Assembly (NCBI RefSeq): GCF_004011825.1
Contig: NZ_RKLO01000002.1
Location: 372,001 to 436,000, forward strand
Direction of reading: 5' to 3'
DNA: 64,000 nucleotides
DNA from: Rhodococcus xishaensis
Lineage (GTDB): Bacteria > Actinomycetota > Actinomycetes > Mycobacteriales > Mycobacteriaceae
Numbering within the stretch: the stretch's first letter is position 1; every line of letters begins with the position of its first letter. The notes under the pieces are model-generated. The model did no database searches and had not been told where the DNA came from. It saw nothing but the letters and a program-made list of their open reading frames with translations. Below, in pieces: positions 1 to 64,000 of this stretch. The position numbers and the translations under genes are program-made.

Positions 1-129
1 CGGGAGCGGGTCGAAGCCAGGCTGGTCGAGGCACACGGTGGGATTGACGACGGCGGGATTGACAACGGCGGGAATGACAACACTGCGGAACGGACGGTCG
101 GGGGAAGGGAGAGCGCCTCGTGGCAATGA
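1..129 (+). CDS. C-terminal end of YvcK/CuvA family protein (partial)
   Basis: An open frame runs in from the left edge and stops at TGA 127-129, overlapping the whiA start by 10 bases. The visible 42 residues begin [14 protein letters not shown] and then become Gly/Asp/Asn-rich. The assignment rests on context: in actinobacteria the gene directly before whiA is yvcK (gluconeogenesis factor / UDP-GlcNAc-binding protein), usually after rapZ. The low-complexity end is encoded by three 15-bp repeats. The piece is too short for motif recognition, so the name is an inference from gene order. Confidence 0.55.
37..81 (+). repeat. Three tandem 15-bp repeats at the end of the yvcK-like gene
   Basis: Three 15-bp units (37-51, 52-66, 67-81) of the form GGYGGGAWTGACRAC are in frame and encode [15 protein letters not shown]. 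They only lengthen a disordered tail. Confidence 0.7.
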
Positions 130-1103
130 CAGCCGAGGTCAAGGACGAGCTGAGCAGAATCGCGGTGACGCAGGTCAGCTGCCGGAGGGCGGAGGTGTCC
201 TCGCTGCTCCGGTTCGCGGGCGGCCTGCACATCGTGGGCGGTCGTGTGGTCGTCGAGGCCGAAGTGGATCTGGGATCGATCGCGCGCCGGTTGCGCGCCG
301 AGATCCTCGACCTCTACGGCTATCACTCCGACGTGCACGTCCTCAGTGCCAGCGGTCTGCGAAGGGGCTCGCGCTACGTCGTGCGGGTCGCGAAGGACGG
401 TGAGGCGCTGGCCCGCCGGACCGGGCTGCTGGACATGCGCGGGCGACCCGTCCGCGGTCTCCCCGCGCATGTCGTCGGCGGCAGTGTCGGCGACGCCGAG
501 GCGGCCTGGAGGGGCGCGTTCCTAGCTCATGGATCCCTGACCGAACCCGGTCGTTCCTCGGCGCTCGAGATCAGCTGCCCCGGCACCGAGGCGGCACTCG
601 CGCTCGTGGGAGCGGCGCGGCGGCTCGGTATCACCGCCAAGGCCCGCGAGGTCCGCGGCACCGACCGCGTGGTCGTGCGCGACGGTGAAGCGATCGGTGC
701 CCTGCTCACCCGGATGGGCGCGCAGGACACCCGTCTGACGTGGGAGGAGCGCCGGATGCGGCGCGAAGTGCGGGCGACGGCGAACCGGCTCGCGAACTTC
801 GACGATGCCAACCTGCGGCGTTCGGCACGCGCAGCTGTCGCGGCCGCGGCACGGGTGGAGCGTGCTCTCGAGATCCTCGGCGAAGACGTCCCGGACCACC
901 TCGCGGCGGCAGGCACGCTGCGTGTCAAGCATCGGCAGGCGTCGCTCGAGGAACTGGGTCAGCTTGCCGACCCTCCGATGACCAAGGACGCGGTCGCGGG
1001 ACGGATCCGCCGACTGCTGTCGACGGCCGATCGCAAAGCCAAAGAGCTCGGAATCCCCGACACCGAATCGGCGGTCACCCCGGAGTTGCTCGACGAGGCG
1101 TGA
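120..1103 (+). CDS. whiA: Sporulation regulator-like DNA-binding protein WhiA
   Basis: 327 aa, the usual length for actinobacterial WhiA. The start is GTG 120, giving [11 protein letters not shown], the standard N-terminus, with a purine-rich GGGGAAGGGAGAG just upstream. WhiA couples a degenerate LAGLIDADG-like N-terminal domain (here roughly residues 20-200) to a C-terminal helix-turn-helix domain (about 225-315, containing [20 protein letters not shown]). In Streptomyces it controls sporulation septation. In non-sporulating actinobacteria it is conserved beside yvcK, with a probable role in cell division. The gene overlaps the preceding yvcK-like gene by 10 bases, so the two are probably co-transcribed. 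Confidence 0.95.
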
Positions 1104-1121
1104 GCGCTCCGAACGGGACCC

Positions 1122-1997
1122 TCACTCGATCGAGAACAGCCGCGCCGCGTTGTCGTGGCACACCGCCCGCAACCACGCCTCGCCGAGGTCGAATCGGGTA
1201 AGCCCGTTCAGCGCTTCCAGATACGGATACGGAATGTTGGGGAAATCGCTGCCGAACATGATGCGATCCTGCAGGTCTTCGAGTCGTTGCACCTGATCAC
1301 GTGGAAAGGGCGATAGCTCTTCGGAGTAATCGGTGAACACCATGGTCGTATCGAGGTAGACGTTGGGATACTTTGCAGCCAGCTCCAGAAAGTCTCGATA
1401 CTCCGGGAGGCCCATGTGGGCGATGATGAGAGGCAATCCGGGATATCTCCCCAGCAACTCTGAGATCGGCTCAGGGCCGGTGTAGTTGCCGGGCGCAGGA
1501 CCGGAGCCGCAGTGGATGACGACGGGGACGCCGGACTCCTCCAGCAGTCCCCATACCGGGTCGAGGAGCGGGTCGTTGGGCGAATAGTCGCCCACTTGGA
1601 TATGCGACTTGAAGACCCGAGTACCCGACTCGATCGCGTCCGCTACATACGTCGCCGCGGACTCCTCCGGGTAGAACGTCGATGTCCGCAGGCAGTCGGG
1701 TGTGTGTGCCGCGAACTCAGCCGACCATTGGTTCAGCCACGCAGCCATGTCCGGCTTGTGTGGATAAATCATCGAAGTGAAACGTCGAACACCGAACCTC
1801 CGGAGCTGCTCGACGCGGACATCCTCATCGTGCCGGTAGTGAATCGGCCAATGACGGCCGGTCAGCGGCCCGGCCGAGTCGAAGTAGCGCCACACCTTCT
1901 CCATCACGTTCGCGGGCATGAAATGGGTGTGCACGTCAATGATTCCGGGCAGCCCGAGACGGCGCCAGAACTCCTGCACGTGTAGATCTTCGGACAC
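1122..1997 (-). CDS. Amidohydrolase family (TIM-barrel metal-dependent) hydrolase
   Basis: 291 aa. I place the start at GTG 1997 because AAGGAGAA (2001-2008 on the complement) sits just ahead of it. The frame stays open upstream to 2069, but that part looks non-coding. The metal-binding signatures of the amidohydrolase-2 family (PF04909) are present in order: IDVHTHF near the N-terminus, VVIHCGSGPAP and LIIAHMGLPE in the middle, and MFGSDFPN near the C-terminus. Members hydrolyse or decarboxylate small cyclic or carboxylated substrates, and the substrate here cannot be read from sequence. The gene is convergent with whiA (18 bp apart) and has no pathway partner nearby, so it looks like a monocistron. 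Confidence 0.85.
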   Translation of the reverse strand: MSEDLHVQEFWRRLGLPGIIDVHTHFMPANVMEKVWRYFDSAGPLTGRHWPIHYRHDEDVRVEQLRRFGVRRFTSMIYPHKPDMAAWLNQWSAEFAAHTPDCLRTSTFYPEESAATYVADAIESGTRVFKSHIQVGDYSPNDPLLDPVWGLLEESGVPVVIHCGSGPAPGNYTGPEPISELLGRYPGLPLIIAHMGLPEYRDFLELAAKYPNVYLDTTMVFTDYSEELSPFPRDQVQRLEDLQDRIMFGSDFPNIPYPYLEALNGLTRFDLGEAWLRAVCHDNAARLFSIE

Positions 1998-2513
1998 CGC
2001 TTCTCCTTCGACATTTACTGCGCCTCGCCTCTTTCGACGACGGGGCGGCTCAGAACAACGTACGCGCACCCTCGCGTCCGGTATCGGGCGGTTCGACCGG
2101 AGTCGACGCGTGAGGGGTCGAAGCCTGTCGCCGAGTGATGTTCTGGCGCAAGCTCTCGACCCGCTACCCGGACAACAGGACGTGACGCCGCTACCGCCTT
2201 GATCGTGATGGACCCCATTTCACAAGCGTTTTGCAGAAATGCCGAAAACTGGGGTACCCGCGAGGGAAGATGGCAAGAGAAGGCGGGTTACGGGCGCTCT
2301 AGCGGTCGAGTAACTGCGGCGGGCCCCCGACGGTTCCATCTCACTGCGGGACGCGATTCCGGGAGGCCTATGACTTAGCTGCGACACGGGGGCATCACTG
2401 CGCACCCACATATTCATGTAGCCGTTCGGTTTCCAGCGAATATGGTCCACGCACAAGATGTTCGGTGGGCTCAGGTGAGGTCCGTGTTCGCACTACGACA
2501 TGGTGGGAATTCG
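1998..2513. other. Intergenic region between divergent genes
   Basis: 516 bp between the amidohydrolase (minus) and the small secreted protein (plus). It must hold promoters for both. I found no convincing ORF, RNA gene or long inverted repeat in it; short frames here lack coding character. Confidence 0.5.
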
Positions 2514-2960
2514 ATGAAACTCTTCAGAAGTTTGACGTTGTCCGTATTGGTCGCCTGTGCGGTGGTCGTCGGTGCTGCAACGGCGCACGCCGAGCCCACA
2601 CCCCAGGGAGCCGATCCCGCGCCCCAGGGAATCGACTGGTCTCAGCCTTTGCTGACCCCGACCCCCGACGGCAACAGCCAGGCGGCCGAGCAGCTCTTCC
2701 CGGGTAACGACGCCAAACAGGACGCCTTCGACAACATGACCACCGAGATCAACATCGGCTGGAACAACGGGGGCTTGCCCGCCGTACTGATCGGTTCAAA
2801 CGTCGGCATGATTGTCGGGTGCCTGTCGATCTTCCCGAACATCTTCGCGGGCTGCATACTCGGCACCGCCATCGGCACAATTGCGGGTGTTGTCATCGGT
2901 ATCGATGAGGGAAATCCCAATGCCCGGCCGGCAGTTGAGGAGTTCTTCGCCACACCCTGA
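2514..2960 (+). CDS. Small secreted protein of unknown function
   Basis: 148 aa from ATG 2514. The frame is open upstream, but this start gives a classical Sec signal peptide: MKLF, a hydrophobic core LTLSVLVACAVVVGAATAHA, and cleavage after AHA near residue 27. The mature part has a Pro/Gln-rich linker with the near-repeat TPQGADPAPQG, a polar segment (PGNDAKQDAFDNMTTEINIGW), and a Gly/Ala/Ile-rich hydrophobic segment with two Cys (CLSIFPNIFAGC) that could insert in a membrane or pack as a hairpin. I do not recognise the family, though similar short secreted proteins are frequent in Rhodococcus and Nocardia. The gene stands alone and is followed by a strong hairpin. Confidence 0.7.
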   Translation: MKLFRSLTLSVLVACAVVVGAATAHAEPTPQGADPAPQGIDWSQPLLTPTPDGNSQAAEQLFPGNDAKQDAFDNMTTEINIGWNNGGLPAVLIGSNVGMIVGCLSIFPNIFAGCILGTAIGTIAGVVIGIDEGNPNARPAVEEFFATP

Positions 2961-2970
2961 GCGAGAGCGA

Positions 2971-3007
2971 GCTGCTGCCCCGGTCCCACTCGGGCCGGGG
3001 CAGCAGC
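2971..3007 (+). terminator. Strong hairpin terminator after the secreted protein gene
   Basis: Perfect 13-bp stem: GCTGCTGCCCCGG (2971-2983) pairs with CCGGGGCAGCAGC (2995-3007), and CCC/GGG inside the 11-nt loop can pair further. It starts 10 bases after the stop codon. There is no U-tract, which is normal for actinobacterial terminators. Confidence 0.8.
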
Positions 3008-4380
<1,373 letters not shown>

Positions 4381-4394
4381 GGGGAGTGGAACCC

Positions 4395-5660
<1,266 letters not shown>

Positions 5661-5663
5661 GGC

Positions 5664-6449
5664 ATGGCACGGAAGCCATTGATCGCCGGCAACTGGAAGA
5701 TGAACCTCAACCACCTCGAGGCCATCGCTCTGGTGCAGAAGATCGCGTTCTCGCTGCCCGCGAAGTACTTCGGGCAGGTCGATGTGACGGTGATTCCGCC
5801 GTTCACAGACCTGCGCAGTGTGCAGACCCTGGTCGAGGGCGACAAACTGCTCCTCACCTATGGTGCGCAGGACGTCTCGCCCCACGACTCCGGCGCCTAC
5901 ACCGGTGAGGTCAGCGGTTCGATGTTGGCCAAGCTGGGCTGTACGTTCGTGGTGGTCGGCCACTCCGAGCGGCGCACGTTGCACAGCGAGACCGACGAGA
6001 CGGTGCTCGCCAAGACGAAGGCGGCGCTGAAGAACGGGCTCACACCGATAGTGTGCATCGGTGAAGGTCTGGGCATCCGCGAGGCGGGTGAGCACGTCGC
6101 GTACAACATCGCGCAGCTCCGTGGCTCCCTTGCGGGGCTGTCGGCCGACGACATCTCCAACATTGTCGTCGCCTACGAGCCCGTGTGGGCCATCGGCACC
6201 GGCAAGGTGGCCTCTGCAGCCGACGCGCAGGAGGTATGCAAGGCGGTGCGCGAGGAGTTGGCTCGGCTCGCTTCTCCGGAGATTGCTGCCACTGTCCGGG
6301 TGCTGTACGGCGGTTCGGTGAACGCCAAGAACGTCGGGGAGATCGTCGGTCAGGGCGACGTGGACGGTGCCCTTGTGGGCGGCGCATCGCTCAAGGCGGA
6401 CGAGTTCGCGACCCTGTCGGCGATCGCTGCCGGCGGGCCGCTGCCGTGA
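5664..6449 (+). CDS. tpiA: Triosephosphate isomerase
   Basis: 261 aa, full length. It interconverts dihydroxyacetone phosphate and glyceraldehyde 3-phosphate. The TIM barrel shows GNWKMN with the substrate-binding Lys (residues 9-14), the catalytic His in VVGHSERR, the catalytic Glu in [12 protein letters not shown] (which includes flexible loop 6), and YGGSVNAKN for phosphate binding. It starts 3 bp after pgk. The stop codon lies inside the first unit of a 24-bp minisatellite that continues downstream, so changes in repeat number would leave the protein intact. Confidence 0.97.
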
Positions 6450-6559
6450 CAACGGCCAATGTTGCTGCCGTGACAACGGCCAATGTTGCTGCCGTGACAA
6501 CGGCGAATGTTGCTGCCGCAAGAACGGCCGATGTTGCTACCGCGACGGAAGGCAACGTC
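6440..6559 (+). repeat. 24-bp minisatellite, five units, spanning the tpiA stop
   Basis: Five consecutive 24-bp units start at 6440, 6464, 6488, 6512 and 6536. Units 1-2 are identical, unit 3 differs at one base, unit 4 at a few, and unit 5 is degenerate. Each begins GCTGCCGTGACAACGGC. One frame would read repeated VTTANVAA, but it lacks its own start signals, so I treat the repeat as non-coding. Confidence 0.85.
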
Positions 6560-6570
6560 GAGTGAACGAA

Positions 6571-6609
6571 CGCGGGGCACCGTGACCGAGAAGGGCCGGG
6601 TGCCCCGCG
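6571..6609 (+). terminator. Terminator hairpin of the gap-pgk-tpiA operon
   Basis: Perfect 11-bp stem CGCGGGGCACC (6571-6581) / GGTGCCCCGCG (6599-6609) with a 17-nt loop, placed after the minisatellite. Confidence 0.75.
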
Positions 6610-6756
6610 TTCCGCTTTCTGTACCGTCGAGGCCGGCGCTGACCACGGGACGATTTGCCGGAACAGCCCGGCTGATGCAGGTTTCTCGGTGTCAACAGGT
6701 AAGCTGGTCGGGCTAGTGGCCGAATCCGTCGTGCGTGAAGGGCAGCGAATACCGAA

Positions 6757-6990
6757 ATGGCACTGTTCCTGGACATCCTGCTGGTGATCACCAGTCTGCT
6801 GCTGATTCTGCTGATCCTGCTGCACCGCGGCAAGGGAGGCGGTCTGTCCAGCCTCTTCGGTGGCGGCGTCCAGTCCAGTCTGGCGGGGTCCAGCGTCGTC
6901 GAGAAGAATCTGGACCGGGTCACGATCTTCACGGCTGCGATCTGGGTGATCGCCATCCTCGGCATCGGGCTCGAGATCAAGTTCGGCTGA
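6757..6990 (+). CDS. secG: Preprotein translocase subunit SecG
   Basis: 77 aa. SecG is the small accessory membrane subunit of SecYEG. It shows two transmembrane helices (about residues 4-22 and 55-73) around the conserved cytosolic loop RGKGGGLSSLFGGG. The start is ATG 6757 with only a weak upstream AGGG. A TANNNT-type element, TAAGCT (6700-6705), lies about 50 bp upstream and may be its promoter. A position between tpiA and ppc is common in actinobacteria. Confidence 0.95.
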   Translation: MALFLDILLVITSLLLILLILLHRGKGGGLSSLFGGGVQSSLAGSSVVEKNLDRVTIFTAAIWVIAILGIGLEIKFG

Positions 6991-7101
6991 CGAGGGCGGG
7001 CCACGGCGTAGGCGATTAACGCTGCTGGTCCGGCAGCCTCCAGAGCACCCGGCGCACGTCCGTGACGTGCGTCCGACCGCGCGTCGTTCGATAATTGGGT
7101 G

Positions 7102-9897
7102 ATGACCGGGATCCCTGTGTCGTCGTCGCCTGGCGCCCTGTCGTCTGCTGAGATGCGGGCCGCTGCCGAACCTCTCCGGGAGGACATCCGTCTGCTCGGT
7201 GGAATCCTCGGCGAGATCGTCCGCGAACAGTCAGGTGACGACATCTTCGCGCTGGTGGAGCGAGCGCGGGTCGAGTCGTTCCGGGTCCGCAGGTCCGAGA
7301 TCGACCGGGCACAGTTGGCGGAGATGTTCGCGCAGGTCGACACCGTGGATGCGATCCCGGTGATTCGCGCGTTCAGCCACTTCGCGCTGCTCGCCAACGT
7401 CGCCGAGGACATTCACCGTGAGCGTCGTCGGGCGATCCACGTGCGGGCGGGGGAACCGCCGCAGGACAGCAGCCTGGCTGCCACGTACGCGAAGCTCGAC
7501 GCGGCGAGCCTGGACCCTATTGCGGCCACTCGGGCGCTCGCGGGTGCGCTCGTGGCGCCGGTCATCACCGCACACCCGACCGAGACCCGGCGGCGGACCG
7601 TGTTCGAGACGCAGCACCGGATCACGGAGCTGATGCGACAGCGCGAGTGGGTGTCGGGGGACCCGGTCGAGACGGGGGCTGTGGACCTCCAACTGCGCCG
7701 CCAGATCCTCACGCTGTGGCAGACCGCACTGATTCGCCTGCACCGCTTGCGGATCCAGGACGAGATCGAAGTGGGGCTGCGGTACTACGACGCCTCGCTG
7801 TTCGACGTTGTGCCCCAGATCAACGCCGAATTGCGCGATGCGCTGCGGTCGCGCTGGCCGGACACCGACGTGCTGTCGGCACCGATGCTGCAGCCGGGAT
7901 CGTGGATCGGCGGCGACCGGGACGGGAACCCGTTCGTCACTCCCGACGTGGTCAGGCGGGCGGCCCACCGTGCCGCGGAGACCGTACTCGAACACCACCT
8001 CGGCGAACTCGAGACGCTCGAGCGGGAACTGCCGATGTCGGCGCGAGTGGTGTCGGTTACAGACGATCTCAACCGGCTCGCCGACGCGTCCGGGGACCAT
8101 TCGGCGTTCCGAGCGGACGAACCCTACCGTCGCGCGGTTCGCGGATTGCGGCTCCGACTGACCGCGTCGGCCGCCCGGATCCTCGGACATCGGCCGACCC
8201 ACGCTGTCGACGGTGACCTTCCGGGGTACGCCCTGCCGGCAGAGTTGTTGCGGGATCTCGAGATCATCGACGCATCGCTGCGTTCCCACGGCGACGCTAC
8301 CGTCGCAGATGATCGGCTGGCCCGGCTACGAAACTCGGTGGAGGTCTTCGGATTCCATTTGTGCGGATTGGACATGCGGCAGAACTCCGAGGTCCACGAG
8401 ACGGTGGTCGCGGAATTGCTCGCATGGGCTGGAGTACACCCGGACTACCACTCGTTGACGGAGGACGAGCGGGTGCGATTGCTCGCCGACGAGCTCGCCA
8501 CCCGTCGTCCGCTCGCGGGCCCGCACGCCGAGTTCAGCGAGTTGACGACGAAGGAACTGGGTATTCTGCGAGCGGCGGCGGATGCCGTGGAGCGGATCGG
8601 GCCCGAGGCCGTCCCGAACTACATCATCAGTATGTGCGACTCCGTCAGCGACATGCTCGAGGTCGCGATCCTGCTCGCCGAGGTGGGCTTGTTCGACCCG
8701 GACGGCGGAGAAGGCCCCACCTGCGCTGTGGGCATCGTCCCCCTGTTCGAGACCATCGACGACCTGAGACACGGGGCAGAAACTCTTACCGCCACGTTGG
8801 AAGTGCCGATCTACCGAGCGTTGGTCGCAAACCGGGGCGAATGCCAAGAGGTGATGCTCGGGTACTCCGACTCCAACAAGGACGGTGGCTACCTCGCCGC
8901 CAACTGGGCGCTGTACCGAGCGGAACTGGATCTGGTCAGAGCGGCACGCAAGACAGGAATCAGGTTGCGGCTCTTCCACGGTCGCGGCGGCACGGTTGGA
9001 CGCGGTGGTGGCCCGAGCTACGACGCGATTCTCGCGCAGCCGCCGGGTGCGGTGGAAGGGTCGCTGCGGATCACCGAGCAGGGCGAGATCATCGCAGCCA
9101 AGTACGCCGAGCCACGCCCTGCGCGCCGGAACCTCGAGGCCCTGGTCTCCGCGACCCTGGAGTCGACCCTCCTCGACGTCGAGGGCCTCGGCGACGGCGC
9201 CGCGCCTGCCTACGCGATTCTCGACGAGCTCGCTGAAATCGCCCGCGTTGCCTACGCCGACCTCGTGCACGACACGCCAGGGTTCGTCGACTACTTCAAG
9301 GCGTCCACTCCGGTCGCGGAGATAGGTGCCCTGAATATCGGCAGCCGCCCGGCTTCACGCAAACCGACCGAGTCCATCTCGGATTTGCGCGCGATTCCGT
9401 GGGTGCTGTCGTGGAGCCAGGCACGAGTGATGTTGCCCGGCTGGTACGGCACCGGCACCGCGTTCGAGGTGTGGGTCGGCGGCGACGCGGATCGTCTCGC
9501 GACATTGACTGATCTGTACGAGCGGTGGCCGTTCTTCCGGACGGTGCTGTCCAATATGGCGCAGGTGCTGTCGAAGTCCGACATGGGTTTGGCCGCAAGG
9601 TATTCCGAGCTCGTAACCGACGTAGCGTTGCGTGAGGAAGTGTTCGGCAAGATCGCCTCGGAACACGCGCGCACCATCGCGATGTACCGTGCAGTCACCG
9701 GTCACGACAACCTGCTCTGGGACAACCCAGCGCTCGATCGGTCCGTGCACAATCGCTTCCCATACCTCGAGCCGCTCAACCACCTGCAGGTCGAGCTGCT
9801 GCGCCGCTACCGCAGCGGCGAGGATTCCGTCGGTGTTCGTCGGGGAATCCAATTGACGATGAACGGACTGGCCACCGCGTTGCGGAACAGCGGCTAG
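7102..9897 (+). CDS. ppc: Phosphoenolpyruvate carboxylase
   Basis: 931 aa from ATG 7102 (GTG 7099 is directly adjacent and equally possible). It carboxylates phosphoenolpyruvate to oxaloacetate, an anaplerotic reaction. Catalytic and binding motifs: [10 protein letters not shown] (about residue 155), [46 protein letters not shown], and the short C-terminus ending LRNSG. There is no Shine-Dalgarno sequence. GATAAT at 7090-7095 sits 6 bp before the ATG, so the mRNA may be leaderless, starting at the ATG or GTG. It is monocistronic, with a hairpin downstream. Confidence 0.96.
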
Positions 9898-9937
9898 GGA
9901 TCCCCGCAGTCGGCGGGCCCGCGGGCCCCTGGAATCC

Positions 9938-9963
9938 GGAGCCGACGGCAATCGACCGGCTCC
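9938..9963 (+). terminator. Probable terminator after ppc
   Basis: GGAGCCG (9938-9944) pairs with CGGCTCC (9957-9963) across a 12-nt loop and is followed by a short pyrimidine run TTCTC. Confidence 0.55.
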
Positions 9964-10114
9964 TTCTCGCCTGGGTAAACCTACTTCTGGGCTCCGTGTG
10001 ATGACCGTCACTGCCCTTCTGCTACGGTCCGGTAACTCGTTCGGCGGGGGTTCGGGCTGCGCTCCGGTCGGCGGAACGCGAGCCAGAGGTGTGTATCCAG
10101 GGAGGGTCTCGAGA

Positions 10115-11437
10115 ATGCGGCGACAGTTAGGAATCAGCCGGAAGAAACGTCTGGGGGCCATGGTCATGATGGCTTGCGCGGCCGTGACAGTGGGGACTTC
10201 GGTGTTCGTCTCGTCGGCCGGCGCGACATCGGTTGACGATTTCTACATTCCTCCATCGCAATTTGATGCGACGCCGGGAGCGGTGGTTCGAACCGAACCC
10301 ATGGCGATCCTCGCGACCGTTCCCGCTTCGGACGGGGCATGGCCCGTCGCCGCCGAGAAGGTCATGTACACCTCACTGACGCAGAACGGCGACCCCGTCG
10401 CAGTCACCGGCACCTTCATCGACTCCGTCCATCCCTGGCAAGGCGACGGGGACCGGCCGACTGTCGTGATTGCTCCCGGCACCGCCGGGCAAGGGGACCA
10501 GTGCGCGATGTCCGTGGCGTTCTCCACCGGCTTGTATGCCGATCCGGCGCAGTTGTCGTTGTCCGCGAACCAGGAGTTGGTGTCGGCGACGACGTGGAGT
10601 GCTCTCGGCGCTCGCGTCTTCGTGACCGACTACATAGGGCTGGGCACGCCCGGGATACACACGTACGCGAATCGGGTCGAGCAGGCGCACGCAGTGCTCG
10701 ACGCTGCCCGGGCTGCGAACGCGCTAGCCGACTCGGGCCCGTCGGCGCCGGTGGTGTTCTGGGGGTTCTCACAGGGTGGCGGTGCCGTCGCGGCGGCGGC
10801 GGAGATGCAGCCGGCCTATGCGCCGGAACTCGAGCTCTACGGCACATGGGCCGGGGCTCCGACTGCGGATCTCATGTCGGTTCTCCCCGTGATCGACGAC
10901 GGTAATCTCATCGGAGGTGCTGTCGGATACGCGGTGAACGGATTCGCGGAACGTAACCCGGAGATGCGCCAGTATGTAGACGAACTGGTCACGCCTGCGG
11001 GCAAGGAACTTCTCGAGACCCTAAGCGACTCGTGCATCGCCGACGTGATGGTCAAGCACCCTTTCATGCAGTCGGGTGACCTGACCATCGACGGCCGCCC
11101 GTTGCTCGAGCACCTGGACGAGATCCCCGACGCCGTCGAACTGCTCCGACAACAGCGCATCGGCACCGTGGCCCCGTCGAGTCCGGTCCTGATCACCAGC
11201 GCGCTCAATGACGACACCGTGCCCTACGGCCAGGCGCGGCAGCTCGCCGAGGACTGGTGCGCCCAGGGTGCGACCGTCACCTTCCGTACCAACGCTCTGC
11301 CCCCGATACTTTCCGGAGCTGCCCTTCCGAATCATCTGGCTCCGGCGTACATCGACGGTTACGGTCCCGACAGCGCGATCAGTTACCTGCTCGATCGACT
11401 CAACGGGGTGCCACTGTCCGGGTGCAGCCTGGATTGA
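10115..11437 (+). CDS. Secreted LIP-family (secretory) triacylglycerol lipase
   Basis: 440 aa from ATG 10115, chosen because GGGAGGG lies 9 bases upstream and the resulting N-terminus is a signal peptide: MRRQLGISRKKRLG, a hydrophobic stretch, cleavage near SSAGA. The alpha/beta-hydrolase fold of the secretory lipase family (PF03583) is indicated by VVIAPGTAGQG, VFVTDYIGLG, the nucleophile elbow GFSQGGG with its Ser, the acid region SALNDDTVPYGQ, and a late His in LPNHLAPAY. Four Cys remain in the mature chain for possible disulfides. The gene lies about 190 bp upstream of the beta-lactone operon in the same direction. Lipstatin-type beta-lactones inhibit lipases, so this enzyme could be a target, a resistance copy or simply a neighbour. 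Confidence 0.85.
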   Translation: MRRQLGISRKKRLGAMVMMACAAVTVGTSVFVSSAGATSVDDFYIPPSQFDATPGAVVRTEPMAILATVPASDGAWPVAAEKVMYTSLTQNGDPVAVTGTFIDSVHPWQGDGDRPTVVIAPGTAGQGDQCAMSVAFSTGLYADPAQLSLSANQELVSATTWSALGARVFVTDYIGLGTPGIHTYANRVEQAHAVLDAARAANALADSGPSAPVVFWGFSQGGGAVAAAAEMQPAYAPELELYGTWAGAPTADLMSVLPVIDDGNLIGGAVGYAVNGFAERNPEMRQYVDELVTPAGKELLETLSDSCIADVMVKHPFMQSGDLTIDGRPLLEHLDEIPDAVELLRQQRIGTVAPSSPVLITSALNDDTVPYGQARQLAEDWCAQGATVTFRTNALPPILSGAALPNHLAPAYIDGYGPDSAISYLLDRLNGVPLSGCSLD

Positions 11438-11611
11438 CGGCATTGTCGCTTACGTGATCAAGCCTGTAGATTCCTCGTCGCGGGAGTGAGCACAGAAGCG
11501 GATACCCACGTAAGGTTCCGGTCACGCGATCTTCTGCCCACACGCGGATGACGAGATTCCGTGGGGGACTTCACACATTGCGCCGACACGGCTAGAAGCG
11601 GTTGTGATCGG

Positions 11612-11623
11612 CCTCAATTGAGG
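11612..11623 (+). promoter_or_regulatory. Palindrome at the ribosome binding site of the beta-lactone operon
   Basis: CCTCAATTGAGG is a perfect 12-bp palindrome. Its right half overlaps the Shine-Dalgarno GAGGGG that serves the TTG start at 11632. It could be an operator half-site or a small RNA hairpin masking the RBS; chance is also possible. Confidence 0.4.
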
Positions 11624-11631
11624 GGTGAGTA

Positions 11632-12681
11632 TTGACGCATTCCCGGTTCGAAGCGATCGGCGGGTATCTACCAGAGCGGGCGGTGACCACCGACGAGTTG
11701 ATCGAACGTCTGGCTGAGAAGCCGAGCTTCGACTTCGCAGCAGTGACCGGTGTTCGTGAGCGCCGTGTGCGAGCCACGTCGCCGGACAACTACGAGGACT
11801 CGTTCACGCTCGCGATGAATGCGGCTCGCGACTGCCTGTCCCGGTCCCGCTACCGCGCCGAGGACCTGGATGCGATCGTCTCGGTGTCGATCACCAGGAG
11901 CAAGGACGGGGAGAAGTTCTACTTCGAGCCGTCCTTCGCGTCGATGATCGCGAAGGAACTCGGCGCACGGCAGGTGATTCACTTCGACGTCTCGAATGCC
12001 TGCGCCGGCATGCTCACGGGGACATTCCTGCTGGACAGGATGATCCGTTCCGGGATCATCCGAAACGGCATGGTAGTCAGTGGGGAAGCGATCACCCCGA
12101 TCGCCGAGACTGCGGTCAAGGAGTTGACCGGTGGCTACGATCCGCAGTTCGCGTCGTTGTCGGTCGGGGATTCCGGCAGTGCGGTGATCATCGATGTATC
12201 AGAGGACGAGCGCGACCGGATCCACTACGTCGAAATGATGACCGCGTCGGAGTACTCGGACGCGTGTATCGGGAAGCCGAGCGACCGCTCCCAGGGCATC
12301 GCCCTCTATACCGACAACCGGCGGATGCACAACGAGGACCGGTTCAAGTTGTGGACCGACAGCCAGCGCTCCTTCCTGGCGGAACGTGGCCGCACCTTTG
12401 CCGACGAAGATTTCGACTACGTCATCCACCACCAGTTCGGCGCTTCCGCGGTGGCGTTCCTCAACGGGCTGGGCGAACGTGAATTCGCTCAGCCGATGCC
12501 GCCGCCGCTCAACGTCATCGAGAAGTACGGAAACACGTCCTCGACCTCGCATTTCGTCGTCCTTCGGGACCATCTACGGCAGCGCAACATCCCACCCGGT
12601 TCGAAGGTGCTGATGGTGCCCGCCGCGTCCGGCGTGGTCACCGGGTATCTGTCGGCCACGATCTCGAGCTTGGAGGCCTGA
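11632..12681 (+). CDS. LstA/OleA-like thiolase-fold acyl-condensing enzyme (catalytic subunit)
   Basis: 349 aa with a TTG start at 11632 behind GAGGGGTGAG. The family is 3-oxoacyl-ACP synthase III / OleA. Visible active-site residues are the OleA-type Glu99 in YFEPSFA, nucleophile Cys124 in SNACAG, His267 in VIHHQFG and Asn301 in YGNTSSTS. OleA-type enzymes join two fatty acyl chains by non-decarboxylative Claisen condensation into a 2-alkyl-3-keto acid. It is followed one base later by a second thiolase-fold gene, as in lstA/lstB of lipstatin and nltA/nltB of nocardiolactone, where the two form a heterodimer. Inferred role: catalytic partner making the alpha-branched beta-keto acid precursor of a beta-lactone. 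Confidence 0.85.
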   Translation: MTHSRFEAIGGYLPERAVTTDELIERLAEKPSFDFAAVTGVRERRVRATSPDNYEDSFTLAMNAARDCLSRSRYRAEDLDAIVSVSITRSKDGEKFYFEPSFASMIAKELGARQVIHFDVSNACAGMLTGTFLLDRMIRSGIIRNGMVVSGEAITPIAETAVKELTGGYDPQFASLSVGDSGSAVIIDVSEDERDRIHYVEMMTASEYSDACIGKPSDRSQGIALYTDNRRMHNEDRFKLWTDSQRSFLAERGRTFADEDFDYVIHHQFGASAVAFLNGLGEREFAQPMPPPLNVIEKYGNTSSTSHFVVLRDHLRQRNIPPGSKVLMVPAASGVVTGYLSATISSLEA

Positions 12682-12682
12682 T

Positions 12683-13585
12683 ATGGGTGTCGTCATCACC
12701 GCTACCGGTGCCAGCCACAACACGGACACGGCGAGCATCGTCGAACACTCCTCGAGGGCGGCCCGGGCTGCCCTCACGACCGCGAAGGTCGGGCCCGAAG
12801 AGGTCGGAGTGCTGATCAATACCGGGACCTATCGGGACTCGAACACGGTCGAACCGGCGATCGCTGCACTGATCCAGAAGGCGGCAGGGATCGGCCTCGA
12901 CTATGGCGAGACCGATCCGCGGTCGTTCTCCTTCGACCTGATGAACGGTGCGTGCGGTGTTCTCAACGCTGTGCAGGTTGCGTCCGGGCTCCTCGAGACC
13001 GGTACGACCGCGCGTGTTCTCATCGTGTCGGGGGATACGCATCCGTCGATGACGGGCTCGGGCGCTCCGCAGGACTTCCCCTACACGTCCGCGGGTGCGG
13101 CGATGCTCCTCGAACACGTAGACGGACCGGAGGGATTCGGGCCGGTGCACGTCGATCTCCTGGACGGCGCCTCCGCGGTCGAGGGATTCGTCGACAGCAG
13201 CACGATGGGAATCACTGGGCGTTCGGCGATGACCGTGGCCCGCGACGATGGCTTCGAGGTGCGTGTCCTCGACGCGGCGGTCTCGGCCGCCTCCGCGGCA
13301 CTCGGCGGAGCGGAGGTCGACCCGGCAAACACAATTCTGATCTCCTCGCGGCCGACCCCGGACTTCCAGGCTGCGTTGGCATCCAAGCTCGGCATCCGCG
13401 CTCTCGATGACGCTCCCGAGGGGCCGCTCAGCGGCGACCTGCATACCGCCGCATTGACACTGGCGTACCACCACGCCGCGGCGGCGGGCCGGATCGGGGA
13501 CGCGACCAGCGTGCTATTCGTTGCGGCCGGCTCCGGTCCCAGTGCAGCGGCGGTGGTGTACCAGATCCCGGGCCGGGCGGCGTAA
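12683..13585 (+). CDS. LstB/OleA-like partner subunit lacking canonical His and Asn
   Basis: 300 aa from ATG 12683; its GGAGG lies inside the end of the preceding gene. Thiolase fold of the OleA type: INTGTYRD, Glu57 in TVEPAIAA and Cys91 in MNGACG are present. The region that should hold the catalytic His reads ISSRPTPDF, and the one that should hold Asn reads SGDLHTAAL, so both residues are replaced. It is about 40 residues shorter than its neighbour. I infer a structural or substrate-holding partner that donates a Glu to the neighbour's active site, as proposed for heterodimeric LstAB/NltAB, rather than an independent synthase. Confidence 0.8.
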   Translation: MGVVITATGASHNTDTASIVEHSSRAARAALTTAKVGPEEVGVLINTGTYRDSNTVEPAIAALIQKAAGIGLDYGETDPRSFSFDLMNGACGVLNAVQVASGLLETGTTARVLIVSGDTHPSMTGSGAPQDFPYTSAGAAMLLEHVDGPEGFGPVHVDLLDGASAVEGFVDSSTMGITGRSAMTVARDDGFEVRVLDAAVSAASAALGGAEVDPANTILISSRPTPDFQAALASKLGIRALDDAPEGPLSGDLHTAALTLAYHHAAAAGRIGDATSVLFVAAGSGPSAAAVVYQIPGRAA

Positions 13586-15252
13586 TGACCGCCCCCGGTC
13601 TCACCTCCTGGCACGACCGACTGCCAGATACCGCTCGCCGCCGACCCGATGCGGCCGCGGTGACTTTCGCCGACGGTTCGAACACTGCCCTGCCCGACTA
13701 CAAGGACCTGACCTTCGCCGAACTGGACTCCTGGTCCGATGCCTTGGCTGAGCAGTTCGCCGCTGACGGCATCTCCGACGGCACACGCACGATCGTGCTC
13801 GTCAACCCGGGCCCTGAGCTGTACGCAATCCTGTTCGGACTGTTCAAGGCTGGTGCAGTTCCCGTGGTCATCGACCCGGGGATGGGCCTACGGCCGATGT
13901 TGCGGTGTCTGGCCGCCGTCGACCCTCAGGCGTTCATCGGGATCCCTCAGGCTCACGCCGTACGGGTGCTGTTCCGGCGTGTGTTCCGAAACGTGCGAGC
14001 CACGGTCACGGTCGGGCGGCGCTGGGCGTGGGGTGGCCGCACCCTCTCCGCCACGGGTCGCACCCCAAACCGCCCCGCGCAGCCACGGAAGCCGGTGCCC
14101 GCCGCCGATGACCTGCTGATGATCGCGTTCACCACCGGCTCGACCGGACCGGCGAAGGCGGTCGAACTCACGCACGGGAACCTCGAGGCGATGCTCGCGC
14201 AAACGCAGTCGATGACCGAGGCCACCGAGGACGAGACCGCATTGGTGACCCTCCCGATGTTCGGCATGCTCTACCTACTGCTCGGCGCGCGAATTGTTCT
14301 GCCACCGTTGATTCCCAGCCAGGTTGGTGATACCGACCCGCTGCACGTGGTCAACGCGATCAACCGGTTCGATGTGGCCACACTGTTCGCCTCCCCCGCC
14401 GTGCTCGGACCGCTACTCGAGCATGCCCGCACACACAAATGGACGATGCCCTCGGTCCGAGCGGTGTTCTCCGGTGGCGCTCCGGTCCCTGACAGCGTCA
14501 TCACCGGGCTGCGCGACGTGCTGCCAGACGAGTCCCAGGTCCACGCCGGCTACGGGGCGACCGAGGCTATTCCGATATCGTCGATCGAGTCCCGGGAGCT
14601 GCTCACGGGATTGAACGAGCGGGCCCGCGTCGGCGACGGGACCTGCATAGGCCGCCCGGTCGACGGTGTCGAGGTGCGCGTCATCGCCGCGGTTGATGAC
14701 CCGTTGCCAAGGTGGAGCCAGGTACAACCGCTGGACGGCGGGGTGGGGGAGGTCGTGGTCCACGGCCCGAATGTCAGCACCCGCTACTTCTGGCCCGCCG
14801 TGGCGAACTTGACCGGAAAGATCAGCGACGGAGACCAGGTCTGGCATCGCACGGGTGACCTCGGATGGATCGACCCCGATGGCCGAATCTGGTTCTGTGG
14901 GCGCAAATCGCAGCGTGTCCATACCGAGTCTGGTGTCTTGTACCCGGTGCAAGTCGAGCAGATCTTCAGCGCTGTCGAAGGCGTCGCGCGCACCGCGCTC
15001 GTCGGGGTCGGTGCGCGTCCCCATCAGCGGCCCGTGCTCTGCGTCGAACTCGTCTCCGGCGCAGATCGCGATGCGACGATCGAGGCTGTACGGGCACGCG
15101 CCACCGAGAACCCGCTCACTGCCGGTATCGACGCTGTTCTTATCCATCCACGCTTCCCCGTCGACATCCGCCACAACGCCAAGATCGGCCGCGAACAGCT
15201 CGCCGTCTGGGCCACCACCGAACTCGACCGGCACCAGGAGGTCACCCGATGA
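13585..15252 (+). CDS. LstC/OleC-type AMP-forming beta-lactone synthetase
   Basis: 555 aa. ATG 13585 shares one base with the preceding TAA. It belongs to the ANL superfamily: P-loop FTTGSTGPAKAVELTHG (about residues 182-198), YGATE (323-327), HRTGDLGWIDPDGR (421-434). Features I associate with OleC rather than ordinary acyl-CoA ligases are YGATEAIPISSIES and WFCGRKSQRV (436-445). OleC-type enzymes adenylate a 2-alkyl-3-hydroxy acid and close the beta-lactone ring. No OleB-type beta-lactone decarboxylase lies nearby, so the lactone should be retained. The next gene overlaps by 4 bases (ATGA). Confidence 0.82.
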   Translation: MTAPGLTSWHDRLPDTARRRPDAAAVTFADGSNTALPDYKDLTFAELDSWSDALAEQFAADGISDGTRTIVLVNPGPELYAILFGLFKAGAVPVVIDPGMGLRPMLRCLAAVDPQAFIGIPQAHAVRVLFRRVFRNVRATVTVGRRWAWGGRTLSATGRTPNRPAQPRKPVPAADDLLMIAFTTGSTGPAKAVELTHGNLEAMLAQTQSMTEATEDETALVTLPMFGMLYLLLGARIVLPPLIPSQVGDTDPLHVVNAINRFDVATLFASPAVLGPLLEHARTHKWTMPSVRAVFSGGAPVPDSVITGLRDVLPDESQVHAGYGATEAIPISSIESRELLTGLNERARVGDGTCIGRPVDGVEVRVIAAVDDPLPRWSQVQPLDGGVGEVVVHGPNVSTRYFWPAVANLTGKISDGDQVWHRTGDLGWIDPDGRIWFCGRKSQRVHTESGVLYPVQVEQIFSAVEGVARTALVGVGARPHQRPVLCVELVSGADRDATIEAVRARATENPLTAGIDAVLIHPRFPVDIRHNAKIGREQLAVWATTELDRHQEVTR

Positions 15253-15530
15253 AACCTGTACTGCTGAGAGCGGTTCCGATTGCCGGCTGGGTGTACCTCG
15301 CCTACGGCGCGATCCGTTCCGCCCGGGGCCGGCCCCTCGAGCATCCCGTGGCTCGGGCGGCGTGGTGGATAGATGCGTTCCTCAGCACCGTCGGGCATGC
15401 CGTCCAGGTACCAGCCGCGGTCCGTGCCGCCGGACCGCACCGGTCTCCGGTCGCCACCGCCGCCCTGACGATGGTGTTCGGCATGACCTGGCGGACCACC
15501 CAGGCACCCACGAAGGAGAACTCCGCGTGA
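15249..15530 (+). CDS. Small hydrophobic protein of unknown function in the beta-lactone operon
   Basis: 93 aa. Its ATG overlaps the stop of the beta-lactone synthetase gene (ATGA), and its own TGA overlaps the next start (GTGA), so it is translationally coupled on both sides and is probably real. There are three moderately hydrophobic stretches: residues 5-20 (LLRAVPIAGWVYLAYG), about 38-58, and 68-82 (VATAALTMVFGMTW). It is rich in Arg and Ala and has no Cys. I do not recognise a family. No equivalent is known to me in the six-gene lipstatin operon. It may be a membrane-associated helper for the lipid-handling enzymes on either side. Confidence 0.65.
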   Translation: MKPVLLRAVPIAGWVYLAYGAIRSARGRPLEHPVARAAWWIDAFLSTVGHAVQVPAAVRAAGPHRSPVATAALTMVFGMTWRTTQAPTKENSA

Positions 15531-16582
15531 AGATCCTCGTCACCGGAGCATCCGGGTTCCTCGGCGGCCGGCTCGCCCGGCGCCTCGCCGACGACGGCGA
15601 CTGGGACGTGTCCATCCTCGTGCGGCCGACCAGCCGCCTCGTCGACCTCGGTGACCTATCAGGGATGCGGATCCTGTACGGAGACCTCACCGATTCTGCG
15701 TCCCTCGAAGCCGCCACCCTCGGCGTCGACGTCGTCGTCCACAGTGCTGCTCGCGTCGACGAGCGCGGAACCCGCGCCCAATTCGAGCGGGAGAACGTCG
15801 ACGCAACCCGGGTGTTGCTCGACGCGGCGAAGGCCAACGGAGCCAGCCGCTTCGTGTTCATCTCGAGCCCAAGTGCGCTGATGAGTTACGACGGCGGCGA
15901 CCAAATCAACCTTGACGAGAGTGCTCCCTATCCCACCAGGTTTCTCAACCTGTACTCGGAGACGAAGGCCGCGGCCGAGCAGCTCGTGCTGGCCGCGAAC
16001 GGTGACGGATTCACTACCTGCGCGCTGCGTCCGCGAGCAATTTGGGGTCCCGGCGACCGATCGGGCCCGATCGTCCGGCTCCTCGGCCGCGCGCGGGCTG
16101 GAAAGCTACCGAATCTATCCGGCGGCCGCGATGTGTACGCCTCGCTGTGCCATATCGACAACATCGTCGACGCGACTATCAAGGCCGCCAGATCCGACAG
16201 TGCCGCTGGCGAGGCCATCGGGGGCAAGGCGTATTTCATCGCCGACGCCGAGATCACCAACATCTGGCCGTACATGGCTGAGGTCGCGAAAGAGTTCGGG
16301 TTCACCCTGCCCGACAAGAGCGTGAACCCGCGTGTGGTGTCGGCGATCGTGAAGGTCCTCGACCGTGTGTGGACGCTCCCGTACCTTGCGGCTCGCTACT
16401 CGCCGCCGTTGTCGATGTACGTGCTCGCACTGATGACGCGCTCGGCGACATTCGACACCAGTGCAGCCGAACGCGACTTCGGCTACACACCCGTCGTCGA
16501 CCGCGCGACCGGAATGCGCCAGTTTCGGGAGTGGGTCGATTCGCAAGGCGGCCTCGCGGAGCTGACCCGCGACCTGGCCTGA
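15527..16582 (+). CDS. LstD/OleD-type NAD(P)-dependent reductase (3-beta-HSD/epimerase family)
   Basis: 351 aa from GTG 15527, which overlaps the previous stop by 4 bases; the frame is open far upstream, but this start gives MKILVTGASGFLGG. It is an extended SDR: TGxxGxxG at residues 6-13, Ser113/Ser114 in FISSPSA, and the catalytic pair Tyr143 and Lys147 in YSETK. RPRAIWGPGD and CHIDNIVDA are typical of the 3-beta-hydroxysteroid dehydrogenase/OleD branch. OleD reduces the 2-alkyl-3-keto acid to the 3-hydroxy acid that OleC closes; the lipstatin operon holds an equivalent 3-beta-HSD homologue. That is the inferred role here. A 63-bp gap to the NRPS contains a direct repeat of CCTTCCGCGAA. Confidence 0.83.
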   Translation: MKILVTGASGFLGGRLARRLADDGDWDVSILVRPTSRLVDLGDLSGMRILYGDLTDSASLEAATLGVDVVVHSAARVDERGTRAQFERENVDATRVLLDAAKANGASRFVFISSPSALMSYDGGDQINLDESAPYPTRFLNLYSETKAAAEQLVLAANGDGFTTCALRPRAIWGPGDRSGPIVRLLGRARAGKLPNLSGGRDVYASLCHIDNIVDATIKAARSDSAAGEAIGGKAYFIADAEITNIWPYMAEVAKEFGFTLPDKSVNPRVVSAIVKVLDRVWTLPYLAARYSPPLSMYVLALMTRSATFDTSAAERDFGYTPVVDRATGMRQFREWVDSQGGLAELTRDLA

Positions 16583-16645
16583 TCAGATCCAGCCTGGTTC
16601 AGGCCTTCCGCGAACCCTGTTCCACCCTTCCGCGAAGAGGATCCC

Positions 16646-19600
16646 GTGACCACCGACGCCACATTCCAGCGCCCGATCTCCGCAACCGAGCGGCTCTACA
16701 TCACGACGCAGCCGCTCGCCCCGCCGTTCGCGATCCAGCTAGTCGTCACCGGCAGCGGCGAGATCGATCCCGCCGCTCTCGAGGTCGCCGTCGACCAGGC
16801 GTCCGCGGCGTGCCCTGGCGCGAGGCTGATCCGTGAGGGCCGGAACTGGGTCGATACCGGGCGTGCGCCACAGGTGAAGATCGTCGACCGTCCCATCGAC
16901 TTCACTGACCTCGACGACGACCCCATCTTGCAGAGCAGCCTCGGTAGCGACGATCTCGCCACCACCGAGGTCGTCCTCGCTCGCGGGGCGTCGGAGACGA
17001 GCGTCGTTTTCCGCGCGTTCCACGGCGTGATGGATGCGAAGGGCGTGCAAATGTGGGCTTCGGACGTCTTCCGGGTTCTACGGGGACAGGAACCCATCGG
17101 TGCCCCGGATCCGACTGCCGACCACGACCTCGTCGACCGCGTCGGGGCCACGAATAAACCCACGACGCTGCTGCCGACCCGACGGGCACCGCTCGGCGCT
17201 CCCGGCCGGGCGCCCCGCTCGGGCAAGTTTGTATGGCGGCACCGCACAATTCCCAGCACGACGCCGGCCGTGGTTGCCCGGATCTGTGCGCATCTCGCCA
17301 ACGCGGTCGGTTCCGCGGCCCGGTTCATGGTCCCGGTCGATCTTCGTCGACATGATCCTGCTACTCGTTCGACTGCAAACCTCGCCCTGCCGCTGTTCGT
17401 CGACGTCGACCCTGGTGCTACGTGGCAGCAAGTCCACGCCCAGATCCTCACCCGCCTCGCCGACCGCCGCGAACTCGCCGAGATGGACAACGGCGGCCTC
17501 GCACGTCTCCCCGGCCCGGTCGCCCGCGCCATAGTGACGGGCGCACACCGACTTGGCGCCCGCATGGATCGAAACCTGGTGTCGGCTATCGTTTCCCACG
17601 CCGGTCTGATTGACCTCGACGACTTCGCGGCGTCCGGCTTCACCGCTGCGACCGCACGCGCCCTACCCGTACACACCGGGCTCGTCCCGATGTCGTTCGT
17701 GATCGTCGAAACCGGTGCCGGCACCGAGATCACAGTGTCCTGCCGTGCGGGTGATGGCGTCAACGAGCAACTGGACACGCTCCTCGACCGGCTCATCGGT
17801 GAGCTTGCCGCGCCCGCCGCCGCGCCGCTCGACGCCGTCGAACCGGCTCTGCCAACACTCGGCCCCGTGCCCGGGGCGGACATCGTGTCCATGGGGGACA
17901 CCACGGACAGCCGGTTTCGCTACCACGCCGAGAGCACCCCGGCCGCGGTGGCGGTCAGCGGCCCCGACGGCGAGTACACCTACCGCCAGCTCGACGACTG
18001 GGCCGATGCGATCGCGGCCGTTCTGATCAGCCACGACGTCGGTCCCGGTTCGATAGTCGCGATCCTGGCCGGACGCATTCCTGCCGCGATGGCGAGCCAA
18101 CTCGGCATCATGCGAACCGGTGCAGCGTTCCTGTCCCTGGACCCGAAGCACCCGACCGACCGGCTCACCGCGATCCTCGAAGACTCGAAGGCCCGGATAC
18201 TGCTGACCGCCGATGAGCATGCACAGCTCATCCCCACCGACACCCCGGCGATGGTCCTCGAAGACCTCCCGAGACAAGCGAATTCTCCGGTGACAGTGCC
18301 GATCAGCGGTGAAGACATCGCATACGTCACCTACACTTCCGGGTCGACCGGCAGGCCAAAGGGTGTCCTCGTCCCGCACCGCGGCATCGTCAACTTCGTC
18401 GATGCCGCCACCGAATGGTGGTGTCTGGGGCCCGACACCCGGTTCGCGCACCACCACACCCCGTCCGCCGACATGGCCTGCGCCGCGTTCTTCAGCTCTC
18501 TGCTGACCGGCGGTTCGATAACTCTTGTGCCCGAAGATATCTCGCACCTGTCGTTGCGCGCGATGCTGGTCGATTCCGGTGCCAACACCTTCCTGCTCAC
18601 CCCGAGCCTGCTCGAGGTCGTCCTGCGCCTGGACATCACCCGGCCCGAGGCGCGGACGGTCATCATCGGCGGTGAACGTGTCCTGCCCGGACTCGCCACG
18701 CGAGCACGCGGCTTCTTCGGTGCCGGAACCCGCTTGCTCAACAGCTACGGGCCGGCGGAACTGGCCGTCGCCTGCACTACACACATTGTCGGCCCAGCAC
18801 CCGACCCGGATGCGCTATCGGTCCCTATCGGTCGCCCCGCCGTCAACACCCCGGTCTTCCTGCTGGACGAGCTGCAGCGGCCGGTCGCTGCGGGTGAGAT
18901 CGGTGAATTGTGCTTCGGTGGCCCTCAGGTGGCCCGTGGGTACCTTGGTCGCCCCGAGTTGACCGCACAACGGTTCATCACCCTGCCCGGCGGCGAACGT
19001 GTCTACCGCACCGGAGACCTCGGGCGGGTGTTGCCTAACCAGAGCCTCGACTTTGTCGGCCGAGTGGATGATCAGGTCAAGATTCGCGGCAATCGTGTCG
19101 AGCCAGGAGAGGTTCAGGCAGTGCTCGAGCAGATGCCTGGAACCGGCCAAGTCGCAGTCGCCGCCCGCCCGACGGCGGCCGGCGGCAACGCCCTGGTTGC
19201 CTACCTGGTCGCCGATGCCGACGTCGATATCGCTGCCGTACGTGAGTATCTGGGAGAGCACGTGCCTTCCTACATGATCCCCGCTGTGATCCACCCAGTC
19301 GACGATATCCCCCTCACGGCCAACGGCAAGATCGACCTTGCCCGCCTACCCGGCATCCCTGACGCAGGTCTGGACGCGCCCGCAGTGAATGGGACAACGC
19401 AGAGAGCGGACGTCGAGGGAGCCGAGGTTGACCGGATCGCCACTATCTGGGCGTCGATTCTCCAGATCGCCCCCGGCGAGGTGACACCGGACGCCGACTT
19501 CTTCGCGCTCGGTGGAGATTCGCTCGCCTCCCTGGAGATGCTCTCCCAGGTTTCGGCCACCATCGTCGGACCGGACGGCGAGGCGCGGTTCGTCGAACAG

Positions 19601-19678
19601 CTCGAGGGCCTGGTCAACAACATGACTCTCACTCAGGTCCACGCCGCCGCAGTCGCCGCGCGAGGAGCGGCGGCGTGA
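16646..19678 (+). CDS. LstE-like NRPS: condensation-like, adenylation, thiolation
   Basis: 1010 aa from GTG 16646 behind GAAGAGG. Domain order: an N-terminal condensation/acyltransferase-superfamily domain (about 1-400), with FHGVMDA (His126, Asp130) in place of HHxxxDG; an adenylation domain (about 425-880) with YTSGSTGRPKG from residue 563, NSYGPAE, YRTGDLGR and NGKIDLARLPG; and a thiolation domain with its phosphopantetheine Ser959 in GGDSL. There is no thioesterase. The A4 stretch PSADMAC keeps the Asp that usually binds the substrate amino group, so an amino acid is likely. By analogy with lipstatin it should load one amino acid and pass it to a hydroxyl on the lipid chain as an ester. 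The stop overlaps the formyltransferase start by 4 bases. Confidence 0.88.
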   Translation: MTTDATFQRPISATERLYITTQPLAPPFAIQLVVTGSGEIDPAALEVAVDQASAACPGARLIREGRNWVDTGRAPQVKIVDRPIDFTDLDDDPILQSSLGSDDLATTEVVLARGASETSVVFRAFHGVMDAKGVQMWASDVFRVLRGQEPIGAPDPTADHDLVDRVGATNKPTTLLPTRRAPLGAPGRAPRSGKFVWRHRTIPSTTPAVVARICAHLANAVGSAARFMVPVDLRRHDPATRSTANLALPLFVDVDPGATWQQVHAQILTRLADRRELAEMDNGGLARLPGPVARAIVTGAHRLGARMDRNLVSAIVSHAGLIDLDDFAASGFTAATARALPVHTGLVPMSFVIVETGAGTEITVSCRAGDGVNEQLDTLLDRLIGELAAPAAAPLDAVEPALPTLGPVPGADIVSMGDTTDSRFRYHAESTPAAVAVSGPDGEYTYRQLDDWADAIAAVLISHDVGPGSIVAILAGRIPAAMASQLGIMRTGAAFLSLDPKHPTDRLTAILEDSKARILLTADEHAQLIPTDTPAMVLEDLPRQANSPVTVPISGEDIAYVTYTSGSTGRPKGVLVPHRGIVNFVDAATEWWCLGPDTRFAHHHTPSADMACAAFFSSLLTGGSITLVPEDISHLSLRAMLVDSGANTFLLTPSLLEVVLRLDITRPEARTVIIGGERVLPGLATRARGFFGAGTRLLNSYGPAELAVACTTHIVGPAPDPDALSVPIGRPAVNTPVFLLDELQRPVAAGEIGELCFGGPQVARGYLGRPELTAQRFITLPGGERVYRTGDLGRVLPNQSLDFVGRVDDQVKIRGNRVEPGEVQAVLEQMPGTGQVAVAARPTAAGGNALVAYLVADADVDIAAVREYLGEHVPSYMIPAVIHPVDDIPLTANGKIDLARLPGIPDAGLDAPAVNGTTQRADVEGAEVDRIATIWASILQIAPGEVTPDADFFALGGDSLASLEMLSQVSATIVGPDGEARFVEQLEGLVNNMTLTQVHAAAVAARGAAA

Positions 19679-20370
19679 TCTTCATCGGCGAAGGAGCCTT
19701 GCTCTGGCGTGCGGTCCGGGCTGCCACCGCGGGCGGATACCGCGTCGACCTCGTCTGCACCCGCTCCGACCAGACCGCACCCGACCAAGTCCCGGTGCTG
19801 AAGACCCGCGACGTCAACACCGACGCCATTCGGATCAAGTCCGCGTGCAGTGACGGGCTCGTCTGGTCGATCAACAACCCAACGATCCTCAGGGCCCCTC
19901 TCCTCGACTTCGGACTGCGGATCTACAACATCCACAACGGGCCGCTACCGGCCTATCGCGGGCGCCCCGAGATTGCGATCACGTATGCGCTCCTCAACGG
20001 TGAGACCCGCTACGGGGCAACCCTCCACGAGGTTGACCATGGCGTCGACACCGGTGCCGTCCTCGACGTCGAAGAGTTCCCGATCCGGCCAGAGGACCGG
20101 TTTCAGGAGGTGATGATGACCGGACTGCGTGCCTGCCACACCCTGTTCGAACGCAATCTCGATGCCGCAGTGAACGGGCTTCTCACTCCGGCCAAGCCGT
20201 CCACCGTCGGTGGCGGCTACTACGGACGCGAACGCCTCGAAGAGTTGGCCGGCTACCGCGGTAGCTCCCGCTACGACCGGGCGGGCCACCTCGGCGTGTT
20301 CACACCTGTGTACCCCGACCTGGCTGCCGCGCTCGCGGATCCGGCCACGGCCGAAAGCGCACATTCGTGA
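19675..20370 (+). CDS. LstF-like formyltransferase
   Basis: 231 aa from GTG 19675 (GTGA overlap with the NRPS stop). It is the methionyl-tRNA/GART-type formyl transferase fold using 10-formyl-tetrahydrofolate. The catalytic set is visible: Asn85 and His87 in NIHNGPLPAYRG, and Asp125 in HGVDTGAVLD. It lacks the C-terminal tRNA-binding domain of Fmt (about 310 aa), which fits a small-molecule role. In lipstatin the equivalent enzyme formylates the amino group of the leucine moiety; here I infer N-formylation of the residue carried by the NRPS. Confidence 0.85.
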   Translation: MIFIGEGALLWRAVRAATAGGYRVDLVCTRSDQTAPDQVPVLKTRDVNTDAIRIKSACSDGLVWSINNPTILRAPLLDFGLRIYNIHNGPLPAYRGRPEIAITYALLNGETRYGATLHEVDHGVDTGAVLDVEEFPIRPEDRFQEVMMTGLRACHTLFERNLDAAVNGLLTPAKPSTVGGGYYGRERLEELAGYRGSSRYDRAGHLGVFTPVYPDLAAALADPATAESAHS

Positions 20371-22577
20371 ATCGGTGGGCCTCGACGATCTTCCGGCACC
20401 GGTGGACGGTGCTGCTGAGCACCATCGCGCTGATCCTGATCGCCGGAGCATGGGGATCGTCCGTGATGGACAAGCTGGGCGCCGGTGGCTACTCCGACCC
20501 TGGTAGTGAGTCCGTTGAGGTCGATCGACTCGTAGAGCAGCACTTCGGTCGGCAGTCACCGGATGTGGTTGCCGTGTACACAATTCCGGACGACCGAACC
20601 ATCGACGAGGTCGGCGACGAAGTTCATCGGAGCCTCGAAGCAATCGATCCGGTGCTGCTGGACCGCCCGGTGGTCACCTATTGGAATACCCCGGTTGGTG
20701 CAGGGTTTCTGCGTTCCGAGGACGGCACCAAGGTACTCGCGCTGGTGTTCGCCGCTGGAGATGAGGACGCACGCCTCGCCGCGTTCGGAGACATCGCCCC
20801 GCACCTCACCGTGCCCGGTGTCGACACCGAGATCACCGGATTCGCCGCTCTCGCTGCGGAAATCAACGAGCAGTCCCAGCGCGATCTGGTAGTCGCGGAG
20901 CTACTGTCGCTGCCGGTCACCTTGGTGGTCTTGGTCATGGTCTTCGGCGGCCTCGTGGCCGCGTCCTTACCGGTGGCAGTGGGCCTGCTCTCCATTCTCG
21001 GCGCACTGGCATCGTTGCGGCTGATCTCCGAATTTACCGACGTCAACGTCTTCGCCGTCAACATCGCCTCGCTGCTCGGCCTGGGGCTGGCCATCGACTA
21101 CGGACTGTTCATCGTCAGCCGGTTCCGCGAGGAACTCGCCCGTGACGGCGCCGCCGTCGAGTCGGCACTCACCCGCACTTTGGGCACGGCCGGACGTACC
21201 GTCGCGTTCTCTGCGTTGCTGCTGATGTGTGCGTTCGCTGGAACGTTGGTGTTTCCGCAGCCCGTGCTCAAATCCCTCGGGTTCGGGGCCATGTCGGCCG
21301 TTGCGGTGGCCGCAACGATGTCGCTGACAGCACTGCCTGCAGCGCTCGCCCTGGTTGGTCACCGTATCGGCAAGTGGAGTTGGCGAAAGGACACCTTCGA
21401 GCGGGGCGAGGCTCGTGCGCAACGGTTCTGGGGACGGGTCACCGGCGCGGTCCTTCGCCGTCCGGGCGCGGTTGCCTTCGGAATCGTGTCGGTATTCGTA
21501 CTGGTCGCGACGCCGGTGTTCGGTGTCAAGTTCGGCGACGTCGACCACACTGCGTTCGCCCCGGACAGTTCCGCCAGGCTCGGAGCCGAAACGATCGCCA
21601 CGGAACTGCCTGCCGCCAATAGCGGAGTCCTCATCCTCGGTACCGGTGTCGATGGCGCCGCGCCCACCCCCAGCGCGCTCGCGAAGTTCCGCCATGCCGT
21701 GTCGGGTATCGACGGCGTCACGACCGTTGCCGTCGTCGGTAGCAAGGACGGCGTCGTCATCATGCAGGCGCGCTTGTCTGTTCCGGATCGCTCGCAGGGC
21801 GCGGTGGCGGTTGTCGAACAGGTACGTGGGCTGGACACACCGGAAGGAATGAATGTTCAGATCGGGGGGCTGACGGCGATCACCGTCGACGGTGTCGACG
21901 CCATCATCAAGTGGCTGCCGGTGATGCTCGCTGTCATGGCGGCCGCGACGCTACTGCTGATGCTGTTGGCGTTCGGTTCGATCGTCCTGCCGATCAAAGC
22001 GGTCGCGGTGGCGTTTCTGAGTCTGGCCGCGACATTCGGGATCCTCACTCTGGTTTTCTACGACGGTCATTTTGCCGGTGTCCTGGGCGTCAGCCAGGGA
22101 CCGCTGCCAGCGGGGATGGTGGTGCTGGTAATCGCCGTCGTGTTCGGGTTGTCCACCGACTACGAGGTGTTCCTCATCTCGAGGATGGTTGAGGCCAGGC
22201 AGGCCGGCGCCACCACAGAACAAGCGATCCTCGTTGGCGCTACCCGTACGGGCCGCGTCGTGACTGCCGCAGCAACGCTGCTGATTCTCGTGACAGGCGC
22301 GTTCACGCTCTCGGAACTGACGCCCATGCGGTTCATCGGAATGGGGATGATCATCGCTCTCGCACTCGATGCGACCTTGGTTCGGATGTTGCTCGTACCT
22401 GCTTTGGTGAAGCTCATGGGCGATGTCAACTGGTGGGGTCCCGCGTTCCTCCGGAAGCGGGCCACCGATGGCAGGCCGATGTCGGCTGACCGATCAGCGG
22501 ACACTATCGAGGATGCAGCGCGCATGGCCGAGCTCGAGGGAGAACCTCCGGACCGTGCCGTGAGGACACGATCTTGA
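20367..22577 (+). CDS. MMPL/RND-family lipid transporter
   Basis: 736 aa; GTG 20367 overlaps the formyltransferase stop by 4 bases. The RND/MMPL architecture has two similar halves: TM1 (about 13-31), a first extracytoplasmic domain, a helix bundle with GLAIDYGLFIVSRFREE, then TM7, a second domain, and a bundle with GLSTDYEVFLISRMVEA. The paired Asp-Tyr motifs in TM4 and TM10 are the usual proton-relay sites. It is shorter than mycobacterial MmpL3 and lacks a long C-terminal tail. Coupling to the operon suggests it exports the finished lipid beta-lactone. A weak imperfect hairpin follows at about 22580-22600. Confidence 0.9.
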   Translation: MNRWASTIFRHRWTVLLSTIALILIAGAWGSSVMDKLGAGGYSDPGSESVEVDRLVEQHFGRQSPDVVAVYTIPDDRTIDEVGDEVHRSLEAIDPVLLDRPVVTYWNTPVGAGFLRSEDGTKVLALVFAAGDEDARLAAFGDIAPHLTVPGVDTEITGFAALAAEINEQSQRDLVVAELLSLPVTLVVLVMVFGGLVAASLPVAVGLLSILGALASLRLISEFTDVNVFAVNIASLLGLGLAIDYGLFIVSRFREELARDGAAVESALTRTLGTAGRTVAFSALLLMCAFAGTLVFPQPVLKSLGFGAMSAVAVAATMSLTALPAALALVGHRIGKWSWRKDTFERGEARAQRFWGRVTGAVLRRPGAVAFGIVSVFVLVATPVFGVKFGDVDHTAFAPDSSARLGAETIATELPAANSGVLILGTGVDGAAPTPSALAKFRHAVSGIDGVTTVAVVGSKDGVVIMQARLSVPDRSQGAVAVVEQVRGLDTPEGMNVQIGGLTAITVDGVDAIIKWLPVMLAVMAAATLLLMLLAFGSIVLPIKAVAVAFLSLAATFGILTLVFYDGHFAGVLGVSQGPLPAGMVVLVIAVVFGLSTDYEVFLISRMVEARQAGATTEQAILVGATRTGRVVTAAATLLILVTGAFTLSELTPMRFIGMGMIIALALDATLVRMLLVPALVKLMGDVNWWGPAFLRKRATDGRPMSADRSADTIEDAARMAELEGEPPDRAVRTRS

Positions 22578-23050
22578 GACAGGCCCCGGCTTCTGGGGTC
22601 GGGTCCGGTACCGAGAACTCGTAGAAATATTGCTGGACAACCGATTACGTTTGGCACTTCGGTCTCGGCGCGCTGTAGATCGAATAGAACCGCCCAATTC
22701 CTCGCACGACCACGGAACCGATCCGCGGTTGAGGACGTCCAACTGAGCGAACGGAACTGATATCAGTGGTGGACGCGGGGGAGAGGGCGAATGGATCGGT
22801 GCGCGAGAGCTGCGACGTTTCGACTGCCGACTTCTTGCCGATCGGGGAGGCTCCGTAGCAGCAGTCGGCTGTCAGCTGGGTGCTGGCGACGGCAGATCGT
22901 GGCCGACACCGATGAGCCGCCGCAGCCACGACGACCTGATGAATCGGCCCCCGACGTCGGCGACCACGAATGACGCCGGAGAAGCGGGGGATGCAACACA
23001 CCACGCATCGCGCTCCTTGGTGGTTGTGTGGGCTTTCGGTGATTCCCCGG
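22578..23050. other. Intergenic region before the propeller array
   Basis: 473 bp between the MMPL gene and the first conserved propeller leader. I see no credible gene; short frames on both strands lack start signals and coding bias. Nothing else is recognised. Confidence 0.5.
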
Positions 23051-23161
23051 TCTGATCCGGATTGTGGTTGTTAGCCTCGTTTCGGCAGGTGGTCGGGTCC
23101 GGCCGCCGGTTGGCTTGCTGCATGGCCTGTCCGTTTTGTTCCTCAGATGTAGGAGAGAAAT
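23051..23161 (+). promoter_or_regulatory. Leader of propeller gene 1
   Basis: Conserved leader with candidate -10 TAGCCT at 23072-23077 and RBS GTAGGAGAG before ATGTGA, in which GTG is the start. The block CATGGCCTGTCCGTTTTGTT is shared by most of the array. Promoter activity is inferred from position and conservation. Confidence 0.55.
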
Positions 23162-24274
23162 GTGAATCGGCTCAGTGGTTTTCGAGGTCACCGCACGGCC
23201 GCGGGGCGCGCCGTGCGTCTGGTGTTCGGGGTGACGGCTACTTCTGCGATGGTGCTGGGCATGGCCGGGATCGGTGCGGGGGCCGCGGCAGCGGGTACCG
23301 TCACCGAAGCGATTCCGGTCGGGAACGGCCCGGATGGGGTGGCGGTGGCCCCGTCCGGGGCACGTGTCTATGTAGCCAACTTCGACGACGACTCGGTGTC
23401 GGTGGTCGAGACTGCCGGCAACACCGTGGTCGACGCCATCGACGTCGGGGACGGCCCGCAAGGGGTGGCGGCGAGCGCGCACGGTTCCCGCGTCTACGTC
23501 ACCAATTCCCTGGACGACACCGTCTCAGTGATCCGAACAGGCACCAACGCTCTGGTTGACACCGTCGATGTCGGGGACAACCCGCGTGGGGTGGCGGTGA
23601 GCCCGTTCGGTTCCCGCGTCTACGTCGCCAACTTCTCCGACGATTCGGTGTCGGTGATCGACACCCGCACGAACGAGGTAGTCAAGACCATCCCGGTTGG
23701 GGACGGACCGCAGTTCGTGGCGGCAAGCCCGCAGGGTTCTCGCGTCTACGTCACCAACACCCTGGACGACACGGTGTCGGTGATCCGCACCGGTAGCAAC
23801 ACCCTAGTTGACACCGTGAACGTCGGAGACGCGCCGACCGGGGTGGCGGTGCACCCGGACGGGACCTACGTGTATGTGAGCAACAGCGCCGACGGCACGC
23901 TATCGGTGATCGAAATGTTCAGGAACACCGTGGTCGACGACATTGCGGTCGGGGACGCGCCGGTCGGGGTGGCGGTAGCCTCCGACGGGTCGAGCGTCTA
24001 CGTGACAAACGAGGTGGGCGACTCGGTATCGGTGATCGAAACCTACAGGAACACATTGGACGACACCATCGAAGTAGGGGACGGCCCACGGGGGGTGGTG
24101 GTGACCCCGGGCGACTCCCGGGTCTACGTGGCCAACAATGTGGACGACACGGTATCGGTGATCGCCGTCGACACATGCTCCGGATCGTTCTGCATCGGCA
24201 CCGGATCGCTCGGATCGCTGGCGGGCGGTAGTTCCCCAGTCAGCTTCGGTTCGACGGGCAGCATCGGCAGCTGA
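23162..24274 (+). CDS. Secreted seven-bladed YVTN beta-propeller protein, copy 1
   Basis: 370 aa, GTG start. A signal peptide (MNRLSGFRG, Arg-rich stretch, hydrophobic core to GAAAAG, about residue 41) is followed by seven blades of about 42 residues with consensus VGDxPxGVAVSPDGSRVYVTN-xxDDTVSVI, the YVTN/YncE repeat. Residues near the C-terminus hold CSGSFC, then a divergent Ser/Gly tail ending GSTGSIGS. Exported propellers of this type act as binding scaffolds, and none has a catalytic motif I can see. First of the array, 585 bp after the MMPL gene. Ligand and function unknown. Confidence 0.88.
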   Translation: MNRLSGFRGHRTAAGRAVRLVFGVTATSAMVLGMAGIGAGAAAAGTVTEAIPVGNGPDGVAVAPSGARVYVANFDDDSVSVVETAGNTVVDAIDVGDGPQGVAASAHGSRVYVTNSLDDTVSVIRTGTNALVDTVDVGDNPRGVAVSPFGSRVYVANFSDDSVSVIDTRTNEVVKTIPVGDGPQFVAASPQGSRVYVTNTLDDTVSVIRTGSNTLVDTVNVGDAPTGVAVHPDGTYVYVSNSADGTLSVIEMFRNTVVDDIAVGDAPVGVAVASDGSSVYVTNEVGDSVSVIETYRNTLDDTIEVGDGPRGVVVTPGDSRVYVANNVDDTVSVIAVDTCSGSFCIGTGSLGSLAGGSSPVSFGSTGSIGS

Positions 24275-24299
24275 CACCCACATCGCGGTGAGTTAGGGC

Positions 24300-24329
24300 G
24301 CCGCCACCGACGATCGTGTCGGCGGCGGC
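24300..24329 (+). terminator. Hairpin after propeller gene 1
   Basis: GCCGCCACCGAC (24300-24311) pairs with GTCGGCGGCGGC (24318-24329), one mismatch, 6-nt loop. Confidence 0.65.
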
Positions 24330-24380
24330 GTCGTTCGGCCTGCGAGCCGTGTGTCTGTTTCGGTGATTCGGGCGTCGGAG

Positions 24381-24485
24381 CCGGTTTTGGGTTGTTAGCC
24401 TCCTTTGGGCTGGTGGTCGGGTCTGGCCGCTGGTTGTCTCGCTGTATGGCCTGTCCGTTGTGTTCCTCTGATGTAGGAGAGAAAT
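24381..24485 (+). promoter_or_regulatory. Leader of propeller gene 2
   Basis: Candidate -10 TAGCCT at 24396-24401 in the invariant GTTGTTAGCCTCC, then the shared block and RBS GTAGGAGAG. Confidence 0.55.
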
Positions 24486-25526
24486 GTGAATCGGCTCAGT
24501 GGTTTTCGAGGTCGCCGAACGGCTGGGAGGCGCGCCGCACGTGCGATGTTCGGGGTGGTATCTGTTTCTGCGATGGCGCTGGGTGTGGCGGGAATGGGGG
24601 CGGGTGCCGCGACGGCGGACACCGTCGTCGACACTGTCCGCGTGGGGACAGCCCCGTTCGGGGTGGCGGTTAGCCCGGACGGGTCTCGCGCCTACGTCAC
24701 CAACGTTGTCAGCGATTCTGTGTCGGTGATCGACACCGCCGGCAACACGGTGATCGACAGCATCGGAGTCGGGGACGCCCCGGCTGGAGTGGCGGTTAGC
24801 CCGAACGGTTCCCACGTCTACGTCACGAACCAGTTGGAGGACACGGTGTCGGTGATCGAGACCGCCGGCAACACCGTGATCGACACCATCGAGGTCGGGG
24901 ACACCCCGGTTGGCGTGGCGACGACTCCGGACGGACTTGGCGTCTACGTCACCAACAACGGCGATGACACGGTGTCGGTGATCGAGACCGCCGATCGCAC
25001 GGTGGTCGAAACCATTGGGGTGGGGAATGGCCCGCAGTATGTGGCGTTCACCCCAAACGGGTCTCGCGCGTTCGTCACGAACGCTCTCGAAGACTCGGTG
25101 TCGGTGATCGAAACTAGTGAGAACACTCTGATGAACACCATCAGGGTCGGCGACTACCCGCGAGGGTTGGCGGTGACTCCGGACGGGCTCCGCGTCTACG
25201 TCGCCAACGGTGGTAGCGACACGGTGTCGGTGATCGATACCGCCACGGACACCGTGGCCCAGACGATTCCGGCCGAAGATTTCCCGTGGGGGTTGGCGCT
25301 GACCCCGGACGGCTCCCGCGCCTACGTCACCAACCTCTACGACGCTTCGGTGTCGGTGATCGACACCGCCACGAACTCAGTGGTCGAGAGGATTCGAGTT
25401 GGGAACTACCCGTACGGAGTGGCGGTGAGCCCTGACGGATCCCCGGTCTACGTCGTCAACCATGAGGCCTCGACGGTGTCGGTGATCGCCGACGGGACCT
25501 GCTTCGGATCGTTCTGCACCTCCTGA
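24486..25526 (+). CDS. Secreted YVTN beta-propeller protein, copy 2 (tail-less)
   Basis: 346 aa, GTG start, with signal peptide to GAATA and seven blades. It ends immediately after the cysteine motif (CFGSFC-TS), so it is the only copy without the Gly/Ser tail. The following 270 bp are longer than the usual intergenic gap and contain no leftover tail in frame. Its blades are among the most diverged in the array (blade 4 RAFVTNALED, blade 6 VPAED-type), suggesting an older copy. If the tail anchors the protein to the envelope, this copy would be released. Confidence 0.87.
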   Translation: MNRLSGFRGRRTAGRRAARAMFGVVSVSAMALGVAGMGAGAATADTVVDTVRVGTAPFGVAVSPDGSRAYVTNVVSDSVSVIDTAGNTVIDSIGVGDAPAGVAVSPNGSHVYVTNQLEDTVSVIETAGNTVIDTIEVGDTPVGVATTPDGLGVYVTNNGDDTVSVIETADRTVVETIGVGNGPQYVAFTPNGSRAFVTNALEDSVSVIETSENTLMNTIRVGDYPRGLAVTPDGLRVYVANGGSDTVSVIDTATDTVAQTIPAEDFPWGLALTPDGSRAYVTNLYDASVSVIDTATNSVVERIRVGNYPYGVAVSPDGSPVYVVNHEASTVSVIADGTCFGSFCTS

Positions 25527-25607
25527 TCGCTGACTGGCAGTAGTCCGCTGGCCTGAGGCTGGCCGACGGGCAGCGCCCGAAGCCGACAACCAAATCGAAG
25601 GAAGAAG

Positions 25608-25643
25608 GACGCCGCCGCCGACGCCAGTGTCGGTGGCGGCGTC
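25608..25643 (+). terminator. Hairpin after propeller gene 2
   Basis: 15-bp stem, GACGCCGCCGCCGAC (25608-25622) with GTCGGTGGCGGCGTC (25629-25643), 6-nt loop, one G-T pair, then TTC. The strongest hairpin in the array. Confidence 0.75.
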
Positions 25644-25689
25644 TTCGTGCGGCCTGGTGGGTGTGGGACCTGTTCGGTGATTCGCGGGC

Positions 25690-25799
25690 CTGATCCGGTT
25701 TGTGGTTGTTAGCCTCCTTTCGACTGGTGGCCGTCTCCGGCCTCCGGTTGTCTCACCGCATGGCCTGTCCGTTTTGTTCCTCTGATGTAGGAGAAAAAT
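25690..25799 (+). promoter_or_regulatory. Leader of propeller gene 3
   Basis: Candidate -10 TAGCCT at 25710-25715; shared block and RBS GTAGGAGAAA before the GTG. Confidence 0.55.
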
Positions 25800-26945
25800 G
25801 TGAATCGGCTCAGTGGTTTTCGAGGTCATCGCACGGTCGGGAAGCGCGCTGCCCGTCTGATGTTCGGCGTGGCAACTGCCTCCGCGCTAGTGCTGGGGAC
25901 GGCGGGGACGGGGGCGGGGGCCGCGGCCGCGGACACCGTCATCGACACCATTCCGGTGGGGGATGGCCCGCTCGGGGTGGCGCTCACCCCGGACGGGTCC
26001 CGCGCCTACGTCACCAACGCCGCTGCCGATTCGGTGTCGGTGATCAACACGGTCACGAACACGGTGGTCGACACCGTGCCGGTCGGGGACTTCCCGCGCG
26101 GGGTGGCGGTGACGCCGGGCGGTTCCCACGTGTACGTCGCCAACTACGGTGATGACACGGTGTCGGTGATCGAGACCGCGGGCAACACGATGGTCGAAAC
26201 CGTCGATATCGGGAACGGCCCTGCGGGGGTGGTGGTGTCCCCGGGTGGGTCCCACGTGTATGTCGCCAACCACCTCGACGATTCGGTGTCGGTGATCGAG
26301 ACCGCCGGCAACACGGTGGTCGACACCGTCGACGTCGGGGACAGCCCGTTCGGAGTGGCGGTGAGCCCGAACGGGGCCAGCGTCTATGTAGCCAACCACT
26401 TCGACGCTTCGGTGTCGGTGATCGAGACCGCCGGCAACACCGTGGTCGACACCGTTTCGACGGGAAACGGCCCTTACGGGGTGGCTGTGAGCCCGGACGG
26501 GGCCAGCCTCTATGTAGCCAACTTCAGCGCCGATTCGGTGTCGGTGATCGAGACCGCCGGCAACACGGTGGTCGAAACCGTCGCGGTCGGGGACGGCCCG
26601 GTGGGAGTGGGGGTGAACCCGCTCGGGTCCCACGTCTACGCCACCAACAGCAGTGGGGACTCGGTGTCGGTGATTGAGACCGCCGACAACACGGTGGTCG
26701 AAACCGTTCCGACGGAGGATAACCCGTTCGGAGTAGCAGTGTCCCCGGACGGGTCCCGCGTCTACGTCGCCAACCTTGCCGACGACTCGGTGTCGGTGAT
26801 CGCCGTCGAGAAGTGCTTCGGCTCGCTCTGCATCGACTCTGGATTGCTGGTGGGCGGTGGCTCGACGGGTAGCGGAGGCGCCGGTTCGTTGGTGGTCGGG
26901 GGTTCGTTTGCGGGTGCCGGTTCGGCGGGCAGCGCTGGCAGCTGA
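25800..26945 (+). CDS. Secreted YVTN beta-propeller protein, copy 3
   Basis: 381 aa, GTG start. Signal peptide with cleavage near AAAAD, seven blades, CFGSLC motif and full Gly/Ser tail ending AGSAGS. Five of the seven blades end in the same linker, SVSVIET(A)GNTVV or close to it, and blades 3-5 share near-identical coding sequence, a sign of internal homogenisation. The mature part is acidic overall (many Asp) with few Lys. Confidence 0.88.
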   Translation: MNRLSGFRGHRTVGKRAARLMFGVATASALVLGTAGTGAGAAAADTVIDTIPVGDGPLGVALTPDGSRAYVTNAAADSVSVINTVTNTVVDTVPVGDFPRGVAVTPGGSHVYVANYGDDTVSVIETAGNTMVETVDIGNGPAGVVVSPGGSHVYVANHLDDSVSVIETAGNTVVDTVDVGDSPFGVAVSPNGASVYVANHFDASVSVIETAGNTVVDTVSTGNGPYGVAVSPDGASLYVANFSADSVSVIETAGNTVVETVAVGDGPVGVGVNPLGSHVYATNSSGDSVSVIETADNTVVETVPTEDNPFGVAVSPDGSRVYVANLADDSVSVIAVEKCFGSLCIDSGLLVGGGSTGSGGAGSLVVGGSFAGAGSAGSAGS

Positions 26946-26968
26946 CACCCCGCTACGGTGAGTTTGGG

Positions 26969-27003
26969 GCGCCGCCACCGACGATCGAGTTGGTGGCAGC
27001 GCG
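26969..27003 (+). terminator. Hairpin after propeller gene 3
   Basis: GCGCCGCCACCGA pairs imperfectly with TTGGTGGCAGCGC; same position as the hairpins of the other copies but weaker. Confidence 0.5.
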
Positions 27004-27046
27004 CTGCGTTCTGGTGGGTGTGTGGCCTCTTCGGTGCTTCGGGGGC

Positions 27047-27156
27047 CTGATGCGGATTGTGGTTGTTAGCCTCCTGTTGACGGGTGGTCGTCTCCGGTCG
27101 CCGGTTGTCTCACTACATGGCCTGTCCGTTTTGTTCCTCTTGTGTAGGAGAGAAAT
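27047..27156 (+). promoter_or_regulatory. Leader of propeller gene 4
   Basis: Candidate -10 TAGCCT at 27067-27072; RBS GTAGGAGAG. Nearly identical to the leader of gene 6. Confidence 0.55.
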
Positions 27157-28320
27157 GTGAATCGGCTCAGTGGTTTTCGAGGTCTTCGCGCGGCCGGGGG
27201 CCGCTCCGTGCGTCTGATGTTCGGGGTGACATCTGCTTGCGCAATGGTGCTGGGAATGGCCGGGATCGGTGCGGGGCCCGCGGCAGCGGACAGCGTCATC
27301 GACACCATTCCAGTAGGGGACTTCCCGAACGAGGTGGCGGTCAACCCATTTGGGTTCCGTGCCTACGTCGCCAACACTGACGACGACACCGTGTCGGTGA
27401 TAGACACCTCCACGAACGCGGTGGTCGCCACGGTCACGGTCGGGAACGAGCCCCGCGGGGTGGCGGTGTCTTCGGACGGGGCTCGCGTCTATGTCACCAA
27501 CCGCGACGACGACACGGTGTCGGTGATAGACACCTCCACGAACGCGGTGGTCGCCACCGTCACGGTCGAGAACGAGCCCCGCGGGGTGGCGGTGTCTCCG
27601 GACGGGGCTCGCGTCTATGTCACCAACCACGACGACGACACGGTGTCGGTGATCGACACCTCCACGAACACGGTGGTCGCCACCGTCGATGTCGGGAACG
27701 GCCCCCGGGGGGTGGTGGTGTCCCCGGACGGGTCCCGCGTCTATGTCGCGAACAGGATTGACGATTCGGTGTCGGTGATCGACACCGGCACCAACTTGGT
27801 AGACGCCACTGTCCCCGTTGGAGATCGCCCGATCGGGGTAGCTGTCACCCCGGACGGATCCGGGGTCTACGTCACCAACAACGCCGAGAGTACGGTGTCG
27901 GTGATCGACACCTCCACGAACACGGTGGTTGACACCGTCAATGTCGGGTACAGCCCGGTGGGGGTGGCGATGAACCCGTTCGGGTCTCGCGTCTACGTCA
28001 CCAATGGCGACGACGACACCCTGTCGGTGATCGAGACCCGTGGTAACACCGTGGTCGAGACCATCCCAGTCGGCGCTGCCCCTACAGGGGTGACGGTCAA
28101 CCTGCTCGGGTCCCGCGTCTATGTCACCAACGGTGGCGACGACACAGTGACGGTGATCGCCATCGAGAGGTGCTTCGGGTCACTATGCTTCGACTTCGGC
28201 TCGCTGGTCGGCGGGGGTTCGCTGGTGGGCGGTGGTTCGACAGGTAGCGGAGGCACCGCTTCGTTGGTGGGCGGGGGTTCCCTGGCGGGTGCCGGCTCGG
28301 CAGGCAGCGCCGGCAGCTGA
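27157..28320 (+). CDS. Secreted YVTN beta-propeller protein, copy 4
   Basis: 387 aa, the longest copy, GTG start. Seven blades. Blades 1-3 carry the same closing strand and linker, VSVIDTSTNxVV, with nearly identical DNA, so a blade-sized duplication or conversion is likely. The extra length comes from the tail, in which the SLVGGG unit is present twice in a row. Cysteine motif CFGSLC. Blade 1 begins VAVNPFGFRAYVAN, the version shared with copies 6 and 7, which indicates exchange between copies. Confidence 0.88.
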   Translation: MNRLSGFRGLRAAGGRSVRLMFGVTSACAMVLGMAGIGAGPAAADSVIDTIPVGDFPNEVAVNPFGFRAYVANTDDDTVSVIDTSTNAVVATVTVGNEPRGVAVSSDGARVYVTNRDDDTVSVIDTSTNAVVATVTVENEPRGVAVSPDGARVYVTNHDDDTVSVIDTSTNTVVATVDVGNGPRGVVVSPDGSRVYVANRIDDSVSVIDTGTNLVDATVPVGDRPIGVAVTPDGSGVYVTNNAESTVSVIDTSTNTVVDTVNVGYSPVGVAMNPFGSRVYVTNGDDDTLSVIETRGNTVVETIPVGAAPTGVTVNLLGSRVYVTNGGDDTVTVIAIERCFGSLCFDFGSLVGGGSLVGGGSTGSGGTASLVGGGSLAGAGSAGSAGS

Positions 28321-28346
28321 TAGCCGTGGTGCGACGAGTTGCGGGT

Positions 28347-28376
28347 GCCGCCACCGGTGATCGTGTCGGTGGCAGC
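28347..28376 (+). terminator. Hairpin after propeller gene 4
   Basis: GCCGCCACCG (28347-28356) with CGGTGGCAGC (28367-28376), 10-nt loop, one mismatch. Confidence 0.6.
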
Positions 28377-28420
28377 GCCTCGCGCCTTCGGTGTGTAAGG
28401 CCTCTCGGTGCGTCGTGGGC

Positions 28421-28531
28421 TTGATACGGTTCCTGGCTGTTAGCCTCCTGTCGGCTGGCCGTCGCCTCCGGCCCGCCGGTTGTCTCACTGCATGGCCTGT
28501 CCGTTTTGTTCCTCTCGAGTAGGAGAGAAAT
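28421..28531 (+). promoter_or_regulatory. Leader of propeller gene 5
   Basis: Candidate -10 TAGCCT at 28441-28446; the shared block continues to RBS GTAGGAGAG. Confidence 0.55.
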
Positions 28532-29677
28532 GTGAATCGGCTGAGTGGTTTTCGAGGTCGCGGCACAGTCGGGGGGCGCGCCACCCGACTGATACTCGGG
28601 GTGACGGCTGCCTCTGCGATGGTGCTGGGAATGGTCGGAATCGGTGCGGGGGCCGCGGCGGCCGGGACCGTGATCGACACCATCCCGGTGGGGGATGTCC
28701 CGCTCGGGGTGGCGGTCAGCCCGGACGGGTCCCGCGTCTACGTGTCCAACGTCATCGGCGATTCGGTGTCGGTGATCGACACCCTCACGAATAGCGTGGT
28801 CGACACCGTTGCGGTCGGGGACGGTCCGTTCGGAGTCGCGGTGTCCCCGGACGGGTCCCGCGTTTACACCGCCAACAGTCAAGGCAATTCGGTGTCGGTG
28901 ATCGACACCGGTACGAACGCTGTGATTGACACCGTCGTGGTGGGAGTCTTCCCGATCGGGGTGGCGGTCACCCCTGACGGATCTCATGTCTACGTCACCA
29001 ATGTCAGCAGCGATAATGTAATGGTTATCGAAACTGCCGGTAATACGGTGGACGATACCTTTGTGACCCAGGACGGCCCGAACGGGGTTGCGGTATCCCC
29101 GGACGGGTCTCGCGTTTACGTCTCCAACGCTGGTAGTGCTTCGGTGTCGGTGGTCGAGACCGCCGGCAACACTGTCGTCGACACCGTTTCGGTCGGCGTC
29201 TCCCCGCAGTTTGTGGCGGTGAGCCCGGGCGGGTCCCGCGTCTACGTCGCCAACGGAATCGACGATTCGGTGTCGGTGATCTCCACCTTCACTAATAGCG
29301 TGGTCGACACAGTAACGGTCGGGGACAACCCGAACGGGGTGGCGGTGTCCCCGGACGGGTCCCGCGTCTACGTCACCAACGTTGGTGGCGATTCGGTGTC
29401 TGTGATCGCGACACTCGGTAACACCGTGGTCGAGACCATCCCTGTCGGAGGCTCCCCGGCCGGGGTGGCGTTCACCCCGTTCGGATTCCGCGCCTATGTC
29501 GCCAACCCTGACGACGACACGGTGTCGGTGATCGCCGTCAACAGGTGCTCCGGATCGCTGTGCATTGGCGCTGGATCGCTGGTGGGCGGTGGTTCGACGG
29601 GTAGTGGGGGTACAGGTTCCTTGGCCGGCGGAGGTTCGTTGGCGGGTGCCGGTTCGACGGGCAGCGCCGGAAGCTGA
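28532..29677 (+). CDS. Secreted YVTN beta-propeller protein, copy 5
   Basis: 381 aa, GTG start. Signal peptide, seven blades, CSGSLC and a full Gly/Ser tail. Blade 3 is unusual: its last strand reads DNVMVIETAGNTVDD instead of the near-universal SVSVI, and blade 4 opens VTQDGPNGV. The DNA there (about 29000-29070) also departs from the array's codon pattern, with more AT-rich codons, so this stretch has escaped homogenisation. The rest follows the consensus. Confidence 0.88.
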   Translation: MNRLSGFRGRGTVGGRATRLILGVTAASAMVLGMVGIGAGAAAAGTVIDTIPVGDVPLGVAVSPDGSRVYVSNVIGDSVSVIDTLTNSVVDTVAVGDGPFGVAVSPDGSRVYTANSQGNSVSVIDTGTNAVIDTVVVGVFPIGVAVTPDGSHVYVTNVSSDNVMVIETAGNTVDDTFVTQDGPNGVAVSPDGSRVYVSNAGSASVSVVETAGNTVVDTVSVGVSPQFVAVSPGGSRVYVANGIDDSVSVISTFTNSVVDTVTVGDNPNGVAVSPDGSRVYVTNVGGDSVSVIATLGNTVVETIPVGGSPAGVAFTPFGFRAYVANPDDDTVSVIAVNRCSGSLCIGAGSLVGGGSTGSGGTGSLAGGGSLAGAGSTGSAGS

Positions 29678-29700
29678 CATCTGCGCGGTGAGTTGGGGGC

Positions 29701-29730
29701 GCCGCCACCGGTGATCGTGTCGGTGGCGGC
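29701..29730 (+). terminator. Hairpin after propeller gene 5
   Basis: Perfect 10-bp stem GCCGCCACCG (29701-29710) / CGGTGGCGGC (29721-29730), 10-nt loop. Confidence 0.7.
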
Positions 29731-29775
29731 GTCGCACGTTCTGGTGGATGTGGGGCTCTTCGGTGCGTCGGGGGC

Positions 29776-29884
29776 CTGATGCGGATTGTGGTTGTTAGCC
29801 TCCTGTCGGCTGGTGGTCTCTCCGGTCGCTGGTTGTCTCACTGCATGGCCTGTCCGTTTTGTTCCTCTTGTGTAGGAGGGAAAT
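29776..29884 (+). promoter_or_regulatory. Leader of propeller gene 6
   Basis: Candidate -10 TAGCCT at 29796-29801; RBS GTAGGAGGG. Confidence 0.55.
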
Positions 29885-31030
29885 GTGAATCGGCTCAGTG
29901 GTTTTCGAGGTCACCGCACGATCGGGAGGTGCGTCCGACGTCTGATGGTCGGAATGACATCCGCTTGCATCATGGTGCTGGGTATGGCCGGGATCGGTGC
30001 GGGGACCGCGGTAGCGGATACCGTCATCGACACCATTCCGGTGGGGGATTTTCCGAGCGGTGTGGCGGTCAACCCATTTGGATTCCGTGCCTATGTAGCC
30101 AACAGCGACGACGACTCGGTGTCGGTGATCGACACCGTTACGAACACGGTGGTCGACACCGTGACGGTCGGGGACTCCCCGCGCGCGGTGGCGGTGAGCC
30201 CGGACGGGTCCCGCGCGTACGTCTCCGAGGCCGACGCCGACACGGTGTCGGTGATCGAGACCGTCGGTAACACCGTGAGCGTGACCATCCCAGTCGGCGA
30301 CTTCCCTACTGGGGTGGCGGTGTCCCCGGACGGGTCCCGCGTCTACGTCGCCGAACTCTTCGACGATTCGGTATCGGTGATCGAGACAGTCGGTAACACC
30401 GTGGTCGATACGATCCCACTCGGCGCCGCCCCTACAGGGGTGGCGGTGTCCCCGGACGGGTCCCGCGTCTATGTCGCCAATAATGTGGGCGACACAGTTT
30501 CGGTGATCGACGCCGGGACAAGCACGGAGCTCACTACCATCGCGGTGGGGAACAGCCCGCGCGGGGTGGCGGTCACCCCGGACGGGTCTCGCGTTTATGT
30601 CACCAACAGACTTGACGACACGGTGTCGGTGATCGACACCGACACGAACACGGTGGTCGACACCGTGACGGTCGGGGATCGCCCGGTTAGGGTGGCGGTG
30701 TCCCCGTTCGGGTCCCGCGTCTACGTCACCAACCTCTTGGACGATTCCGTGTCGGTGATCGAGACCGCTGGGAACACGGTGGGCGAGATCGTCCCCGTCG
30801 GGGACTCCCCGATCGGGGTGGCGATAGCCCCGTTCGGGTCCCGAGCCTATGTCACCAACAGCGACGGCGACACGGTGTCGGTGATCGCTGTCGAGCGGTG
30901 CTCAGGTTCGTTGTGCATCGCCACCGCATCGCTGGCGGGCGGCGGTTCAACGGGCAGCGGTGGCACCGGTTCGCTGGTGGGCGGGGGTTCCCTGGGGGGT
31001 GCTGGTTCGGCGGGCAGTGCCGGCAGCTGA
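29885..31030 (+). CDS. Secreted YVTN beta-propeller protein, copy 6
   Basis: 381 aa, GTG start. Signal peptide ending near TAVAD, seven blades, CSGSLC and the Gly/Ser tail. Blade 1 carries the NPFGFRAYVAN variant shared with copies 4 and 7. Two blades replace the usual YVTN/YVAN by YVSEADAD and YVAELFDD, so the Asn of the signature is lost twice in this copy. Upstream and downstream flanks are nearly identical to those of copy 7. Confidence 0.88.
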   Translation: MNRLSGFRGHRTIGRCVRRLMVGMTSACIMVLGMAGIGAGTAVADTVIDTIPVGDFPSGVAVNPFGFRAYVANSDDDSVSVIDTVTNTVVDTVTVGDSPRAVAVSPDGSRAYVSEADADTVSVIETVGNTVSVTIPVGDFPTGVAVSPDGSRVYVAELFDDSVSVIETVGNTVVDTIPLGAAPTGVAVSPDGSRVYVANNVGDTVSVIDAGTSTELTTIAVGNSPRGVAVTPDGSRVYVTNRLDDTVSVIDTDTNTVVDTVTVGDRPVRVAVSPFGSRVYVTNLLDDSVSVIETAGNTVGEIVPVGDSPIGVAIAPFGSRAYVTNSDGDTVSVIAVERCSGSLCIATASLAGGGSTGSGGTGSLVGGGSLGGAGSAGSAGS

Positions 31031-31056
31031 CACCCGTGCTGCGGTGAGTTGAGGGT

Positions 31057-31086
31057 GCCGCCACCGGTGATCGTGTCGGTGGCGGC
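31057..31086 (+). terminator. Hairpin after propeller gene 6
   Basis: Perfect 10-bp stem GCCGCCACCG (31057-31066) / CGGTGGCGGC (31077-31086). Confidence 0.7.
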
Positions 31087-31131
31087 GTCGCACGTTCTGG
31101 TGGATGTGGGGCTCTTCGGTGCGTCGGGGGC

Positions 31132-31241
31132 CTGATGCGGATTGTGGTTGTTAGCCTCCTGTCGGCTGGTGGTCGTTTCCGGTCGCTGGTTGTCTCACTG
31201 CATGGCCTGTCCGTTTTGTTCCTCTTGTGTGGGAGAAAAAT
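31132..31241 (+). promoter_or_regulatory. Leader of propeller gene 7
   Basis: Candidate -10 TAGCCT at 31152-31157; RBS GTGGGAGAAA. Confidence 0.55.
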
Positions 31242-32390
31242 GTGAATCGGCTCAGTGGTTTTCGAGGTCATCGCACGGTGGTCGGGAGGCGTACCGCCCG
31301 TCTGATGTTCGGGGTGACATCTGCTTGCGCAATGGTGCTGGGGATGGCCGGGATCGGTGCGGGGACCGCGGCGGCGGATACCGTCATCGACACCATTCCG
31401 GTGGGAGGCTCTCCGATCGGGGTGGCGGTCAACCCCTTTGGGTTCCGCGCCTACGTCGCCAACGATGATGACGACTCGGTGTCGGTGATCGACACTGTCA
31501 CGAACACGGTGGTCGACACCGTCACGGTCGGGGGTGCCCCGAACATGTTGGCGGTCACCCCGGACGGGTCCCGCGTCTACGTCGCCAACAACGACGACGA
31601 TTCGGTGTCGGTGCTGAACACCGTCACGAACACGGTGGTCGCCACCGTGACGGTCGGGGACGGCCCGTTCGGGGTGGCGGTGTCTCCGGACGGGTCCCGC
31701 GTCTACGTCGCCAACAGAATCGATGGTTCGGTGTCGGTGATCGACACCGGCACAAACACGGAGATCGACACCGTGACGGTCGGGGACGGCCCCCGTGGGG
31801 TGGCGGTATCCCCGGACGGGTCCCGCGTCTACGTCGCGAACAGCGTCGACGGTTCGGTGTCGGTGATCGACACCGGCACAAACACGGAGATCGACACTGT
31901 GACGGTCGGGGCCAGCCCCCGCGGGGTGGCGGTATCCCCGGACGGGTCCCGCGTCTACGTCGCCAACAGAATCGACGATTCTGTGTCGGTGATCGACACC
32001 GGCACAAACACGGAGATCGACACCGTGACGGTCGGGGTCAACCCCCGCGGGGTGGCGGTATCCCCGGACGGGTCCCGCGTCTATGTCACCAACAGCTCGG
32101 GCGATACGGTATCGGTGATCGCGACTGTCGGTAACACCGTGGTCGACACCGTCGCGGTGGGCGATTTCCCACTCGGGGTGGCATTCACCCCGCTCGGACT
32201 CCGCGCCTATGTCGCAAACAGTGACGACGACACGGTGTCGGTGATCGCCGTCGACGAGTGCCTCGGCTCGCTGTGCTTCGGGTTCGGTTCGCTGGTGGGT
32301 GGTGGTTCGACGGGTAGCGGAGGCACCGGGTCGTTGGTGGGCGGCGGTTCACTTGGGGGTGCTGGTTCGGCGGGCAGCGCCGGCAGCTGA
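31242..32390 (+). CDS. Secreted YVTN beta-propeller protein, copy 7
   Basis: 382 aa from GTG 31242. A GTG at 31227 is in frame but lies inside the RBS region; the chosen start matches the other copies. Seven blades. Blades 3-6 are almost exact duplicates of each other (each contains VAVSPDGSRVYVAN or YVTN, and three close with SVIDTGTNTEI), the clearest internal amplification of the array. CLGSLC motif and Gly/Ser tail as usual. Confidence 0.88.
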   Translation: MNRLSGFRGHRTVVGRRTARLMFGVTSACAMVLGMAGIGAGTAAADTVIDTIPVGGSPIGVAVNPFGFRAYVANDDDDSVSVIDTVTNTVVDTVTVGGAPNMLAVTPDGSRVYVANNDDDSVSVLNTVTNTVVATVTVGDGPFGVAVSPDGSRVYVANRIDGSVSVIDTGTNTEIDTVTVGDGPRGVAVSPDGSRVYVANSVDGSVSVIDTGTNTEIDTVTVGASPRGVAVSPDGSRVYVANRIDDSVSVIDTGTNTEIDTVTVGVNPRGVAVSPDGSRVYVTNSSGDTVSVIATVGNTVVDTVAVGDFPLGVAFTPLGLRAYVANSDDDTVSVIAVDECLGSLCFGFGSLVGGGSTGSGGTGSLVGGGSLGGAGSAGSAGS

Positions 32391-32416
32391 CACCCGCGCT
32401 GCGGTGAGTTGAGGGC

Positions 32417-32446
32417 GCCGCCACCGGCGATCGTGTCGGTGGCGGC
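32417..32446 (+). terminator. Hairpin after propeller gene 7
   Basis: Perfect 10-bp stem GCCGCCACCG (32417-32426) / CGGTGGCGGC (32437-32446). Confidence 0.7.
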
Positions 32447-32491
32447 GTGGTGCGTTCTGGTGGATCTGGGGCTCTTCGGTGCGTCGGGGGC

Positions 32492-32601
32492 CTGATGAGG
32501 ATTGTGGTTGCTAGCCTCCCTGTCGGCTGGTGGTCTCTCCGGCCGCTGGTTGTCTCACTGCATGGCCTGTCCGTTTTATTCCTCTTATGTAGGAGAAAAA
32601 T
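32492..32601 (+). promoter_or_regulatory. Leader of propeller gene 8
   Basis: Candidate -10 TAGCCT at 32512-32517, preceded by GGTTGC rather than GGTTGT; RBS GTAGGAGAAA. Confidence 0.55.
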
Positions 32602-33744
32602 GTGAATCGGCTCAGTGGTTTTCGAGGTCACCGCACGGTCGGAAGGCGCGTCTCACGTCTGATGTTCGGGGTGACAGCTGCTTCTGCGATGGTGTGGGGT
32701 ATGGCCGGGATCGGCGCGGGGGCCGCGGCAGCGAATACCGTCATCGACACGATTCCGGTGGAGAACCCGGTCGGGGTGACGATCACCCCGGATGGGTCGC
32801 GCGCCTACGTCACCAACCAATCGGAAAATTCGGTGTCGGTGATCGGCACCGGCACGAACACCGTGGTCGATACCGTCGCGGTCGAGGACTTCCCGACGGG
32901 GGTGGCGGTCACCCCGGACGGGTCCCGCGTCTACGTCACCAACCGTGACGACAATTCCGTGTCGGTGATCGGGACCGCCGGGAACACCGTCATTGACACA
33001 GTGGAGGTCGGGAACAGTCCGGTAGGGGTGGCGATCACCCCGGATGGGTCCCGCGCCTACGTCACCAACAGAGGCGGTAATGCGGTGTCGGTGATCGACA
33101 CCGCCACCACCACGGTCGTCGAGAGCGTGACGGTCGGGAACAGTCCCCGTGGGGTGGCGATTACCCCGGATGGGTCCCGCGCCTACGTCACCAACAGAGA
33201 AGATGATTCGGTGTCGGTGATCGACACCGCCACCACCACGGTCGTCGACACAGTGGCAGTCGGGAGCAGTCCGCGTGGGGTGGCGGTGACCCCGGATGGG
33301 TCCCGCGCCTACGTCACCAACAGAGGCGATGATTCGGTGTCGGTGATCGACACCGCCACCACCACGGTGGTCGACACGGTGGCGGTCGGGGACGGTCCGC
33401 GTGAGGTGGCGGTCACCCCGGATGGGTTCCGCGCCTACGTCACCAATACCGACGGTGATTCGGTGTCGGTGATCGACACCATCACCACCACGGAGGTCGA
33501 GACCGTCCCCGTCGGGGACTTCCCCTTCGGGGTGGCGGTCACCCCGGACGGGTCCCGCGCCTACGTCACCAACATTCTTGACGACACGGTGTCGGTGATC
33601 GGCGTCGACAGGTGCCTCGGGTCGTTGTGCATCGCCACGGGTTCGCTGGTAGGCGGTGGCTCGACGGGCAGTGGAGGTGCCGGTTCGCTGGTGGGCGGTG
33701 GTTCGTTGGCGGGTCTGGGGTCGGCTGGCAGCACCGGCAGCTGA
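32602..33744 (+). CDS. Secreted YVTN beta-propeller protein, copy 8
   Basis: 380 aa, GTG start. Seven blades, the first two residues shorter than normal (VENPVGV for VGDxPxGV). Blades 3-6 share TPDG(S/F)RAYVTN and blades 3-5 close with VIDTATTTVV, a linker not used in other copies, so this copy has been homogenised independently of its neighbours. CLGSLC motif and Gly/Ser tail ending GLGSAGSTGS. Confidence 0.88.
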   Translation: MNRLSGFRGHRTVGRRVSRLMFGVTAASAMVWGMAGIGAGAAAANTVIDTIPVENPVGVTITPDGSRAYVTNQSENSVSVIGTGTNTVVDTVAVEDFPTGVAVTPDGSRVYVTNRDDNSVSVIGTAGNTVIDTVEVGNSPVGVAITPDGSRAYVTNRGGNAVSVIDTATTTVVESVTVGNSPRGVAITPDGSRAYVTNREDDSVSVIDTATTTVVDTVAVGSSPRGVAVTPDGSRAYVTNRGDDSVSVIDTATTTVVDTVAVGDGPREVAVTPDGFRAYVTNTDGDSVSVIDTITTTEVETVPVGDFPFGVAVTPDGSRAYVTNILDDTVSVIGVDRCLGSLCIATGSLVGGGSTGSGGAGSLVGGGSLAGLGSAGSTGS

Positions 33745-33770
33745 TACCCGAGCTGTGGTGAGTTAGGGGC

Positions 33771-33801
33771 GCCGCCACCGGTGGTTCGTGTCGGTGGCGG
33801 C
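33771..33801 (+). terminator. Hairpin after propeller gene 8
   Basis: Perfect 10-bp stem GCCGCCACCG (33771-33780) / CGGTGGCGGC (33792-33801), 11-nt loop. Confidence 0.7.
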
Positions 33802-33846
33802 GTTGCGTTTCTTGGACGTTGTGTGGCCTCTTCGGCGATTCGTGGG

Positions 33847-33957
33847 CCTGATGTGGATTGCGGTTGTTAGCCTCCTTTCGGCTGGTGGCCGTCTCCGGGC
33901 GCTGGTTGTCTCGCTGAATCGCCTGTCCGTTTTATTCCTCTTGCGTGGGAGAGAAAT
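33847..33957 (+). promoter_or_regulatory. Leader of propeller gene 9
   Basis: Candidate -10 TAGCCT at 33868-33873. The shared block reads GAATCGCCTGTCCG instead of GCATGGCCTGTCCG; RBS GTGGGAGAG. This copy starts with ATG rather than GTG. Confidence 0.55.
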
Positions 33958-35109
33958 ATGAATCGGCTCAGTGGTTTTCGAGGTCGTTGCACGATCAGGG
34001 GACGCGCGGGGCGTGCGGTCCTCGGGGTGGCATCTGCTTGCGTCATGGTGTTGGGTATGGCCGGGATCGGCGCGGGGGCCGCGGCAGCGGACACCGTCAT
34101 CGACACCATTCCGGTCGGGGAGTTTCCGAACGGGGTGGCGGTCAGCCCATTTGGGTTCCGCGCCTACGTCGCCAACGCCGTCGACGATTCGGTGTCGGTG
34201 ATCGACACCGTCACGAATACTGTGGTCGACACCGTGACAGTCGGGGACTTCCCGCTGGGGGTGGCGGTGTCCCCGGACGGGTCGCGCGCCTACGTCACGA
34301 ATCGTGACGACGATTCGGTGTCGGTGATCAACACCTTCACCAACACGGTGGTCGACACCGTGACGGTCGGGGACGACCCCTTCGGGGTGGCGGTGACCCC
34401 GGACGGGTCCCACGTCTACGTGACCAACACCACCGGTGCGCCTTCGGTATCGGTGATCCAGACGGTCGACAACACCGTGGTCACCACAGTCGGCGTCGGG
34501 ACCTTCCCGATCGGGGTGGCGGTCACCCCGGACGGGTCTCACGTCTACGTCACCAATACCGGTGGCGATACTGTGTCGGTGATCCAGACCGTCGACAACA
34601 CCGTAGTCACCACAGTCGGGGTCGGGAACGGCCCGCTCGGGGTGGCGGTCACCCGAGACGGATCGCGGGTCTACGTCGGCAACAACGATGACGGTACGGT
34701 GTCGGTGATCGAGACTGCCGGGAACACCGTGGTCGATACCGTCGTCGGGGTCGGAGTCGGTGCCGCCGGGGTGGCGGTGACCCCGGACGGGTCCCGCGTC
34801 TACGTCGCCGACGTCGGCGACGACGCGGTGTCGGTGATCGAGACTGCCGGGAACACCGTCATCGAGACCATCCCTGTCGGGGGCGCCCCGTCCTTTGTGG
34901 CGCTCACCCCACTCGGGTCCCGCGTCTACGTCACCAACAGTGCGGACGACACGGTGTCGGTGATCGCCGTTGAGCGGTGCTCCGGATCGTTGTGCCTCGC
35001 CACCGGATCGCTGGTGGGCGGTGGTTCGACGGGCAGCGGAGGCACCGGTTCCTTGGCCGGCGGTGGTTCGCTGGCGGGTGCTGGTTCTGCGGGAAGCACC
35101 GGCAGCTGA
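33958..35109 (+). CDS. Secreted YVTN beta-propeller protein, copy 9
   Basis: 383 aa and the only copy with an ATG start (AAATATGAATCGG). Seven blades. Blade 3 has an extra residue (TTGAPSVSVI), blades 3 and 4 share the linker VIQTVDNTVVTTVGVG, and blade 6 has the odd opening VVGVGVGAAGV. CSGSLC motif and Gly/Ser tail. The hairpin downstream is eroded and the next gene lacks the usual leader top, so read-through into copy 10 is likely. Confidence 0.88.
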   Translation: MNRLSGFRGRCTIRGRAGRAVLGVASACVMVLGMAGIGAGAAAADTVIDTIPVGEFPNGVAVSPFGFRAYVANAVDDSVSVIDTVTNTVVDTVTVGDFPLGVAVSPDGSRAYVTNRDDDSVSVINTFTNTVVDTVTVGDDPFGVAVTPDGSHVYVTNTTGAPSVSVIQTVDNTVVTTVGVGTFPIGVAVTPDGSHVYVTNTGGDTVSVIQTVDNTVVTTVGVGNGPLGVAVTRDGSRVYVGNNDDGTVSVIETAGNTVVDTVVGVGVGAAGVAVTPDGSRVYVADVGDDAVSVIETAGNTVIETIPVGGAPSFVALTPLGSRVYVTNSADDTVSVIAVERCSGSLCLATGSLVGGGSTGSGGTGSLAGGGSLAGAGSAGSTGS

Positions 35110-35132
35110 CACCCGCACCTGCGGTGAGATGC

Positions 35133-35170
35133 GGCGCTGCCACCGACGAGCGCGTGTCCATGGCGACGCC
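35133..35170 (+). terminator. Degenerate hairpin after propeller gene 9
   Basis: GGCGCTGCCA (35133-35142) against TGGCGACGCC (35161-35170): two mismatches and an 18-nt loop, clearly weaker than its counterparts. Confidence 0.35.
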
Positions 35171-35235
35171 GAGCCTCGCCCGTTCGTCTCACCGCATGGC
35201 CTGTCTATTCAATTCCTCTGGTGCAGGAGGGAAAT

Positions 35236-36381
35236 GTGGACCGAATCAATAGGCTTCGAGGTCGCCGAGTGGCTGAGGGGCGCGTCGTACGTGTGATGTT
35301 CGGGATGGCATCGGCTTGCACAATGCTGCTGGGTATGGCCGGGATTGGTGCGGGGGCGGCGGCAGCGGATACCGTGATCGACACCATTCCGGTAGGAAGC
35401 GGACCTGTCGGGGTGGCGGCGTCCCCGTTCGGGTCGCGCGTCTACGTCGCCAACACCGCTGACGACTCGGTGTCGGTGATCGAGACCGTCGGCAACACGG
35501 TGATCGATACAGTCGGCGTCGGGGACGGCCCCTTCGGGGTGGCGGTCACCCCGAACCGATCACACGTCTACGTCACCAACAGATTTGACGACACGGTGTC
35601 GGTGATCGACACCGGCACAAACACGGTGGTCGACACTGTTGTGGTCGGGGACGTACCTCAAGGGGTGGCGGTGTCCCCGAACGGGTCCCGTGCTTACGTC
35701 TCCCACTTATTCAACTTCACGATGTCGGTGATCGACACCAACACCAATAGCGTGGTCGACATCGTTCCGGTCGGGAACGGCGCGTCCGGGGTGGCAGTAA
35801 CTCCGGACGGGTCCCACGTGTACGTCGTCAACGCCTTCGAGGACACAGTGTCGGTAATCGAGACCGCCGGAAACACCGTGGTCGACACCGTTACGGTCGG
35901 CGACGATCCGTCAGAGGCGGAGGTGACCCCGGACGGATCCCGCGTCTACGTCACCAACACCCTGGACGGCTCGGTGTCGGTGATCGGGACCGCCGGAAAC
36001 ACCGTGGTCGACACCGTTGCGGTTGGCGACAGCCCGTTCGGGGTGGCGGTGACCCCGAACGGGTCCGGCGTCTACATCACCAACACCGGCGAGGGGACGG
36101 TGTCGGTGATCGAGACCGCCGGGAACACGGTAGTCGAGACCGTTACGGTCGGGACCGGCCCAGCCGGGGTGGCGGTGGGCCCGTTCGGGTTCCGCGTCTA
36201 CGTCGCCAACTTTTACGATGATGCCGTGTCGGTGATCGCCGCCAGGAAGTGCTCCGGATCGTTGTGTATCGCAACCGGATCGTTGGCGCGCGGTGGTTCG
36301 ACTGGTAGTGGAGACAGCGGTTCGCTGGTGGGCGGTGGTTCTCTTGCGGGTGCTCGTTCGACGGGGAGCGCCGGCAGCTGA
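35236..36381 (+). CDS. Secreted YVTN beta-propeller protein, copy 10
   Basis: 381 aa from GTG 35236 (GTGGACCGAATCAAT); an in-frame GTG at 35221 lies in the RBS zone. The N-terminus (VDRINRLRGRRVAEG) differs from the constant one of copies 1-9. Seven blades, CSGSLC and a tail in which GSARSTGS-type variants appear (SLARGG, GARSTGS). Only 126 bp separate it from copy 9, and the segment with TAGCCT is missing, so it is either co-transcribed with copy 9 or poorly expressed. It is convergent with pgl, 39 bp away. Confidence 0.87.
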   Translation: MDRINRLRGRRVAEGRVVRVMFGMASACTMLLGMAGIGAGAAAADTVIDTIPVGSGPVGVAASPFGSRVYVANTADDSVSVIETVGNTVIDTVGVGDGPFGVAVTPNRSHVYVTNRFDDTVSVIDTGTNTVVDTVVVGDVPQGVAVSPNGSRAYVSHLFNFTMSVIDTNTNSVVDIVPVGNGASGVAVTPDGSHVYVVNAFEDTVSVIETAGNTVVDTVTVGDDPSEAEVTPDGSRVYVTNTLDGSVSVIGTAGNTVVDTVAVGDSPFGVAVTPNGSGVYITNTGEGTVSVIETAGNTVVETVTVGTGPAGVAVGPFGFRVYVANFYDDAVSVIAARKCSGSLCIATGSLARGGSTGSGDSGSLVGGGSLAGARSTGSAGS

Positions 36382-36420
36382 CATCCACGCGTTGCGCGAA
36401 CTCCTTTGGCGGAGGGTGCG

Positions 36421-37176
36421 TCAGGTCGGCAGCTGTGAGGCGGCTGCCTGGTCGAGCAGCCACCGCGTCGTCGTATGGCCACGGGCTCCGGCGGCGGGGA
36501 TCTCGACCGGGGGAGCGCCGCCGACCGCGGCCGCCACCGCCTCGGCCTTCGCTTCCCCGGACACCACGAGCCACACTTCGTTCGCGCTCCGGATCGCGGG
36601 CAACGTCAGTGTGATCCGAACCGGGGGCGGCTTTGGTGAATCGGTAACCGCGACGACGTACTGGTGTTCTTCCCGCACCGCATCGGTCTGGGGGAAGAGG
36701 GAATTCACGTGTCCCTCTCCGCCCATACCTAGGAGGTGGACGTCGAACAGCGGGCCGGTTCGCTCGGCGGCGAACACGTCGATTACCTCCGCGTACGCGG
36801 CGGCCGCGGTCACCGGATCACTACCGTACGCGCCATCCGAGGCAGCCATGACGTGAACGCGGGCCGGGTCGACCGGAACGTGGTCGAGCAACGCCTGATG
36901 TGCCTGCACCTCGTTGCGCTCGGGATCGCCTGCGGGAAGGAATCGCTCGTCACCGAAGAACACATCGAGAGCAGCCCAGTTGATCGTGCCCGGGTTGTCA
37001 CGCACGTGCTCCAGCAGGGCGATGCCCGTGCCGCCGCCGGTGAGGACGACCGCTGCCGAACCGCGTGCCTTCTGCGACGCGACGACGGCGTCGACGAAGC
37101 GCTCGGCCGTCGCACGTACGAGTGTTGCCGTGTCGGTGAAGCGGTGAATCTCGTTCCGGCTTGATGTTTCAGACAT
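36421..37176 (-). CDS. pgl: 6-phosphogluconolactonase (DevB type)
   Basis: 251 aa, ATG start with AAGGTGG upstream. It hydrolyses 6-phosphogluconolactone in the oxidative pentose-phosphate pathway. NagB/RpiA-like fold: VVLTGGGTGIALL, the DVFFGDERFLP motif, and LLGMGGEGHVNSLFP. It is the last gene of tkt-tal-zwf-opcA-pgl and overlaps the end of opcA by 8 bases. It is not related to the propeller genes next to it, although an unrelated class of 6-phosphogluconolactonases is made of seven-bladed propellers. Confidence 0.95.
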   Translation of the reverse strand: MSETSSRNEIHRFTDTATLVRATAERFVDAVVASQKARGSAAVVLTGGGTGIALLEHVRDNPGTINWAALDVFFGDERFLPAGDPERNEVQAHQALLDHVPVDPARVHVMAASDGAYGSDPVTAAAAYAEVIDVFAAERTGPLFDVHLLGMGGEGHVNSLFPQTDAVREEHQYVVAVTDSPKPPPVRITLTLPAIRSANEVWLVVSGEAKAEAVAAAVGGAPPVEIPAAGARGHTTTRWLLDQAAASQLPT

Positions 37177-38080
37177 ATTCCACCTTCGACAGGCCGGTCA
37201 GGGCAGCCTCGTAGATCTGGTCGGGATCGAGCCGCCGTAGTTCCTCGGCGAGACAGTCGCGCGTCTCACGGCGGGCTAGGGGCACAAGGGCGTCCGGTTG
37301 ACCTGTCCGGCTGAGCGTCGCTGTCGTCTCGGCCTGCGGCCGGCTGATTGCGATGCGGTCGTTGTTCGCCAACTGCAGTTCGACGAACAGTTCTCCCGTC
37401 TGTCGTCGGACGGTGCCCTCGATGCGGTCGGCGAGCCACCCCGCCAGAACGTCGAGAGCGGGTTCGCACGCCAGACCGGACACCGTCGCCGAGACGATTT
37501 GTGCGTAGGGCGGTTGGTCCAGCGCCGACGTCAGCAACGCACGCCAGTAGGTGATGCGGCTCCACGCAAGGTCGGTATCGCCCGCCGTATACGAGCCGAG
37601 TCGGCTCTTTATCGTCCCTGTGGGGTCTTCGGCACCGGTCGCATCGGTGATCCGCCGAATCGCCAACCTTCCCACTGGATCCAGTGCGGGTACCGCGGGC
37701 GCGTTCTCGGGCCACCACGCCACCACCGGCGTGTCGGGCAGCAGGAACGGCACGACGACGCTGGCCTCGTGATCGGCGAGTTCGCCGTACAGTCGCAAGA
37801 CCACGACCTCGGAGGCACCGGCGTCGCCGCCCACACGGATTTCGGCATCGAGATGTGTTTCTTCCGAACGAGATCCGCGTGCAACGACAATCACACGACA
37901 CGGATGTTCACGGCTGGCCTCGTTGGCGGCGTCGATGACGTCCTCACCGTTGTTGCTCTCGCGGGTGCACACCACGAGCGTCAACACCCGGCCGAGGGTT
38001 ACTGCACCACCCATCTCGCGCAGTTCCACGAGCTTCTTGTTGACGGTGCCGGTCGTGGTCGAGGGCAACTCGATGATCAC
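37169..38080 (-). CDS. opcA: Glucose-6-phosphate dehydrogenase assembly protein OpcA
   Basis: 303 aa from GTG 38080, which overlaps the zwf stop (GTGA), follows GGAGGAG, and gives MIIELPSTTTGTVNKKL, like OpcA N-termini I remember. ATG 38092 is an alternative adding four residues. OpcA binds and activates or assembles Zwf in cyanobacteria and actinobacteria. Seen: a conserved VNKKLVELREMGGAV start, DTPVVAWWPENAP in the middle, and TYWRALLTSALDQPPY. Between zwf and pgl, as usual. Confidence 0.93.
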   Translation of the reverse strand: MIIELPSTTTGTVNKKLVELREMGGAVTLGRVLTLVVCTRESNNGEDVIDAANEASREHPCRVIVVARGSRSEETHLDAEIRVGGDAGASEVVVLRLYGELADHEASVVVPFLLPDTPVVAWWPENAPAVPALDPVGRLAIRRITDATGAEDPTGTIKSRLGSYTAGDTDLAWSRITYWRALLTSALDQPPYAQIVSATVSGLACEPALDVLAGWLADRIEGTVRRQTGELFVELQLANNDRIAISRPQAETTATLSRTGQPDALVPLARRETRDCLAEELRRLDPDQIYEAALTGLSKVEYV

Positions 38081-39618
38081 GGTCTCCTCCATTCACGACC
38101 GGTGCGGCGCATCATCTCCTGCGCCGACGGTGGACCCCACGTTCCAGCCTCGTACGGTTCGGGCTTCCCCTGGCTTGCCCAGTGCTCGAGAACCGGATCG
38201 AGGATCTTCCACGACAACTCGACCTCGGCGTTGACCGGGAACAGTGACGGCTCGCCGAGAAGCACGTCGAGGATCAGCCGCTCGTACGCCTCCGGCGACG
38301 AGACCGTGAACGCCTGTCCGTAGCTGAAGTCCATGTTCACGTCACGGACCTCCATGCTCGAGCCCGGCACCTTGGAACCGAACCGCATGGTCACGCCCTC
38401 GTCAGGCTGGACGCGGATCACCAGCGCGTTCTGGCCGAGCTCTTCGGTCATCGTCGCGTCGAACGGGAGGTGCGGTGCGCGCTTGAAGACAACCGCGATC
38501 TCGGTGACCCTGCGGCCCAATCTCTTTCCGGTCCGCAGATAGAAGGGCACACCGGCCCAACGTCGGGTGTCGACTTCGAGGGTGATCGCCGCGTAGGTCT
38601 CCGTGGTGGAGTCCTGGGCGAACCCTTCCTCCTCGTGGAGGCCCACGACCTCGAGGCCGCCCTGCCAACCGCCCGCATACTGTCCGCGGGCGGTGGTCTC
38701 GTCGAGCGGCTCGGCCAGTCGCGTGGCCGACAGGACCTTGATCTTCTCGGCTTGCAGTTCCGACGGTTCGAAGCTGACCGGTTCCTCCATCGCGGTGAAG
38801 GCGAGCAACTGCAGCAGATGGTTCTGGATCACGTCGCGGGCGGCGCCGATGCCGTCGTAGTAGCCGGCGCGGCCGCCCAGTCCGATGTCCTCGGCCATCG
38901 TGATCTGCACGTGATCGACGTAGTGCGAGTTCCAGATCGGGTCGAACAACTGGTTCGCGAAGCGCAGAGCCAGGATGTTCTGGACGGTCTCCTTGCCGAG
39001 GTAGTGGTCGATGCGGAACACCGTGTCCTCGGGGAACACCTTGTTCACCACCGCGTTGAGCTCGCGGGCGCTGTCGAGATCGTGGCCGAACGGCTTCTCG
39101 ATGACCACTCGACGCCACTGGCCGTCCACCGACTTCGCCAGCCCCGACCGCGACAGCTGCTGGCACACCGTCGGGAATTGAGCCGGGGGAATCGACAGGT
39201 AGAAAGCATGATTGCCGCGGGTGCCGCGTTCGCGGTCGAGCGTGGCGAGGGTCTCTTTGAGTTCGGTGAACGCGGACTCGTCGTCGAAGCTGCCCTGCAC
39301 GAAGCGGATGCCCGTCGCCAGCTGCTCCCACACGTGTTCCCTGAACGGGGTGCGCGCATGCTCACGGACCGCGTCGTGGACGATCTTCCCGAAGTCCTCG
39401 TCCGCCCAGTCACGCCGGGCGAACCCCACGAGAGCGAAGCCGGGCGGCAACAGCCCCCTGTTGGCGAGGTCGTACACCGCCGGCATCAGCTTCTTGCGCG
39501 CCAAGTCGCCGGTGACACCGAAAATCACCAAGCCGCAGGGGCCGGCGATGTGTGGCAGTCGCCGGTCCCTGCTGTCCCGGAGCGGGTTGATCCAAGCGTC
39601 CGCCGTGGGCCCGCTCAC
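38077..39618 (-). CDS. zwf: Glucose-6-phosphate 1-dehydrogenase
   Basis: 513 aa, GTG start, 3 bp after the tal stop. It oxidises glucose 6-phosphate to the lactone with NADP. FGVTGDLARKKLMPAVY is the dinucleotide motif, VIEKPFGHD and RIDHYLGKE (with the catalytic His and Lys) form the active site, and WNSHYVDHVQI and FYLRTGKRL follow as in the family. Third gene of the pentose-phosphate operon and overlapped by opcA. Confidence 0.96.
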   Translation of the reverse strand: MSGPTADAWINPLRDSRDRRLPHIAGPCGLVIFGVTGDLARKKLMPAVYDLANRGLLPPGFALVGFARRDWADEDFGKIVHDAVREHARTPFREHVWEQLATGIRFVQGSFDDESAFTELKETLATLDRERGTRGNHAFYLSIPPAQFPTVCQQLSRSGLAKSVDGQWRRVVIEKPFGHDLDSARELNAVVNKVFPEDTVFRIDHYLGKETVQNILALRFANQLFDPIWNSHYVDHVQITMAEDIGLGGRAGYYDGIGAARDVIQNHLLQLLAFTAMEEPVSFEPSELQAEKIKVLSATRLAEPLDETTARGQYAGGWQGGLEVVGLHEEEGFAQDSTTETYAAITLEVDTRRWAGVPFYLRTGKRLGRRVTEIAVVFKRAPHLPFDATMTEELGQNALVIRVQPDEGVTMRFGSKVPGSSMEVRDVNMDFSYGQAFTVSSPEAYERLILDVLLGEPSLFPVNAEVELSWKILDPVLEHWASQGKPEPYEAGTWGPPSAQEMMRRTGREWRRP

Positions 39619-39621
39619 GGA

Positions 39622-40755
39622 TCAGCCCTCTCGAGCTGCGGCGAGTTGCACCGTGATCGCGTCGAGAAGTTCGTTCCACGACACCTCGAACTTCTTCACG
39701 CCTTCGGACTCGAGCTTGTCGAACACAGCCGGGATGTCGATACCGACGGCTGCGAGTTCGTCGAAAACGGCCTGCGCAGCCGCGGCTCCACCGGTGACGG
39801 TGTCGCCGGCGACGGTGCCGTGGTCGGCGACCGCCTCCAGGGTCTTCTCCGGCATCGTGTTGACGGTGTTCGGGGCAACGAGATTCGTCACGTAGAGCGT
39901 GTCGGGGTAGGCGGGGTTCTTCACGCCCGTCGACGCCCACAGCGGACGCTGTACGCGAGCACCCGCCGCCGCGAGCGCCGCCCACCGGTCGCCGCCTTCG
40001 AAGACCTTCTGGTAGGACGCGTACGCCAGGCGGGCGTTCGCTACACCGGCCTTACCGCGCAGCGCGAGCGCGGCATCCGTACCGATCGACTCGAGCTGCG
40101 AGTCGATCTCGGTATCCACGCGGGAGACGAAGAACGACGCCACCGAGTGAATCTTCGACAGGTCGTGTCCGGCGGCCTTTGCAGCCTCGAGCCCGGCGAG
40201 GTAGGCGTCGATCACCGCCTCGTAGCGCTCGACCGAGAAGATCAGCGTGACGTTGACGCTGATGCCCTCGGCGATCGCCGCGGTGATCGCGGGCAGCCCC
40301 GCCTTCGTCGCCGGAATCTTTATCAGCAGGTTCTCGCGGTCGACGAGCTTCCACAACTCGATCGCCTGCGCGACGGTGGCGTCGGTCTCGTGGGCCAGAC
40401 GCGGATCGACCTCGATCGAGACCCGGCCGTCCACACCGCCCATCGCGGCTGACACCGGCGCAAGCACGTCACACGCATTGCGGACGTCGTCCGTGGTGAG
40501 CGCGCGCACGACCTCGTCGACGCCAGCTCCCTGTGCGGCGAGTTCGTGCAGTTGCCGGTCGTACGCCTCGCCCTTGGTGATGGCTCCCTGGAAGATCGTC
40601 GGGTTCGTGGTGACGCCGACGACACTGCGGGTGGCGATCAGTTCCGCGAGGTTTCCGGTCTCGAGCCGTGTCCGGGACAGGTCGTCGAGCCACACGGACA
40701 CGCCCGCCGCGGACAGAGCCGCAAGGTTCGTGTTCTGGGTTGCTGTGTCAGTCAT
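39622..40755 (-). CDS. tal: Transaldolase
   Basis: 377 aa, the longer TalB/actinobacterial form. It transfers a dihydroxyacetone unit between sugar phosphates. SVWLDDLSR near the N-terminus, [10 protein letters not shown], and the Schiff-base Lys in [12 protein letters not shown] are intact. ATG 40755 lies 6 bases after the tkt stop, with AAAGGG overlapping the end of tkt. Confidence 0.95.
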
Positions 40756-40761
40756 CGTGAT

Positions 40762-42900
40762 TCATCCCTTTGCAGCATTGTTGGCGCGGCTCACCGCGAT
40801 GTCTCTGGTGCGGGCAAGAGTGCGGCGGGCAGCCGCGGTGACCGCATCGGCGGTGAAACCGAACTCACGGAACAACGTCTTGTAGTCGGCGGAAGCGCCG
40901 AAGTGCTCGATCGATACTGCTTCCCCGTCACTCCCGATGATCTTGTACCACGGCATCGCGATACCTGCCTCGACCGAAACGCGGGCGCGCACCGACGGCG
41001 GGAGGACTTCGTCGCGGTATGCCTGGTCCTGCTGCTCGAACCAGTCGAAGCAGGGAACCGACACGACGCGCGTCGCGATGCCGTCCGCCTCGAGCTCGTC
41101 GCGGGCCGCAACTGCCAACTGAAGTTCCGAGCCGGTTGCGAGGAGAATCACCTCGGGGCTGCCGGTTGACGCCTCGGCCAGGATGTATCCACCGCGGGCC
41201 ACGCCCTCGGCGGCCTTGGTCCGGGTGCCTTCGAGGACCGGGATGTCCTGACGGGTGAGCGCCAGCGCAGTGGGGCCAGTCTTGTGTTCGAGCGCGGCCT
41301 TCCACGCCTGGGCGGTCTCGTTGGCGTCGCCCGGACGGATGACGGACATGTTCGGAATGGCGCGCAGCGCAGCGAGGTGCTCGATCGGCTGGTGGGTCGG
41401 GCCGTCCTCGCCGAGGCCGATCGAGTCGTGCGTCCACACGTACAGCGCGGGAGTCTGCATGAGTGCGGCCAGACGGACCGCCGGACGCATGTAGTCGCTG
41501 AAGACCAGGAACGTGCCACCGTAGGCGCGGGTCGGGCCGTGCAGCACGATGCCGTTGAGGATCGAACCCATCGCGTGCTCGCGGACGCCGAAGTGCAGGG
41601 TGCGCCCGTACGGCTGAGCTTTCCAGTCCTTCGTCGAGATCGACGTGGGCCCGAACGAGTCGGATCCGTCGATCGTGGTGTTGTTGCTGCCGGCGAGGTC
41701 GGCCGAACCGCCCCACAGCTCCGGCAGGATCGGGCCGAGCGCGCCCAGGACCTTGCCCGACGCCTTGCGGGTCGCGACGCCCTTCGCGTCCGCGTCCCAT
41801 GACGGCAGATTGTCCGCCCACCCCTGCGGGAACTCACCGGCGTGCAGCCGATCGAACAGCGCCTTGCGTTCGTGCTCACGTGCGGCCCAGGTGTCGAAGT
41901 CGGCCTGCCACTGCAGGTGCGCGCGCTGTCCGCGTTCGGTCACCTTGCGGGCGTGTGCGAGGGCGGCGGGGTCGACGTCGAAGCTCTTGTCGGGATCGAA
42001 GTCCAGTGCGCGCTTGACGGCGGCCACCTCGTCGGCACCGAGCGCAGCGCCGTGCACGTCGCCGGTGTTCATCTTCGTCGGAGCCGGGTATCCGATGATG
42101 GTGCGCAGCAGAATGATCGACGGCCTGTCAGTAACGGCCTTCGCGGCTGCGACGGCGTCGAGGATCCCGGAGACGTTCTCGCCACCCTCCACGGTCTGCA
42201 CGTGCCAGCCGTACGCCTCGTAGCGCTGGGCGACGTCCTCGTCGAGCGCGATCGCGGTGTCGTGCTCGATCGAGATCTTGTTGTCGTCGTAGAAGACGAT
42301 GAGGTTGCCGAGCTGCTGGACGCCGGCGATCGACGACGCTTCGGAGGTGACGCCCTCTTCGATGTCACCGTCGGACGCGATGACGTAGATGTGGTGGTCG
42401 AACGGGCTGGTACCGGCGGGGGCGTCCGGGTCGAACAGGCCACGCTCGCGGCGCGACGCCATCGCCATGCCGACCGCTGAGGCCAGACCCTGTCCGAGCG
42501 GACCGGTCGTCATTTCGACGCCGACGGTGTGGCCGTACTCCGGGTGGCCAGGTGTCAGGGATCCCCATGTGCGCAGGGCCTCGATGTCTGACAGTTCGAG
42601 GCCGTAGCCCGACAGGTACAGCTGCAGGTACAGGGTCAGGCTGCTGTGTCCGCACGAGAGGACGAAGCGGTCGCGTCCGACCCAGTCCGGGTTCTTCGGG
42701 TCGTGACGCAGTACCCGCTGGAAGAGCGTGTAGGCGAGCGGAGCCAGACTCATCGCGGTGCCCGGGTGGCCGTTGCCCACCTTCTGGACGGCGTCCGCGG
42801 CGAGAACTCGGGCGGTGTCGACGGCCTTGGTGTCCAGGTCGGTCCAGTCGTCGGGGTGGACCGGTTGCGTGAGGTCGCGGATCTCGTCTGTGATCGACAC
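40762..42900 (-). CDS. tkt: Transketolase
   Basis: 712 aa, GTG start with AGGAGA about 10 bases upstream. Thiamine-diphosphate enzyme of the non-oxidative pentose-phosphate pathway. GNGHPGTAMSLAPLAYTLF and FVLSCGHSS in the pyrophosphate domain, the ThDP/Mg motif with SDGDIEEGVTSEA, and THDSIGLGEDGPTHQP in the pyrimidine domain are all present. First gene of the minus-strand operon and divergent from ctaB; the 190 bp between them must hold both promoters. Confidence 0.96.
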   Translation of the reverse strand: MSITDEIRDLTQPVHPDDWTDLDTKAVDTARVLAADAVQKVGNGHPGTAMSLAPLAYTLFQRVLRHDPKNPDWVGRDRFVLSCGHSSLTLYLQLYLSGYGLELSDIEALRTWGSLTPGHPEYGHTVGVEMTTGPLGQGLASAVGMAMASRRERGLFDPDAPAGTSPFDHHIYVIASDGDIEEGVTSEASSIAGVQQLGNLIVFYDDNKISIEHDTAIALDEDVAQRYEAYGWHVQTVEGGENVSGILDAVAAAKAVTDRPSIILLRTIIGYPAPTKMNTGDVHGAALGADEVAAVKRALDFDPDKSFDVDPAALAHARKVTERGQRAHLQWQADFDTWAAREHERKALFDRLHAGEFPQGWADNLPSWDADAKGVATRKASGKVLGALGPILPELWGGSADLAGSNNTTIDGSDSFGPTSISTKDWKAQPYGRTLHFGVREHAMGSILNGIVLHGPTRAYGGTFLVFSDYMRPAVRLAALMQTPALYVWTHDSIGLGEDGPTHQPIEHLAALRAIPNMSVIRPGDANETAQAWKAALEHKTGPTALALTRQDIPVLEGTRTKAAEGVARGGYILAEASTGSPEVILLATGSELQLAVAARDELEADGIATRVVSVPCFDWFEQQDQAYRDEVLPPSVRARVSVEAGIAMPWYKIIGSDGEAVSIEHFGASADYKTLFREFGFTADAVTAAARRTLARTRDIAVSRANNAAKG

Positions 42901-43091
42901 GGGCAGATGTCTCCTGACATGGTTGACGTGGAGCCGGAGGGTGCTGTAGGTGTTGCGCGCCTCTCGTGCGCTTCCAGCCTAGTGTGCCGCCTAGATCGGG
43001 TCGATTCGGTTGGCGGATAAGGGACGTCTACCATCGGTCGTAGTAGTGCAGGCGTAGGCGAGGATGTAGTCGCGTGGGGCAAGGAGACAGC

Positions 43092-44087
43092 GTGCGTACA
43101 GGGCATAGGCCGAGCGGACACGGCTTCGGCAGCCCCGGCGGCGCATCAGCTTCCGAATCGAACACAGCGCGGGACACGTCTACCCTGCGCGGACGTGTGG
43201 CATCGACGATCCTGGCTTACGTCGCGCTGACGAAGCCGCGGGTGATCGAACTGCTGCTGGTCGCAACGATTCCGGCGATGCTTCTCGCCGACCGCGGCCA
43301 CATCGACCTGGTTCTCATCCTCAGCACGCTCTTCGGCGGATGGATGGGTGCCGCGAGCGCCAACGCCCTCAACTGCGTCGCCGACGCGGACATCGACAAA
43401 GTGATGAAGCGCACGGCGCTGCGCCCGCTGGCGCGCCAGGCCGTGCCGACCAGAAACGCGTTCGTCTTCGGCATCACGCTCGGTGTCGCGTCGTTCCTGT
43501 GGTTGTGGTGGCGCGCGAACCTGCTCGCCGGCCTCCTCGTGGTGCTCACGATCGCGTTCTACGTGCTGTTCTACACAATGGTGCTCAAGCGCCGGACGTG
43601 GCAGAACGTGATCTGGGGTGGCGCCGCGGGCTGCATGCCCGTGATGGTCGGCTGGGCCGCGGTCACCGGATCGCTCAGCTGGGAGCCGCTGGTGCTGTTC
43701 CTGGTGATCTTCTTCTGGACCCCGCCGCACACCTGGGCGCTGGCGATGCGCTACAAGGAGGACTACAAGGCTGCCGGCGTGCCGATGCTCCCGGTCATCG
43801 CGTCTGAACAGCACGTGACCAAGCAGATCGTGCTCTACACGTGGGCCACTGTCCTGGCAACGCTCGCGCTCGTGCCCGCAGCCGGATGGATCTACGCGGT
43901 CGTCACGCTCCTGGCCGGCGCGTGGTTCCTCTTCGTTGCCCACCAGCTCCACAACGGTGTTCGCCGTGGCGCGTCCGTCAAGCCGCTGAAGCTGTTCCTG
44001 CAGTCCAACAACTATCTCGCCATCGTGTGCTGCGGCCTGGCCGTCGACTCGATCCTGGGCTGGGCCACCATCTCGAGCTACTTCTGA
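43092..44087 (+). CDS. ctaB: Protohaem IX farnesyltransferase (haem O synthase)
   Basis: 331 aa from GTG 43092, which follows AAGGAG with 5-base spacing; GTG 43074 is in frame but has no RBS. A UbiA-family integral membrane prenyltransferase adds farnesyl to haem B for cytochrome oxidase. About nine transmembrane segments, the first Asp-rich motif [18 protein letters not shown], and the second [15 protein letters not shown]. The N-terminal 40 residues are a polar Ser/Gly-rich extension. It pairs functionally with ctaA 1.5 kb downstream. Convergent with qor, 5 bp apart. Confidence 0.95.
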
Positions 44088-44092
44088 CCGAG

Positions 44093-45058
44093 CTAGGGCA
44101 CCAGCACGATCGAGCCTGTGGTTTTCCGGCCTTCCAGGTCACGATGTGCCTGTTCGGCCGCGTCCAACGGGTAGCTCGCACCGACTCGCATTTTGAGGGT
44201 TCCCACAGCGATCGCGTCGAACACCGCGCGGGCGCGCCACGTCAACTCTTCACGGTCTCGCACGTAGTGGGCGAGCGTCGGTCGGGTGACGAACAGTGAG
44301 CCGGCGGCGTTGAGCCGTTGGAGGTCGAACGGCGGAACCGGACCGCTGGCGGCGCCGAACAAGACCAGGGTGCCTCGGATCCGCAGCGACTCGAGGCTCG
44401 CGTCGAAAGTGTCCTTGCCGACACCGTCGTACACCGCGGCGACGCCTTCGCCGCCGGTGAGTTCACGCACCTTGCGCGACAGCTCGGCACCGTAACGCAG
44501 AACCCGCCAGGCGCCGGCCTCGCGGGAGAGTGCCTCCTTCTCGTCGGTCGAGACAGTCGTTATCACCTTGACGCCCTTCGCGGCCGCCATCTGCGTCAGG
44601 AGCAGCCCGACACCACCGGCGCCGGCATGGACGAGGACCGTCTCACCCGGCCGAGCCGGGTACGCGGACTCGATCAGGTAGTGCGCGGTCATGCCCTGCA
44701 ACAGCGCGGAGGCGGCCTGTTCGGGAGCGACGCCGGCGGGGGCATCCACAGCCACGGCTGACGGCACCACGACCTTCTCCGCGTAGCTACCGGGCGCCGC
44801 CGCCCACGCCACCCGGTCGCCCACCCCGAACTCGGTGACCGCGGATCCGACCTCGACGACCACGCCCGTCCCCTCTTCACCCGGGACGTACGGAAGGTCG
44901 CGAGCGTAGATCCCGGTCCGGAAGTAGGTGTCGATGAAGTTGACCCCGATCGCCTCGGTTGCGACCAGCAGGTCATCGGGCCCGGGTAGCGGATCGGCTA
45001 CCTCCGCGGGAGCGAGAACCTCCGGACCACCGTTCTCGGACACCACGATTGCACGCAT
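44093..45058 (-). CDS. qor: Quinone oxidoreductase (zinc-independent MDR family)
   Basis: 321 aa, ATG start. NADPH:quinone reductase branch of the medium-chain reductases: GVNFIDTYFRTGIY, PGEEGTGVVVEVG, the nucleotide-binding HAGAGGVGLLLTQ, and a C-terminal GRKTTGSIVLVP. The zinc-ligand Cys of alcohol dehydrogenases is absent. One-electron or two-electron reduction of quinones is the family role; the physiological substrate is unknown. Same place as in the mycobacterial ctaB-ctaA neighbourhood. Confidence 0.93.
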   Translation of the reverse strand: MRAIVVSENGGPEVLAPAEVADPLPGPDDLLVATEAIGVNFIDTYFRTGIYARDLPYVPGEEGTGVVVEVGSAVTEFGVGDRVAWAAAPGSYAEKVVVPSAVAVDAPAGVAPEQAASALLQGMTAHYLIESAYPARPGETVLVHAGAGGVGLLLTQMAAAKGVKVITTVSTDEKEALSREAGAWRVLRYGAELSRKVRELTGGEGVAAVYDGVGKDTFDASLESLRIRGTLVLFGAASGPVPPFDLQRLNAAGSLFVTRPTLAHYVRDREELTWRARAVFDAIAVGTLKMRVGASYPLDAAEQAHRDLEGRKTTGSIVLVP

Positions 45059-45152
45059 GCCCCTGTTCTACACCGCGGTCCCACCCCGCGTGGCGCAGCG
45101 GTAGCACTACGGCCCTGCCGAACGCCGGGCTACCACCCAGTAGTCTGAGCCC

Positions 45153-45506
45153 ATGAGCACCGATACCCAGAGCACCGCTACGGACTCGGCCCTGCCTTCG
45201 CGCACGGTCGCCGCGATCCGGAAGTTCCTCTCCGAGCACGGCGGATCCGCTAGCGCGGTCATCCAGCCGGTGGGGCGCGCGGGCGTTCGGATCACGCTCG
45301 TCGGCGCCGACGGTGTCCTCGGCGACCAGGTGGTCGACAGTGTCGCGGTGGCGAATGCGGTCGTCGCCTCGTTCGACGAGATCACGGTCTCGGGGTGGGA
45401 TCGCGAGCTCACCAGCGTGGTGACCCCGCGCCAGGGCCACTTCGCGCAGATGGCCGGCTGGGTCGCCCGCCAGACGCGCTTCCCCAAGGCGCGCAACGAG
45501 CGCTGA
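45153..45506 (+). CDS. Conserved actinobacterial protein of unknown function
   Basis: 117 aa. It matches the position of the small conserved gene between qor and ctaA in mycobacteria (Rv1455 as I recall). A cytosolic alpha/beta protein with no signal peptide: helix TVAAIRKFLSEHG, strand pairs VIQPVGRAGVRITLVG, and a C-terminal segment QMAGWVARQTRFPK. TAGTCT (45141-45146) ends 6 bases before the ATG and no RBS is seen, so the transcript may be leaderless. Function unknown. Confidence 0.75.
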   Translation: MSTDTQSTATDSALPSRTVAAIRKFLSEHGGSASAVIQPVGRAGVRITLVGADGVLGDQVVDSVAVANAVVASFDEITVSGWDRELTSVVTPRQGHFAQMAGWVARQTRFPKARNER

Positions 45507-45554
45507 GGCGCATAGACCCAGGGGGTCGCGGCGCCGGGGTGACGTCGCGGTCGG

Positions 45555-46520
45555 TCAGACCGGGACTTTGACCGGTTGGCGGACGGTTTCCCGAACCCGG
45601 CCAGCAGCCCACACCGCCGCTGTAGCCGCGGTGCACGCTCCCGCTCCCGCCACGTGGATGGCCACCAAGGCCGCGGGGACGTCGGTGAAGTACTGCACGA
45701 CACCCACCAGGGCCTGCGCCACGACCAATCCGATCAGCACTAGCAGGCGCTTCTTGACCGCCGCCGGTGCGGCGACCGCGTACAGGCCGAACGCCAGGCC
45801 GATCAGCAGGGCGAGGTAGCCCACGAGCATCTCGGAGTGCAGGTGGACCAGCGTGGTGATGTCCATTTCCAGGCGAGGGACCGGGTCCTCGGCGCTCTTG
45901 TCGCCGGCGTGCGGGCCGGCGCCGGTGACCATCGTTCCTGCGACGAGGACGCCGGCAAGGGCGACGCCCGACAGCGCCGTCAGCCAACGCAACGGCTGGG
46001 GCACGGTCTGCGTCTCGACACCATCGTCGGGCTCGCCGACCTTGACGAAGAGCAGCACCGCGAGCCACACCATGAGCATCGACACAAGCAGGTGGATTGC
46101 GACCGTCCACCACGCGAGACCGGTGAGCACCGTGATGCCACCGATCACGGCCTGCAGGACGGTGCCGGCCGGCATGAGCCACGCGTAGGCGATGACCTCC
46201 GGGCGGCGCCGTGCCCGGGTCACCGCCAGCACGATCGCGGCGGCCGCGAGCACGACGACGAACGTCAGCAGACGGTTACCGAACTCGACCACCTGGTGGA
46301 GCGTCTGCACGCCGCTGGACATGCCCACCGGCACGAACGATCCGGGAAAGCACTGTGGCCATGTCGGGCAACCGAGACCGGACGCCGTCACCCGCACGAC
46401 CGATCCGGTCACCGCGATGCCACCCTGCGTGAGGATCACGATGAACGCGATTACCCGCTGCGCGGCAGGGGATGGGAGGGGAAGACGGTCGACAAGGCTC
46501 AGGAACCCGCGATACAGCAC
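45555..46520 (-). CDS. ctaA: Haem A synthase
   Basis: 321 aa, GTG start. It oxidises the methyl group of haem O to haem A for cytochrome aa3 oxidase. Eight predicted transmembrane helices in two four-helix halves. The first extracytoplasmic loop holds the paired Cys of the short actinobacterial/Bacillus type (LGCPTWPQCF). Haem-ligand His candidates lie in TLHQVVEFGNR, AIHLLVSM, LVHLHSEM and AIHVAGAG. Convergent with the small gene to its left. Confidence 0.94.
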   Translation of the reverse strand: MLYRGFLSLVDRLPLPSPAAQRVIAFIVILTQGGIAVTGSVVRVTASGLGCPTWPQCFPGSFVPVGMSSGVQTLHQVVEFGNRLLTFVVVLAAAAIVLAVTRARRRPEVIAYAWLMPAGTVLQAVIGGITVLTGLAWWTVAIHLLVSMLMVWLAVLLFVKVGEPDDGVETQTVPQPLRWLTALSGVALAGVLVAGTMVTGAGPHAGDKSAEDPVPRLEMDITTLVHLHSEMLVGYLALLIGLAFGLYAVAAPAAVKKRLLVLIGLVVAQALVGVVQYFTDVPAALVAIHVAGAGACTAATAAVWAAGRVRETVRQPVKVPV

Positions 46521-46566
46521 GCCCCGATGTTAGATGGCCGTCCACTACTCTCTGTCGTTGGCCCGG

Positions 46567-48126
46567 CTAGGAGTCGGTCGACGTCTCCGATGACTCATCC
46601 GAGCCACCGCTGCCGGCATTGCCCGGATTGACGGAAACGATGCCCGAGATCGTGCCCTGCATGTACCGGCCGTCGTCCGTGATCAGTGCCGCCATCTGCA
46701 GTGTGTCGCCCAGGAGCGAGCTCGAGATCGAGTGGGTCTTTCGCAAGTCCCCGGTCTCGGGGTCGATGACCGCGTACGCGAACCCGTCCAGCGGCGTGGT
46801 CACGTCCAGTCCCTCCCGGACCGCCGTGTAGATGTTCCCGTCCGCGATCGACAGTTGCGGCACGGCCGAACTGCGGACCTGGTTCTGCCACACCGTCGCG
46901 CAGCCCTGGCCGTCGGCGTCGACATCGACGCGTGTCATGCCGCCGTGGAAGGGTGCGGAGGCAGGCACGGCCTCGCCGGCCCCAGCCGGAACCGTCGGAT
47001 ACGGGTACCCGTAGGTGCTCGCGACGAACACCGACCGTCCGACTCCGATCGGGGAGTTCTCACTGCCGCTGCCGCCGGGTTCGAGGCTGCCCGAGAAGCT
47101 GCCCGAAAGGCTGCCGGAGCTGCCCGCCAGGCTGCCTCCGCCGCCACTGGGCGGCAGGACCGGTTCCTTGCAGACCTCCTCGCCGGTCGCGGAGCGGTAC
47201 ACCAGCAGATTCACCTGGCCGTCGGCATTGTCGATTATCGTCAGGTACTCCGAACCAGCAGTGGGGCCGAAGTAGGTGGGTGTCGAACCGGTGCCCCAGC
47301 TGAGCTGTCCCGGCTTGCGGGCGGAGCCGCGGTCGTAGGGCTGCCGCCAGTCGATCTGTGGCTCGGAGTTGGGTCCCGCGCTCAGCTGGTATGTCGCGTG
47401 GGTAGATGCGACCGCGGTTCCCTCGGCGGATGTCGAGATGCTGTTCTGCACCTGTTCACCTTCTGGAAGGGCGAGGGTCCGTGCGGTCCCGCCGGCGTCG
47501 ACCGTGCCTACGATGCCGCCGCCGGTCGCGAACCACACGACGCCGTCCAGGTCGGGCGCCAGGCCCGTGACGTTGTCGTCGTCCGGGATCGCCGAGGTCA
47601 GGTCGGTGCTCTCGTCCACACTCAACGTCCACTCGCCGTTCTGGGCCTGAGTGTGCCCGATCCGCAGCAGGTGCCGGGTGCCGTCCACCACGACGAGCCG
47701 GTCCTCGGAATCGAGGTATGCATACACCCCGCCCAGCAGGCTGCCCTTGGTGAGCTCGAGTTTGTCCAGCGTCCCCGAAGTCGTCGGATCGAGCAGGTAC
47801 ACCGTCGGGTTCTGCCCGATCATCGTCGTACACAGCGACACGACAAGACCGTCCGAACCCTGCAGCAGGGTCGGACACGCTGACGAGAGGTTGTACGTCA
47901 CAGTCGAGACATCGCCCGTACCCGGGCCGGCGAGCGGCGTGGCGTCGGACGACTCCGCGTCGCCGTGCATGGTCGAGGTTCCCGGAGGTCCAAGGTACGG
48001 GTTCGGCGGCGCCAGCGGACCCCACGCGGGGACCGCGCCGACCGTCGCCGGGGCCAGTGCAAGAGCGAGTGCGCCGCACGCGGCGATGGAGGTCCGTCGG
48101 AGTGTGGTGATGGCGGAAGTAGACAC
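46567..48126 (-). CDS. Secreted beta-propeller-like protein with Gly/Ser insert, function unknown
   Basis: 519 aa, GTG start. The signal peptide (MSTSAITTLRRTS, hydrophobic core, cleavage near VGA) is followed by Trp/Gly/Asp-rich repeats such as LDSEDRLVVVDGTRHLLRI and LAPDLDGVVWFATGGG that look like blades of a PQQ/SMP-30-type propeller. Around residues 325-355 is a Gly/Ser-rich insert (GGGGSLAGSSGSLSGS) similar in style to the tails of the propeller array. Four or more Cys may form disulfides. It lies between ctaA and the ABC transporter, where I recall no equivalent in mycobacteria. Function not recognised. Confidence 0.75.
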   Translation of the reverse strand: MSTSAITTLRRTSIAACGALALALAPATVGAVPAWGPLAPPNPYLGPPGTSTMHGDAESSDATPLAGPGTGDVSTVTYNLSSACPTLLQGSDGLVVSLCTTMIGQNPTVYLLDPTTSGTLDKLELTKGSLLGGVYAYLDSEDRLVVVDGTRHLLRIGHTQAQNGEWTLSVDESTDLTSAIPDDDNVTGLAPDLDGVVWFATGGGIVGTVDAGGTARTLALPEGEQVQNSISTSAEGTAVASTHATYQLSAGPNSEPQIDWRQPYDRGSARKPGQLSWGTGSTPTYFGPTAGSEYLTIIDNADGQVNLLVYRSATGEEVCKEPVLPPSGGGGSLAGSSGSLSGSFSGSLEPGGSGSENSPIGVGRSVFVASTYGYPYPTVPAGAGEAVPASAPFHGGMTRVDVDADGQGCATVWQNQVRSSAVPQLSIADGNIYTAVREGLDVTTPLDGFAYAVIDPETGDLRKTHSISSSLLGDTLQMAALITDDGRYMQGTISGIVSVNPGNAGSGGSDESSETSTDS

Positions 48127-48202
48127 GGCGGCGATTGTGGTGCAAAACGGTCAGTCGCGGAGGGTTTTCCCTGACGCACTGAGCGATGAACGAATACTCG
48201 TT

Positions 48203-49000
48203 TCAGGTGAACTTGAAAGTCCTGGTCGCGACGAATCCGGATACCAATGCCCACCCCGCCAAGACCGCCACGCACATGACGTTGACGCTGCCTCCGGTGG
48301 CGTCCTCGAGCGCCTGCGCGAGAGCCCCGGAGGGGATCAATTGCGCCCCGATCCGGACACTGCTGTGCAATTCGTCGGCGAAGATGACGCTGCCGATACC
48401 AGCCATCGCGAACCAGAGGATGTTCGCGAGCGCGAGGACGATCTCGGCGCGCAATGTCCCCCCGAGCAGTAGGCCCATCGCCGCGAACGTGACAGTGCCG
48501 AGCGCGATGACGACGGCACCGAGTACGAGACCGAGTGCACTCGGGCGCCAACCGAGCGCGAAGCCGATCGCGCCGAGCAGCACTGTCTGTAAGGCGACGA
48601 CGATGACGACCGCGGCGCTCTTGCCGGCGATGATGCCCCAACGAGGAAGTGGTGTGGCCCCGAGGCGTTTGAGGGCGCCGTAGCGGCGGTCGAATCCGAC
48701 TGCGATCGCCTGTCCGGTGAACGCGGTGGACATGACGGCCACCATCATCACAGCCGGGACGATCGTGTCGACACGGTCGCTGCCGAAGTCGCCGATCGGG
48801 AGCATCGTGAGGCCGATCAACAGGGTGATCGGGATGAACATGGTGATAAGCAACTGCTCGCCGTTGCGTAGCAGAAGCGTGAGTTCGAGCCTGGTCTGCG
48901 CGGAGAGCATCCGCCGGGGCGACGCGGGGCGCGGGCGTGGGGTGAACGTGCCGTCGGCGAATCGGTTGTCGGCCAGGCGGTCGTGGTGCGTCACGCTCAT
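48203..49000 (-). CDS. ABC-2 type transporter permease
   Basis: 265 aa from ATG 49000, which overlaps the ATPase stop (ATGA); the longer frame upstream is the ATPase in another frame. Six predicted transmembrane helices, with TRLELTLLLRNGEQLL before the first and AVGFDRRYGALKRLGATPLP, the typical ABC-2 coupling region. Pairs with the ATPase gene to form an exporter; in mycobacteria the same pair (Rv1457c-Rv1458c as I recall) sits at this place. Substrate unknown. Confidence 0.9.
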   Translation of the reverse strand: MSVTHHDRLADNRFADGTFTPRPRPASPRRMLSAQTRLELTLLLRNGEQLLITMFIPITLLIGLTMLPIGDFGSDRVDTIVPAVMMVAVMSTAFTGQAIAVGFDRRYGALKRLGATPLPRWGIIAGKSAAVVIVVALQTVLLGAIGFALGWRPSALGLVLGAVVIALGTVTFAAMGLLLGGTLRAEIVLALANILWFAMAGIGSVIFADELHSSVRIGAQLIPSGALAQALEDATGGSVNVMCVAVLAGWALVSGFVATRTFKFT

Positions 49001-49953
49001 CCCCTCAGATCCCGTCCGGTGAGTTCGAGGAAGACGTCCTCGAGGCGACGCTGATCGACCCTGATCTCCGTGGCCAGCGCGCCCTGCCCGGCGCACCACG
49101 ACGCCGCCGCCGCGACCACGTGTGGATCGATCGTGCCGCGCACGACGTAGTCACCGGGCGACACTTCCTGCACCTGAAACTCGGCGGGCAGTGCCGCGCG
49201 CAGCGGTGCGAGATCAAGCCCGGGCGGGGCGACCAGGCTCATTCGGCCGTCCGCGCCCGTGCGAGTGACCTCCGACGGCGTGCCGGACGCGACGATCCGG
49301 CCGTGGTCGATGATCACGAGTTCGTCGGCCAGTTCCTCGGCCTCGTCCATAAGGTGTGTGGTCAACAGCACGCTGACACCGTCGCGGCGCAGGGCGTCGA
49401 TCAGCTCCCAGACGAGCAGTCGGGCCTGCGCGTCGAGACCCGCGGTCGGTTCGTCGAGGAACACGAGTTCAGGGCGCCCCACGAGCGCACAAGCGAGCGA
49501 CAGTCGCTGCTGCTGTCCGCCCGACAGGCGACGGTAGGGGGTGCGGCGGGCGTCCTGCAGGCCGAGGCTGCGCAGCAGCCACTCCGGATCGTGCGGATCC
49601 TCCGAGTACGACGCGACGAGGTCGAGCATCTCGCCCGTCCGCGAACCGGGGTAGGCGCCGCCGCCCTGGAGCATGACGCCGATCCGGGGACGTAGCGCGG
49701 CCGAGTCCGCGACCGGATCCAGCCCGAGGACCCGGACCGATCCGGCATCGGGGGAGGCGAAGCCCTCGCACATCTCGACGGTCGTGGTCTTACCTGCACC
49801 GTTCGGGCCGAGCAGGGCCAACACCTGCGCCTGTTCGAGGGTCAGATCGAGTCCGTCGACGGCACGGACGTCGCCGAACGCCTTCACGACGCCTTGGAGG
49901 TGCACCGCGGACTCGCTCTTGCGGGGCGTCGCTTCCGACGCGCTGACAATCAC
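48997..49953 (-). CDS. ABC transporter ATP-binding protein
   Basis: 318 aa from GTG 49953, preceded by GGAG and placed 12 bases after the mptB stop. Walker A GPNGAGKTTT, Q-loop LQGGGAYPGSR, signature LSGGQQQR, Walker B LVFLDEPTAGLD and the H-loop TTHLMDE are intact. The DrrA-like C-terminal domain (about 230-318) ends RRLEDVFLELTGRDL. Works with the overlapping ABC-2 permease. A much longer open frame upstream of this start is antisense noise from mptB. Confidence 0.93.
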   Translation of the reverse strand: MIVSASEATPRKSESAVHLQGVVKAFGDVRAVDGLDLTLEQAQVLALLGPNGAGKTTTVEMCEGFASPDAGSVRVLGLDPVADSAALRPRIGVMLQGGGAYPGSRTGEMLDLVASYSEDPHDPEWLLRSLGLQDARRTPYRRLSGGQQQRLSLACALVGRPELVFLDEPTAGLDAQARLLVWELIDALRRDGVSVLLTTHLMDEAEELADELVIIDHGRIVASGTPSEVTRTGADGRMSLVAPPGLDLAPLRAALPAEFQVQEVSPGDYVVRGTIDPHVVAAAASWCAGQGALATEIRVDQRRLEDVFLELTGRDLRG

Positions 49954-49964
49954 GAAGCTCCAGC

Positions 49965-51668
49965 CTAGGCCCCGGCCGGATTGGTTTGTTCGGTGGTACC
50001 GGGTTGCGGGCGCCAGGGCAGGCGATTGCGGGTGACGAAGATGAGCACGATGCTGACTATGGCCGTTGCGATCGCGGCCTGGACGATCATGAACGGCTCG
50101 TACTCGGCACCGTTCGGCATGAGGATCACGCTCACGAACGACGAGAAGGCGATGGTCGGTATGCGGAAGACCGGGCGGGTGGCCCACGCCGCGAGCGGAA
50201 TCACTGCCCACAGCAGATACCAGGGCTGCACGACCGGGAAGAGCAGCACGATGGCACCGAGCGAGACGCCTAGTGCCCCCACCGGGTGGATTCGACCCAC
50301 CAGTACGGCGATCAGCATGCGCAGTGTGATGAAGCCGGCGATCACCGACGCGATCGGGCGAGTAAGGCTGAGCACCGCGGTGGTGTGGTCGCCGAGTCCG
50401 AGCAGCACGCCGACCAGGCCGGTACCCAGACCGAGCAGGGTGGGGATCGACATCCAACTCCGGACCTCGGTGGCGGTGCCGAGAGTCTGCGTCCAGCCCA
50501 TGCCGAGGCCGCTCGCGGTGCTGACGAAGACGGTGACCGCGACGGTCACGGCGCCGAACAGAACCGCTGCTGACAGGAGTGCCTTGAAGTTGGCGCCCCA
50601 TCTGCGGGCAAGCGCCATTCCCACGAAGCCGAGCGCCAGCAGCGAGGGGATCTTGATCGTCGACGACAACGCGATGAGTGTCGCACCTGCGAGCAGGAGC
50701 AGGAGGACGCGGCCGCGTATCGGCTCGGTGCCCTCGACGGCTCGCAACGCGATCTCCACGCCCGCCAGCATGAGGCCGATCATCAGGGCCTCGTTGTGAA
50801 TGCCGGCAACCAGGTGGAACAGCACGAGGGGATTCGCGGCGCCGAGCCAGAGCGCGCTGACACCGGACACACCGCACCGGCGCGCCAGACGGGGAAGCGC
50901 CCAAACGATCATTCCGACGCCGGCGAGCGCGAGCAGGCGGTGCAAGAAGATGCCGGCGACGATGTTCTCCCCGGTCAGCCACGTGATTCCCTTGCCCATC
51001 CACAGGAAGAGCGGACCGTACGGCGCGGGGGTGTCCCGCCAGATGTTCGGGACGGTCCGGGTGAGGACGTTGTCGACGCCGAGCGCTCCGGCCGGACCGA
51101 TCGCGTACGGGTCGAGGCCGCGGGCGGTGATCTCGCTCTGCGCCAGGTACGAATAGACGTCGCGACTGAACATCGGCGGCGCGACCGTGAGGGGAATCAC
51201 CCACAACAGCAGGGTCCGGTCGAGTTGGGAGCGGCTCAACTGTCGGGGTGCGTGCCCACCACGCATGTTTCCGATCGCGAACCGCCCGAGCAGGAGCCAC
51301 GCCAGCACGACCATGACGGTGCCGGTCAACGTCATGCTCAAGGTGGCGCTCGTCATGCGGGCCGGCAGGCCCAGCAGCCGCAGCCCCTGGACCGGGTTCT
51401 GCAGGACAGGCTGGGCGCCGGCGCCCAGCGCGCCGACCGCCATGAGCACGGCGCCGGTCGCGCCGAACAGTCGGATCCAATGCAGTTGGCGGGTCTCGTG
51501 GGCATTGAGGCCCGGGGCTTCGGTCTCGTCGCCGTGCAGTGCGTCGGCTACCGAGTGCCGAGGGGAACGCCCATCGATGCCGAGCACGCGTTTGACGAAG
51601 GCGCCGGCATGCTCGACCCGAGACCGGGCCGGAGCATCCGACTCGTGTTCTGTCTCGGTCTGCGGCAC
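49965..51668 (-). CDS. mptB: Alpha-(1->6)-mannopyranosyltransferase MptB-like
   Basis: 567 aa, GTG start. A GT-C family polytopic membrane glycosyltransferase with about 13 transmembrane helices that uses polyprenyl-phosphate mannose to build the mannan core of lipomannan/lipoarabinomannan. The extracytoplasmic loop motif SRDVYSYLAQSEITARGLDPY and NIWRDTPAPYGPLFLWM fit the family. The polar N-terminus (60 aa) is cytosolic. Divergent from sufR, with 129 bp between starts. Confidence 0.9.
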   Translation of the reverse strand: MPQTETEHESDAPARSRVEHAGAFVKRVLGIDGRSPRHSVADALHGDETEAPGLNAHETRQLHWIRLFGATGAVLMAVGALGAGAQPVLQNPVQGLRLLGLPARMTSATLSMTLTGTVMVVLAWLLLGRFAIGNMRGGHAPRQLSRSQLDRTLLLWVIPLTVAPPMFSRDVYSYLAQSEITARGLDPYAIGPAGALGVDNVLTRTVPNIWRDTPAPYGPLFLWMGKGITWLTGENIVAGIFLHRLLALAGVGMIVWALPRLARRCGVSGVSALWLGAANPLVLFHLVAGIHNEALMIGLMLAGVEIALRAVEGTEPIRGRVLLLLLAGATLIALSSTIKIPSLLALGFVGMALARRWGANFKALLSAAVLFGAVTVAVTVFVSTASGLGMGWTQTLGTATEVRSWMSIPTLLGLGTGLVGVLLGLGDHTTAVLSLTRPIASVIAGFITLRMLIAVLVGRIHPVGALGVSLGAIVLLFPVVQPWYLLWAVIPLAAWATRPVFRIPTIAFSSFVSVILMPNGAEYEPFMIVQAAIATAIVSIVLIFVTRNRLPWRPQPGTTEQTNPAGA

Positions 51669-51784
51669 ACGGTGCAGCGTAGCGCTGCGAACGGGGTGCT
51701 CAGGCCCACCCCGACCCAGCCCTCCTGAGGGGTGTGGCGCCGATTACACAGGGCACCCTTCGTGGACCGATGCCCCGAATTCCG

Positions 51785-51801
51785 TCACACTAGTGTTGTG
51801 A
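51785..51801 (+). promoter_or_regulatory. Candidate SufR operator overlapping the sufR start
   Basis: TCACACTAGTGTTGTGA: TCACA and TGTGA form a perfect inverted repeat with 7 bases between, and within it ACACT-N5-TGTGA matches the mycobacterial SufR site I remember. It covers the GTG start at 51798-51800, which is where a repressor of a leaderless transcript would sit. Confidence 0.65.
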
Positions 51802-52544
51802 AATTGGAAGCGGCACGACCTTCGAACGGAGAACACGCAGGTCACGAACCTGTGCACCCCTCCGGCGGATCGTCGCTGCCCGTTGCCGGTGGACACGAGG
51901 GGCACACGAGGGCCGCTGTGGTGCAGTTGCTCGTCGAGGAGGGCCCCATCTCAGCTACCGACATCGGTGCGCGACTCGGTCTCAGCGCTGCCGGTGCCCG
52001 ACGGCATCTCGACGCGCTCATCGAGGCAGGCGAGGCGCAGGAGGCCAGCTCGGCCGGGTGGCGGCAGCGAGGGCGGGGGCGACCGGCGAAGCTGTTCCAG
52101 ATCACCGCGGCAGGTCGAGGCAAGCTCGGTCACACCTACGACGACCTGGCCAGCGCCGCGATGCGGCAGCTGCGGGAGATCGGTGGCGAGGCGGCCATCG
52201 AGGACTTCGCCCGGCGTCGAGTGCAGTCCATCGTCGCTGACGTCACGCCTGTGGCGGCAGACGAGCCGGAAGCGGTCGAGTCGACCGCCGAGTCGATCGC
52301 GGAGGCGTTCACATCGGCGGGGTTTGCGGCGTCGACCCGTCCGGTCGGCAACGGCGTGCAGATCTGCCAGCACCACTGCCCGGTCTCGCACGTGGCGGAG
52401 GAGTTCCCGGAGCTGTGTGAGGCGGAAAGGGAAGCGTTCTCCGAACTGCTCGGCCGGCACGTCCAACGTCTGGCGACGATCGCGAACGGAGACTGCGCCT
52501 GCACGACCCACGTCCCGCTCGCCCTACCCCCCAAGACCCAATAG
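51798..52544 (+). CDS. sufR: SUF operon iron-sulfur cluster-sensing repressor SufR
   Basis: 248 aa from GTG 51798 ([11 protein letters not shown]); the frame extends upstream to 51732, but the candidate operator lies on the chosen start. A winged-helix DNA-binding domain (residues about 35-110: [35 protein letters not shown]) is followed by an Fe-S binding region with [14 protein letters not shown] and GDCACTTH, giving at least four candidate Cys ligands. In mycobacteria and cyanobacteria the holo-form represses the suf operon and releases on cluster loss. sufB follows after 59 bp. Confidence 0.92.
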
Positions 52545-52603
52545 ATGTTCTCCCCGGTGGACAGCCCACACCGGTACGTAACAAGACTCCGGAAGGAGCC
52601 CGC

Positions 52604-54049
52604 ATGACCGTCACATCAGACCAGGTGACACCCGAGGCGCCACTCTCGCAAGAGGAGACGATCGCCTCGCTGGGCAACTATGAGTACGGCTGGTCGGATT
52701 CCGACCTTGCCGGTGCGAGTGCCCAGCGAGGACTGTCTGAGGACGTCGTGCGGGATATCTCCGCGAAGAAGAACGAACCTGAGTGGATGCTCGACATCCG
52801 CCTCAGGGCGTTGCGCACCTTCGAGAAGAAGCCCATCCCGCAGTGGGGTTCGAACCTCGAGGGGATCGACTTCGACAACATCAAGTACTTCGTGCGGTCC
52901 ACGGAGAAGCAGGCCGAGAGCTGGGAAGACCTGCCCGAGGACATCAAGAACACCTACGACAAGCTGGGTATCCCCGAGGCGGAGAAGCAGCGTCTGATCG
53001 CTGGTGTGGCGGCACAGTACGAGTCGGAGGTCGTGTACCACCAGATCCGCGAGGACCTCGAGTCCGAGGGTGTGATCTTCCTCGACACCGACTCCGGTCT
53101 GCGTGAGCACCCGGAGATCTTCCGCGAGTACTTCGGCACGGTCATCCCGGCCGGCGACAACAAGTTCTCCGCGCTGAACACCGCCGTCTGGTCCGGTGGA
53201 TCGTTCATCTACGTGCCGCCGGGCGTGCACGTCGACATCCCGCTGCAGGCCTACTTCCGGATCAACACCGAGAACATGGGCCAGTTCGAACGGACGCTGA
53301 TCATCGTCGACGAGGGCGCTTCGGTGCACTACGTCGAGGGTTGCACGGCACCGATCTACAAGTCCGACTCGCTGCATTCCGCGGTGGTCGAGATCATCGT
53401 CAAGAAGGGTGGCCACTGCCGCTACACGACGATCCAGAACTGGTCGAACAACGTCTACAACCTGGTGACCAAGCGCACCAAGGTCGAGGCGGGCGGCTCG
53501 ATGGAATGGATCGACGGCAACATCGGTTCGAAGGTGACGATGAAGTACCCGGCGGTGTGGATGATGGGCGAGCACGCCCGCGGTGAGGTGCTCTCGGTTG
53601 CCTTCGCAGGCGAGGGGCAGCACCAGGACACCGGCGCGAAGATGCTGCACCTGGCACCGCACACATCGTCGACAATCGTGAGCAAGTCCGTCGCCCGCGG
53701 CGGCGGTCGCGCGTCGTACCGCGGCCTGGTCCAGGTCAACAAGGGTGCCCACGGGTCGAAGGCGACCGTCAAGTGTGACGCCCTGCTGGTCGACCAGATC
53801 AGCCGATCCGACACCTACCCCTACGTGGATGTCCGCGAGGACGACGTGACGATGGGCCACGAGGCGACGGTGTCGAAGGTCAGCGACGACCAGTTGTTCT
53901 ACCTGATGAGTCGGGGTCTGACGGAGGACGAGGCCATGGCGATGGTGGTGCGAGGGTTCGTCGAACCCATCGCCAAGGAGCTGCCGATGGAGTACGCCCT
54001 CGAGCTCAACCGCCTGATCGAACTGCAGATGGAAGGGGCCGTGGGTTAG
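52604..54049 (+). CDS. sufB: Fe-S cluster assembly scaffold SufB (no intein)
   Basis: 481 aa; ATG with a strong AAGGAG upstream. A subunit of the SufBC2D scaffold where Fe-S clusters are built. The sequence runs without interruption through [12 protein letters not shown] (Cys247), the place where the M. tuberculosis homologue carries an intein, so this copy is intein-free. Other landmarks: [38 protein letters not shown], and C-terminal [16 protein letters not shown]. sufD follows with a one-base overlap. Confidence 0.96.
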
Positions 54050-55284
54050 TGGCGAGCGAAGCGACCGCAGAGATGGCATCGAGCAAACCCGTGACCGGGG
54101 TGCAGGGCGCAGCGGCCGGCGAGAACGCCGTTCCCGCTACAAACAAGGGTGAGGTCTTCACCTCGTTCGACGTGAACGCGTTCGAGGTGCCTCGTGGCCG
54201 TGACGAGGCGTGGCGGTTCACCCCCCTCCGTCGTCTGCGCGGCCTGCACGACGGCACCGCCGCGGCGAACGGGGTGGTGGAACCGGCGATCGTGGAGGTC
54301 GAGGGCGACGTCACCGTCGAGACGGTCGGTCGCGATGACACGCGGCTCGGGCAGGGCGGTGTCCCGTTCGATCGCGTTGCTGCGCAAGCGTACTCATCTT
54401 TCGAGTCGGCGACCGTCGTGTCCGTCGGTCGGGAGACGGAGGTGGCCGCCCCGGTGCACATCACGGTGACGGGCCCGGGTGAGGGCAAGGTGGCGTTCGG
54501 GCACCTGCAGATCCGCCTCGAGGAGTTCGCGAAGGCGACCGTCATCCTGGACCAGAAGGGCAGCGGAACCTATGCGGAGAACATCGAATTCGTGCTTGGC
54601 GACAGCGCGTCGCTGACCGTCGTCGTCCTACAGGACTGGAACGACGACGCGGTTCACACCGCGGCGCACCATGCGATGCTCGGCCGTGACGCGGTGCTGC
54701 GACACACCTCGGTGAGCCTCGGCGGGGACCTGGTCCGCGTCACCCCGACCGTGAAGTACTCCGGCCCGGGTGGTGACGCCGAGATGCTCGGCCTGTACTT
54801 CGCCGACGCCGGCCAGCACTTCGAGCATCGTCTGCTCGTGGATCACTCGCAGCCGCACTGCAAGTCCAACGTCGTGTACAAGGGTGCGTTGCAGGGTGAT
54901 CCGGCCTCGGATACTCACTCCGGCAAGTCGGACGCGCACACAGTGTGGGTCGGCGACGTGTTGATTCGGGCCGAGGCCGAGGGCACCGACACCTTCGAGC
55001 TCAACCGCAACCTCGTGCTCACCGACGGGGCTCGCGCCGACTCGGTACCGAATCTCGAGATTGAGACGGGCGAAATCGTCGGAGCCGGGCACGCCAGCGC
55101 CACGGGACGTTTCGACGACGAGCAGCTGTTCTACCTACGGGCCCGGGGCATTCCCGAGGACCAAGCCCGACGGCTGGTCGTGCGTGGCTTCTTCTACGAG
55201 ATCATCAACCGCATTGCCGTCCCCGAGGTGCGCGAGCGTCTCGAGGCCGCCGTCGAAGCCGAACTGGCCGCAGTCGGCGTGTGA
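54049..55284 (+). CDS. sufD: Fe-S cluster assembly protein SufD
   Basis: 411 aa from GTG 54049, sharing one base with the sufB TAG. The beta-helix partner of SufB in SufBC2D. Seen: EAWRFTPLRRLRGL near the N-terminus, LLVDHSQPHCKSNVVYKG (with the conserved His and Cys), and the C-terminal ARGIPEDQARRLVVRGFFYEI. The first 40 residues are variable and rich in Ala/Ser. Confidence 0.95.
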   Translation: MASEATAEMASSKPVTGVQGAAAGENAVPATNKGEVFTSFDVNAFEVPRGRDEAWRFTPLRRLRGLHDGTAAANGVVEPAIVEVEGDVTVETVGRDDTRLGQGGVPFDRVAAQAYSSFESATVVSVGRETEVAAPVHITVTGPGEGKVAFGHLQIRLEEFAKATVILDQKGSGTYAENIEFVLGDSASLTVVVLQDWNDDAVHTAAHHAMLGRDAVLRHTSVSLGGDLVRVTPTVKYSGPGGDAEMLGLYFADAGQHFEHRLLVDHSQPHCKSNVVYKGALQGDPASDTHSGKSDAHTVWVGDVLIRAEAEGTDTFELNRNLVLTDGARADSVPNLEIETGEIVGAGHASATGRFDDEQLFYLRARGIPEDQARRLVVRGFFYEIINRIAVPEVRERLEAAVEAELAAVGV

Positions 55285-55339
55285 TCCGGCCGGCCGCCCG
55301 TCCACCAAGAACTCCCAGATACCCGCATTAGGAAATCGA

Positions 55340-57389
<2,050 letters not shown>

Positions 57390-57391
57390 CG

Positions 57392-57901
57392 GTGCGCCTC
57401 GAACAGATGTACCAGGAAGTGATCCTGGACCACTACAAGCACCCGCACGGTCGGGGACTGCGGGCGCCGTTCGGCGCCGAGGTCCATCACGTCAACCCAA
57501 CGTGTGGTGACGAGATCACGCTGCGTGCCCATCTCTCCGTCGGCGAGGACGGCCGATTCGTCGTCGACGACGTCTCGTACGACAGCCAGGGCTGCTCGAT
57601 CAGCCAGGCGTCGACCTCGGTGCTCTACGACCAGATCGTGGGGATGCCGCTCGAAGAGGCGCTGCGCACCGTCGAAGAGTTCAACCTGATGGTCAGCAGC
57701 CGCGGTACCGTCGAAGGCGACGAGGATGTGCTGGGAGACGGCATCGCGTTCAGCGGGGTGTCGAAGTACCCGGCCCGCGTCAAATGCGCTCTGCTGGGAT
57801 GGATGGCCTTCAAGGACGCGGTTGTTCGTATCGTCGAGGACCCCGATCGTGACGGCCCTACTGAAGACGACGTTGCTCGAACCGGAGGACAAGCATCATG
57901 A
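57392..57901 (+). CDS. sufU: Fe-S cluster assembly sulfurtransferase SufU
   Basis: 169 aa from GTG 57392, giving the typical MRLEQMYQEVILDHYKHP; a longer frame upstream is a shadow of sufS. The SufU/IscU-like zinc protein takes sulfur from SufS. Ligands Cys38 and Asp40 in NPTCGDE, Cys68 in GCSISQAS and Cys132 in RVKCALLGW are intact. The stop overlaps the next start (ATGA). Confidence 0.95.
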   Translation: MRLEQMYQEVILDHYKHPHGRGLRAPFGAEVHHVNPTCGDEITLRAHLSVGEDGRFVVDDVSYDSQGCSISQASTSVLYDQIVGMPLEEALRTVEEFNLMVSSRGTVEGDEDVLGDGIAFSGVSKYPARVKCALLGWMAFKDAVVRIVEDPDRDGPTEDDVARTGGQAS

Positions 57902-58311
57902 CCGACACCCAGGCCGAGCAGGCCCAACCCGAGAACGAGGCTCCGACCTCCGAGACGCCGGCCGCGGAGTACGGCGCGACCGTGACGCCGGAGCGCCTCG
58001 ACGAGCTCGAGGAGGCGATGCGCGACGTCGTCGACCCCGAACTCGGCATCAACGTCGTCGATCTCGGTCTGGTGTACGACTTCAAGGTCGAAGACGCAGA
58101 CGGCGTCGACACCGTCACGCTCGACATGACCTTGACATCGGCCGCGTGCCCGCTGACCGACGTTATCGAGGAGCAGTCACGTCGCGCACTGGTCAACTCC
58201 GGCCTGTGTGACGAGCTGAAGATCAACTGGGTTTGGATGCCGCCTTGGGGTCCGGACAAGATCACCGAGGACGGCCGCGAGCAGCTACGTGCCCTCGGGT
58301 TCACGGTCTGA
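57898..58311 (+). CDS. sufT: SUF system protein SufT (MIP18/DUF59 family)
   Basis: 137 aa. The MIP18-family domain (about 30-137) contains DVVDPELGINVVDLGLVYDF and the conserved Cys in TSAACPLTDVI. The N-terminal 28 residues are a Glu/Thr/Pro-rich disordered extension. SufT helps Fe-S maturation and is last in the actinobacterial suf operon. 4-base overlap with sufU. Confidence 0.93.
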   Translation: MTDTQAEQAQPENEAPTSETPAAEYGATVTPERLDELEEAMRDVVDPELGINVVDLGLVYDFKVEDADGVDTVTLDMTLTSAACPLTDVIEEQSRRALVNSGLCDELKINWVWMPPWGPDKITEDGREQLRALGFTV

Positions 58312-58806
58312 ATGTCCCCCCGGGTCGACCGGGAGCTGACTTACCCGGAGGTCGGTGCCACCGCTGGTGAGCTACCGTCCGGGTACCGACACGTTCGGAG
58401 ATCGATCCATCTCGGACGCGGTGAGGACACGTTCCTCGCCGCGTCCGAGGCGTTACTGGGCTGGAACATGCATCGCCGGGCCGGGCTGCGCGTCCACGCG
58501 GACACCCCGACCGTCGAGCCCGGAACCGACGTGGTTCTGCGTTGGTTCGGATTCACTATCCCGTGCCGTGTCGTCTACGTGGTCGACCAACCCAACCGCC
58601 GCGGATTCGCGTACGGAACCCTGTCCGGGCATCCGGAATCCGGGGAGGAGCGATTCTGCGTCGAGCGCGATGCCGACGGGACCGTGCAGGCGACCATCAC
58701 GGCGTTTTCGCGTCCCGGACGGTGGTTCACCCGGCTCGGAGATCCGATTGCCCGCGCCGTCCAGCGGCACATGACCAGGCGCTATCTCCGGGCCTTCTCC
58801 GGCTGA
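58312..58806 (+). CDS. DUF1990 family protein
   Basis: 164 aa. The ATG follows the sufT TGA with no gap, so it is probably the last gene of the suf transcript. It matches my memory of DUF1990: N-terminal Tyr/Gly-rich GELPSGYRHVRRSIHLG, central FGFTIPCRVVYVVDQPNRRGFAYGTL-type strands, and C-terminal AFSRPGRWFTRLGDPIARAVQ. It may be a lipocalin or START-like ligand-binding fold. Function unknown. Convergent with ku, 4 bp apart. Confidence 0.8.
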   Translation: MSPRVDRELTYPEVGATAGELPSGYRHVRRSIHLGRGEDTFLAASEALLGWNMHRRAGLRVHADTPTVEPGTDVVLRWFGFTIPCRVVYVVDQPNRRGFAYGTLSGHPESGEERFCVERDADGTVQATITAFSRPGRWFTRLGDPIARAVQRHMTRRYLRAFSG

Positions 58807-58810
58807 CGGT

Positions 58811-59638
58811 TCAGGCGCGCTTGCGGCGGGTCTTCTTCGCGGTTGCGGGTTTGGCTTCCTCCCCGGCCGCATCGAGGCTGCGTTGCAGGGCCGCGACAAG
58901 ATCGACAACCTCGGCGTCCGCCCCCGCCTCGGTCTGTTCGGCCGCCGGGATGACCTTCTCGCCGCTCCGGATCGCCTCGTCGATCAGTTGCCGCAGCTGG
59001 GTCTGGTAGTCGTCGGTGTATTCCGTCGGATCGAAGTCGTCGGCCATGCTCTCGACGAGCGTGCCCGCCATCTTCAGCTCCTTCGGCTGCGGATCCTGGG
59101 CGTCGCCCAGTGATGGGAACTCGGCCGCACGGACCTCGTCAGGCCATAGCAGGGTCTGGATCACCAGCACACCATCACGCTCGCGCAGCGCGGCGAGACG
59201 AGTCTTTTGCCGGAGCGTGAAGTGCACGAGTGCGGTGCGTTCCGTCTGGGCAAGTGTCTTCGCCAGCAGCACGTACGCCTTCGGTGACGACGAGTCCGGC
59301 TCGAGGTAGTAGCTCTTCTCGAAGAGGATCGGGTCGATCTGCTCAGTGGGGACGAACTGCAGCACCGGGATCTCGTGCTTCTCGGCCGCCGGCAACTTGT
59401 CGAAGTCCTCGTCGGTCAGGATGACGCGGTCACCCTCCTCGGAGTCGTAGGCCTTGTCGATGTCGGCGAACTGCACCGTCTGCCCGCACTCGCTGCACAC
59501 GCGGTTGTACCTGATCCGTCCGCCATCCTTGGCGTGGACCTGGTGGAAACGGATGTCGTGGTCCTCGGTCGCGGAATACACCTTGACCGGTACGTTGACC
59601 AGCCCGAACGCGATGGAACCCTTCCAGATCGATCGCAT
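58811..59638 (-). CDS. ku: Non-homologous end-joining protein Ku
   Basis: 275 aa, ATG start. The prokaryotic Ku homodimer binds DNA ends and recruits LigD. Core motifs: MRSIWKGSIAFGLVNVPVKVY, the CSECG pair, and KSYYLEPD. A lysine-rich C-terminus (KPATAKKTRRKRA) aids DNA threading. LigD is not in this window. Confidence 0.95.
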   Translation of the reverse strand: MRSIWKGSIAFGLVNVPVKVYSATEDHDIRFHQVHAKDGGRIRYNRVCSECGQTVQFADIDKAYDSEEGDRVILTDEDFDKLPAAEKHEIPVLQFVPTEQIDPILFEKSYYLEPDSSSPKAYVLLAKTLAQTERTALVHFTLRQKTRLAALRERDGVLVIQTLLWPDEVRAAEFPSLGDAQDPQPKELKMAGTLVESMADDFDPTEYTDDYQTQLRQLIDEAIRSGEKVIPAAEQTEAGADAEVVDLVAALQRSLDAAGEEAKPATAKKTRRKRA

Positions 59639-59724
59639 GCCCCACTATCACGCAGATCGATGCCGCGTGTGACCGAGGTCCGAAGATCATCACCATCTCG
59701 ATACATTGGGCTGCCGCAGGTCAG

Positions 59725-60525
59725 CTACCTGAGAGACCAGTTGTGCCCGGTTTCAGAGGGTCGGCGGTCAACCGCCCCATTGTCGGCGAGTGCCTTCCGG
59801 ACGCGTTCTTCCAGCATGTCCGCCAGGACCGCAGTGGTGGCCGAACGGAGCCGCACGAGTTGGTCTGTGTAGTAGAGGTAGCGTCCATCGCCCGCGACGT
59901 CGAACCAGGTCAGGGAGTCGACGATGGGATCGTAGGCGCCTTGCCACGGTCGGTGGAGGCAGACGTAGCCGGCGGCGGTCCGGCGAGCCAGGATCCGTTT
60001 CAACAGGGGTGCACCGGCGATGGTCGCGTTGTGCAGAACGCCGTTGCCGAGAGACTCGGCGTGCGGATCGTTGGCGCGCAGGTCGTCGGGGTGGGCGTCG
60101 ACCGCGGCGGTACGTCCCGCAGGCACCTCCGGAAGTTCGTGGAGGATATCGCGAGCGAACTGCCGGAGGTCGGGTGCACGTGATCCGGGCCGGACCCGAA
60201 TGCGCAGGTCGCCGGTTCCGGTGGTGGAGGGCAGCTGATCGGCGACTACGCTGACTCCACCGCGGACGGCTCCGCGGCGTAGCACGGGATTGGTGTCCGG
60301 GGAGTAGACGCTGACGGATACCGCGGGATGGCGAAGGATCGCGATCGCGTCCCGGAGCTGGTGGTCGGGTTGTTCGGCACGCCACCGTTCCAACCGTTGC
60401 TGTTCGACGTGCAGTTCGCTTTCGAGTCGCGCCGCGGTACGGTGCTCGAACGGGTGCGGCATTCTGTCGAGATCCGTTGCCTCCCACAGGTGCATGAATT
60501 GCGCGGAGGACAGCTGCCAGTTCAT
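59725..60525 (-). CDS. EspG-family chaperone of type VII secretion
   Basis: 266 aa; ATG overlaps the stop of the PPE-like gene (ATGA). EspG proteins bind PPE substrates in the cytosol and deliver them to an ESX translocon. Seen: MNWQLSSAQFMHLWEATDLDRMPHP at the N-terminus and the central beta-sheet-like SVSVYSPD and LRIRVRPGSRAPD stretches; the late segment WFDVAGDGRYLYYTD is typical of the family. Tight coupling to a PPE-like gene supports the chaperone/substrate reading. No ESX core genes are in the window. Confidence 0.8.
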   Translation of the reverse strand: MNWQLSSAQFMHLWEATDLDRMPHPFEHRTAARLESELHVEQQRLERWRAEQPDHQLRDAIAILRHPAVSVSVYSPDTNPVLRRGAVRGGVSVVADQLPSTTGTGDLRIRVRPGSRAPDLRQFARDILHELPEVPAGRTAAVDAHPDDLRANDPHAESLGNGVLHNATIAGAPLLKRILARRTAAGYVCLHRPWQGAYDPIVDSLTWFDVAGDGRYLYYTDQLVRLRSATTAVLADMLEERVRKALADNGAVDRRPSETGHNWSLR

Positions 60526-61784
60526 GCTCCGAGCACCGGGGGAGCCACCGGGTGGAGGTCACCGATCAACTCGTTGCCGTTGTCCATGTTGATGAGGTAG
60601 TCGGGTGTCTTGTGCTCCGTGTCGTCATCTGGCCTGGCGCCGCGTCCACCCATGGGGACTCCCATGCCCATTCCAGAGCCGGGACGGGTCGTGCCCGGTT
60701 TGGCGGCTGCCCCGCCCGGAGCGGCACCTGCCCCGGCTCCTGTGGCTCCTCCGGCGGCAACACCGGGCGCGAGTGCGCTGGAACCGATTGCGGCGCTGGG
60801 GCTGTCGTACCTGCCCGTGCCTGCACTTCCGGCCGTGACACCACCACCGAACCCACTTGCGCCGCCGCTCGAACCACCGGTTCCGGGCGTGCCGCTTTGT
60901 GGCCCAGTGGCGTTCGCGGCGAAGGTTGACAACAGTGAATTGGCCCTGCCCTGCGTGTCGGGTGGAATGCCCGCCCCCGCACCGGTTGCAGCGTCCTCCG
61001 TGGTGGCCGCCTGTGTGGATTCGGCGTCGCCCACTCCGGGGTCGGTCGACTCGTTCGAGTCGGCGGAGCCCGTACCCGAATTCGCAGCGTCACCTTGGGG
61101 TGGGGCAGCGGTCCCGGTCCAGCCGCCGGTTTCGAACCCCTGAGCTCCGGGGATCGTGGGCGGGGGCAGGATCGCCGGGACATTCGTGCCGGCGTCGATG
61201 AAGCTGGGCTTGTAGATGCGCTCGAGGATATCGGCCGCCTCGCGCCGCTGCTCTTCCTGCTGTGCTTTGGCCTCGACAGCACTCCTGGCGCTGGTCAGGA
61301 GTAGCAGGGGCTGCATGTCGGCAAGGAGACTTTGCACCCGTGGTTTCACATCGCTCGCGGCGCTGCTCGCCTGCTGGAGCTTGAGGCTGATCGTTCGGAG
61401 TGACGCATGAGTGTTGTTGACCGGGTCCATCATCCGTTCGATCGCAGCGTTCGCGGCGTCCGCCGCGGCACCCTCCCACTGGGTGCTACCGGTGATGCGC
61501 TCGAGGTTCGTCAAACCCCAGACGATGTTGAATGCGCTTGCCACGGAGAGGTACCTGTGTGCAAGGTCCATGATCATGCCGGCGTCGAGGGCGGAGACCT
61601 TGGCCGCCATCTCCTCACGACTGAGCCCCACGAATACATCCGGGTCCGTTACGTAGGGGGCATCGACTTCCAGATCGACGGTGTCACCGATTTGCTCGAT
61701 GCTGGTGTCGAGACGGTCGCGCTCGATCGCCCCGGCGCCGCCGAGCGGCGCCGCTACGAGGTCGGCTAGATCCTTGTTGGTCAT
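60522..61784 (-). CDS. PPE-like ESX substrate with Gly/Ala-rich C-terminus
   Basis: 420 aa. The N-terminal helical domain (about 1-190) resembles PPE/WXG proteins: FNIVWGLTNLERITGSTQWEGAAADAANAAI contains the WxG turn between helices, followed by a long coiled helix up to about 185. After residue 210 it is low-complexity: Pro/Thr/Glu, then Gly/Ala/Ser repeats, ending DYLINMDNGNELIGDLHPVAPPVLGA. The N-terminus lacks the exact Pro-Pro-Glu. It overlaps an EspG gene and is likely its client. No PE partner gene is adjacent. Confidence 0.72.
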   Translation of the reverse strand: MTNKDLADLVAAPLGGAGAIERDRLDTSIEQIGDTVDLEVDAPYVTDPDVFVGLSREEMAAKVSALDAGMIMDLAHRYLSVASAFNIVWGLTNLERITGSTQWEGAAADAANAAIERMMDPVNNTHASLRTISLKLQQASSAASDVKPRVQSLLADMQPLLLLTSARSAVEAKAQQEEQRREAADILERIYKPSFIDAGTNVPAILPPPTIPGAQGFETGGWTGTAAPPQGDAANSGTGSADSNESTDPGVGDAESTQAATTEDAATGAGAGIPPDTQGRANSLLSTFAANATGPQSGTPGTGGSSGGASGFGGGVTAGSAGTGRYDSPSAAIGSSALAPGVAAGGATGAGAGAAPGGAAAKPGTTRPGSGMGMGVPMGGRGARPDDDTEHKTPDYLINMDNGNELIGDLHPVAPPVLGA

Positions 61785-61855
61785 GCTCAGTCCCCCAGGT
61801 AGATGGCGTGCAACGATCTCGGGGCGCCCGGATCCCGGCGCGCCGCTCTTGCTCC

Positions 61856-62458
61856 CTACGCCCCCTCAGGTAGATAGCGGGCGATGATGCTTGCGGTCTC
61901 CTCGATCCCGATGCACCGCTCTTCCTCGGTGTTCTGGTCCGATCGCGTGCGGAAGAAGACGCGGGAAACACCCAGGATGCCGTAGCTGGTCTCGATACTC
62001 ACCGCGCAGCTGAGCGAGTTTGGTACCTCGAGCAGGGCCCGGCGCCCGTCGAGCATGATCGGCGTTGCGTAGTCCTTTGACTTTTCCTGCTGTTCGGCGA
62101 AGGTGATGTTTCCCGAGAGCAGACTCAGCGCGTACTGCCTTTGTGGAGTTCTGAACCCGCAGATCAGGAAGGTGTGATAGTCGGCGGCGACGACGTCTTC
62201 GTCCTTGGACTTCGGGTCGTAGCCCGCCTCCACGAGCGCGTCATCGGGGATGTCGAGGCACGGATCGAACGTCACCAGCGGTCGATCCGACTGATCAACA
62301 TGACGCGGCACCCGGACGGTCGGGGTCGGCGACACTGTGTCCGACTCTGCCGCATCCGATATCGCCACCGCCTCCGGAGTCTCCGTGCCCGCGCCGCAGG
62401 CCGCCAGGATCGAGGTCGTCACAAGCAGTGCTGCAACGGCTGTGCGGTGCAGCATCAC
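61856..62458 (-). CDS. DUF3558-family lipoprotein, copy A
   Basis: 200 aa. Lipoprotein signal with lipobox LAAC at about residues 18-21, a Thr/Pro linker, then the DUF3558 domain with FDPCLDIPDDALVEAGYDP and cysteines in ICGF, SCAV and RCIGIE. Surface lipoprotein of unknown function, common in mycolic-acid actinobacteria. Close paralogue of the next gene, 16 bp upstream of it in transcription order. Confidence 0.85.
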   Translation of the reverse strand: MMLHRTAVAALLVTTSILAACGAGTETPEAVAISDAAESDTVSPTPTVRVPRHVDQSDRPLVTFDPCLDIPDDALVEAGYDPKSKDEDVVAADYHTFLICGFRTPQRQYALSLLSGNITFAEQQEKSKDYATPIMLDGRRALLEVPNSLSCAVSIETSYGILGVSRVFFRTRSDQNTEEERCIGIEETASIIARYLPEGA

Positions 62459-62474
62459 TGGCCAGCTTCCATGT

Positions 62475-63062
62475 CTACTGGCCCTCGGGCAGGTAGCGGG
62501 CGATGATGCGAGCGGTGTCCTCGATCCCGACGCACTGCTCTTCTTCCACGTTCTGGTCCGACCGAGAGGGGAAGAAGCTCCGCGAGACGATCAGGATGCC
62601 GTAGCCCGTTTCCATGCTCACCGCGCAATGACCCTCGGTTGGTATCTCGAGCAGTGCGCGGCGCCCGTCGAACTCGATCGGCGTGGAGTAGTCCTTCGCC
62701 TTCTCCTGTTCTTCGGCGAAGGTGATGTTCGAGGAGTACACACCCAGCCCGTACTGGCGTTGCGGGGTGTCGAAATCGCACATCAGGAATGTGTGGTAGT
62801 CGGCGGCGACCAGATCCTCGTCCTTGGACTGCGGGTCGTAGCCGGCCTCCACGAGTGCCTCATCGGGGATGTCGAGACAGGGATCGAACACCACCAGCGG
62901 CCGATCCGACTGATCCACATGGCGCGGCACCCGGGTGGTCGGGGACGGTGACACTGTGTCCGATGCCGGCGCCGCCTCAGGTGCGGCGACGGGAGACCCG
63001 CAGGCGGTAAGGATCGATGCGAGCACCAGGAGAGTGCCGACCGACGCGCGATGCAGCTTCAC
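62475..63062 (-). CDS. DUF3558-family lipoprotein, copy B
   Basis: 195 aa. Lipobox LTAC around residues 18-21 and the DUF3558 domain FDPCLDIPDEALVEAGYDP. It aligns with copy A along its whole length, so the pair arose by tandem duplication. Its ATG overlaps the stop of the small upstream gene (ATGA), so the ESX-like protein and both lipoproteins probably form one transcript leading to the PPE/EspG pair. Confidence 0.85.
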   Translation of the reverse strand: MKLHRASVGTLLVLASILTACGSPVAAPEAAPASDTVSPSPTTRVPRHVDQSDRPLVVFDPCLDIPDEALVEAGYDPQSKDEDLVAADYHTFLMCDFDTPQRQYGLGVYSSNITFAEEQEKAKDYSTPIEFDGRRALLEIPTEGHCAVSMETGYGILIVSRSFFPSRSDQNVEEEQCVGIEDTARIIARYLPEGQ

Positions 63063-63376
63063 TGATCCGCCCCCGAAACGAGACTGCCGAGTGCTTGGGC
63101 GACCTGACCATCGGTGTCGGCGAACGCCTCACCACCGGCCGCGAACGCCTCCCGCATGGCCAATATGACGGCTCGGTAGTCCTGGAGCCGCTGATCGACG
63201 GTCACCGCCTTGCCGGAGTACCCGGCGGCGAGTTGGTGCCCGATCTGGAACTCGCCGAAACCGCCGACGTGGTGAAGGCCCCTCGCTTCGTTGATTGCGT
63301 CGTCGAGCGAGTCGAGCACCTGGTCGCAGATGCGCACGCACTGCTCGATTGCTTCCGGTTCGAGGTGCAGCCCCAT
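63059..63376 (-). CDS. Small helical ESX-like protein
   Basis: 105 aa from ATG 63376, which has GGGGGG close upstream; ATG 63391 is an alternative with five more residues. Mostly alpha-helical, with a first helix LEPEAIEQCVRICDQVLDSLDDAINEA, a glycine turn (GGFGEFQIG) and a second helix with DYRAVILAMREAF. Length and two-helix form recall WXG100/ESX-like proteins, but no WxG is present. Coupled to a lipoprotein gene and near PPE/EspG genes, so a secretion partner role is plausible but unproven. Confidence 0.65.
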   Translation of the reverse strand: MGLHLEPEAIEQCVRICDQVLDSLDDAINEARGLHHVGGFGEFQIGHQLAAGYSGKAVTVDQRLQDYRAVILAMREAFAAGGEAFADTDGQVAQALGSLVSGADQ

Positions 63377-63586
63377 CAATCCCCCCGTCATGAGCGTGGC
63401 TCCCTCGGCCGCCCACGGGAATAATACGTGGGCCTTGCATCCGCCTGAGCTGCGGGCTGAGTTTGCCCTAGCCCGAACGCGTCCTATTCCTCAACCGCGC
63501 TGACCGTTGGCGTTACCCCCATGCCCTCCGGATGCTCAACGACTGTGTAGCAGGCGATCTCGCGAGATGGAAGGTGCTGAGCATCC

Positions 63587-64000
63587 CTATCCAGCTGATC
63601 CTGGGTCTCGACCGGGCGATACCCGTCGGACACCGACGCGTACCAACGTTCGGCGGATGGGCGGGTCCGCGGTACGGAACAACTCCCACATCGTGCGCAT
63701 CGTCCCGGCCGCGTCGGCGCGACGCGACAGATACGCGCGCTGGCGTTCCACGGGCAAGGAGAAGAAGGCGTCGAAGAACTCGGCGGTGTGGGGGGGATCG
63801 AGATGGAGAAGTGCGGACAGCCCGACCTCTCGCAACGACTGGACGAGGCGAGCTTTCCGCGGCCACAACGCCTTTGCGGGATCCTGGCCGGAGGTGAGGG
63901 CACGGACGACGTCGTCGGCCGCTCCCAGGGAGGCCGCGACGCTGTACCCGGTGGCCGGGTGGATCAGGCCCGCCCGGGCCCCGAACGTGAACCCGTCGGA
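63587..64000 (-). CDS. Lycopene cyclase (C-terminal part)
   Basis: The frame enters from the right edge and stops at 63587; 137 residues are visible. FGARAGLIHPATGYSVAASL is the C-terminal FAD/substrate motif of CrtY/CrtL-type lycopene cyclases, followed by DPAKALWPRKARLVQSLREVG, LHLDPPHTAEFFDAFFSLP and a C-terminus ending GSAG. It cyclises the ends of lycopene in carotenoid synthesis, which suits a pigmented Rhodococcus. The N-terminal Rossmann domain is outside the window. Confidence 0.85.
   Translation of the reverse strand, partial: SDGFTFGARAGLIHPATGYSVAASLGAADDVVRALTSGQDPAKALWPRKARLVQSLREVGLSALLHLDPPHTAEFFDAFFSLPVERQRAYLSRRADAAGTMRTMWELFRTADPPIRRTLVRVGVRRVSPGRDPGSAG

Follow-up and report, generated by a model that had tools for sequence, protein, structure and literature searches.

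A tandem array of ten predicted exported seven-bladed propellers in Rhodococcus xishaensis, a candidate stored binding repertoire

Why should a Rhodococcus genome hold ten versions of one propeller gene in a row, and how did their differences arise? The question is posed by positions 23162-36381 of the window (the whole 64,000-nt stretch of the R. xishaensis genome that was analysed), which a first-pass annotation had read as a family of secreted or envelope proteins diversified by recombination between copies.

The genes, their proteins and the wider family

We found all ten frames where that annotation had placed them, head to tail on the forward strand: gene 1 at 23162..24274 and gene 2 at 24486..25526 (both seven-bladed propellers, exported as predicted from the N-terminus, gene 2 without a Gly/Ser tail), gene 3 at 25800..26945, gene 4 at 27157..28320, gene 5 at 28532..29677, gene 6 at 29885..31030 (a seven-bladed propeller in its structure model), gene 7 at 31242..32390, gene 8 at 32602..33744, gene 9 at 33958..35109 and gene 10 at 35236..36381. 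Eight of the ten starts stood; for genes 7 and 10, 31242 and 35236 are preferred to the earlier 31227 and 35221, because the leader shared by these genes (see below) ends there. The array is adjoined by pgl.

The architecture proposed earlier, with seven YVTN-type blades per protein and about 70 in total, is borne out. The ten proteins contain 69 YVTN-like motifs (shuffled mean 1.9, maximum 6 in 200 shuffles), and the three of the ten that were scanned reach 236, 292 and 281 bits with TIGR02276 (YVTN repeat; cut-off 27.85), six to seven stretches per protein passing singly. The AlphaFold2 fold, computed for gene 6 alone among the ten, has 28 strands in seven blades, with block pLDDT of 93-98 over residues 51-330 and a disordered N-terminus and tail. 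All ten proteins have a Sec-like N-terminus with an A-x-A site by pattern match, so that export, as first proposed, is probable; all ten also carry the C-x4-C motif, in the form CxGSxC, and the mature part of each has just two cysteines. A Gly/Ser tail of 26-43 residues is present in nine, the exception being gene 2 (2 residues). A search of the genome for this tail gave 22 matches, 20 of them in or just behind family genes and the remaining two weak (E 0.32 and 0.44). The description of constant ends and variable middles holds at the protein level: mean identity across the array is 78% both over the first 12 residues and over the stretch that starts at the first Cys and runs to the C-terminus, and is 66% in the remainder of the signal region and 62% in the propeller.

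The array is one of several family sites in the 3.7-Mb genome (26 open frames), and further arrays were found in a sister species, in R. marinonascens and in a closed genome of the genus of R. marinonascens. Two array sites are common to the species; at the one beside pgl, the number of family copies is not fixed between species (10, 9, 2 and 1). Seven blades are kept in all copies whose blades could be counted. Plasmid relatives, which carry YncE family annotation, were found at 1e-30 in 54 of 72,556 records (4 of them Rhodococcus); among the matches listed, two Rhodococcus plasmid relatives align to residues 19-338 only (46-50%).

Variable loops and a shared leader

When variability is mapped onto the propeller, it peaks in the columns of the d-a and b-c loops, which form one face, and not in buried columns; together with the differing copy numbers, this agrees with the repertoire-like character first suggested for the family. 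The same loop columns are hypervariable in R. marinonascens as in the array; a five-column loop code is distinct in all 60 of 60 blades. Column 7, in the c-d loop on the opposite face, is variable too (2.65 bits). Because selecting columns from the same ten genes would be circular, the variable columns were re-selected in R. marinonascens; pooled dN/dS is then 1.19 at variable loop columns versus 0.49 elsewhere, as a crude NG86 estimate from pairs that are non-independent and partly saturated. Among the 12 least diverged pairs of those listed, the ratio exceeds 1 in 8 of the 11 with a defined value. In orthologues it is strand d (0.65), rather than the loop columns (0.44), that is least constrained. 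Blade order is kept in the 13 orthologue pairs, perfectly in 11, and dN/dS ranges from 0.14 to 0.51.

Most family genes are preceded by their own conserved leader of about 100 nt, comprising an extended -10, a 5'UTR and a predicted hairpin over the ribosome site. In the array, all on the forward strand, these leaders lie at 23063..23164 (gene 1, extended -10 TGTTAGCCT; E 8.9e-25), 24388..24488 (gene 2; 1.0e-24), 25701..25802 (gene 3; 1.0e-25), 27058..27159 (gene 4; 7.3e-25), 28434..28534 (gene 5; 7.3e-24), 29787..29887 (gene 6; 7.4e-24), 31143..31244 (gene 7; 3.6e-26), 32503..32604 (gene 8; 6.8e-23) and 33859..33960 (gene 9; 7.4e-23); gene 10 has a partial leader at 35177..35238 (model positions 43-103, without the -10 part; E 2.5e-6). 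Four genomes gave 22, 24, 30 and 23 matches, and all 99 lie where a family gene or fragment begins, positions being compared by eye; 17 other genomes searched gave none. The leader is thus tied to the family and conserved across two genera, and in R. xishaensis 22 of the 26 family frames have their own, 4 being without. No sigma-70 consensus promoter was found (1.6 expected), the extended -10 of the leader having no consensus -35, and no Rfam family reached its gathering score in 22400-36500.

The consensus energy of the leader is -5.4 kcal/mol. Whole leaders, six of the 51 being folded singly, gave z from -2.87 to 0.29; the 3' hairpin has a mean z of -1.47 in 49 of the 51 leaders, with 35 below -1 and 16 below -2. 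The unpaired probability of the SD is 0.12 in leaders (n=49) versus 0.44 in 38 control starts, which were chosen by a GGAG rule and may include some false starts, and hairpin covariation did not go beyond shuffles. Together these results make a hairpin likely, and a regulatory role for it is possible at most.

Readings of the array

We read the array as one of the sites of a co-regulated family, specific to this lineage, of exported seven-bladed propellers; these may form a stored repertoire for binding or interaction, either on the cell surface or extracellularly. We would give this reading a probability of roughly 0.45. In its favour are the family-wide leader, the hypervariable loop columns shared with R. 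marinonascens, the conserved orthologues and the presence of surface proteins among the nearest solved structures.

The alternative that survives best, although we consider it rather unlikely, is a structural coat: by analogy with the YVTN propellers of a Methanosarcina surface-layer protein, co-expressed propellers would build an envelope layer or matrix, and loop diversity would serve contacts between neighbours, not outside ligands. The closest solved structure by sequence and fold is indeed the M. mazei surface-layer propeller 1L0Q (top fold match, E 1.6e-87, 47% identity over 268 columns; the leptospiral antigen Lp49 is also among the nearest), and the common leader implies joint expression. 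However, the 11 Pfam families matched by gene 6 include no PKD or other lattice domain, the array proteins are acidic, lone propellers with a Gly/Ser tail, and their loop columns vary far beyond what a repeated contact would need.

It is improbable that blades and genes merely amplify and decay, driven by their repeats, with most copies as passengers of little function. Broken, fused or truncated family frames do occur in all four genomes, and an amplification-and-decay cycle is described for propellers in the part of a published account used here (PMC9218822), but the low dN/dS of the orthologue pairs, the retention of the leader across two genera and the gathering of variability in loop columns all argue against this.

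Still less credit goes to antigenic or phase variation through recombination between copies, in spite of the tandem arrangement of paralogues whose ends are conserved and whose middles vary, the variable copy number and one gene from which about five blades have been lost in frame when it is set against its partner in genome G011. No exact tract of 45 nt or more is shared between the propellers of different array genes; the three such tracts in the ten propellers each lie inside one gene. Nor are the ends homogenised at 4-fold sites, where identity is 0.70 in the signal region, 0.63 in the tail and 0.70 in the propellers; marked similarity is confined to the first 12 codons (0.87) and the leader (0.87 nt). 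Since signal region and tail do not exceed the propellers at these sites, their constancy looks, from the sequences, like the product of selection on the protein, and gene conversion as its source is unsupported. All ten array genes have a leader (partial in gene 10), as do most family frames of the genome, unlike a system of silent cassettes with one expression site. The first-pass proposal that recombination between copies generates the diversity is therefore not supported, although older events of this kind may have contributed; with orthologues ordered and no tract between genes, a stable repertoire is favoured.

We favour instead gene birth-and-death and blade amplification within genes as the sources of the diversity, as sequence comparison shows. 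Blade identity at the nucleotide level in the array is 0.733 within a gene versus 0.719 at matching positions of different genes, the within-gene likeness exceeding all 2000 permutations here and in all six clusters; G011:C23, a cluster containing two identical genes, has more likeness between blades at corresponding positions of different genes (0.717) than between blades of one gene (0.712). Mean within-gene blade identity is 64% in amino acids (150 blade pairs, ten genes); the published criterion is a median internal identity above 60%.

Two readings drawn from the neighbourhood are weaker again. That the propellers work as envelope-transport accessories, as relatives of MSMEG_5308/Rv1057 partnering the MMPL transporter whose gene lies immediately upstream (20367-22577), is very improbable: the NF048007 matches of three proteins are weak (106-119 bits, equivalog cut-off 600), the MMPL protein scores 519 bits against an MmpL3 cut-off of 1400, and tblastn gave no match to the MMPL gene at other array sites (R. 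marinonascens, G140 and G011:C24 stretches). Redundant lactonases beside pgl are the least credible, since the scores of gene 6 with Pfam Lactonase (PF10282, 75.1 bits, gathering 21.7) and YNCE (73 bits, likewise above gathering) are set against 29-49 bits with the 6-phosphogluconolactonase model NF008258 (three proteins, equivalog cut-off 370), Pfam Lactonase is a fold-level family that implies no activity, pgl belongs to another fold family, most arrays lie away from pgl, and an export signal is predicted. Anti-phage defence was also tried and rejected: of two proteins run through PADLOC, one had no match and the other a weak part-JetC match (E 2.3e-5, 20.7 bits).

For a stored repertoire, each protein would be exported and fold as a seven-bladed ring, as modelled for one member, closed by a putative CxGSxC disulfide loop, and the disordered Gly/Ser tail would presumably anchor or space it in the envelope. 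With diversity concentrated on one ring face, each protein would offer a different contact surface through its d-a and b-c loops on a constant scaffold. Comparison shows that membership changes by tandem duplication and loss of entire genes and by blade amplification inside a gene, and that many members, once formed, are held by purifying selection across species. Because most copies share the promoter-like element and 5'UTR, they would be expected to be switched on together. More tentatively, and with some doubt, we suggest a fixed recognition repertoire of at least two dozen exported propellers per genome, each with its own hypervariable face on the constant scaffold, with a private promoter and ribosome-site hairpin as the common switch, and with new specificities that arise through blade amplification and tandem duplication and then persist as long as the lineage does. 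If true, this would reveal the means by which a bacterium that lacks adaptive machinery keeps binding diversity in store. The family is in any case a natural series of ring proteins, constant in scaffold, control sequence and sites and varying on one face, which makes it possible to test, in related free-living bacteria, how blade amplification, loop diversity and binding are connected, and the leader provides one handle for finding and assaying the whole set.

Comparison with known propeller systems

The open-access literature searched (subscription papers being outside its scope) showed no description of such a family in Rhodococcus. Like the M. mazei surface-layer protein (1L0Q), the array proteins are seven-bladed YVTN propellers and exported, here by prediction; the archaeal protein differs in having its propeller joined to PKD domains, according to its title. 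To judge by the title of a 1995 report by Mayerhofer, M. mazei is also said to possess a cluster of repeat-antigen genes with common motifs, a further likeness. The present system differs from that of M. mazei in its lone propeller, CxGSxC, Gly/Ser tail and 22-30 leader-bearing copies at several sites. The YNCE score of gene 6 likens the family to YncE-type secreted propellers, but three proteins give 76-109 bits with NF052280, against an equivalog cut-off of 400.

MSMEG_5308/Rv1057 is described as a propeller that stabilises MmpL3/TtfA and is linked to envelope stress (PMC6593404); it is likewise seven-bladed and from a mycolate-bearing relative, but the portion of that study drawn on here presents one gene per species, without an array, and the array proteins fall far under the NF048007 cut-off. 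Finally, Pereira and Lupas describe highly repetitive propellers that arise when a single blade is amplified (PMC9218822). As far as the excerpted part of their account goes, the resemblance lies in the higher likeness of blades within than between genes and in decayed copies; in contrast, the family described here keeps seven blades constant in the countable copies and consists of leader-bearing whole genes, in arrays conserved across species.

The pgl array and its family

The ten-gene head-to-tail array claimed in the first-pass annotation is borne out at 23162-36381, and its products are predicted exported seven-bladed propellers. The genes are separated by 207-213 nt (starts of genes 7 and 10 as corrected by the leader match, see below), with two exceptions: the spacer behind gene 2 is 273 nt long and the one ahead of gene 10 is 126 nt long. 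On the upstream side are genes for an AMP-binding/carrier protein, a formyltransferase-like protein and an MMPL protein; pgl, opcA, zwf, tal, and tkt lie downstream, convergent to the array. The upstream trio (16646-22577; the MMPL transporter gene is short) runs in one direction directly 5′ of the array and resembles a small lipid or peptide pathway. On the minus strand of 23162-36381 the repeats are mirrored by long antisense open frames (the longest 537 aa), which probably result from G+C-rich codon use. The protein of gene 2 (24486-25526) has no Gly/Ser tail and stops two residues past the CxGSxC motif; the two identical copies of its partner in the sister species G011 (C23:325622 and 328269) are likewise tailless, so the tail loss is old.

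With gene 6 (the modelled member) as query, we found 24 matches at E≤1e-60 in the 3.7-Mb genome of the window (G000) and 28 in the 4.0-Mb G011, whose six flanking genes share 90-94% DNA identity with those of G000 (dS 0.195-0.389); the other 12 genomes of the genus have 0-3 such matches each. The stretches fetched from G000 hold 26 family open frames: ten in the window array, nine and four in two arrays on contig C17, and one each on C20, C16, and C19. In R. marinonascens NBRC 14363, reportedly described from the sea, 78 stretches match at E≤1e-3. Many of them are at contig ends (family matches lie at or near the ends of C8, C13, C39, C52, C62, C78, and C79); the gene number in this genome is therefore unsure, and short-read assemblies probably undercount the family. 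G140, a single closed contig, has 45 matches at E≤1e-20; its genus label is that of G162, a genome with match coordinates equal to those of R. marinonascens. Across the taxonomic family, 17 of 201 genomes match at 1e-70 (best nine or fewer candidates scored per genome). Some relatives lack CxGSxC (G000:C16:530906, G000:C19:181630, G011:C1:589268, G011:C12:106036, and G003:C12:588625-591205); they also lack the leader, several have a GSLGSLGS-like end or an extra C-terminal domain, and they are perhaps an older form of the family.

Sites are shared among genomes, with changing copy number. In the stretches read, the site convergent to pgl holds ten genes in G000, nine frames in G011 (one a fragment), two in G140, and one in R. 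marinonascens. The larger C17 array sits between an oxidoreductase gene and a solute-binding-protein gene, where G000 and G011 have eight frames each and G140 has seven, including two halves of one broken gene; beyond the oxidoreductase, on the other side, G000 has one additional frame and G011 two. The G011 pgl site contains partners for genes 1, 2 (the two identical copies), 8, 9, and 10, plus genes of its own, and no partner there for genes 3-7. Since the latter share a mean blade DNA identity of at most 0.79 with their best G011 gene, they would either predate the split and have been lost in G011, or have been brought in later.

A leader shared by most family genes

In a first alignment of 59 upstream stretches, judged by eye, six lack the leader and the gene 10 pair has its 3′ part only; a second alignment, with outliers dropped, comprised 51 stretches, each 103 nt long, drawn from three genomes. 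The consensus reads GGTTGTTAGCCTCC, then a variable middle, TCCGTTTTGTTCCTCT, and GTAGGAGAAAAATGTG, with G9, T11, A12, C15, T16, and G27 invariant. The extended -10 element is TG-n-TAnnnT, and G9, T11, A12, and T16 fit it; this placement would give a 5′UTR of about 80 nt. Leader identity among genes 1-9 is 87%; the remaining spacer sequence reaches 75%, and four-fold sites of the propellers 0.70.

At E≤0.01, with the best 150 candidates scored per genome, a sequence-only model of the leader gave 22 (G000), 24 (G011), 30 (R. marinonascens), and 23 (G140) sites. The training sequences are bound to match; none of them comes from G140. By eye, comparing printed coordinates, all 99 sites end where a family gene or fragment starts. 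Two G000 hits with weaker scores (E 0.013 and E 0.19) are not at a family-gene start; the former (C17:128494-128538) is on the opposite strand within the C17 array, with no family gene behind it. Among the best 150 candidates each, there were no sites in the other 12 genomes from the genus or in five more of the taxonomic family, including G190, which belongs to the genus of R. marinonascens.

A hairpin of 11 pairs is predicted, in which the TCCGTTTTGTTCCTC element pairs with the Shine-Dalgarno sequence and the start codon. Of the cells in the hairpin alignment, 94.8% are paired, and covariation does not rise above that of shuffles; the Shine-Dalgarno sequence is predicted to be less open than in control starts.

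The variable face of the propeller

The most variable columns of the 42-residue blade in the window array are 38, 22, 39, 16, and 20 (3.53 to 2.87 bits), followed by column 7 (2.65 bits). By the strand limits of the AlphaFold2 model, columns 17-20 form the d-a loop and 38-41 make up the b-c loop, columns 16 and 22 are at the adjoining strand ends, and column 7 is in the c-d loop on the opposite face; d-a and b-c loops lie on one face of the propeller fold. In R. marinonascens (81 blades) the top columns are 22, 38, 20, 39, and 19. Applying these five to the ten window genes gave dN 1.15 and dS 0.97, versus dN 0.23 and dS 0.47 at the other columns (pooled pairs, non-independent and partly saturated).

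Orthologues, blades, and the origin of diversity

Of the 24 G000 genes in which seven anchors were found, 13 form a reciprocal-best pair with a G011 gene. All six blades best match their own place in 11 of these 13 pairs, and one blade is off in the other two. Their dN/dS is 0.14-0.51; by class it is 0.44 at columns 16, 20, 22, 38, and 39 and 0.20-0.65 elsewhere (highest in strand d), indicating that the two species have largely preserved the loop codes. Across the pairs dS spans 0.051-0.358, and nine of 13 have a value smaller than that of any of the six flanking genes (minimum 0.195); array segments could have been exchanged between the lineages, or codons could be constrained.

The predicted joint control, the constant scaffold, the single variable face, and the stable orthologues are most readily explained by a stored interaction repertoire; a multi-component coat ranks second.

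A chain of exactly seven anchors is found in 46 of 57 frames and more than seven in none, the remaining 11 being fragments or too divergent for the anchor pattern. In G000:C17:123941-124516 (191 aa), an in-frame loss of about five blades, judged against its partner G011:C24:336653 (a 404-residue frame with seven), has left about two between a retained signal and tail. Blades of window-array paralogues are nearly as alike at different places (0.713 nucleotide identity) as at the same place (0.719), and those within one gene are most alike (0.733 versus a maximum of 0.723 in 2000 permutations). Within-gene likeness exceeds permutations in all six clusters tested; on G011:C23, home to the two identical genes, likeness is though higher at the same place (0.717) than within a gene (0.712). 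The three exact tracts of at least 45 nt in the ten propellers are all intragenic (two in gene 7, one in gene 3). In the published account, propellers are renewed from single blades (PMC9218822); the blade pattern fits that picture, here at the scale of a family.
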